This document shows, piece by piece, positions 1-32,332 of a stretch of 32,332 bases of DNA. A program made the translations under genes and the position numbers. Numbering within the stretch: position 1 is the stretch's first letter; the number at the start of each line of letters is the position of its first letter. The notes beneath the pieces were generated by a model. The model ran no database searches. It was not told the origin of the DNA and saw only the letters and a program-made list of their open reading frames with translations. Source of the DNA: Sedimenticola thiotaurini (GTDB lineage Bacteria; Pseudomonadota; Gammaproteobacteria; Chromatiales; Chromatiaceae); the NCBI GenBank assembly GCA_011051715.1, contig DRKP01000162.1, forward strand, positions 1 through 32,332. The letters run 5' to 3'.

Positions 1-989
1 AGGGGCGAGGCGGTGAGTGCGCCGCCGAGTCCGACCAGGCACAGGCCCAGGCGCTCCAGGGCGCGGGCGCCGGCCACCGCCCCCATGGCATCCGCCGCGG
101 CGAACAGCACCCCATCGACCCAGTCAGCGAAGAAACGGCCGGCCAGCAGCCGCGCCGTCTCCTGCTGGTAGAGCCCGTCGGCGATCTCCAGCACCACCAC
201 CCCGGCGCCCTCCCGCGCCAGGTGTCCGGTCAGGGTGTGGGCGATGGATTCGATCGTCTCCGGCGGCAGCAGGTAGGTGGAGGGATGGCCGGCATCGGTG
301 AAATCCAGTACCTGCCCGGCACCGCAGTCGGTCATGAACCACTTGTCGCCGCCGGCCCCGGTGCCGGTGATCTTGGCCGCGCCGACGCGGCATCCGGAGC
401 GGACCAGGCCACGGATCAGGTGGGCGGCGGCGGTGGTCTTGCCCGCATTCATCGTGGTACCGGCCACGGCGATCACCGGCGGGCGCCGGCAGGCTGGCAG
501 CGCCAGCGCCGGCAGGGCATGGTCGGCGAGATTGAGTCGTCGTCCGTCGCCGTCGCCGATCAGCCCCAGGGGCTCGATCTCGGTCGGCGGCCTGACCTTC
601 GCGCTGCGTGACAGGCAGCTGGAGGCGATGCCACCGGCTGCCACCAGGTGGCAGGGATCCAGATTGCCCGGAATCTCCGCTTCGAACTGGTCCGGGGCAT
701 AGCGGTTGCCATAGCAGACGATGATCTCGTCACCGGGATAGAGGCGCGCGCGGCGCCCCTGCGTCAGCTCCAGGCGGCCGTGCTGGCGGGTCCGGATCAC
801 CCGTGCCAGTACCAGGTCGCCGGCACGCGGGACCTGCTCCCCGGTCAGCAGTGTCTTCATCTCCCGGAGTGGTACCCGCCGCACCGAATAGGCGATCTTG
901 CAGCGCCGCAGGCGGTCATCGTTCAGTGGTTCGGGCAGTGGCGGGTGAATCCCGGTGACGATGCATGCCGGGGAATCCTGTTCTGACAT
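1..989 (-). CDS. P-loop NTPase of unknown function (DUF1611-like), 3' end missing
   Basis: The gene reads leftward from an ATG at 989 and leaves the window still open, so at least 329 residues are visible and the C-terminus is absent. Residues about 35-115 form a small beta-rich N-terminal region (GDLVLARVIRT, then YPGDEIIVCYGNRYAPDQFE). A clear Walker A follows at residues 177-185 (GTTMNAGKT), then a dethiobiotin-synthetase/MobB-like P-loop fold with hydrophobic strands (GVVVLEIADGLYQQE). Similar P-loop proteins are usually annotated only as hypothetical or DUF1611. It lies downstream of and collinear with cobQ, separated by about 277 bases, so a link to cobalamin synthesis is possible but unproven. 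The nucleotide-binding fold is seen; substrate and reaction are unknown. Confidence 0.75.
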   Translation of the reverse strand, partial: MSEQDSPACIVTGIHPPLPEPLNDDRLRRCKIAYSVRRVPLREMKTLLTGEQVPRAGDLVLARVIRTRQHGRLELTQGRRARLYPGDEIIVCYGNRYAPDQFEAEIPGNLDPCHLVAAGGIASSCLSRSAKVRPPTEIEPLGLIGDGDGRRLNLADHALPALALPACRRPPVIAVAGTTMNAGKTTAAAHLIRGLVRSGCRVGAAKITGTGAGGDKWFMTDCGAGQVLDFTDAGHPSTYLLPPETIESIAHTLTGHLAREGAGVVVLEIADGLYQQETARLLAGRFFADWVDGVLFAAADAMGAVAGARALERLGLCLVGLGGALTASP

Positions 990-1226
990 GGGTGATCGCT
1001 TCCTCTGGTTGGGGTGGGGCCGGCATCGTGCGCCGGCTGGCGTCACCCTGTTTAACGGACGTCGGATCTATTTCATCCCTCCGGGGTCCGGCCGGCCCGG
1101 TTTCGTACACTGCAAGCACTGCATGGGACCGCCGATCCGGGCGCTGTGGACGGCCTCACTGGTATAGAGCGGACCGGCGGCGGGATCGGGCGGACCGGGG
1201 AGATCCTGTGCGACGAGGAGTGGCTG

Positions 1227-1247
1227 GTGCCCGGTTGACCGGGGCAC
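1227..1247 (-). terminator. Possible hairpin after cobQ
   Basis: GTGCCCGG and CCGGGGCAC flank a TTGA loop, giving a GC-rich stem with one bulged G about 20 bases past the cobQ stop. No T-run follows in the direction of cobQ transcription, so it is at best a weak or Rho-assisted terminator. The rest of 990-1266 shows nothing recognisable. Confidence 0.3.
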
Positions 1248-1266
1248 GGAAAGTGGCCCCGCGGCC

Positions 1267-2727
1267 TCAACGTTCCAGCAGGGTCTCCAGGAGTGCGGTG
1301 TCCAGATGCTCCTCCACGGCGTCGGCCAGGCGTTCGATGGAGGCCTCGCGCAGGGCCGGGTAGTCGTGGCGCCGTACCCCTTCGAGTCCGGCCCAGGCCA
1401 GCAGCGCGGCGCAGGCGCCGGGGGAATCGAACAGGCCGTGCAGGTAGGTGCCCAGGATCTGGCGGTCGTCGCTGAGGGCGCCGTCGGCGCGGCCATCCAG
1501 TTGCAGCGCGGGCCGGGAGAGGGCGGCGCCGGTGGTGATGCCGGCGTGGATCTCGTAGCCATGCACCGGGGCCCGCTCCAGGACCAGCCGTCCCTGCACG
1601 TTGCGCAGCTGCTTGGCCGGTGCCAGCGTGGTCTCCATCTGCAACAGGCCGAGGCCATCGCTGCTGCCGGGGTCCCCTTCCAGGCCATGGGGATCGTGGA
1701 GGCGCCGCCCCAGCATCTGGAAACCGCCGCAGATGCCGATCAGCCTGCCGCCATAGCGCAGATGCCGGTGGATGGCCCGGTCCCACCCCTGTTCGCGCAG
1801 CCAGGTCAGATCCGCACGCACGCTCTTGGAGCCGGGCAGGATGATCAGGTCGGCGGGAGGGATGTCCGCCCCGGGGCCGATGAAATCGAGCCGTACCTGC
1901 GGATGCAGCCGCAGCGGGTCGAAATCGGTGTGGTTGCTGATCCGCGGCAGGGCGGGGACCACCACTTGCAGCCCGGCCTTTCCGGGATTGGGCGCCGCCT
2001 CGCCACGCGGCAGCGCGTCCTCCGCCTCCAGATGGAGGCCGTGGAGACAGGGCAGTACCCCGAGCACCGGCTTGCCGGTACGCCGTTCCAGCCACTCCAG
2101 TCCCGGCCGCAGCAGGGCCAGGTCGCCGCGGAAGCGGTTGATGACGAAGCCGGCGATCCGCGCCTGCTCCGAGGCGGACAGCAGTGCCAGGGTGCCGACC
2201 AGGTGGGCGAAGACACCACCGCGATCGATGTCGGCGATCAGGATCACCGGGCAGTCTGCCGCCTCCGCGAAGCCCATGTTGGCGATGTCGTTGTGACGCA
2301 GGTTGATCTCGGCAGGGGAGCCCGCGCCCTCGACCAGGACGGCATCATGGCCGGCGGCGAGGCGCCGGTAGGCCTCCAGCACCGCGGTGCGGGCGATGCG
2401 CTTGTAGTCGTGGTAGTCGGCGGCGTTCATGGTGCCGATGGCATGGCCATGGACGATGACCTGGGCGCCGGTATCGGTATTCGGTTTCAGCAGCACCGGG
2501 TTCATGTCGGTGTGGGGCTGCAGCCCGCAGGCGGCCGCCTGTACCGCCTGGGCGCGGCCGATCTCACCGCCGTCCGCGGTGACGGCGCTGTTCAACGCCA
2601 TGTTCTGGGGCTTGAACGGGGCCACCCGTACGCCGCGGCGGTGCAGCCAGCGGCACAGGGCGGTGACCAGCAGGCTCTTGCCGGCATCGGAAGTGGTCCC
2701 CTGCACCATCAGCGTCGGCGTGGTCAC
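1267..2727 (-). CDS. cobQ: Cobyric acid synthase (glutamine-hydrolysing)
   Basis: A 486-residue protein that amidates adenosylcobyrinic acid a,c-diamide at four side chains, using glutamine and ATP, to give cobyric acid. The N-terminus carries the dethiobiotin-synthetase-like ATP site ([11 protein letters not shown], residues 8-18). The C-terminal half is a class I glutamine amidotransferase with nucleophile Cys333 in [10 protein letters not shown] and catalytic His430 in GTYLHGLF. Length is typical for the family. The start chosen is GTG at 2727, preceded by GGAGG seven bases upstream. It overlaps the cobD stop by four bases (GTGA), so the two are translationally coupled. The same frame stays open upstream to 3669, but that stretch overlies cobD and lacks CobQ features. 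Confidence 0.96.
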
Positions 2728-3731
2728 TGGGAAGCCTCCATAGGTGATGGTGGCTGCAGGCGGGCCAGGGCGGCATGCAGGCGCCTCCACCCCTGCTCGT
2801 CGCCCGGCAGGCCGAGGCGCAGGGCGGGCGGATCGTCGAACCGGCGCACCAGAATGCCGTGGCGGGCGAGCCTCTGCTGGATCTCCCGCGCACGCGGGGT
2901 CGGTGCCCATTGGAACAGGGCACAGCCGCCGTCCGGCGCCAGGCCGGACTGTCGCAGCAGTTCCTCCAGACGCCTGCCGCCGGCCGCCAGGCGCCGGCGC
3001 GCCCGTCGCTGCCAGGCGTGGTCGGCGAGGGCGCCCGCCGCCACCAGGCGGGCGGGCGTGGCGATGTGCCAGGGCCCGAGCAGGCCGCGCAGGCGCGCCA
3101 GCAGGGGGGCGTCGGCGCAGACGAAACCGACCCGTGCCCCGGCCAGGCCGAAGAACTTGCCGAGGGAGCGGAGGACGACCAGCCCCTCTTTCCCGGCGTG
3201 CGGACACAGGCTCTGCTCCGGGGTCGGGTCCATGAATGCCTCGTCCACCACCAGCCAGCCACCACGGGCGGCGAGCCGGCGGTGCCAGTGCAGCAGGCGT
3301 TCGGGCGGAAAGCGGATCCCGGTGGGGTTGTTGGGGTTGCTCAGCACCAGCACATCGCTCGTATCCGCCGCCGCCTCCAGTCGTTCCGCGGCAATGGCAT
3401 CGACATGGTGCCCGGCGCGCCGCCAGGCGGCAGCGTGCTCGGAGAAGCCCGGGTGCAGCACGCCGACACGGCCGGGCCGGCGCAGCCGGGGCAGCGTCTG
3501 AATCGCCGCCTGGGAGCCGGCCACCGGCAGCAGGAGCGGCGCGTGGTAGTAGTCCTGTGCCACCTGTTCCAGGCCGTCCTCCTCCTCCGGCAACCGGTTC
3601 CAGCAGGAGGGGGGCAGCGCCGGTACCGGCCACCCCGCCGGGTTGATGCCGGTGGAGAGGTCGAGCCACTCCGCGGGCGGGATGCCATACCGCCGCGCCG
3701 CCCGCAGGATGCCCCCACCGTGCTCAGGCAT
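2724..3731 (-). CDS. cobD: L-threonine-O-3-phosphate decarboxylase (PLP-dependent)
   Basis: A 335-residue class I/II aminotransferase-fold enzyme (CobD in Salmonella, CobC in Pseudomonas nomenclature). It makes (R)-1-amino-2-propanol phosphate, the linker that CbiB attaches to cobyric acid. The family landmarks are present: the N-terminal [13 protein letters not shown] stretch (residues 23-35), the cofactor-binding SNPNNPTG (131-138), Asp163 in [10 protein letters not shown], and the Schiff-base Lys192 in [13 protein letters not shown]. It overlaps cbiB upstream by eight bases and cobQ downstream by four, placing it mid-operon. Identification is firm; only the naming convention is ambiguous. 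Confidence 0.95.
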
Positions 3732-4635
3732 GGAGGATCGCCGCGATGGCTGTCACCACCACCAGCCACAGCCAGACGCCGCGCCTGACCAGTTCCAGGG
3801 CGCGCCCGATGTCGTCCGCAGTCGGTGATGCACCGGCACCCAGGGGCGGGCGCCGGTGCCACTGCCCGCGGTAACGCGCCGGTCCTCCCAGGCGCAGCCC
3901 CAGTGCCCCCGCGCCGGCGGCCATCACCGGTCCCGCGTTGGGACTGTCCCAGGCCGGGGCCTGGCTGCGCCAGCAGGCCAGGGCCTGGCGGGTGTGGCCG
4001 AGCAGTGCGTAGGTGAGGGCGGTGAGCCGCGCGGGGATCAGGTTGAGCAGGTCGTCGAGGTGTGCCGCCGCCCAGCCGAAGTCCCGGTAGCGCTCGCTGC
4101 GGTAGCCCCAGGAGGCATCCAGGGTGTTGGCCAGGCGGTAGAACAGGGCGCCGGCCCCGCCGGCGACGGCGAACCAGAACAGCGCGCCGAACACGGCGTC
4201 GCAGCCGTTCTCCAGTACCGACTCGGTGGTGGCGGCGGGGATGTCCAGTGTCTCCGGGTCGCGGCTGACCAGGCGCGCGGCCAGGCGCCGCGCCCCGCTC
4301 CCGTCCCCGGCGCGCAACGCCTGCGCCACCGGCCGGGCGTGATCGCCCAGGCTGCGGTGACCGAGGGCGAACCAGAGCAGCAGCACGCCGATCACCGGCC
4401 CCGCAGCCGGCAGCGTGGTGAGCGGCACCGCGGCGGCGACAGGTGGCAGGAGCAGCACCGCCACTGCCAGCGCGCCCCGCAACCGGCGGCTGCCGCCCTG
4501 TCCTGTACCGTACAGGGCGCGCTCCACCCGCGCCGCCAGGCGGCCGAATCCGACCAGCGGATGCCAGCGGCGGGGTTCGCCCAGCCACCGGTCCAGCAGC
4601 ACGGCGGCCAGCATCGACAGCGCGGTGGTCGTCAT
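3724..4635 (-). CDS. cbiB: Adenosylcobinamide-phosphate synthase (membrane)
   Basis: A 303-residue integral membrane protein that joins aminopropanol (phosphate) to cobyric acid. The N-terminus has the family hallmark LLDRWLGEPRRWHPLVGFGR. Several hydrophobic segments follow, including residues around 55-90 and a last one at the C-terminus (WLWLVVVTAIAAIL). ESVLENGCDAVFGALFW and the LANTLDASWGYRSERY region are also typical. I chose ATG 4635 because the family begins just before the LLDxxxGEP motif. The frame continues upstream to 4941 over the neighbouring gene without family features, and no strong ribosome site is visible, so the start is less certain than the identity. Confidence 0.93.
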   Translation of the reverse strand: MTTTALSMLAAVLLDRWLGEPRRWHPLVGFGRLAARVERALYGTGQGGSRRLRGALAVAVLLLPPVAAAVPLTTLPAAGPVIGVLLLWFALGHRSLGDHARPVAQALRAGDGSGARRLAARLVSRDPETLDIPAATTESVLENGCDAVFGALFWFAVAGGAGALFYRLANTLDASWGYRSERYRDFGWAAAHLDDLLNLIPARLTALTYALLGHTRQALACWRSQAPAWDSPNAGPVMAAGAGALGLRLGGPARYRGQWHRRPPLGAGASPTADDIGRALELVRRGVWLWLVVVTAIAAILHA

Positions 4636-4724
4636 CGCGGTGCGGCCGGGGGCCGTCGCCCGTTGCCTCCGGAGACGGCCTGTGGCGGCACCGGGGTGGC
4701 AGGCGGACGCCGCTTCCCCATCGG

Positions 4725-5348
4725 TCAACGGAACTCGATGATGCGGTCGAAATCGTGGCGGAAGCGGGGCGTCTGGTCGCCGGCGCGGTAGCCCAGGGCG
4801 ACCAGCACCGCGACCTGGAAGTCGTCCTCCGGCAGGCCGAGCACCCGTTCCACCGCCGCCTTTTCGAATCCCTCGATGGGGCAGGAGTCGACGCCGGCCG
4901 CGGCCGCTGCCGTCATGATGTCGGCGAGGGCGATGTAGCACTGCTTGGAGGCCCAGGCGTAGAGGCTCATCAACGGCTTCACCTCGTTTTCCAGGTGATC
5001 TCCGTAGCGCCGGAGTGAGGCGGTGATCTTCTCCTCAGGGAGGCCGCGCCGGTCGTAGCAGGCGCGTACGTAGGCGCTGTCCGCCTCCAGGGTGGCGTTG
5101 CGGGCGAGGATGGCCACCACCGCGCTGGATTCGGTGATCTGGGGCTGGTTCCAGCAGGCGGGGCGCAGCCTCCGGCGCAGCTCCATGTCCTGCAGTACGA
5201 GGAACTTCCACGGCTCCAGGCCGAATGAGGAGGGCGACAGGCGCGCGCATTCCAGGATCTCGCGCAGGGTCTGTTCCGGGATCCGGCGCTCCGGATCGAA
5301 TTTCTTGCAGGCGTGGCGGAACTGGAGGGCGTTGAGTACTGGATTCAT
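4725..5348 (-). CDS. NAD(P)H-dependent nitroreductase family flavoprotein (NfsB-like)
   Basis: A 207-residue protein of the FMN nitroreductase fold. The N-terminal phosphate-binding segment FRHACKKFDPERRIPEQ, the LSPSSFGLEPWKFLV segment and the C-terminal PIEGFEKAAVERVLGL...VALGYR match NfsB/dihydropteridine-reductase-like members. It probably reduces quinones or nitro compounds with NAD(P)H; the natural substrate is unknown. It is the first gene of the minus-strand run, 89 bases upstream of cbiB, and divergent from the HAD gene. BluB, which makes the lower ligand of cobalamin, belongs to the same superfamily, but this protein reads as NfsB-like. A role in cobalamin synthesis rests on position only. 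Confidence 0.88.
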   Translation of the reverse strand: MNPVLNALQFRHACKKFDPERRIPEQTLREILECARLSPSSFGLEPWKFLVLQDMELRRRLRPACWNQPQITESSAVVAILARNATLEADSAYVRACYDRRGLPEEKITASLRRYGDHLENEVKPLMSLYAWASKQCYIALADIMTAAAAAGVDSCPIEGFEKAAVERVLGLPEDDFQVAVLVALGYRAGDQTPRFRHDFDRIIEFR

Positions 5349-5494
5349 TGGTGGTCGGGGTATTCTCTATACTGAAAACAGGTTTTTCCGGAAGCGGGTC
5401 GTCCGGCGCCAAGAATAGCCCAGGCGCTCATCGTTTTATAGTGTGATCCTCTGCCAGGGCGGCAGTGGCGCCATCCCGGCCTGGGGAGGTGTCC

Positions 5495-6277
5495 ATGTCC
5501 TGCATCCTGTTCGATCTCGATGGTGTGTTCTACGTGGGAGACGAGCCGGTGCCCGGGGCGACCGGGGTGTTGTCCTGGGCCCGCCGCAACGGCATCCCGT
5601 TCCTGTTCCTGACCAATACCAGCTCCAGGCCGCGCTCCGCTCTGCTGCAGAAGCTGCGGGCGATGGGCATCGGGGCGGAGCCTTCGGAGTTGCTCACCCC
5701 GCCGGTCGCGGCGGTGCGATGGATCCGGGAGAACGGGCGCGAGCCGGTTGCCCTGTTCGTTCCTGATGCGACCCGGGAGGAGTTCGCCACGCTCGACCGG
5801 CTGAATCCTGATGATGATCGCGGTGCCGGCGCGGTGGTGGTGGGGGATCTGGGCGAGCGGTGGAACTTCGCCACCTTCAACAGGGCGTTCCGGCTGCTGA
5901 TGGCGGAACCGCAGCCGGCCCTGATCGCCCTGGGAATGACCCGCTACTGGCAGGCGCCGGACGGTTTGCGCCTGGATGTGGGGCCTTTCATCGCCGGGCT
6001 GCAGTATGCCACCGGCATCGAGCCGGTGGTGCTGGGGAAGCCGGCGGTTCCGTTCTTCCATACCGCGCTGGAGCTGCTCGGCTGCGGCGCCGACCGGGCG
6101 GTGATGGTGGGGGACGATATCCGCGGCGACATCGGCGGTGCGCAACGGGCGGGCGTCACTGGCGTACTGGTGCGGACCGGCAAGTTCCGGGATTCGGACC
6201 TGTCGGGGGAGATCCGTCCCGACGCAGTGCTGGACTCGGTCACCGAACTGCCGCGATGGTGGGAGCGCCGGCGGTGA
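5495..6277 (+). CDS. HAD-superfamily hydrolase, NagD/LHPP-like (subfamily IIA)
   Basis: A 260-residue phosphatase-like protein with all four HAD motifs: FDLDGVFY with nucleophile Asp7 and Asp9, TNTSS at 40-44, the lysine in VVLGKPAV, and VMVGDDIRGDIGGAQ. The cap inserted after motif II and the NTSSRPR segment resemble the group containing NagD and mammalian LHPP/HDHD2. The substrate is a small phosphate ester or phosphoamide that cannot be named from sequence. ATG 5495 is preferred because GGGAGG lies just upstream; the frame opens ten codons earlier at a GTG without such a site. The gene is transcribed alone and convergently with the lipoprotein gene. Confidence 0.88.
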   Translation: MSCILFDLDGVFYVGDEPVPGATGVLSWARRNGIPFLFLTNTSSRPRSALLQKLRAMGIGAEPSELLTPPVAAVRWIRENGREPVALFVPDATREEFATLDRLNPDDDRGAGAVVVGDLGERWNFATFNRAFRLLMAEPQPALIALGMTRYWQAPDGLRLDVGPFIAGLQYATGIEPVVLGKPAVPFFHTALELLGCGADRAVMVGDDIRGDIGGAQRAGVTGVLVRTGKFRDSDLSGEIRPDAVLDSVTELPRWWERRR

Positions 6278-6322
6278 CCATGTGCCGGCATGCAAGTTCC
6301 GCCGCCGTCGTGAAGACGAGGG

Positions 6323-6679
6323 TCAGAGGCCGTAGATCCGGTTCAGCACCTGCTCCGGATGGGAACCGGGAGGGGTGTCCTTCGTCGGCAGGCACTCGAA
6401 CAGCATGCGGAAACCGGCGAACTCCTCGCCGATCAGGTTCGGCCGGTCCCGGTTGTCCAGCTCCTTGACCACCACCGCGTGCCGGCCGCCCTGGCCACTG
6501 CAGAAGCGCTCCGCCCGCTCCATGGCGATCTGCCGTGGCGAGCCGCTCTCGCTCAGCACCCAGTTGCGCTCCACCCGGATGCCATAGAGGCCGCTGTCCA
6601 CGGACTTGACCGGTGAACCGCTGCAGGCGGTCAGCAGCAGGGCGGCGACAAGGGAGGTGGTGGCGATGGTTCTGGTCAT
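6323..6679 (-). CDS. Small predicted lipoprotein, function unknown
   Basis: A 118-residue protein starting MTRTIATTSLVAALLLTACSG, a textbook lipoprotein signal with lipobox LTAC and the modified cysteine at residue 19. The mature part of about 100 residues has no family I recognise. It has a second cysteine in RFCSGQGG and a third in LFECLPT, which could form a disulphide in the periplasm. The frame extends nine codons upstream, but the signal peptide fixes ATG 6679 as the sensible start. No obvious partner gene: the HAD gene converges on it and the signalling operon ends upstream of it. Confidence 0.75.
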   Translation of the reverse strand: MTRTIATTSLVAALLLTACSGSPVKSVDSGLYGIRVERNWVLSESGSPRQIAMERAERFCSGQGGRHAVVVKELDNRDRPNLIGEEFAGFRMLFECLPTKDTPPGSHPEQVLNRIYGL

Positions 6680-7006
6680 GGCTCCGGCTCTCGGCGGGGG
6701 TGGCAATGGGTGCGCGGCAGGATTCTAGCGGGCCGGGGGGGAAATACCAAACCCGGCCCCGGGCGGCCGGGGGGTCCCGGTGCCCGCTCGTTCCCGGCGG
6801 GGACTCCCCCCGGCGTTCGGGCCGGGAGTGCCGGTGCCGGAAATCTGTCATGGCATACAGACCATGGCGGCCCGTCGGACCTGTGCTCCCCTTCCCGGTG
6901 CGTTACCGCCCAGCGTGGAAAACCCACTTCAGTGACGGAGCAGTGAGTGCATCGGTCGCGACTCTGTGGAATCGGCGGTCATCGTCAGTGAAATGCGCAA
7001 AGGGGG
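6680..7006. other. Intergenic region without a supported gene
   Basis: It lies between the start of the lipoprotein gene and the end of the signalling operon, so it should hold the lipoprotein promoter and the operon terminator. There are G-rich and C-rich runs around 6730-6830. I could not find a convincing promoter, a hairpin with a T-run, or an RNA gene. Confidence 0.5.
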
Positions 7007-7453
7007 TCAGAATGATACCGCGGATGACTGCTCTCTCAACTGAGCAACCATGTCTTCCAGCTGTTGGATCATCCGGGCAAGTTTGATATGGGTGCGGACA
7101 CGCGCTTTGACGATTGGGGGACTGATGGGTTTTGCGATGTAATCCACTGCGCCGAGGTTGAACCCCCGTATCTCGTCGTCCACGTCACTCTTTACGGTCA
7201 GGAATATAACGGGAATGTCGCTGGTCGCCGCATTCCGTTTGAGGCGATAACATACCTCGTAGCCATCAATATCCGGGAGAATGATGTCCAGCAGGACAAG
7301 ATCCGGCAGCGGTACGGCAGAGGCCTTTGCCAGCGCCTCCTCGCCAGTAGCAGCAGACTCGACTTCATACTCATCGCGCAGGAGGTTGTGTAACACTTCT
7401 GTATAGAAGGGTTCGTCGTCCACTACCAGGATACGGGGTCTCTCCATGCTCAT
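7007..7453 (-). CDS. Single-domain response regulator (REC) with short helical tail
   Basis: A 148-residue CheY-like receiver. The acidic pair lies in ILVVDDEPF (Asp12, Asp13), the phospho-acceptor is Asp56 in LVLLDIILPD, the switch Thr86 is in IFLTVKS, and Lys108 is in YIAKPIS. After the receiver comes a predicted helical tail of about 30 residues (MIQQLEDMVAQLREQ) and no output domain. It is the last gene of the signalling operon and its ATG overlaps the upstream stop by four bases. The receiver is closely related to that of the HD-GYP protein in the same operon, with key residues at identical positions. It may be a phosphate sink, a partner of the HPt of the large kinase, or an adaptor. 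Confidence 0.9.
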   Translation of the reverse strand: MSMERPRILVVDDEPFYTEVLHNLLRDEYEVESAATGEEALAKASAVPLPDLVLLDIILPDIDGYEVCYRLKRNAATSDIPVIFLTVKSDVDDEIRGFNLGAVDYIAKPISPPIVKARVRTHIKLARMIQQLEDMVAQLREQSSAVSF

Positions 7454-9108
7454 TGTCTGCCACCAAACAGGGGGTGCGGTTTTCCGATGTAGTACCCCTG
7501 AACGTAGTCTATGCCCATCTCTCTAAGCTTGTTGAAGATCGCCTCGTCTTCCACATATTCAGCCACCGTTAACTTCTCGAGGGCCTTGGACACCTCGTGT
7601 ATCGCGATCACCATTGCGTGGTCGGCGGGATCGTTGATGATATCACGAATGAATTCTCCGTCGATCTTTATAATGTCCACCGGCAGGGTTTTCAGGTATC
7701 CAAACGAGGAAAAACCGCTGCCGAAATCGTCCAGCGCGAAGCGGCAACCAAGTGCCTTGAACTTGTCGATGAAGAACCGGGCCGAGTCGAGATGATGGAT
7801 CGCGACCGATTCGGTGATCTCGAAGCACAGCTTCAGTCCCTGCTCGATGAACTGTGGCAGCAGCCTGGTGGTGGTCCTGATATAGTTGGTATCGCTCAGG
7901 GTCAGGCCCGAAAGGTTGATGAAATAGGTATTGCCATCCGGTTCCGGCAGGGACAGGAAGTGCCGGATCACCTCTTCCATCACCCAGAGATCGATCCTGG
8001 GAGAGAGGTGGTAATAGTCGGCGGCGGGGAAGAAGGCGCCTGGAGGTATGATCTCGCCACCGGGCCCCTTCATCCTGATCAGCACTTCGTGGGCCTTTTC
8101 GCCATTGGTGCGTTTGCTGATCGGGATCACTTCCTGGCTGAACAATACGAAGAGAGACTGGTCCAGCGCCTGGTTGATGCGGTTGTACCAGGTATGCAGG
8201 CTGTCTCTTTGTTTTATCAGGTTGCTGTGGGTGTCGTACATCTCCACACGGTTGCGGCCCCTCTCCTTGGCCAGATAGCAGGCCGCATCAGCCTGGCGCA
8301 GCAGGTCGTTGGCATCCGACCGCATGCCCGATTCGATCAGGGTGTAGCCGAGACTGGCGCTGACGGAAAAATACTTGCCTTCCCAGAAGAAACGGTACTG
8401 GCTGAATGTCTGCAAAAGCTTTTGTCCGATGAGCCGTGCCTCGTCTCGGGAACAGGAGTGGAGAATCAGGCCAAACTCATCTCCTCCGAGCCGCGCCAGG
8501 ACGTCCTGCTTCCGGGTGTGTTTTCGCAGAAGATCCGCTATCTGGATGAGCAGTTGATCACCGCACAGGTGTCCGCAACTGTCGTTGATCGCCTTGAACT
8601 GGTCGAGGTCGATGAAGAACAGGGCATGGGAATCCTGGCCAGAGTGGATCGAGAGAAGTATTTCATCCAGGTGTCGGTTGAAACGCCGTCGGTTGTACAG
8701 GCCGGTGAGCTCATCCAGGTAGCTCTTCTTCTCGAGTTCACTGATCAGGTAGCGTGTCTCGGTTATATCTTCACTGGCGATCAGGATGAAGGTCTCTCCT
8801 TCCGGGCCCTCGACGAAGCGGGCTGTGTCCCTGGCCCAGTAGCGGGTGCCATTCTTGCGTATATGACTGCAATCCCAGCGTTTCAGGCAGGGAACTTCGT
8901 TCAGGGACTGGGTCAGGTTCTGCTGCATGTATTCGCGTTCTTCGGGGATGCACAGCATCGGGTAGGGGGTTCCCAGCAGTTCGCTGCGTGAATAGCCCAG
9001 TTGTTCGCAACCGAGGGAGTTGATGTCCTGGATGTTCAGTTCCCGATCCAAAATCAGGCTCACCACCGGAACTTCCCGACAGAGCAAGTGAAAGCGCTGA
9101 TTGTCCAT
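7450..9108 (-). CDS. PAS-GGDEF-EAL cyclic-di-GMP turnover protein
   Basis: A 552-residue soluble protein with a PAS/PAC sensor domain (about 5-118), a GGDEF cyclase domain (about 128-292) and an EAL phosphodiesterase domain (about 310-550). GGDEF is intact at 208-212 and is preceded by RKQD at 199-202, spaced correctly for the inhibitory RxxD I-site. The EAL motif reads EVLIR (Glu341, Arg345). The other EAL residues look complete: FINLSG, FEITES, DDFGSG at 460-465, KIDGEF, AEYVED and VQGYYIGKP. Both activities are therefore plausible and the PAS may set the balance. The gene lies 18 bases after the HD-GYP gene and overlaps the following receiver gene by four bases. Confidence 0.93.
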   Translation of the reverse strand: MDNQRFHLLCREVPVVSLILDRELNIQDINSLGCEQLGYSRSELLGTPYPMLCIPEEREYMQQNLTQSLNEVPCLKRWDCSHIRKNGTRYWARDTARFVEGPEGETFILIASEDITETRYLISELEKKSYLDELTGLYNRRRFNRHLDEILLSIHSGQDSHALFFIDLDQFKAINDSCGHLCGDQLLIQIADLLRKHTRKQDVLARLGGDEFGLILHSCSRDEARLIGQKLLQTFSQYRFFWEGKYFSVSASLGYTLIESGMRSDANDLLRQADAACYLAKERGRNRVEMYDTHSNLIKQRDSLHTWYNRINQALDQSLFVLFSQEVIPISKRTNGEKAHEVLIRMKGPGGEIIPPGAFFPAADYYHLSPRIDLWVMEEVIRHFLSLPEPDGNTYFINLSGLTLSDTNYIRTTTRLLPQFIEQGLKLCFEITESVAIHHLDSARFFIDKFKALGCRFALDDFGSGFSSFGYLKTLPVDIIKIDGEFIRDIINDPADHAMVIAIHEVSKALEKLTVAEYVEDEAIFNKLREMGIDYVQGYYIGKPHPLFGGRQ

Positions 9109-9126
9109 GTTTGTCCCCGAATATCC

Positions 9127-10188
9127 TCAATCCCTGTGTTTGTTCATGATATCAAGGAATTTTTCCTGTTTCCGCTCGAAGGAGTTGACCACCTGCGGGT
9201 CGAAATGGGTGCCGGATTCCTGCAGGATCATTCGCACCGCATCTTCGTGAGTTATCGGCTCCTTGTAGCAGCGGCGGGAGGTCAGAGCATCGTAGACGTC
9301 GGCAAGCGCCATCAAGCGGGCGGAGAGAGGAATCTCCTCGCCTTTCCTGCCCCGGGGGTAGCCGCTTCCGTCCCATCTTTCATGGTGGTTGCCGGCAATG
9401 TCGCGCGCGGCATGGATGAACGGAGTCTCTCCAAGGTATCCAGCGGCGTCGTCGAGCAGGCGTTCACCATAGAGGACGTGGTTGCGCATTTCAGCCTGCT
9501 CTTCTTCAGTGAGGGGGCCTTTTTTCTGAAGTATCCGGTCGGGCACCCCGATCTTGCCGATATCATGCAAGGGCGCCGCGCGTCGTATCAGATCAATGGT
9601 GGTTCTATCCAGCAGCGACCCGTATTCACTGATTTCGGCCAGGGATTCGGCGAGAATCCTTACATAGTGCTCGGTGCGTAGAAGGTGATTTCCAGTTTCA
9701 CGGTCACGCATCTCGGCCATCGCTCCCATGCTGAACACCAGGGCATCCTTGGTCTGCTGCAGTTCACGGGTCCGTTCCTGTACCAGCCGCTCCAGCGCAA
9801 AGTGCCTCTCCGCCAAAGAGAGGTGGGTTGCGACTCGCCTTTTGAGCAACTGGCCATTGATTGGCTTGCTGACATAATCGACGGCACCCAGCTCGAGCCC
9901 CCGGATCTCATCCTGCACGTCGTTTCTCGCAGTGAGAAAAATCACCGGTATCTGTCTTGTCAGGGTATTGTTCTTGAGTCTTCGGCAAACCTCGAAACCA
10001 CCCATTACCGGCATGGTGATGTCCAGCAGAATGAGATTGGGACGCGTCCGGCCCCTGGCGCGGCGCAGCGCCTGCTCGCCGTTCTTGGCCACCAGGAGGG
10101 AATAGTCGTCGGACAGCAGCTCCGTCAGCATCTCCAGGTAGAACGGTTCGTCATCCACGACGAGGATGGTTGTGCGCTCGCTATCCAT
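9127..10188 (-). CDS. RpfG-like response regulator: REC plus HD-GYP c-di-GMP phosphodiesterase
   Basis: A 353-residue two-domain protein. The receiver covers about residues 6-125 (acidic pair Asp12-Asp13, phospho-acceptor Asp56, Lys108). A helical linker leads into an HD-GYP domain (about 145-345). The metal site is intact: His208-Asp209 in APLHDIGKIG, His237, and HHERWDGSGYP at 268-278. HD-GYP enzymes linearise cyclic di-GMP, and here phosphorylation of the receiver would gate that. The start is one base after the kinase stop (TGA-G-ATG), preceded by an AAGGGATGAG ribosome site inside the kinase gene, so expression is tightly coupled to the kinase, its probable phosphodonor. Confidence 0.94.
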   Translation of the reverse strand: MDSERTTILVVDDEPFYLEMLTELLSDDYSLLVAKNGEQALRRARGRTRPNLILLDITMPVMGGFEVCRRLKNNTLTRQIPVIFLTARNDVQDEIRGLELGAVDYVSKPINGQLLKRRVATHLSLAERHFALERLVQERTRELQQTKDALVFSMGAMAEMRDRETGNHLLRTEHYVRILAESLAEISEYGSLLDRTTIDLIRRAAPLHDIGKIGVPDRILQKKGPLTEEEQAEMRNHVLYGERLLDDAAGYLGETPFIHAARDIAGNHHERWDGSGYPRGRKGEEIPLSARLMALADVYDALTSRRCYKEPITHEDAVRMILQESGTHFDPQVVNSFERKQEKFLDIMNKHRD

Positions 10189-10189
10189 C

Positions 10190-13100
10190 TCATCCCTTCA
10201 TGGTGGTTTGCAGCAGATCGGCGGCGCTCTCCAATTCATAGTCCTCAATCATCGATTGCAGGCGCAGGAAATCGCCGGGGTCCAGCTGTTGTTTGATATG
10301 AGATTGCAGTTCCCGGTAGAGTTTGACCGAACGGGCTTCTCCATTTTGCAGGCTGACGATCAATTTTTCGATCATCTCCTGCTGTGGTACAGGTTCCGCC
10401 TGATCCGGGGGGTGATCACCCTTGTCCGTGCCCCGCGAAGCCGCGGTGATCTTCCGTAACGCCGAGAACAGCTCGTGTGCCGTATCAGCGAAGCGCTCTA
10501 CCAGTTCGCGCGGTGGTTCACCATGACGCAAGGCGTGCTCGAGTGCCGCAGCCTCACGGTGCAACTCTTTTGCACCGATGTTGCTGGATACGCCTTTAAG
10601 GGTGTGGGCTTCGCGTCTCGCCTCTTCCAGCCTGGAGTCGGCAATCAGTTGCTTCATGGTTTCGGCACAGTCTCCGTGGCGCTCCAGGAAGTTCCGCAGC
10701 AGTTGCAGGTAGAAATCACTACTCCCGCCCACCATCTTGATGCCGCGTTGGATATTGATGCAGGAGGGACAGGGATTGGGTATCTCCAACCTGTCCTCGG
10801 CCTGACTGTGGTCAGCCTGGGATTTCGTTTTGGTCTGAGTCGGCAGATGCAGCGCCAGAACCTCAATAAGCCTTTCCGGATCGATTGGTTTCGTAATATG
10901 CCCGTCCATCCCGGCAGCCAGAGATTTTTCGGCATCGCCAACCAGTGCATTTGCGGTCATCGCGTAGATCGGCAGGTCGGCCATTCCCGGTAGGGCCCTT
11001 ATTTTGCGTACGGTTTCGTAACCGTCCATGACCGGCATCTGGATGTCGAGAAACACAAGGTCCGGACGGTCCCGTTCCACCGCCTGCACGGCCATTTCGC
11101 CGTCGGGAACCGTATCGACATCGACTCCCAGGTGCTGTAGCAGTTCTACCGCCACCTGGCGGTTGATCTCATTGTCCTCTGCAAGCAGCACTTTTCCGGC
11201 GAACTGCGTTTCCCGGGGACGGTGATTTTCCAGCTCAAAAGACGAAGGCCGGTGGATTCCGTAGGCCTCCATGATGGCATCGTTGACGAGAGATGGCGTA
11301 AGGGGTTTTATCAGCAGACCGTCAATATGGGTTTCACTGATTGGATGATCCTTGATTTCCCGACCATAGGCGGTTATCAGGATGATGATCGGCCGGTCAT
11401 CGCCGTATATCTCGTGCACTGCCCGGGCCACCTCATCGCCGTCCATGCCAGGCAGACGCCAGTCGATGAACAGGAGATCGAAGTGCTCATCGGGATCAGC
11501 GAGCCTGGTCAATGCCTCGGCGCCCGTGGACACGACGGTAACCTGGTGGGTCAGGGATCTGAGCAGGTTGCTGATGACCTCCTGAGCTGTGGGGTTGTCT
11601 TCGACCAGAAGTATCTTCCGGCCGCGCAGATCGTCTGACACCCTGATCAGACCGTTTCCCTCCAGTGGTTTCAGCGGCAGTTCCACACGGAACACGCTGC
11701 CGGCTTCTTCCTGACTCTCGACGCTGATCTTGCCACCCATGAGGCTACACAGCTTCTGACTGATCGAGAGCCCCAGCCCTGTGCCTCCAAAGCGTCGTGT
11801 TGTGGAACCATCTGCCTGGATGAATGCATCGAACAGGCTGTCTAACTTGTCCTCCGGTATGCCGATTCCGGTATCACGCACTTCGAACTGCAGCAGGACC
11901 TCCTGCGCCTTTCTCTTCTTTATGCGGGCAGATACCACGATACTGCCCCGTTCGGTGAATTTGATTGCGTTCGATACCAGATTGGTCAGTATCTGGTTTA
12001 TACGGTAGACGTCGCCGATCATTTGTTTCGGGATGTCGGGAGACAACTCGTAGAGCAACTCCACGGGTTTGTCCACCAGCCGGGTCTGGGCCAGAATCGA
12101 GATATTCTCGAGGATGTCCTCGAAATCGAACGGCTGTTTTTCTATCGAGAGTTTCCCTGCCTCTATCTTCGAGAAATCGAGTATGTCATCGATGACGCCG
12201 AGAAGTGATTGTGCGGAAAGTTGTATCTTGTGCGTATAGTCGCGTTGCCGCGGCGTCAATGGAGTCTTGCCCAGAAGATGCGCGAGTCCAATGACGGCAT
12301 TCATCGGCGTGCGGATCTCATGGCTCATGTTGGCCAGGAACTCGCTCTTGAAACGGTTTGCCTGTTCCAATGCCTGGTGCGCCTGTTTGCGCTCCGTGAT
12401 GTCCAGCGCAATGCCGATAACCTGACGGGGTTTTCCGGCAGGATCCTGTTGCAGTGAACGGCCGCGTACATGGAGCCAACGATCCTTTCCGGTGCGGTAC
12501 TCCAGTTCGATATCGGGGCGGGTTCCTGCAAGATACTGCTCTATTTGCTGTGCTACCGGCGCCCGGTACTCTTCCGCGATGGCTGCCAGGAAGTCTTGCA
12601 ACGATATCTCGTCCTGTTGCGTCACCAGGCCGAGCTGGCTGCAGCCGGTGCTGTCGATCCGCATACGCAGCTTGTTGTTGGGGTCGAGAAAGGCCTCCCA
12701 GGAGCCCAGCTGCCCGGCCTGCAGGGCCAGGGCTAGGCGCTCGCGGCTTTCCGACAATGCGCGGTTGGCGCGTTTTATCTGCCCAATCCAGATGCTTCCG
12801 ACCAGCACGATCAGAAACAGTACGGCCAATATCTGAATAACCAGGGTGTAATCGGTCTTCTGCTTGAACTCGACCGTGGTCCAGCGCTGGACAATCCGGT
12901 TGCGCGTGGCATCGTCCAGGGTGTCTATGGCCTTGTTGAGTATGCCCACAAGTTCCGGCCAGTCCTTGCGTACCGCCATGGAAAAGGACTTGGTGTATTT
13001 GGTGGCGCCGGCCACCTGCAGGTTGCTCAGTCCCTCCTTGCCGATGATGTAGCCGGCTACCGGGAGGATGCCCACGAAGGCCTCGCTGCGGCCTTCCGAG

Positions 13101-15949
13101 ACCGCATGCAACGCTTCGCTGACGCTGTCATAGGGATCGGGCACGATCCCGGGAAAGTCGCGTTGCAGATCTACGGTTACGGAATAGCCCTTGACTACCG
13201 CCACGCGCTTTCCGTCGAGTTCATTCAGGTCATCGATGCCCGCCTCTCCACGCCGATTGAAGACAACCACCTTGGTATTGACCAGAGGCTTGGTGAAACT
13301 GATATAGGACTCACGCTCCCGGTTGGCTGACAACAGAGGGATCACATCCAGGGTCTTTTCCCTGATTCCTTTGAGTACCTCCTCCCACGGCCTTTTGCCC
13401 GGTTCAACCCAGTTGATTCCCAGCTGGCGCCCGAGCAACTCCATGTAGTCACGCGATATGCCCTTGTACTCACCATTTTCATTGATGAATTCCATCGGTG
13501 GCCAGGAGCTGTCGACACCGAGCCGTATGCTCTTGTGCTCGAGCAGCCAGAGACGTTCCTTCTCAGTGAGTTTTACCGGCGCCAGCCCCGTGGCAGGAGA
13601 GTTGCCAAGCCAGCGCTTTTCGATATGCAGGCGTTCGGATTCCGGAATGGTGGACAGGGCCGTATCGATGATGCCGATCAAAGGCTTGTACTCCGGAGCA
13701 AGGCGGGAAACCACGAAGTGTTGTGGATGGGAACCGAGCCCGGCATCACCAGTCACGACCAGATTGTCGAGCTGGTTGTTTCTTATCAACCAGGTCGCCA
13801 CGGCCTGGTTGCCGACATAGGCGTCGGCTTCTCCCCAGGAGACTTTCTGCAGGGCACTCAGGGTGTCATTGACCGGCAGATGCTTGATACCGGGATATTT
13901 CTCCCTGAGCGTCGTCGTGGTGACAAAACCATCTTCCATGGCAACCGTATGCCCGATAAGATCCTCGATATGGCGCAGGTGCTGGTTTTCTTCGCGCACC
14001 ACGATGACCTCGTGGGCATTGAAGAAGGGCGCCGTATAGATGAGTCTTCCGGCTCGTTCCGCGTTGTAGGCGATCGTGGCGCCGACCGGTGGATCGCCAC
14101 TCTTTACCTGTTCGAGCATCTCCTTGAACGAGCCAAATTTTTTCGGGATGAAACGGATCCCCAGGCGTTTTTCCAGCAGGTGCAGGTAGTCGGATGTGAT
14201 CCCGGCGTGCCTGCCCTGTTTGTCCAGAAAATCGATTGGCGGCCAATTGCCGTCGATCCCAACGGGGATTTCCGGGTGTTTGTCCAGCCATCCCCGCTGT
14301 GCAGGCGTCAGTGTCACTCCAGGCTCCCGGTCGTCGATCTCATCGACCCAGCGGTCGGTCAAATACCGCCGTTCGGATACGGAGATGCCGTCCAGGGCCC
14401 GTTGCAGGATGTCACGCAACCTCGGCCAGTCCTTTCGCACGCCAAGCGCCAGTATGGAGCCGGATTTGTTCAGCGCGCCATGGATTCTAAGGTTGGTCAG
14501 AAAATGCTTGTCGATCAGGTAGAGTGCCACTGCACGGTTTCCGGCATAGGCGTCGGCGTCACCACGTGATACCGCTTCCAGCGCGGACAGGGTGTTGGCG
14601 TAGAGTTTCAGTTCGATATCAGGATAGTGCTGTCGAAAGTAGCCGACGTTGCCGAAACCCCGTTCCAGGGCAAGCCGCTTGCCGGTCAGTTCGCTTTCCG
14701 ATGCGATGAAGGGCACTTCCTTGCGGGCGACGATGACATGGGGAATGTCCAGGTAGGGGGTGGTGAAGTTGAACAGGGGTTCACGCGATGGTTTGGGCGT
14801 GATGTCCATGATCACGTCCAGTCGCTTGGCTGCGACGTCATCGTAGATGCGGCTCCATTCTCCGGGCACCGGGGTCAATACGTTACCCAGCCGGTCGTTC
14901 AATGCCTGAAGATACCCTATGCTGATTCCGGCGGGTTCACCGTTTTCATCGAGGAAACTGAAAGGAGGCCATGTGTCCATGACTCCGACGGAAATGGGGC
15001 TGTTTTCCATCAACCATTGGCGGTCGGCAATCGACATTGAGCGCAGAAAATTACGGCTTTTCTCGTGGCCGTCCACGGTCAGCCGATCCAGGTCCATTAT
15101 GGCGGATCGCTCGTCGTCACCGATGTCATCGAGTGCTCTCTGCAGGATGTCACGCAGCACAGGCCAGTCTTTACGCACGCCGATTGCATTGATGGACTGC
15201 GAGATATCGACCCGGCCGGTGGCCCTGATGCCGGTGAGCAACTCGTTCCTGATGATATGCATGGCTACCGCGCGGTTGCCGATATAGGCGTCCACTTCGT
15301 GGCGGGCGACGGCACCAAGGGCGCTGCTGGTGTCAGGGTATGTCTTGACTCTGATTTCAGGGTGGCTTTTTCTCAGCTGATCTACGAGGAAGAAACCCTG
15401 TTCCAAGCCGACGGACTTTCCCGCGAGCTGAGCCAGATTGATGATGGGCTCGGTGTCCTCATTGGTGAAGATGACATGGGGGATGCGGATGTATGGGGTG
15501 GTGAAGTTGAAATCGGCTTCTCGGTCGGGGAGTGGCGTGATATCCAGCAAGGCGTCCAGGCGGCGCTCTCTGACGCCGTTGTAGATTTCCTTCCAGGCCC
15601 CGGGGACCACTTCCAGGCGACCTCCCAGTCTCCTGTTCAGCGCCTGGATCAGGCGTACACCGATACCCCGTGGCTTGCCCTCCAGGTCCTGGTAGTCCAT
15701 CGGTGGCCAGGCATTGTTGATTCCGATCCGGATCCTGGGATGATCTTCCAGCCAGGCCTGTTGTTCTTGCGTGAGGGCGAAAGCGCCGGCCGCCGCGACC
15801 GAATAGAGCAGCAGGCCCAGCATGAGCACGTATGCCCGGCAGGAGGCGAGCCGCCTGTGGTAGGTCGGGGCTGATTGTCGAATCGGCTGAAGCATCTGGG
15901 CTGCATGGTTGGTGAGCAGGCCGGACTTCTGTTTCTTCGCCCGAAGCAT
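10190..15949 (-). CDS. BvgS-like hybrid histidine kinase with four tandem periplasmic binding domains
   Basis: A 1919-residue sensor. One membrane segment (39-58) anchors the N-terminus. Four bacterial SBP family 3 domains follow in the periplasm, at roughly 66-290, 312-535, 554-785 and 801-1025, each opening with a WPP(M/F/I) motif. A second membrane segment is at 1034-1054, then a PAS-like region (1066-1190), HisKA with His1210 in SHEIRTP, HATPase with N-box Asn1327 and DTGIGI at 1359-1364, REC1 with Asp1496, REC2 with Asp1635, and an HPt with His1782 in AHTLKG. An 80-residue helical tail ends the protein. Domain order matches BvgS/EvgS, but those have two binding domains and, unlike this protein, a single receiver. 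It heads the c-di-GMP operon. The family senses small molecules; the ligands here are unknown. No ribosome site precedes ATG 15949, so the exact start is uncertain. Confidence 0.94.
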   Translation of the reverse strand: MLRAKKQKSGLLTNHAAQMLQPIRQSAPTYHRRLASCRAYVLMLGLLLYSVAAAGAFALTQEQQAWLEDHPRIRIGINNAWPPMDYQDLEGKPRGIGVRLIQALNRRLGGRLEVVPGAWKEIYNGVRERRLDALLDITPLPDREADFNFTTPYIRIPHVIFTNEDTEPIINLAQLAGKSVGLEQGFFLVDQLRKSHPEIRVKTYPDTSSALGAVARHEVDAYIGNRAVAMHIIRNELLTGIRATGRVDISQSINAIGVRKDWPVLRDILQRALDDIGDDERSAIMDLDRLTVDGHEKSRNFLRSMSIADRQWLMENSPISVGVMDTWPPFSFLDENGEPAGISIGYLQALNDRLGNVLTPVPGEWSRIYDDVAAKRLDVIMDITPKPSREPLFNFTTPYLDIPHVIVARKEVPFIASESELTGKRLALERGFGNVGYFRQHYPDIELKLYANTLSALEAVSRGDADAYAGNRAVALYLIDKHFLTNLRIHGALNKSGSILALGVRKDWPRLRDILQRALDGISVSERRYLTDRWVDEIDDREPGVTLTPAQRGWLDKHPEIPVGIDGNWPPIDFLDKQGRHAGITSDYLHLLEKRLGIRFIPKKFGSFKEMLEQVKSGDPPVGATIAYNAERAGRLIYTAPFFNAHEVIVVREENQHLRHIEDLIGHTVAMEDGFVTTTTLREKYPGIKHLPVNDTLSALQKVSWGEADAYVGNQAVATWLIRNNQLDNLVVTGDAGLGSHPQHFVVSRLAPEYKPLIGIIDTALSTIPESERLHIEKRWLGNSPATGLAPVKLTEKERLWLLEHKSIRLGVDSSWPPMEFINENGEYKGISRDYMELLGRQLGINWVEPGKRPWEEVLKGIREKTLDVIPLLSANRERESYISFTKPLVNTKVVVFNRRGEAGIDDLNELDGKRVAVVKGYSVTVDLQRDFPGIVPDPYDSVSEALHAVSEGRSEAFVGILPVAGYIIGKEGLSNLQVAGATKYTKSFSMAVRKDWPELVGILNKAIDTLDDATRNRIVQRWTTVEFKQKTDYTLVIQILAVLFLIVLVGSIWIGQIKRANRALSESRERLALALQAGQLGSWEAFLDPNNKLRMRIDSTGCSQLGLVTQQDEISLQDFLAAIAEEYRAPVAQQIEQYLAGTRPDIELEYRTGKDRWLHVRGRSLQQDPAGKPRQVIGIALDITERKQAHQALEQANRFKSEFLANMSHEIRTPMNAVIGLAHLLGKTPLTPRQRDYTHKIQLSAQSLLGVIDDILDFSKIEAGKLSIEKQPFDFEDILENISILAQTRLVDKPVELLYELSPDIPKQMIGDVYRINQILTNLVSNAIKFTERGSIVVSARIKKRKAQEVLLQFEVRDTGIGIPEDKLDSLFDAFIQADGSTTRRFGGTGLGLSISQKLCSLMGGKISVESQEEAGSVFRVELPLKPLEGNGLIRVSDDLRGRKILLVEDNPTAQEVISNLLRSLTHQVTVVSTGAEALTRLADPDEHFDLLFIDWRLPGMDGDEVARAVHEIYGDDRPIIILITAYGREIKDHPISETHIDGLLIKPLTPSLVNDAIMEAYGIHRPSSFELENHRPRETQFAGKVLLAEDNEINRQVAVELLQHLGVDVDTVPDGEMAVQAVERDRPDLVFLDIQMPVMDGYETVRKIRALPGMADLPIYAMTANALVGDAEKSLAAGMDGHITKPIDPERLIEVLALHLPTQTKTKSQADHSQAEDRLEIPNPCPSCINIQRGIKMVGGSSDFYLQLLRNFLERHGDCAETMKQLIADSRLEEARREAHTLKGVSSNIGAKELHREAAALEHALRHGEPPRELVERFADTAHELFSALRKITAASRGTDKGDHPPDQAEPVPQQEMIEKLIVSLQNGEARSVKLYRELQSHIKQQLDPGDFLRLQSMIEDYELESAADLLQTTMKG

Positions 15950-15963
15950 GGCGGTTAGAGGAC

Positions 15964-16025
15964 TGTTGAAAAATGCAGCCTGCTGCTTCGGTGGTCGAAA
16001 AAGCCCAATGACCGGCCTTTCAACA
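15964..16025. repeat. 8-bp inverted repeat just upstream of the kinase start
   Basis: TGTTGAAA at 15964-15971 and TTTCAACA at 16018-16025 are perfect inverted copies 46 bases apart. The near arm lies 15 bases before the kinase ATG at 15949. It could be a structured 5' leader of the kinase mRNA, a regulator site, or the end of an old mobile element. Confidence 0.4.
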
Positions 16026-16711
16026 TCCTGTTGTGAAATTCCTGGTCTAAATCCGCCTCACGGCTGAAAATGAGCCCCTTCCAATCCAGAAATGGTTGTT
16101 TTGCTCGGTAGGTCAACAGCAATATCGCCGGCCCGAATGCCTGCGGCTTGGCAGCGGTGCCACCCGGCCCCGGAGTCATAATACATGAGGAAACCCTGCT
16201 GTCCCAATAACGAGGCAAAAGAGGCCTGGAAGCCGGTATGCTTCGTAAGCGCCAGCTGTCCCACACCTGGCCTTCACCCGCTGATCTGACCCTGAGCACC
16301 GTACCTTTCCAGCATGCCGAATAAGATAGTGGATGGATGGACTACAGCACAGCCCCGGGTTCTGGTTCGGGCACCTGCGTAGTTGCCAGGAGGAAGGGGT
16401 GACCTCAATGTCTGTGCGAAACCGGACGGGAAGCCTCTGTCGGTTCTCTATGGCCTGTGTACGTTCCCCTCTATTGTCAGCACTTGGTCCAGCCTTCATG
16501 GCCGGTTCACGGTTTGGCCAGGGGCTCCACACCCGGTAATGGTGGGCAGTTAACCCTTTCCCTGCCGGGACCTTCAAGGGGCCGGATGCCACATGCGTTG
16601 CGCAGCATGTAAGGGAGATCCTGCTGCTAGGTCTCCTGGAGCTGGCGGTCATCGTATTCTACAAGGTTGGATGCGCCAGAGATTTGTTGCCTATACAATT
16701 GCGGCACCGAA

Positions 16712-16744
16712 GGCACTGATGGGCCGTCCCCCTCAATCAGTGCC
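16712..16744. repeat. Perfect 9-bp stem-loop beyond the trailer end of the CRISPR array
   Basis: GGCACTGAT at 16712-16720 and ATCAGTGCC at 16736-16744 are exact inverted copies around a 15-base loop. It lies about 40 bases past the last repeat in the direction of array transcription. No T-run follows, so it is not a classic intrinsic terminator, but it could stabilise or mark the 3' end of the pre-crRNA. Confidence 0.4.
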
Positions 16745-16783
16745 GGGCAACCGGGCGGGGGCAGCTGCTTGCGGTTCATCGGG

Positions 16784-18580
16784 AGGCGATCCCCGCGTGT
16801 GCGGGGGAGCCTCGAACAGGTTATCGACACCGGATCCGACCTGGGGTCGATCCCCGCGTGTGCGGGGGAGCCCAGTGCCAAGTTTGAAAGGGTTGATAAT
16901 ATCAAGGTCGATCCCCGCGTGTGCGGGGGAGCCTACTTCGTTTCTCCGCCGGGGTCGTCGGGGTCGGGTCGATCCCCGCGTGTGCGGGGGAGCCCGTCAG
17001 CAGGGCCGGAAACCGAGTCGTCACATGGGTCGATCCCCGCGTGTGCGGGGGAGCCCAGAACGGGCACACGCAATGCCCTATCACTGGAGGTCGATCCCCG
17101 CGTGTGCGGGGGAGCCCTTCGCCGTATCGGTTCAAGGCAAACTCCCCGGGGTCGATCCCCGCGTGTGCGGGGGAGCCACTGCCAGCACTCTGGTTCCCAG
17201 TAAGGAGTGTGGTCGATCCCCGCGTGTGCGGGGGAGCCGATCCGGATCCAGTGCCATTCGACCAGGATGTGGGTCGATCCCCGCGTGTGCGGGGGAGCCC
17301 TAAGATTCACTCCAGGAGGATGCCACCATGAAGGTCGATCCCCGCGTGTGCGGGGGAGCCCCTCAACCTGAAGGCATTTGTCTTCATCCCACAGGTCGAT
17401 CCCCGCGTGTGCGGGGGAGCCAGATCGATGACCTTGATGTCTTCAGGCAGGTCGGGTCGATCCCCGCGTGTGCGGGGGAGCCACCCTTCGAGACAGGGGG
17501 GATCGAATCCAGAGAGGTCGATCCCCGCGTGTGCGGGGGAGCCACCAGGTGCGTTTTTTCCCCTAGCTTTTCCTCAGGTCGATCCCCGCGTGTGCGGGGG
17601 AGCCAGGCCGGGAAAAGGGAATGATGAGTACGGGGGGGGTCGATCCCCGCGTGTGCGGGGGAGCCGCACATAAACGAAGGAAAGTCAAGGGTGCGCTGGG
17701 TCGATCCCCGCGTGTGCGGGGGAGCCATCGGAACGGCGGAAGTGGATAGCGATATGGAAGGTCGATCCCCGCGTGTGCGGGGGAGCCTACTGCGAAACTT
17801 GGAAGGCGGGCGGTACCGGGGGTCGATCCCCGCGTGTGCGGGGGAGCCGGTGCCGATTATGAAAAATGCGAAGTAATAGAGGGTCGATCCCCGCGTGTGC
17901 GGGGGAGCCCGGTATGGGGCCTTCTGGCACTCGTGATCCTATGGTCGATCCCCGCGTGTGCGGGGGAGCCATCACCAAGCACATTCGGTTCGCCGCCGGT
18001 CGAGGTCGATCCCCGCGTGTGCGGGGGAGCCTAGTGGAATAATACCCATCGTATCCCGGCGGTGGGTCGATCCCCGCGTGTGCGGGGGAGCCGGGAACGG
18101 GAACGTGGCGCGGTTGCAGGGTGAAGGTCGATCCCCGCGTGTGCGGGGGAGCCTCCCGGACTTCCGCGAGTGATCCAAGAGCCAGGGGTCGATCCCCGCG
18201 TGTGCGGGGGAGCCCTTCTCCATTCCCGCAAAACGCTGATCGATATGGGTCGATCCCCGCGTGTGCGGGGGAGCCGGCGGCGCTGGTTGAAATCCACCGC
18301 TGCCGCCAGGTCGATCCCCGCGTGTGCGGGGGAGCCGCTCTCGCGCAGGCGCAGGGACAGCAGTTCAGAGGTCGATCCCCGCGTGTGCGGGGGAGCCTGC
18401 TATTATTTAGTTACAGTAACTTATGAGGATGGTCGATCCCCGCGTGTGCGGGGGAGCCACGATTCCGGTCGGTTTGCCAGTGCCATCACCAGGTCGATCC
18501 CCGCGTGTGCGGGGGAGCCGAAAGCTGGGAAACCATCGGCCGGGTCGTCAAGGGTCGATCCCCGCGTGTGCGGGGGAGCC
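16784..18580 (-). CRISPR. Type I-E CRISPR array, 30 repeats and 29 spacers, transcribed leftward
   Basis: Repeats of 28 bases start at 16784 and every 61 bases after it, to 18553; all 29 spacers are 33 bases. On the plus strand each repeat begins GGTCGAT, carries the palindrome CCCCGC-GTGT-GCGGGG and ends GGAGCC. In the crRNA sense (minus strand) the stem is CCCCGC/GCGGGG with loop ACAC, as in other I-E repeats. Cas6e cleavage at the stem base would leave the handle AUCGACC plus one variable base. Repeats 2-30 read as identical; only the leftmost differs, at its first and third plus-strand bases. Repeat sense, the position of cas2 and the degenerate left repeat agree that the leader is on the right. 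Spacers show no obvious duplicates and vary in base composition (18398-18430 is AT-rich). Confidence 0.98.
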
Positions 18581-18641
18581 TCTAGGATCTTTCTCCTTGA
18601 TCCGCAAGATATTCCAGTTTGTTAAAGAGCCTGTGCGGTAT
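18581..18641 (-). promoter_or_regulatory. CRISPR leader
   Basis: Only 61 bases separate the cas2 stop codon from the first (newest) repeat. This AT-richer stretch must hold at least part of the leader recognised during spacer acquisition. The array promoter is either here, inside the 3' end of cas2, or shared with the cas operon; I found no convincing -10/-35 pair. A GATCAA motif near the repeat resembles half of an IHF site, but the rest of the IHF consensus is missing. Confidence 0.7.
18619..18630 (-). promoter_or_regulatory. boxA antitermination element in the CRISPR leader
   Basis: Read on the minus strand this is GCTCTTTAACAA, identical over 12 bases to the core boxA of Escherichia coli rRNA leaders (TGCTCTTTAACAA). 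It lies 38 bases before the first repeat and 11 bases after the cas2 stop, correctly oriented for array transcription. boxA recruits the Nus/SuhB complex and blocks Rho-dependent termination on untranslated RNA. boxA elements upstream of CRISPR arrays are an established feature of several bacteria. Confidence 0.8.
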
Positions 18642-18950
18642 TCAGTCGTCTGTATTTGACGGCTTCCGGCTGAGCACGATGCCATCGAGTTCGACCAGGT
18701 CGATCGGGGGCAGGCCGAGGGTCTTGACCGACTGACCTCCCGGCAGCTGGGGGTCCTGCCAGAGCATCACGACGGCGCCGTCGCTGGCCGGGTTGAACCA
18801 GCCGCGCAGCACGCCCCAGATTCGATCGCGCACGGCCGGGGAGAGGCGCGGGGCGCTGTAGACGCCGGGGGCCAGTTCCAGCATGGTCGAGGCGAGGAAG
18901 CCGCGAATCCGCGGCGCCACGTCACGCGTCACCACTACGGTCATCGACAT
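18642..18950 (-). CDS. cas2: CRISPR adaptation endonuclease-fold protein Cas2 (type I-E)
   Basis: A 102-residue Cas2e. The MSMTVVVTRDVAPRIRGFLA start and the GVYSAPRLSPAVRDRIW segment match the I-E branch closely. Cas2 dimers bridge two Cas1 dimers in the spacer integration complex. In type I-E this role is structural rather than nucleolytic. The start at 18950 corresponds to the conserved MSM of the E. coli protein and lies inside cas1, giving a 29-base overlap. The stop is directly followed by the leader and boxA. Confidence 0.96.
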   Translation of the reverse strand: MSMTVVVTRDVAPRIRGFLASTMLELAPGVYSAPRLSPAVRDRIWGVLRGWFNPASDGAVVMLWQDPQLPGGQSVKTLGLPPIDLVELDGIVLSRKPSNTDD

Positions 18951-19818
18951 GCAACAGCTCCTTGATCCGGTCGATCATGGCCGGGATCAGTTTCTGTTTG
19001 CGGAACCATTTGGCCGCCTCCAGCCGAAGCTCCCGTTCCAGCAGTCGCTGCGGGTCGTCGATCACCCGCCGGGCCACGGCGAAGGCCAGCGGCACGGTGG
19101 TCTCTGCGCGCCACAGGTCGGCGATGTCGAGCACGAAGGCGTTGCTCGATTCCTCGTGGATGAAGCCCAGCGGTGGCAGCGCGCCCACCGCCGCGACGGC
19201 GATGTCGGCGGCGGCCTCGACGAAGGTGGCGGCGTGGTTCAGCGCCTGGTTGGGGATGTCGGCGGCGTTGGGGTCTTGCCGGTCGTAGCGCCGTCCCTTC
19301 CAGGGAATCCCGTACTTGTCGGCGTTGAGGCGATACATCGCCTTGACCCGGCCGCCCTCGATGCCGCGCAGTACGGCGATGTCGCGATGCGGCAGCACCT
19401 CGCCAAAGCGAAAGGCGTACATGCGCCGGGCGACGTCGAGGCGGGCCGTTTCGTCGGCCCAGAGCCGGGCGTGGCCGCGGGCGGTGTCGGAACGTCCCTG
19501 GCCCATCGGCGGGGCGGTGTAGAACTTGACGCCGCCCTCGCCGACCGCGGCCAGCAGCGTACCGTGGCGCGCCAGCAGGCGCAGGGTGTCGTGGCTGACG
19601 GTGGAGCCGGGCCCGAGCAGGATCATCGACAGTCCCTGGTAGGGGATGGCGTAGTCGCCGGGGTCGAGCTGTTCGCTGCGGGCGGCGAGGAAGCGCAGGG
19701 TGCCGTTTTCCACCCGCAGCGCCCCGCGCGACAGCCACAGCAGCCCGTGGCGGTCGGCGTGGGGTACGCGGGACTCGGCCAGGCCCAACCGGCCGGGGAA
19801 TGGGCTGTTGTCGGGCAT
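18922..19818 (-). CDS. cas1: CRISPR integrase Cas1 (type I-E)
   Basis: A 298-residue Cas1e, the catalytic subunit of spacer integration. The metal ligands are Glu154 (RGIEGGRVKAMY), His221 (GFIHEESSNAFVLDIADLW), Asp231 and Asp234. Their spacing (67, 10 and 3 residues) is exactly that of Glu141, His208, Asp218 and Asp221 in the E. coli enzyme, so the site is complete. ATG 19818 follows the cas6e stop by three bases and has a GAGGGG ribosome site about eight bases upstream. Confidence 0.97.
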   Translation of the reverse strand: MPDNSPFPGRLGLAESRVPHADRHGLLWLSRGALRVENGTLRFLAARSEQLDPGDYAIPYQGLSMILLGPGSTVSHDTLRLLARHGTLLAAVGEGGVKFYTAPPMGQGRSDTARGHARLWADETARLDVARRMYAFRFGEVLPHRDIAVLRGIEGGRVKAMYRLNADKYGIPWKGRRYDRQDPNAADIPNQALNHAATFVEAAADIAVAAVGALPPLGFIHEESSNAFVLDIADLWRAETTVPLAFAVARRVIDDPQRLLERELRLEAAKWFRKQKLIPAMIDRIKELLHVDDRSGDA

Positions 19819-19821
19819 GGT

Positions 19822-20550
19822 TCAGCCCCTCGGCGGTCTGAGCAGCAGCATGCCGTAACCGAAGGCACGATGCCGCCCGATGCCCCGGGCGAGCAGCCGC
19901 TGAAAGCCCTCGGGGTCACGCACTTGCAGCCGGCCGTTGAACAGGGCCTCGGGGCGCGTCGGGCGTCTGGTCCGACGTTCCCCGGGTGCCCCCTGGTGCT
20001 TGCGGAGCTGGCGCACCTGCCGGTGGCCGGTCAGGGCCAGCCGCTCCACGGTGACGGCGTGGTCCGCCTGCAGGCGTTCGCGTGCCCAGTCGCAGTAGAC
20101 CTCTCCGCGGTCGAGCCGGGCCTCCGGCTCATGGTCGGCACGCAGCAGGAACAGGTCCTTTTCGATGCCGCTACGGGCCTTGCGTCCGACCGGGCAGCCG
20201 AGCAGCTCGAAGTCCAGTATGCGGCCCTCGCGGAACATGGGCAGGGGTTTGCTGGCGATGGATTCAGGCGGGCAGACGGCGACCACGGTGGGATCGGCGA
20301 AATCCTGCATCCGCCCGGTCAGCGCGTCGGCGCCGGCGGGGCCGTAAGCCAGCACCCGCGCCGGCCGCCTGCGATCGGCCAGCAGCCGCCAGGGGCGTGG
20401 CGCCTGGTCGCCGAAGGCGGCCTTGAGCCAGGCGTGGACGCCGTAGCCGAAGTCGGGGTCGCGGCGCGGGTCGTCCAGTCCCTGGGCGCGCAGAAAGCGC
20501 AGCAGGGCGGTCTGGTCGAGCTGGCATTCGATCATCTGCAAGTCGTTCAT
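19822..20550 (-). CDS. cas6e: CRISPR pre-crRNA endoribonuclease Cas6e (CasE)
   Basis: A 242-residue RAMP protein that cuts each repeat hairpin at the 3' base of the stem and stays bound to it in Cascade. The probable catalytic His39 lies in FGYGVHAWLKAAFGD, where Cas6e enzymes carry their essential histidine. The glycine-rich C-terminal loop GIGRHRAFGYGMLLL is the RAMP signature. The start overlaps the cas5e stop by four bases (ATGA). Confidence 0.95.
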   Translation of the reverse strand: MNDLQMIECQLDQTALLRFLRAQGLDDPRRDPDFGYGVHAWLKAAFGDQAPRPWRLLADRRRPARVLAYGPAGADALTGRMQDFADPTVVAVCPPESIASKPLPMFREGRILDFELLGCPVGRKARSGIEKDLFLLRADHEPEARLDRGEVYCDWARERLQADHAVTVERLALTGHRQVRQLRKHQGAPGERRTRRPTRPEALFNGRLQVRDPEGFQRLLARGIGRHRAFGYGMLLLRPPRG

Positions 20551-21302
20551 GCCGGCTCCTCCCCGGTCGCGAGCGGGCCCTCGATGCGCAGACTGGAGCC
20601 GGTCGGCAGGTTGGCCCGCCAGTCGCGCCGGTCGGCGACCCGCCGGCTCGCACCCCCGCCCTCGCCGGCCGGCCAGCAGGCCTCGCAGGCCGCTTGTCCG
20701 GTGAGTACCTCGCCGTCACGCCCCCAGCGCGGCACGCTGGACAGGATCGAGCGCAGCGTGGGGCCGGTGGCGACGGGGGTGACCGGGTCGAGCAGCGGCC
20801 GCGCCGGCAGGCAGGTCTTGCGGCCCAGGAACAGCGGTCGCGCCGGACGGCGCAGCGCCTCGTGGACCACGGTCAGCGACGGACCGGGGGCGTCGGTCAG
20901 GGCCAGGGCGAGGGTCATCAGGCCATCGCTCCAGTAGTGGCGGTAGCGGATGTGGGTGCCTTTGGTCGCATCACCACTTCCACGCCCCTCTGTCGTCCCT
21001 CGCGTTGTCCAAGCCGCAGGCTCTTTGCCGGGCGAATACCCTTTCATCTTCGGCTGCCCGAGATCGGCGGTGTGGTAATCGACGATGCGCTTCGGCCTCA
21101 CATCCCAGCGGGCGGCCAGGCGCAGCCGCGCTTGCAGGGCCACCAGGCGCTCACCGTCGCCGTGGCGCCAGCCCAGGGCGTTGCCGATCAGGCCGGTCAG
21201 CAGGGCGTGACCGGGGAAGCGGTCGATGACGCCGTGCTGATCGATCATCACACCGCCGAAGCTCATCAGCGGCGCGTCGAGGCGCAGGATCAGCGCCTCC
21301 AT
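20547..21302 (-). CDS. cas5e: Cascade subunit Cas5e (CasD)
   Basis: A 251-residue RAMP protein that caps the 5' handle of crRNA in Cascade. The N-terminus MEALILRLDAPLMSFGG and DRFPGHALLTGLIGNALGW are typical (compare RFPTRSGLLGLLGACLG in E. coli). KMKGYSPG and HYWSDGLMTLALAL also fit. I chose the ATG at 21302, which shares one base with the cas7e stop (TGATG). A GTG one codon upstream (21305), giving a four-base overlap, is equally possible. Confidence 0.94.
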   Translation of the reverse strand: MEALILRLDAPLMSFGGVMIDQHGVIDRFPGHALLTGLIGNALGWRHGDGERLVALQARLRLAARWDVRPKRIVDYHTADLGQPKMKGYSPGKEPAAWTTRGTTEGRGSGDATKGTHIRYRHYWSDGLMTLALALTDAPGPSLTVVHEALRRPARPLFLGRKTCLPARPLLDPVTPVATGPTLRSILSSVPRWGRDGEVLTGQAACEACWPAGEGGGASRRVADRRDWRANLPTGSSLRIEGPLATGEEPA

Positions 21303-22471
21303 CACGCACCCCCGAACAGCTCGTCGAGGACGGCGGCGATCGCCTCGTCCAGCGGCCGGGGCGTCTCGTCCTGGCGCGGCCAGGGATGCAGGCCGGCGAT
21401 CTCGCGGCGGCGCACGTCGTCGCCGTACATGCCGGTGAGGGCGTCGAGATGGCCGGCCATGGCCGTGACGGACTGCGCCATCGGGTGCGTGTCACGCTCG
21501 AACCGGACCGGCTGCAGGTAGGCGTTGGCGAGGCTGCGCGGCTGGCCGTCGCCCACCTCCAGCACCAGATGCTCGGCCCGCGCGTAGGGGGCGGTGGCGC
21601 CGAGCTTGGCGCCGGGGGTGACGGTGGCGATGGCGTGGATCAACTGGTCGAGCAGCTCGCGCGCGTCGCCGGTCGCCTGCTCGCGCCACTCCTTGCGGTC
21701 GCAGCCGGTCAGGTTGGAGACCAGCAGCGGTACGTCCACGGCGACGTAGCCGTAGAAGATGCCCGCTCCCAGCTCGGTGTCGTTGGCGTGGGCCGCGCCG
21801 GTCTCGTCGTCGCCGGCCAGGTCGTCGACCACGGTGAAGAAGTCCACCTCGGTATCGAGGGCGTGGGTGGTGAAGGCGTGGGCGACGTGCACCGGGGCGT
21901 CGACCCGGGCCAGCAGGTCGGAGGTGACGAAGCGGCCGAACAGGGCGCCTTCGAAGCCGGCGGCCGGGCTGTCGATACCGGCCTGGCGCAGCATCGCCTT
22001 GAAGTTCTTCCTGGCCGCCTTGATCTGTTCGGCCAGCCACTTCTTCGCCGCGTCTTCGTCTCCCTGGGTGGCGGCCTGCCGGACCAGGCCGACGAAATAG
22101 TCGGCCTCGGGCCTGCCGAACAGGACTGGCTGTTTCATCTGCAAGGTTTCTTTGTCGATAACGTCTTTGTTTTCCTTGGAGGTGAAAAGGTTCTTGGCCA
22201 GCTCCAGCAACAGGCCATGGACCAGGGCATCGTCCATGCCGTTTTCCACCAGGCGTGACTTCAACTCGCGGCTGAAAAAGTAGCGCGAGCGGATGCCGGA
22301 CGGCAGCCTGGCCCGTTCCATCATCCAGACCCGCCAGTGGCGCTTCTGGCACTGGCTGGAGACGCGCAACCGCTCGGCGCCGCCGAAGGGGATGCGCTTG
22401 GCCAGGCCCGCGTCGTCGCGGTTGAGCAGGCTGGCGTGATAGCTGGTGAGGCTGTGGATCTGCAGAAACAT
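21302..22471 (-). CDS. cas7e: Cascade backbone subunit Cas7e (CasC/Cse4)
   Basis: A 389-residue RAMP protein; six copies form the crRNA-binding filament of Cascade. The N-terminus MFLQIHSLTSYHASLLNRDDAGLAKRI and the following RVSSQCQKRHWR are diagnostic of Cas7e. So are LFGRFVTSD, HAFTTHALDTEVDFFT and FYGYVAVDVPLLVSNL. ATG 22471 has an AAGGAGGAAACC ribosome site and lies 11 bases after the cse2 stop. Confidence 0.97.
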   Translation of the reverse strand: MFLQIHSLTSYHASLLNRDDAGLAKRIPFGGAERLRVSSQCQKRHWRVWMMERARLPSGIRSRYFFSRELKSRLVENGMDDALVHGLLLELAKNLFTSKENKDVIDKETLQMKQPVLFGRPEADYFVGLVRQAATQGDEDAAKKWLAEQIKAARKNFKAMLRQAGIDSPAAGFEGALFGRFVTSDLLARVDAPVHVAHAFTTHALDTEVDFFTVVDDLAGDDETGAAHANDTELGAGIFYGYVAVDVPLLVSNLTGCDRKEWREQATGDARELLDQLIHAIATVTPGAKLGATAPYARAEHLVLEVGDGQPRSLANAYLQPVRFERDTHPMAQSVTAMAGHLDALTGMYGDDVRRREIAGLHPWPRQDETPRPLDEAIAAVLDELFGGA

Positions 22472-22482
22472 GGTTTCCTCCT

Positions 22483-22998
22483 TCAGGCGGCGGTGGATTC
22501 GGGTTTCAGATTCGAGAAGTAGTCGCGGGCGATACCGAGCCGCAGCCGGTCGGCCTTGGCCTCGTCGCGGGTTAGCAGCAGCCGGGCGCAGTCGGCCCAG
22601 TCGCAGGGCGTCTGCCTGGCGGCCAGATAGCGGGCGGCCCGCAGCAGCAGGGTTCGGCGGGTGTCGCCCTGTGCATCGAGCAGCCGCTCCAGGCGGGCCT
22701 CGGAGTAGCCGGCCTCGGCCAGCGCCCGCCCGAGGCCGTGACCGGGCCGGTGTGCACCCGGCGCCATGGTGGCGATGCCGGCCACGATCGTCACCCAGTC
22801 GTCGACTTGGCGCTCCCAGTCCTCGGGCAGGTGGGCGACGGCGAAGCGGGTGAAGGCCAGTGGCACCGGCTGGCCCGGGACCATGCGCCGCAGCCGGGCG
22901 CGGTCGCCGGTGGGGAAGCCGTCGCTGCAGATCACCCCGGCAATATGGCCGATGGTGCCCGGCAGCGAGGGTTGGTCAGTGGCTTGCGAGTTGGGCAT
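22483..22998 (-). CDS. cse2: Cascade small subunit Cse2 (CasB)
   Basis: A 171-residue helical protein; two copies line the belly of Cascade and hold the displaced DNA strand. Weak conservation is normal for this family. The regularly placed arginines, LRRMVPGQPVPLAFTRFAV, HRPGHGLGRALAEAGYSEARLERLL and the C-terminal RDYFSNL fit Cse2. The start at 22998 has a GGAGG seven bases upstream and lies inside the last 23 bases of cse1. The frame runs further upstream to 23112 over cse1 and is not used. Confidence 0.93.
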   Translation of the reverse strand: MPNSQATDQPSLPGTIGHIAGVICSDGFPTGDRARLRRMVPGQPVPLAFTRFAVAHLPEDWERQVDDWVTIVAGIATMAPGAHRPGHGLGRALAEAGYSEARLERLLDAQGDTRRTLLLRAARYLAARQTPCDWADCARLLLTRDEAKADRLRLGIARDYFSNLKPESTAA

Positions 22999-24607
22999 GG
23001 GATTCCTCCTTGAGGTGCGGGAAGTTATGCTTTGAATAAAACATTTGTTTGAAAACGCGCACTGCTTCGGTTCTGGCCAACCATTGGCGACCCGTGTGAA
23101 CGGGCAGTTCATCTAAACTTCTTTCCAGAATCCGAAGCGCCTCATCGCGCAAATATCGCGCCCAGTTTTCCAACGCCCGTCTTCGGTCTTCTTCGCTGGT
23201 CAATTCACCGCCCTCGATCGATTGCCAGAGCCAAGGGAAATAGGCTTCGGCCCAGAGCTGGCCAAAACTCGTCATTGGGCCGGCGTTCCTGTTTAACCAG
23301 GCCCCATGTTTTTTGTTGGCTTTTGCTCGCCATTCCTTGTCCGTCCAGTCGAGTCTCTTAGTTTTTTGATCCCTGAAGGCGTCCGAGACATGAAGATACG
23401 CGAGCAGTGCAGTAGCGAGTACGCGTTCCATCTTCCCAGCGACCTCTGCGATAGCCGCTTTCGACATATCTGCGATAGGGTCAACATCAGTCTTTGAACG
23501 CCGGAAAAGCGCCATCACGGGTTTTGGAATCAACAGCTCTCTTGATTGGTAGCCTTCGGTTCCCTTTGCGCTGCGCGCTACGGAGCTGCAACGAAGTAGA
23601 AGGCCTTCTTTAGCCAAGGACTCGGCTATCGGGAGGAGAGGCGTATTGATCGACTCCTTAAAAACGATCGAGCGCAAGCGCTCTGCACTCCAGCCGCGAT
23701 TTGATACGGAAATGACGGAACTATCATTCGCATCAACGGGGGCATAAGGGTCGCCCACGTTTCCACTCAGCGCCTTTGGGCTATAGATGAAGGGTTTGAC
23801 TGAAGGGGCACTGCGCCCCTCAATGGATTGATCGGTCGAGAACAGTCGATATTGGCGCGTGATTTCTATGAAGAACGGGTCCAGTTCATTGAGTTGCAGC
23901 TGTTGTCCATGATGGGGTTTGCTGGCCCAAGTCAGCACGACGCCATCCTTCGAGTACCCATACTCGCTATTCAATACCTTCGGCCGGTAATGCAACAGGC
24001 AAGTGATATCGAATTGCCATTGTTGGCCTATGCTTCCGGTAACAGTCGGCCGAACATAGACCCTACCGACGCGATTCTTCTTGGCTTTAATCGTCGCGAA
24101 GTAGAACCGCCCGCTCCCTCCGATTGAATAGCCTGCGGTCGCGTTGCTACTCACCAGTGCATACGCCCACAAGTCACATTCCGGCTGCATGCCGCGCGCC
24201 ATCTTGAGGTCGTGGTTTTTGGAGACCTCGGTCGTATCGAAGGCATCCGGGCTTATGCTCGACATGGAGAACTTGGTGCCTTCACAGGGCGGCTGCATGA
24301 ACGCCGGTTTCGACAGATCTTCGACCACCAGCGTCCAGGCATCGTCGCCGGCCTCGCCGGCCAGCCGGCGCAGGCCCTCGCGCCAGTAGTCTTCCGATTG
24401 CACCGGGTCGTCGCGGCCGTCGCGGGCGAGGATCACGCTGGCGAGCTGGCAGAGAAAGACGTGGAAGGCGTCTTCCTGGTGGCGCTGGATGCCGGGCAGC
24501 GATTCGACGCGGTCCTGGCCCAGGGCGGCGAGCAGGCCGGGCAGGCTCAGGCGCTCGATGCCGTCGGGCGTCTCCACGCGCAACAGTGGGTCGGTGAGCA
24601 GGTTCAT
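22976..24607 (-). CDS. cse1: Cascade large subunit Cse1 (CasA), PAM reader; compositionally mosaic
   Basis: A 543-residue protein starting MNLLTDPLLRVETPDG, the standard Cse1 opening. It recognises the PAM in target DNA and recruits Cas3. Landmarks include LPGIQRHQEDAFHVFLCQLA, the FMQPP loop, the central SIGGSGRFYF region and a helical C-terminus. The start overlaps cas3 by four bases (ATGA). The gene is two-toned: bases 24280-24607, encoding about the first 110 residues, are as GC-rich as the neighbours, whereas 23000-24250 is markedly poorer and uses A/T-ending codons. For example, 24301-24360 has 41 G+C of 60 and 23821-23880 has 28 of 60. The frame is intact. Confidence 0.95.
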   Translation of the reverse strand: MNLLTDPLLRVETPDGIERLSLPGLLAALGQDRVESLPGIQRHQEDAFHVFLCQLASVILARDGRDDPVQSEDYWREGLRRLAGEAGDDAWTLVVEDLSKPAFMQPPCEGTKFSMSSISPDAFDTTEVSKNHDLKMARGMQPECDLWAYALVSSNATAGYSIGGSGRFYFATIKAKKNRVGRVYVRPTVTGSIGQQWQFDITCLLHYRPKVLNSEYGYSKDGVVLTWASKPHHGQQLQLNELDPFFIEITRQYRLFSTDQSIEGRSAPSVKPFIYSPKALSGNVGDPYAPVDANDSSVISVSNRGWSAERLRSIVFKESINTPLLPIAESLAKEGLLLRCSSVARSAKGTEGYQSRELLIPKPVMALFRRSKTDVDPIADMSKAAIAEVAGKMERVLATALLAYLHVSDAFRDQKTKRLDWTDKEWRAKANKKHGAWLNRNAGPMTSFGQLWAEAYFPWLWQSIEGGELTSEEDRRRALENWARYLRDEALRILERSLDELPVHTGRQWLARTEAVRVFKQMFYSKHNFPHLKEESHAQLASH

Positions 24608-27201
24608 GCATCCTCCTTTTCCAGTCCGAAGCGGGTGTAGCGGTAGTGCGTGTCGCCCCAGCGCAGGATCAGGCCATCCCGGTCTGCCTGCTCGACGGTC
24701 AGTGTCTCCTCGTCGCCGCCGGCGGCCAGGTGGTCGGGGATGATCAGGTCATGCAGCTCCTGGCCGAAGGGGCTTTCGGCCGGTCGATCCAGCGGCAGTC
24801 GCCAGTTGTCGGCGCCGAGCCGGGTGGCGACCTTGCCGCCCATCTCGTTGAAATCGAACTGACCGAACGGCAGGCCGAAATCGACGGTGGCGGTGCCGGC
24901 CTGCAGGGCCTGCATCAGCTTCTCGCCGCTGACGGCCTGGCCGTGGCGCTGCCAGCGCGGGGCGTCGAGTCGGGCCAACCGCTCGGGGTGGGTGGCCTGT
25001 TCGACCAGCCAGCGGTTGTCCCGGGGCACCTGGATGGTTTCACGTTCGCGGATGGCATCGACCGTCAGCGCAAGGATGCGCAGGTCGGGATAGACGCTGC
25101 CGTAGCCGATGCGCTTGTAGCTGCCGTTGACGTTGCCGTTGTCGTCCAGCAGCTCGATCAGCGGCCTGTCCGGCACCAGCAGCAGGCAGCGTGCCTGCCC
25201 GAACCCGGCCGGGCGTTCGCGTTCGTGGCGGTGCAGGCGTCCGACCCGTTGCAGCAGCACGTCGGCCGGGGCGAGGTCGCTGACCAGCAGATCGGCGTCG
25301 ATGTCCAGGCTCTGTTCCAGTGTCTGGGTGCCGATCAGCAGCAGCGGCCCGGCCGGGCTGCCCTTGCCGAGTCGGTCGCTGACGGCCTTGTCCAGCACGG
25401 CGCGGTCGTCCGGGGCGAAGCGGCCGTGGTGGGGGCAGCGCGCGCCGTTTACGGCGAACAGCCAGCCGGGATCGAAGTGGTCCCGGCCCTCCAGCGCACG
25501 CAGCAGGTCGTTGGCCCGGGCGACGGTGTTCATCACCACCAGCACCCGGGCGCCCTGTCGGAGCGCGTCGACGAGTCGCTCGGCGAGCCGTTCCGGCCGT
25601 TCGGCCAGCGCCAGGGGCTCGAAGCGGACCGTCTTGCCGGGGCCTTCGGTCCGTGCGCAGGGAACGAGTCGTCCGCTGGCATCGCTCAGTGCCGGGTAGG
25701 GCGTGGCGATGGCCTCGTCGAGCGGCGGTGGCGTGACGGCCGCGCCGGCCGCGTCGAGATAGCGGCAGCGCGCCGCGCTGCCGAGGGTGGCCGACAGCAG
25801 CAGGGCGTGGCCGCCGGTCCCGAGGTGATGGCGCAGCAGGTGTTCGAGCAGGCGCGACATGTAGGTGTCGGAGGCGTGCACTTCGTCCACCACCAGCAGG
25901 GCGCGGTCGAGGCAGACCGAGCGCAGGTGGGCGTGGGCGGTCTGCACCACGGACAGCAGGGCCTGGTCGATGGTGCCGACCGCGACACTGGCGGCGAGGA
26001 ATCGCTTGGGGTGCTCGGCCGCCCAGTGGCGTTCGCGCCGGCGTTGCTCGGCCTCATCGAGCCACCGGTTGCCCTGCTCCTCGTCGGGCAGGACCTGCTC
26101 GGCGGGCAGGCCGTCGACCTCGGCGTAGCCGGGCACGGCCAGCACGGTGACCGGGCGGGACCGTTCGTCCGGGAACCAGCGCCCGATGGTCTTGACCACC
26201 CGCCGGTAGAGCTCGCGCGCGGCGACCCGTGTCGGCAATGCGAAGTAGAGACCATCGACCCGGCCCGCGGCCAGCAGCCTGCCGAACCAGTGCAGCGCGG
26301 CCTCGGTCTTGCCCGAACCGGTCTCGGATTCGGCGATCAGCAGGCGATTGGCTGCCTCGTCGGGGTCGAGTCCGTCGATCAGGGCCTGCAGCGGTCGGGG
26401 AGGAAACGCGAAACGCGCGTCGAAGGGTGCGTCGGCCAGCGGGAACAGACGCGGATCGAGTCCCACCGCGCGCAGCAGTCGCGGCACCGTCTCGCGGTCG
26501 GTGGCCAGGCGCTGCCCGATATCGGTCTGTTCGACCGGAAACCAGTGCGGGTGCGATCCCAGCCAGTCGGCCAGCATCACCAGTCCGGCGAAGCGGTGCT
26601 GGAATGCGGGGGAATCGGGCAGCGGCTTGTCGCAGGCGCCGAATGCGTCGGGAAAGGCGCGTCGCGCGGTGGCGATCAGCTCGGCGATCGCGCTCATCGG
26701 GTCGCGCCGGCCGTCCGCTTGCCACCACCGTCTGGCCGCGCTGGCGATGCCGGTGCGCTCAGCGTCGAACCGCAGCGGGCGGCCGTGATGGGAAAAAGTG
26801 GCCAGGAAGAAGCCGAGGGCAGCGGATTCGCCCGCGAACCATTGGCCGATGGTCTGCCATTGCAGCACTGCCATCAGGGGCTCGGCGAGGTCCGGCTCCT
26901 GAAACAGAGGCACCAGTTCGCGCACATGCCCGGCGCGCGGCGCCTGCGTATCGAAGGGTTTGCGTTGAAAGCCGAGATTGGCCTTGCCGAGGTCGTGCAA
27001 CAGGGCCAGCACCGCCAGCCGGTCGAGATCGGTGCTGTCGAGCCGGCGACCGGCGGTCCGTTCCAGCGCCCGGCGGATGCCTGGCAACTCGCCCAGGATG
27101 CGGAAACAGAGAGCGACGTCCAGGCAGTGGGATGAAAGAGGCAGTATGTGTTGCCCACTGAGCTTTCCCCAGAAGAGATCGGGCTGCCGGGCTTGCGTCA
27201 C
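24604..27201 (-). CDS. cas3: CRISPR nuclease-helicase Cas3 (type I-E)
   Basis: An 865-residue HD-helicase fusion that nicks, unwinds and degrades DNA marked by Cascade. The HD nuclease part has His25 (SSHCLDVA), His69-Asp70 (LLHDLGKANLGFQ), His138-His139 (FSHHGRP) and Asp212. The SF2 helicase has Walker A ETGSGKT at 293-299, DEVH at 439-442 and the SAT motif (LLLSATL). It also has the C-terminal QRVGRLHRH motif. I chose GTG 27201, just before the conserved DLFWGKLSGQ. The frame stays open 50 codons upstream to 27351 with no Cas3 similarity and no ribosome site; the site before GTG is also weak, so the start is moderately certain. Confidence 0.95.
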   Translation of the reverse strand: MTQARQPDLFWGKLSGQHILPLSSHCLDVALCFRILGELPGIRRALERTAGRRLDSTDLDRLAVLALLHDLGKANLGFQRKPFDTQAPRAGHVRELVPLFQEPDLAEPLMAVLQWQTIGQWFAGESAALGFFLATFSHHGRPLRFDAERTGIASAARRWWQADGRRDPMSAIAELIATARRAFPDAFGACDKPLPDSPAFQHRFAGLVMLADWLGSHPHWFPVEQTDIGQRLATDRETVPRLLRAVGLDPRLFPLADAPFDARFAFPPRPLQALIDGLDPDEAANRLLIAESETGSGKTEAALHWFGRLLAAGRVDGLYFALPTRVAARELYRRVVKTIGRWFPDERSRPVTVLAVPGYAEVDGLPAEQVLPDEEQGNRWLDEAEQRRRERHWAAEHPKRFLAASVAVGTIDQALLSVVQTAHAHLRSVCLDRALLVVDEVHASDTYMSRLLEHLLRHHLGTGGHALLLSATLGSAARCRYLDAAGAAVTPPPLDEAIATPYPALSDASGRLVPCARTEGPGKTVRFEPLALAERPERLAERLVDALRQGARVLVVMNTVARANDLLRALEGRDHFDPGWLFAVNGARCPHHGRFAPDDRAVLDKAVSDRLGKGSPAGPLLLIGTQTLEQSLDIDADLLVSDLAPADVLLQRVGRLHRHERERPAGFGQARCLLLVPDRPLIELLDDNGNVNGSYKRIGYGSVYPDLRILALTVDAIRERETIQVPRDNRWLVEQATHPERLARLDAPRWQRHGQAVSGEKLMQALQAGTATVDFGLPFGQFDFNEMGGKVATRLGADNWRLPLDRPAESPFGQELHDLIIPDHLAAGGDEETLTVEQADRDGLILRWGDTHYRYTRFGLEKEDA

Positions 27202-27595
27202 CGGGTTTCCATTTGCGCCCGATGCGGCAGGCGCGCGCCGTGTTTTTCCGGTCTTGATGAGTGCCTTCCTTGGCCGCAAAGCGGTCAATTGTCGGGATAG
27301 ATGCAGCGTGAAACGGTATCGTAAAGTAAGTGGTCCGCAAACCCCGGTCATCCATGCCGGGACGGATCATCGGGAATGCCATGGTCGAGGTTGAAAGGCG
27401 GCAGTGTGGTTGCAAAAGAAATCAGGGAGCCGTCGAGGATATCGGTTTCGGCCGGCGGACCCCCATCGAGACCCAGGCCCCGAAGATCCCGAAGCTCCCG
27501 GGATCGATGGAAAGGATCCTCCGGTTCACACCGACAGCCGGCAGGTCGGCCGCCCCGGGCCGGCGTGTGGAACGGCACCCTGACCCGGGGTTGGT
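27202..27595. other. Intergenic region upstream of cas3
   Basis: About 390 bases between ubiC and cas3, both on the minus strand. It should hold the cas operon promoter and the ubiC terminator. I see AT-richer patches around 27290-27330 but no promoter pair I can defend, no clear operator and no gene; open frames here are chance products of high GC. Confidence 0.45.
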
Positions 27596-28180
27596 TCATC
27601 CCGGCCCCCCCGGAATCGTCGGCAGGAACAGCTCGTTCACCAGCAACGGGCGTCCCGCCATGAAAAACAGCGTGCGGCGTCCCCACACCGCATTGGGCAG
27701 CGGGAGCAGCCCCTGCGTGGCGCTGTCGAACAGTTGCTCACCGGGACGCAGTTCCGCCATCTCGGTCACGCCACGCCGCACCCGCCGGTCGGCGAACAGC
27801 ACCGCGCCGAGCGGACGCTCGCCGAGCCGGGCCAGGCGCTGCCCCGGGCCTCGCAGCGTGGTGGCCGGGATCAGTGTCCGCGCGAACACCCAGGGCTGGC
27901 CGTCACACAGCAACTGCACCTCGCGTACCAAGGCCAGTCCGCCACGCCGCAGTCGCAGCCGCCGCGCCTCGCTGGGCAGGGCGCGCGCCCATCCCTGGCG
28001 CAACAGCCGTACCGCGAACGGTCTGTCGCCGCAGGCGCACTTCAGGCGCAGTGTCAGCGAGCCGTCGTCACGCAGCCAGGAGACGAACCTCGCCGGTACC
28101 CGGGAGCGGCCCAGCCGTTGCCACTCGCACCACCCGGGTTCACGCCGGGATCGGATCGATACGGGATGTTGCAAGGTCAC
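27596..28180 (-). CDS. ubiC: Chorismate--pyruvate lyase UbiC
   Basis: A 194-residue cytoplasmic enzyme that splits chorismate into pyruvate and 4-hydroxybenzoate, the ring precursor of ubiquinone. Conserved features are Arg86 in LVREVQLLCDGQPWVFARTL, the RLARLGERPLGAVLF segment and Glu183 in RPLLVNELFLP. The last corresponds to the product-binding glutamate near the C-terminus of the E. coli enzyme. It is about 30 residues longer than the E. coli protein, mostly at the N-terminus. The start is a GTG; no other ubiquinone gene is adjacent (ubiA may be elsewhere). Confidence 0.93.
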   Translation of the reverse strand: MTLQHPVSIRSRREPGWCEWQRLGRSRVPARFVSWLRDDGSLTLRLKCACGDRPFAVRLLRQGWARALPSEARRLRLRRGGLALVREVQLLCDGQPWVFARTLIPATTLRGPGQRLARLGERPLGAVLFADRRVRRGVTEMAELRPGEQLFDSATQGLLPLPNAVWGRRTLFFMAGRPLLVNELFLPTIPGGPG

Positions 28181-28323
28181 TCCGCCGCCTGAAAAGGGGA
28201 ATTATCACAAAAAACCGCCGCGCGGGAGAGTGGCATGTTCCGAAAGGATGGCGGTGCGGCCGGGCTCGGCGATGGATCCGTGCCCGGTCGCCGGCCCCGC
28301 GATGGCGGTACGCTGTCCCGCTC

Positions 28324-29079
28324 CTACGGGGCCGGGTAGCCGAGGCGCCGGGCGATCTCGTCGCGGGCGGCCTGGATCCGGGGGATCCATTCGTCGCGGC
28401 GCCGCTCGATGGGCGCGGAGATGGAGAGGCCGGCCACCACCCCGCCACGGCCGTCGCGGATCAGCACGCCAATGCAGCCGACGCCGGTCTCCGCCTCCTC
28501 GTTGTCATAGGCGAATCCCTGCTCCAGCGCCTCCCTGGCGGCCTGTTGCAGGGCCGGGAGCGTGGTGATGGTGTTGGGCGTGAACCGGGGCAGGCCGGTC
28601 CTGCCGGCGTAGCCGGCGATCTCGTCGTCGCCGCCGGTGGCCAGCATCATCTTTCCCACCGCGGTGACGTGCAGCGGGGCGCGGCTGCCGATCACCTGTT
28701 CCACCCGCATCATCCGGTTGGCGATGGCACGCTCGATATAGACCACCTGGTCCCCCTCCCGCACCGTGAGATTGACCGATTCACCGATCTCGTCACGCAG
28801 TCGCTCCATCACCCCGTGGGCCTCGCGGCGGATGTCGATGCCGGCGTTCACCCGGCAGCCGAGGTCGCGCAGCTTGCGTCCCAGCCGGTAGGCCCCCGAT
28901 GCGGTCCGTTCGGTGAAGCCGTGCTCGGTCATGGAGGCGAGGATGCGGTAGGCGGTGGAGGGGTGCAGACCGGTGTCGGCGGAGAGGAATTTGAGGCTGA
29001 CCGCGTCATCGTAGGCGGCGATGGCGTCGAGCAGGCGCGACATGCGTTCGATGACCTGGATGGAGGAGACCTTTGGCAT
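28324..29079 (-). CDS. IclR-family transcriptional regulator
   Basis: A 251-residue regulator. The N-terminal winged helix-turn-helix (about 5-65) contains LKFLSADTGLHPSTAYRILASM. The C-terminal IclR effector domain (about 75-248) shows LHVTAVGKMMLA, EEAETGVGCIGVLIRDG and GLSISAP. IclR proteins bind small carboxylic acids or sugar acids and usually repress or activate an adjacent catabolic operon. It is transcribed divergently from the phosphoketolase-like gene across 111 bases, so it most likely controls that operon and itself. The effector is unknown. Confidence 0.93.
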   Translation of the reverse strand: MPKVSSIQVIERMSRLLDAIAAYDDAVSLKFLSADTGLHPSTAYRILASMTEHGFTERTASGAYRLGRKLRDLGCRVNAGIDIRREAHGVMERLRDEIGESVNLTVREGDQVVYIERAIANRMMRVEQVIGSRAPLHVTAVGKMMLATGGDDEIAGYAGRTGLPRFTPNTITTLPALQQAAREALEQGFAYDNEEAETGVGCIGVLIRDGRGGVVAGLSISAPIERRRDEWIPRIQAARDEIARRLGYPAP

Positions 29080-29190
29080 CGTGATTCACCATGTGAAAAC
29101 GATTTTGATTTACGAAATATACTTCCCGAAATAGACTTATACCGCAATACGATAATTATTTCACTATAAGAAATACCGGAGAGCGATACG
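29080..29190. promoter_or_regulatory. Divergent promoter/operator region with repeated GAAATA sites
   Basis: This AT-rich intergenic stretch contrasts with the GC-rich coding flanks. A direct repeat CGAAATAKACTT occurs at 29113-29124 and 29127-29138 (14-base period). TATTTC at 29157-29162 and GAAATA at 29170-29175 form an inverted repeat with a 7-base spacer close to the gene at 29191. The GAAAT/ATTTC half-site is of the kind IclR-family proteins bind. TATACT at 29118-29123 resembles a -10 box, but I cannot assign a matching -35. GGAGAG before 29191 is the ribosome site. Confidence 0.6.
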
Positions 29191-31410
29191 ATGACCATGG
29201 AATCCGCCCTGTCCAGTAGTGCACCGGTTCCCGGTTTCTGCCAGGGCATCCAGTACTTCGCCGACGACTGGCCCGAGTTCGCCCGCCATGCCGGCGAGGC
29301 GGTCATCGGCGAGGGCCAGTCCGCGGTCGCCGACCCCGGGAGCGACGACGCGGTCTACCAGACCCTGCTCGGCGCCGATGCCCTGCGCTACCTGACGCTG
29401 CAGGTGACCGGCTCCAAGGGATCCGGTCACCCCGGCGGTTTCGCCAGCAGCGCCGACGCCTATGCCGCCCTGGTGATGCTCGGGCATACCAACATCGTCA
29501 CCGAGGTGGGGCACCACGCCCCCGGTTTCTACAGCGCCATGTTCCTCGACTCGTCACTGGAGGAGATGGGCATCCACACGGTGGAGCAGATGCAGCAGCG
29601 CTTCCGGGAACGGGATGGCCTGCTGGGGCACCTGTCGGGCGCCATCCCGGGGCTGCTGGCCCCGGCCGGCCCCCTGGGCCAGGGTCAGCACTTCGCCATG
29701 GCCGGCGCCCTGCTGCACCCGGAGCGGCTGTTCCCGGTCACCATCGGTGACGGCGGGATGGGGGAGCCCTACGTGCTGAACGCCATGATGCACTTCCACA
29801 CTGCCTACCCGGAGGTGACCAATTTCCTGCCGGTGCTGGTGTGGAACGGCTACAGCCAGGAGCACCACTCCATGGTCTCGCGTCTGGACAACGGGCAGAT
29901 GACCGCCTACTGGAAGGGGCACGGCTTCGAGAAGGTGGTGCTGATCGACGCCAAGGTGTTCGACGACAGCGGCCAGGAGGGGGACTACGTCGACAGCACC
30001 CGCTTCTCCTTTGACAACCGGCTGGCCTTCACCCGGGCGGTGCTGGAGGGGATGGACCAGGCGGCGCGCGCCGCCATGGGCGGCACCCTGACCGCCTTCA
30101 TCGTCAAGCAGCTGAAGGGGGCGGGGGTGCACACGGTGGGGGCGAAGTCCCACAATCTCTACCCCGCCGACACCCTGGACCAGCCCCATATCATCGAGGG
30201 TCTGCGGCGGCGCGCCCTGCCACCCCGGGCATGGCAGATCGTGCGCGACAACTTCCGGCGTGCCGGCGGCGGCCCCGCGGTGGAGACGGTGGTGACCGAA
30301 TCGGTGCTCGATCTGGCGCCCCTGGGCGAACTGCCGAAGCAGGCCTTCGCCGTCGGGGAGAAGGCGGTGCCGGCCACCGCCATGGGTGCCCTGGTGGCGG
30401 CGGTGGGCCGGGCCGACCCCCGCTTCGTGGTGACCAACGCCGACGGCAACGAGGCGTCGGCGATGAAGAACATCAACGATGCCCTGAAGATCCGCCATCC
30501 GACTCCGGATCCGCTCTACAACCAGGAGCCCGGCGGCCAGGTCTACGAGCCGCTGAACGAGGATGCCTGTGCCGGCCTGGCCGCCGGCCTCGCCCTGTTC
30601 GGCTCCCGCGCCCTGTGGCTCTCCTACGAGAGCTTCGCCATCAACGGCTGGCCCATCGTCCAGACCGTGACCCAGGCGATGGCGGAGCTGCGCCGGCGCA
30701 CCCCCTCCATCGTCTGCATGTTCACCGCCGGCGCCCTGGAACAGGGGCGTAACGGCTGGACCCACCAGCGGCCGGAGATCGAGAACCACTTCGCCGCCAT
30801 GATGCGCAACGGCAACCTCTTTCCCCTGTTCCCGTGCGACGCCAACGGCATCCAGGCGGCCTACGAGTACGCCACCGACAGCTTCAACAAGGGGATGGTG
30901 ATCATCGCCTCCAAGAGCCCGCTGCCGGTCTACCTCGATCTGCAGGCATCGCGCCAGGCGGTGGAGCGGGGCGCGGCGGTGTTGTACGAGAGCGACAGCG
31001 GCGACCGTGGCACGGTGGTGCTGGCGGCCACCGGGGACATGGTGTTCCTGCCCGTGTTCGAGGCACGCGACCGGCTGGAGGCGGCCGGCTACCGGGTGCG
31101 GGTGGTGGCGGTGGTCAATCCACGCCAGTTGTACCGCCCTGGCGACATCGCCTGGGATACGGTCGCGGAGCCGGACAACGGCTTCATGGACGACGATCAC
31201 TTCAACGCCCTGTTCGACGGCGACGTCCTGATCGGGGTAAGCGGCGGGCCCAGCGCCTGCCTGGAGCCGGTGCTGCTGCGCACGCGGGCACCGCGACGGG
31301 ACCTGTTCGCCTGGAAGCGGGGCGAGACCACCGCCTCGCCAGCGGAGATCATGGCCTTCAACGGCATCACCGCCGGGGCCATCGCCGCACGGGCGCAGGA
31401 ACTGGCCTGA
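29191..31410 (+). CDS. Phosphoketolase/transketolase-like TPP-dependent enzyme
   Basis: A 739-residue thiamine-diphosphate enzyme. The N-terminal half shows GSGHPGG (77-83), PLGQGQHFAMAGAL and the cofactor motif starting IGDGG (GDG at 186-188) and ending at Asn219 in WNGYS. The middle has NQEPGGQVYEPLNEDACAG, with a glutamate (457) where TPP enzymes keep the one that activates the cofactor, and SYESFAING. The C-terminal part has NGWTHQ at 521-526 and the PCDANG and IIASKSPLP segments. These parallel NGFTHQDP, PPDAN and VAGKQPLP of phosphoketolases. It is shorter than classical phosphoketolases (about 790-800) and differs around GDG, where they have GDGEAETGP. It may cleave a ketose phosphate or a related acid sugar; relatives sometimes carry weakly founded names. 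It is divergent from the IclR gene and coupled to the kinase three bases downstream. Confidence 0.85.
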   Translation: MTMESALSSSAPVPGFCQGIQYFADDWPEFARHAGEAVIGEGQSAVADPGSDDAVYQTLLGADALRYLTLQVTGSKGSGHPGGFASSADAYAALVMLGHTNIVTEVGHHAPGFYSAMFLDSSLEEMGIHTVEQMQQRFRERDGLLGHLSGAIPGLLAPAGPLGQGQHFAMAGALLHPERLFPVTIGDGGMGEPYVLNAMMHFHTAYPEVTNFLPVLVWNGYSQEHHSMVSRLDNGQMTAYWKGHGFEKVVLIDAKVFDDSGQEGDYVDSTRFSFDNRLAFTRAVLEGMDQAARAAMGGTLTAFIVKQLKGAGVHTVGAKSHNLYPADTLDQPHIIEGLRRRALPPRAWQIVRDNFRRAGGGPAVETVVTESVLDLAPLGELPKQAFAVGEKAVPATAMGALVAAVGRADPRFVVTNADGNEASAMKNINDALKIRHPTPDPLYNQEPGGQVYEPLNEDACAGLAAGLALFGSRALWLSYESFAINGWPIVQTVTQAMAELRRRTPSIVCMFTAGALEQGRNGWTHQRPEIENHFAAMMRNGNLFPLFPCDANGIQAAYEYATDSFNKGMVIIASKSPLPVYLDLQASRQAVERGAAVLYESDSGDRGTVVLAATGDMVFLPVFEARDRLEAAGYRVRVVAVVNPRQLYRPGDIAWDTVAEPDNGFMDDDHFNALFDGDVLIGVSGGPSACLEPVLLRTRAPRRDLFAWKRGETTASPAEIMAFNGITAGAIAARAQELA

Positions 31411-31413
31411 GTC

Positions 31414-32332
31414 ATGGCGGAGACCAGGATCGTCGTGCTGGACGACGACCCGACCGGGTCGCAGACGGTCCACTCCTGCCTGCTGCTGACCCGCTGGGAG
31501 GTCGCCGACCTGCGCCAGGCGCTGCGGGACGACTCGCCCCTGTTCTTCGTCCTCACCAATACCCGCGGCATGGGGGCGGAACAGGCGGCGGCGGTCACCC
31601 GCGAGGTGTGCCGCAACCTGAAGCGGGCGCTGGAGCAGGAGCAGCAGGCGGGCCACCCGATCCATCCCATCCTGGTCAGTCGTTCCGACTCCACCCTGCG
31701 CGGCCACTACCCGGTGGAGACCGATGTCATCGCCGCGGAACTGGGGCCGTTCGACGCCCATTTCCTGGTGCCGGCCTTCTTCGAGGGCGGGCGCATCACC
31801 CGCGACAGCACCCACTACCTGCTGCAGGAGGGGAGGCCGGTGCCGGTGCACGAGACCGAATTCGCCCGCGACTCGGTGTTCGGGTTCTCCACCGCCTACC
31901 TGCCGGACTACGTGGAGGAGAAGACCGGCGGGCGCATCCGCGCCGGCCAGGTGGAGCGCTTCCTGCTGGCGGACGTGCGCGGCGACGTGATGGAGCGGCT
32001 GATGGGGCTGCGGGACAACGTCTGCTGCGTGGTCGATGCCGAGACCCGGGGCGACCTGGACCGCTTCGCCACCCGGCTGCGGCAGGCGGCCGCCCGCGGC
32101 AAGCGCTTCCTGTTCCGCAGTGGTGCCAGCCTGCTCACCGCCCTGGCCGGGCTGCCGCCGCAACCGGTGCCGCCGGAGCAGATGGGCCGGTACGTGGCCG
32201 GAGGCCGGCCCGGTGCGGTGATCGTCGGTTCCCATGTGCGGAAGACCACCGCCCAGCTGGAGCGGCTGCTGCAACTGCCCACGGTGGAGGCGGTGGAGGT
32301 CGACGTGGAGCGCATCGACCGGGATCATGCCG
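31414..32332 (+). CDS. Four-carbon acid sugar kinase family protein (DUF1537/OtnK-like), 3' end missing
   Basis: 306 residues are visible of a protein usually well over 400 long. The N-terminal substrate domain has VVLDDDPTGSQTVH (residues 7-20), FFVLTNTRGM and ILVSRSDSTLRGHYP, all characteristic of this kinase family. HFLVPAFFEGGRIT and VIVGSHVRKTTAQL also fit; the C-terminal ATP-binding domain runs off the window. Known members phosphorylate D-threonate, D-erythronate, L-threonate-derived or 2-/3-oxo-tetronate acids. ATG 31414 lies three bases after the upstream stop, so it is operonic with the phosphoketolase-like gene. Its substrate here is unknown. Confidence 0.9.
   Translation, partial: MAETRIVVLDDDPTGSQTVHSCLLLTRWEVADLRQALRDDSPLFFVLTNTRGMGAEQAAAVTREVCRNLKRALEQEQQAGHPIHPILVSRSDSTLRGHYPVETDVIAAELGPFDAHFLVPAFFEGGRITRDSTHYLLQEGRPVPVHETEFARDSVFGFSTAYLPDYVEEKTGGRIRAGQVERFLLADVRGDVMERLMGLRDNVCCVVDAETRGDLDRFATRLRQAAARGKRFLFRSGASLLTALAGLPPQPVPPEQMGRYVAGGRPGAVIVGSHVRKTTAQLERLLQLPTVEAVEVDVERIDRDHA

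Follow-up and report, generated by a model that had tools for sequence, protein, structure and literature searches.

Our analysis leads us to propose, tentatively, that the TPP-dependent enzyme and the DUF1537 four-carbon acid sugar kinase encoded at the end of the window (the whole stretch of DNA analysed, 32332 bases) would form a glycolate/glyoxylate salvage module, found mainly in Calvin-cycle autotrophs and leading via ketol transfer to DHAP. The pairing noticed in an earlier note on this DNA is real: the 739-aa reading frame is followed, 3 nt past its stop codon, by the kinase frame, which runs off the window. The features are:

28324-29079, minus strand: IclR-family regulator gene (Pfam IclR_C 138.4 bits, HTH_IclR 46.8 bits)
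29085-29097, no strand: operator-like palindrome TTCACCATGTGAA between the divergent IclR and TPP genes
29191-31410, plus strand: TPP-dependent ketolase-like enzyme, 739 aa, ATG start (reading frame, Pfam, NCBIfam, alignment, fold, tree)
31414-32332, plus strand: DUF1537 four-carbon acid sugar kinase, first 306 of 440 aa (Pfam; continues on contig C86 to position 549)

The IclR gene lies just outside the stretch with which the earlier note dealt (29191-32332).

The window comprises the entire contig C162 of the source genome (G000), and contig C86 of the same genome opens with an exact overlap of the window's last 145 bases. Joined across this overlap, the reading frame encodes a kinase of 440 aa that ends at C86:549, and the genes to the right of position 32332, which the earlier note had wanted sequenced, are recovered there: beyond the rest of the kinase, the operon continues with dctP, dctQ and dctM, a TRAP transporter, and then glcD, glcE and glcF. 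GlcF scores 660 bits, about twice its equivalog cut-off of 333, GlcE 417 bits against 284, and GlcD 806 bits, slightly below its cut-off of 897. The glycolate context had been missed because the operon runs past the window end into these glycolate oxidase genes.

Relatives of the TPP enzyme in other genomes are 72-83% identical to it and each cover at least 676 of the 739 residues (best 80 of 152), so the reading frame is more than chance. Wherever a locus of these relatives extends at least 300 nt downstream (79 loci), the kinase follows within 700 nt on the same strand; of the 79 that extend at least 500 nt upstream, 77 have a divergent IclR gene no more than 600 nt away on that side. The kinase partner and the IclR neighbour of the earlier note are thus both near-universal in the fetched relatives, and its idea of a functional ketolase-kinase unit holds up. 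Neighbours were counted over 82 loci by tblastn (at least 33% identity, E<=1e-12), used instead of an earlier clustering of open reading frames (ORFs) that had missed some (kinases 76/83, IclR 66/83). The loci represent the best 80 of 152 relatives, so the counts concern close relatives; 82 loci are not 82 genomes (L002 and L045 belong to one genome, L049 and L076 to one MAG), and several of the MAGs are near-identical pairs. Where at least 8 kb was available on each side of the module (33 loci), glcD, glcE or glcF was found in the fetched flanks of 20, for example in Mariprofundus and Sulfuriferula; we preferred this count to the higher one from the ORF clusters (24/33), one of which appears to mix GlcF with LutA-like proteins, some glcF labels beside lutB-like genes being wrong. 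No glcDEF gene was found near the module in the other 13, and Gallionella, Thiogranum and others carry it with different neighbours. Of the 82 loci, 5 have a malate synthase G gene and 12 one for tartronate-semialdehyde reductase (TSAR) in the cluster; an aminotransferase (nearest to BhcA, below cut-off) is found in the clusters of 5 of 83, and an FBA-type aldolase adjoins the module in five loci altogether, each of two methods finding four. On gene order, membership of the module in glycolate metabolism is well supported.

Genome-wide searches covered 53 module genomes, those of 50 of the 80 loci, mostly on longer contigs, plus G000, G108 and G219, with 30 loci outside the set. GlcF exceeded its cut-off in 53/53, counted among module genomes only, and RuBisCO was present in 47; it was not found in the remaining six, one of which (G302, locus L038) is a single 2.45-Mb chromosome record. 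Together with the glc operon, these counts suggest that glyoxylate is the metabolite entering the module and that the TPP enzyme makes a C-C bond, and they speak against the order given in the earlier note, in which the kinase acts first and the TPP enzyme cleaves second. That order belongs to a reading in which an imported four-carbon acid sugar would be degraded, GlcDEF (or, in some clusters, a Lut-type system) oxidising the 2-hydroxy acid, the kinase phosphorylating the 2-oxo acid and the TPP enzyme cleaving or decarboxylating the product. Decarboxylation of 2-oxo acids is classical TPP chemistry, the window's operon carries a TRAP transporter and other loci ABC, TRAP or MFS transporters, and the kinase is of a kind found in tetronate-type operons, as also described in PMC12540250. 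We nevertheless consider acid-sugar degradation improbable: GlcF is far above its cut-off in the operon and present throughout the set, most of the genomes carry RuBisCO, the malate synthase, TSAR, aminotransferase and glycerate kinase of some clusters point to glyoxylate, and no dehydratase, isomerase or tetronate dehydrogenase is conserved with the pair among the ORF-based gene clusters.

The TPP enzyme itself is, to judge from its sequence, a separate, tightly conserved family, neither a standard phosphoketolase nor a standard transketolase. The five motifs quoted in the earlier note (GSGHPGG, PLGQG, SYESF, NGWTHQ and PCDAN) are all present in the 739-aa enzyme and the classical GDGEAETGP is absent, as it had said; PAGPLGQ and GDGGMGEP stand where phosphoketolases have EGGELGY and GDGE-ETGP, which we take to be their signature motifs and which occur in four of the five phosphoketolase-like alignment rows displayed. 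Another explanation would be a divergent ordinary phosphoketolase making acetyl phosphate from xylulose-5-P or fructose-6-P beside incidental neighbours. Pfam finds only XFP and Transket_pyr domains, with XFP_N, XFP and XFP_C at 37.2, 47.2 and 24.3 bits, all above the gathering thresholds of 23.7, 22 and 23.4, and the nearest fold to the predicted model is the phosphoketolase 3ahc (Z 35.6, rmsd 4.3 A over 651 residues, 19% identity), ahead of transketolase (Z 29.3, 18% identity), the active-site loops of the model having pLDDT below 50. The equivalents of phosphoketolase Gln546, Asn549, His553, Tyr501 and Lys605 (Bifidobacterium numbering) are kept as well, by alignment. However, the best NCBIfam phosphoketolase model gives 111.2 bits against a cut-off of 777, five others score lower, identity to the solved phosphoketolases compared is 16-20%, and the enzyme and its relatives branch apart as a separate clade (branch length 3.78 changes per column), so that the tight grouping with phosphoketolases that the earlier note had named as a refutation is not seen. 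The tree, from which two chance ORFs (L004_501 and L006_502) were left out, carries a long-branch warning, and a sister relation of the clade to phosphoketolases is not firm. As the ever-present kinase would also have no role in a phosphoketolase pathway, we hold a plain phosphoketolase to be very unlikely on cut-offs, motifs and tree. The NCBIfam transketolase models score 51.8 bits against 488 and 47.6 against 682.25, and replacement of the cellular transketolase was rejected, since G000 has a full transketolase on contig C137 (555.6 bits, N-terminal domain).

Six residues of the TPP enzyme, H80, H108, H147, H321, E457 and H525, are invariant in 44 sequences; we take them to be the equivalents of yeast transketolase His30, His69, His103, His263, Glu418 and His481, the His103 equivalence depending on a gap in the alignment. 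These histidines and the glutamate are as expected for a ketol-donor site and thus favour ketol transfer, as does the fact that phosphoketolase also takes a small anion as acceptor. Alanine is aligned in the window sequence at two places, the first beside an alignment gap, that we assume to be those of the transketolase phosphate ligands Arg359 and His469; with both lost and only the Lys605 equivalent kept, a phosphorylated donor is not assured.

The main rival to the ketol-transfer proposal would be a glycerate pathway of the known type in which two enzymes have been exchanged for unrelated ones: the TPP enzyme would replace glyoxylate carboligase (Gcl), condensing two glyoxylates to tartronate semialdehyde and CO2, a reductase would form glycerate, and the DUF1537 protein would be a kinase of glycerate or, after isomerisation, of hydroxypyruvate. 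Carboligase (TIGR01504) exceeded its cut-off in none of the 53 module genomes, against 11 of 43 RuBisCO genomes without the module (p=6.5e-5, kinship ignored); in G000 the only TIGR01504 match lies on C137 and not at the TPP gene. The 43 controls were hand-picked from 98 RuBisCO-positive genomes, 27 outside and 16 inside groups f33 and f53; the 16 all lack carboligase, and excluding them gives 0/53 against 11/27 (p=1.2e-6, kinship ignored). In further agreement with carboligase replacement, TSAR exceeds its cut-off in 22 of the 53 genomes besides standing in some clusters, in G219 the cluster includes a GlxK-type glycerate kinase and TSAR along with what we read as two 2-hydroxyacid dehydrogenases, 40 of the 53 genomes have some glycerate kinase, and related kinases in Priestia, Niallia and Ligilactobacillus lie directly downstream of garR. 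Against it, the 99.99% complete G000 gives at best 50.6 bits for TSAR, below the cut-off, and no match to either glycerate-kinase family searched (PF13660, PF02595), which leaves room for other enzymes of the same function; ten of the 53 genomes, G000 and G108 included, lack TSAR over cut-off and both kinase families, and a route skipping glycerate seems needed there. A dedicated glycerate kinase accompanies TSAR in 19 of 22 genomes, so that the DUF1537 protein would be unneeded in that role, and is present in 21 of the 31 others (p=0.2, no significant link, kinship ignored), where glycerate may arise another way. The ketol-donor histidines are invariant, although two glyoxylates would not need them. 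We therefore regard carboligase replacement as rather unlikely.

The part of the kinase in the window matches Pfam SBD_N (PF07005, 192.8 bits) and, exactly at the cut-off, NBD_C (PF17042, 28.3 bits), and this partial copy reaches 55 bits against a cut-off of 450 for D-threonate kinase (NF047819). All eight fold matches of the L032 orthologue at E<=0.001 are chains of 4xgj, 5dmh, 3dqq, 4xfr, 1yzy and 4xg0, six of them titled DUF1537 and the two 3dqq chains putative tRNA synthase, which we take to be DUF1537 as well. The kinase is 34-40% identical to plasmid kinases, three of which sit with FBA-type aldolases (Deinococcus, Rhodococcus and Arthrobacter, the last as kinase, FBA-type aldolase and beta-hydroxyacid dehydrogenase), and may be 2-OtnK-like, of the kind found beside such aldolases. 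The same layout, 2-OtnK with 2-OtnC, is reported in PMC12540250 to make DHAP, which favours a kinase step leading to DHAP.

The IclR gene matches both Pfam IclR domains and its best-scoring NCBIfam model is BhcR (NF045644), yet at 157.5 bits against a cut-off of 350. TTCACNNNGTGAA occurs once in the window (0.01 expected), TTTC[AG]CNNNG[CT]GAAA in 21 of 66 related IclR-TPP gaps and in none of 200 base-shuffled sets, and TTGTGAAA in 48 of the 66 (shuffled mean 0.67, maximum 3), the gaps being taken with short stretches of both genes and the shuffles preserving base content only.

In the ketol-transfer proposal, glycolate would come from the 2-phosphoglycolate of RuBisCO oxygenation or from uptake, possibly by the operon's TRAP transporter, and GlcDEF would oxidise it to glyoxylate. 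The TPP enzyme would then move a C2 ketol unit onto glyoxylate, taking it from a ketose of the Calvin cycle, most likely xylulose-5-P or fructose-6-P, and giving 3-oxotetronate (2,4-dihydroxy-3-oxobutanoate) and an aldose phosphate. The kinase would phosphorylate C4 of 3-oxotetronate or of its 2-oxo tautomer, and loss of CO2 from the phosphorylated keto acid would yield DHAP, a step assisted by a class II FBA-type aldolase that is encoded beside the module in the five loci mentioned; in the other loci it might be the aldolase of the Calvin cycle, or the step might need no enzyme. A glyoxylate-sensing IclR repressor would control the operon. The gene families of the second and fourth steps and the divergent IclR gene are supported by sequence and gene order, and the substrates and order of the first and the third to fifth steps, like what the regulator senses, are what we infer. 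Several observations weigh against the proposal: 2-OtnK is reported to act on a 2-oxo acid and ketol transfer gives a 3-oxo acid, so that tautomerisation is needed; each glyoxylate costs one CO2, double what the glycerate pathway loses; the aldolase, glcDEF and RuBisCO were each not found in some loci or genomes, as described above; TSAR, sometimes inside the cluster, is not needed by the route; and malate synthase, present in about 60% of non-cyanobacterial RuBisCO genomes according to PMC7486775, could remove glyoxylate via the malate cycle.

According to PMC7486775, phosphoglycolate salvage had stayed uncharacterised in chemolithoautotrophs, and that study shows the glycerate pathway and malate cycle in one species; the authors of PMC7895386 found, outside cyanobacteria, no photorespiration route with a specific adaptation to the Calvin cycle, and they report glycolate oxidase (EC 1.1.3.15) to be rare. 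Among open-licence full texts we found none on DUF1537 with phosphoglycolate salvage or on a four-carbon acid sugar kinase with glycolate oxidase, and among the matches listed from open-licence papers no title links the TPP family or the kinase to glycolate salvage. The disposal of 2-phosphoglycolate in RuBisCO-using iron and sulfur oxidisers is little studied, and the pair may be an undescribed rescue of carbon lost when RuBisCO reacts with oxygen. It is possible, though we would not yet count on it, that this is a new route of phosphoglycolate salvage ('photorespiration') in chemolithoautotrophs, in which a glyoxylate ketoltransferase ('3-oxotetronate synthase'), a DUF1537 kinase and a decarboxylation would lead to DHAP with no need for carboligase, nitrogen transfer or NAD(P)H. 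Ketol transfer would be a new enzyme reaction and the salvage would spend ATP and no reducing power, converting per glyoxylate C5 + C2 into two C3 and CO2 at one ATP. Iron oxidisers push electrons uphill to make NADH, and reductant is costly to them. The question is directly testable with two purified proteins.

Compared with known systems, the TPP enzyme resembles phosphoketolase (XFP; Bifidobacterium 3AHC, 3AI7) in whole-chain fold, C-terminal active-site residues and Pfam XFP domains, but is shorter (739 aa against 796-845 in the solved enzymes), has transketolase-like GSGHPGG and GPLGQG, lacks EGGELGY and GDGEAETGP, and stands in a glycolate context. With transketolase it shares the TPP- and donor-site histidines, the glutamate, GPLGQG and the fold, whereas its C-terminal half is phosphoketolase-like (SYESF, NGWTHQ) and two phosphate-binding residues are not kept in the alignment. 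A precedent for the proposed reaction is 2-hydroxy-3-oxoadipate synthase, in which glyoxylate accepts a TPP-bound acyl group to give a 2-hydroxy-3-oxo acid, although its donor is 2-oxoglutarate and it belongs to another enzyme family. The glycerate pathway (Gcl, TSAR, glycerate kinase), as described for Cupriavidus necator in PMC7486775, has in common with the module a presumed glycolate/glyoxylate input, glycolate oxidase, a TPP enzyme with a kinase, and autotrophic hosts, but all the module genomes lack a carboligase over cut-off and the TPP enzyme and kinase are of unrelated families. Finally, the three-step L-threonate pathway (LtnD, 2-OtnK, 2-OtnC; Guo et al. 2024, as cited in PMC12540250) shares with the module the kind of DUF1537 kinase and the expected product DHAP, whereas in the module the TPP enzyme and glycolate oxidase stand where a dehydrogenase supplies the keto acid in that pathway.

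Our analysis showed that the gene of the TPP enzyme and that of the DUF1537 kinase behind it form a real and strongly conserved module, one that we did not find in the open-licence papers searched. The coordinates and motifs that the earlier note had given for the TPP enzyme proved correct, and towards its end the window holds:

28324-29079, minus strand: IclR gene
29191-31410, divergent from the IclR gene: TPP-enzyme gene, 739 codons

The gap between these genes is 111 bp; the kinase gene begins three bases past the TPP gene, and the contig ends inside it. The assembly (3.39 Mb, 194 contigs, 99.99% complete) holds a further contig, C86, whose start is exactly the window's last 145 bases. The kinase frame reads on across the junction to give a 440-aa protein, followed on C86 by the TRAP transporter genes dctP, dctQ and dctM and then the glycolate oxidase genes glcD, glcE and glcF. 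Because of this overlap and the genes on C86, the joined operon reads divergent IclR, TPP enzyme, kinase, dctPQM, glcDEF, the join being an assembly overlap and not proof of linkage; the related locus L043 has the same order within one contig. Within the window, the palindrome TTCACCATGTGAA has a single occurrence (expected 0.01), at 29085-29097 in the gap between the IclR and TPP genes; relatives carry related motifs in the corresponding gap. The best NCBIfam model for the IclR regulator, below its cut-off, is BhcR, a regulator that responds to glyoxylate.

Elsewhere the window holds a sensor gene with its neighbours, a CRISPR-Cas locus (16784-27351) that resembles type I-E, and a chorismate lyase gene:

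7450-9108: PAS-GGDEF-EAL protein, near the sensor gene
9127-10188: HD-type response regulator, adjoining the sensor gene
10190-15949: 1919-aa sensor protein; domains SBP_bac_3 (four stretches), HisKA, HATPase_c, receiver (two) and Hpt
16784-18580: CRISPR array, about 30 repeats at 61-nt spacing
24604-27351, minus strand: cas3
27596-28180: chorismate lyase, an enzyme of ubiquinone synthesis; gene flanked by cas3 and the IclR gene

Past the array lie cas1-like, Cas6-type, cas5 and cas7 (CT1975-like) genes, a 543-aa ORF and cas3; the ORF, at the place expected of casA, has no Pfam match.

A scan of one genome per species (84,980 species) found 152 relatives, of which we retrieved the best 80, at 72-83% identity; two loci, in genomes G108 (the same genome as locus L045) and G219, were added from a phylum sample. 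Among the named hosts are Sedimenticola, Thiogranum, Mariprofundus ferrooxydans, Gallionella, Sideroxydans, Sulfuriferula, Thiobacillaceae, Thiococcus and Thiosymbion, groups of lithoautotrophs or phototrophs. At every locus that has 300 nt or more downstream (79 of 79), the kinase follows the TPP gene on the same strand within 700 nt. Where 500 nt or more is available upstream, a divergent IclR gene is found no more than 600 nt away at 77 of 79 loci, the exceptions being L076 and L103. Flanks of 8 kb or more on each side are available at 33 loci: 20 of these have glcD, glcE or glcF (18 have all three) and 13 have none in the fetched flanks, several of the latter carrying LutB-like, GlcG-like, ABC-transporter and MMSDH genes instead. 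Of the 55 loci that extend 3.5 kb or more downstream, 21 have glcD behind the kinase, within 2.2 kb of the TPP gene. Across the 82 loci, malate synthase G is found near the module at 5, tartronate-semialdehyde reductase (TSAR) at 12 and an FBA-type aldolase at 4 (ORF clustering also gave 4, one of them different, for a total of five). The fullest cluster, on the G219 chromosome, comprises IclR, TPP enzyme, kinase, glcDEF, MMSDH, TRAP genes, a 2-hydroxyacid dehydrogenase, an amidase, TSAR, a second 2-hydroxyacid dehydrogenase, TerC, a universal-stress-type protein, the glycerate kinase GlxK and malate synthase; GlcF, TSAR and GlxK were named by family search and the others by reading the sequences. 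The module thus very probably belongs to glycolate/glyoxylate metabolism. In Gallionella-type and related clusters (L044, L046, L053, L055, L057, L058, L068, L075, L077, L081 and L091), a branched-chain-amino-acid-type ABC transporter stands behind the kinase in place of glcDEF; most of these clusters also have an MMSDH-like aldehyde dehydrogenase, and GlcG-like and LutB-like proteins are frequent.

The TPP enzyme has weak Pfam matches to XFP_N, XFP, XFP_C and Transket_pyr, and its scores fall far short of the NCBIfam cut-offs for phosphoketolases and transketolases alike (best 111 of 777 bits). Its AlphaFold2 model (pLDDT 80.7, active-site loops poorly modelled) ranks phosphoketolases first by Foldseek and VIA-align (3ahc, Z 35.6, rmsd 4.3 A over 651 residues, 19% identity) and transketolases second (Z 29). 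In a tree of 12 family members with 9 phosphoketolase-like and 4 transketolase proteins, the family groups as a single clade (100/98) whose branch measures 3.78. It lies closer to the phosphoketolases, a placement that carries a long-branch warning. In the alignment, the enzyme resembles transketolases over its N-terminal half (GSGHPGG, GPLGQG) and phosphoketolases over its C-terminal half (SYESF, Q-x-x-NGWTHQ, the Lys of IASKSP). Six donor-site and TPP residues of transketolase were compared and are invariant in 44 sequences; two transketolase phosphate ligands are not conserved. The phosphoketolase-like protein of locus L006 (genome G003), 785 aa long, reads NGKNEQSHQ at the place of QDHNGFSHQ in others and has a very long tree branch (4.66); it possibly represents another unassigned TPP family.

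The modelled kinase orthologue of locus L032 (pLDDT 85.7) matches six PDB entries (8 chains) at E<=0.001 and no others: four EFI-target DUF1537 proteins, one Haemophilus Pfam DUF1537 protein and 3dqq, titled putative tRNA synthase, all distant by sequence (at most 39.7 bits). Seven plasmid records hold kinase relatives at 34-40% identity. An FBA-type aldolase accompanies the kinase relative in three of the operons: in Deinococcus together with an oxidoreductase and a racemase-family protein, in Rhodococcus together with a racemase, and in Arthrobacter (ORF reading) together with a beta-hydroxyacid dehydrogenase and a permease. In Ligilactobacillus, Priestia and Niallia (the last by ORF reading) the relatives accompany garR and a gluconate-type symporter. 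According to PMC12540250, 2-oxo-L-threonate is converted to DHAP by 2-OtnK and by 2-OtnC, which has an F_bP_aldolase domain. The module kinase would most likely act on a four-carbon keto acid; with the garR neighbours of its relatives, glycerate is also a possible substrate.

We consider it probable that the TPP enzyme forms a C-C bond on glyoxylate. A ketol-transferring enzyme with glyoxylate as acceptor would yield 2,4-dihydroxy-3-oxobutanoate (3-oxotetronate). The acceptor of phosphoketolases is phosphate, a small anion, and its replacement by glyoxylate would be a modest step, as inferred from the chemistry of the family and not as a result.

RuBisCO is present in 47 of 53 module genomes versus 98 of 299 in the phylum sample, which is crowded by one family; it was not found in G302, G305, G308, G314, G317 and G335. 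The 2.45-Mb chromosome record of G302 (locus L038) has the module and GlcF and no RuBisCO match, and at least one module carrier may therefore have no Calvin cycle. All 53 module genomes have GlcF above its cut-off. Glyoxylate carboligase exceeds its cut-off of 711.2 bits in none of them, the best match scoring 369.9, compared with 11 of 43 genomes that have RuBisCO but not the module (Fisher p=6.5e-5; p=1.2e-6 against only the 27 controls outside two carboligase-free groups, both uncorrected for relatedness). The main rival explanation, that the TPP enzyme substitutes for the carboligase, accounts better than 3-oxotetronate formation for clusters containing TSAR, an enzyme above its cut-off (340.75) in 22 of the 53 genomes and below it in G335 (337.3), G318 (304.2) and G348 (266.8, a partial match). 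Glycerate kinases of GckA type occur in 32 of the 53 and of GlxK type in 8. The window's own genome, G000, has neither, and its best TSAR match is only 50.6 bits. It is one of ten (G000, G108, G300, G301, G313, G316, G333, G335, G339 and G345, with G335 included by only 3 bits of TSAR) that lack TSAR over cut-off and both kinase types, and in which the standard glycerate route is without a recognised enzyme past glyoxylate; a carboligase substitute gives no account of such genomes. As a counterpoint, some glycerate kinase is present in 40 of the 53, 21 of these without TSAR.

The core of the 3-oxotetronate reading is the missing carboligase and TSAR together with a match between its predicted product and a known DUF1537 substrate, 3-oxotetronate being that of 3-OtnK in PMC12540250. 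The specific route from 3-oxotetronate to DHAP, by the kinase and CO2 loss, is put forward tentatively. With either reading, the malate cycle suggested for many chemolithoautotrophs in PMC7486775 may run alongside.
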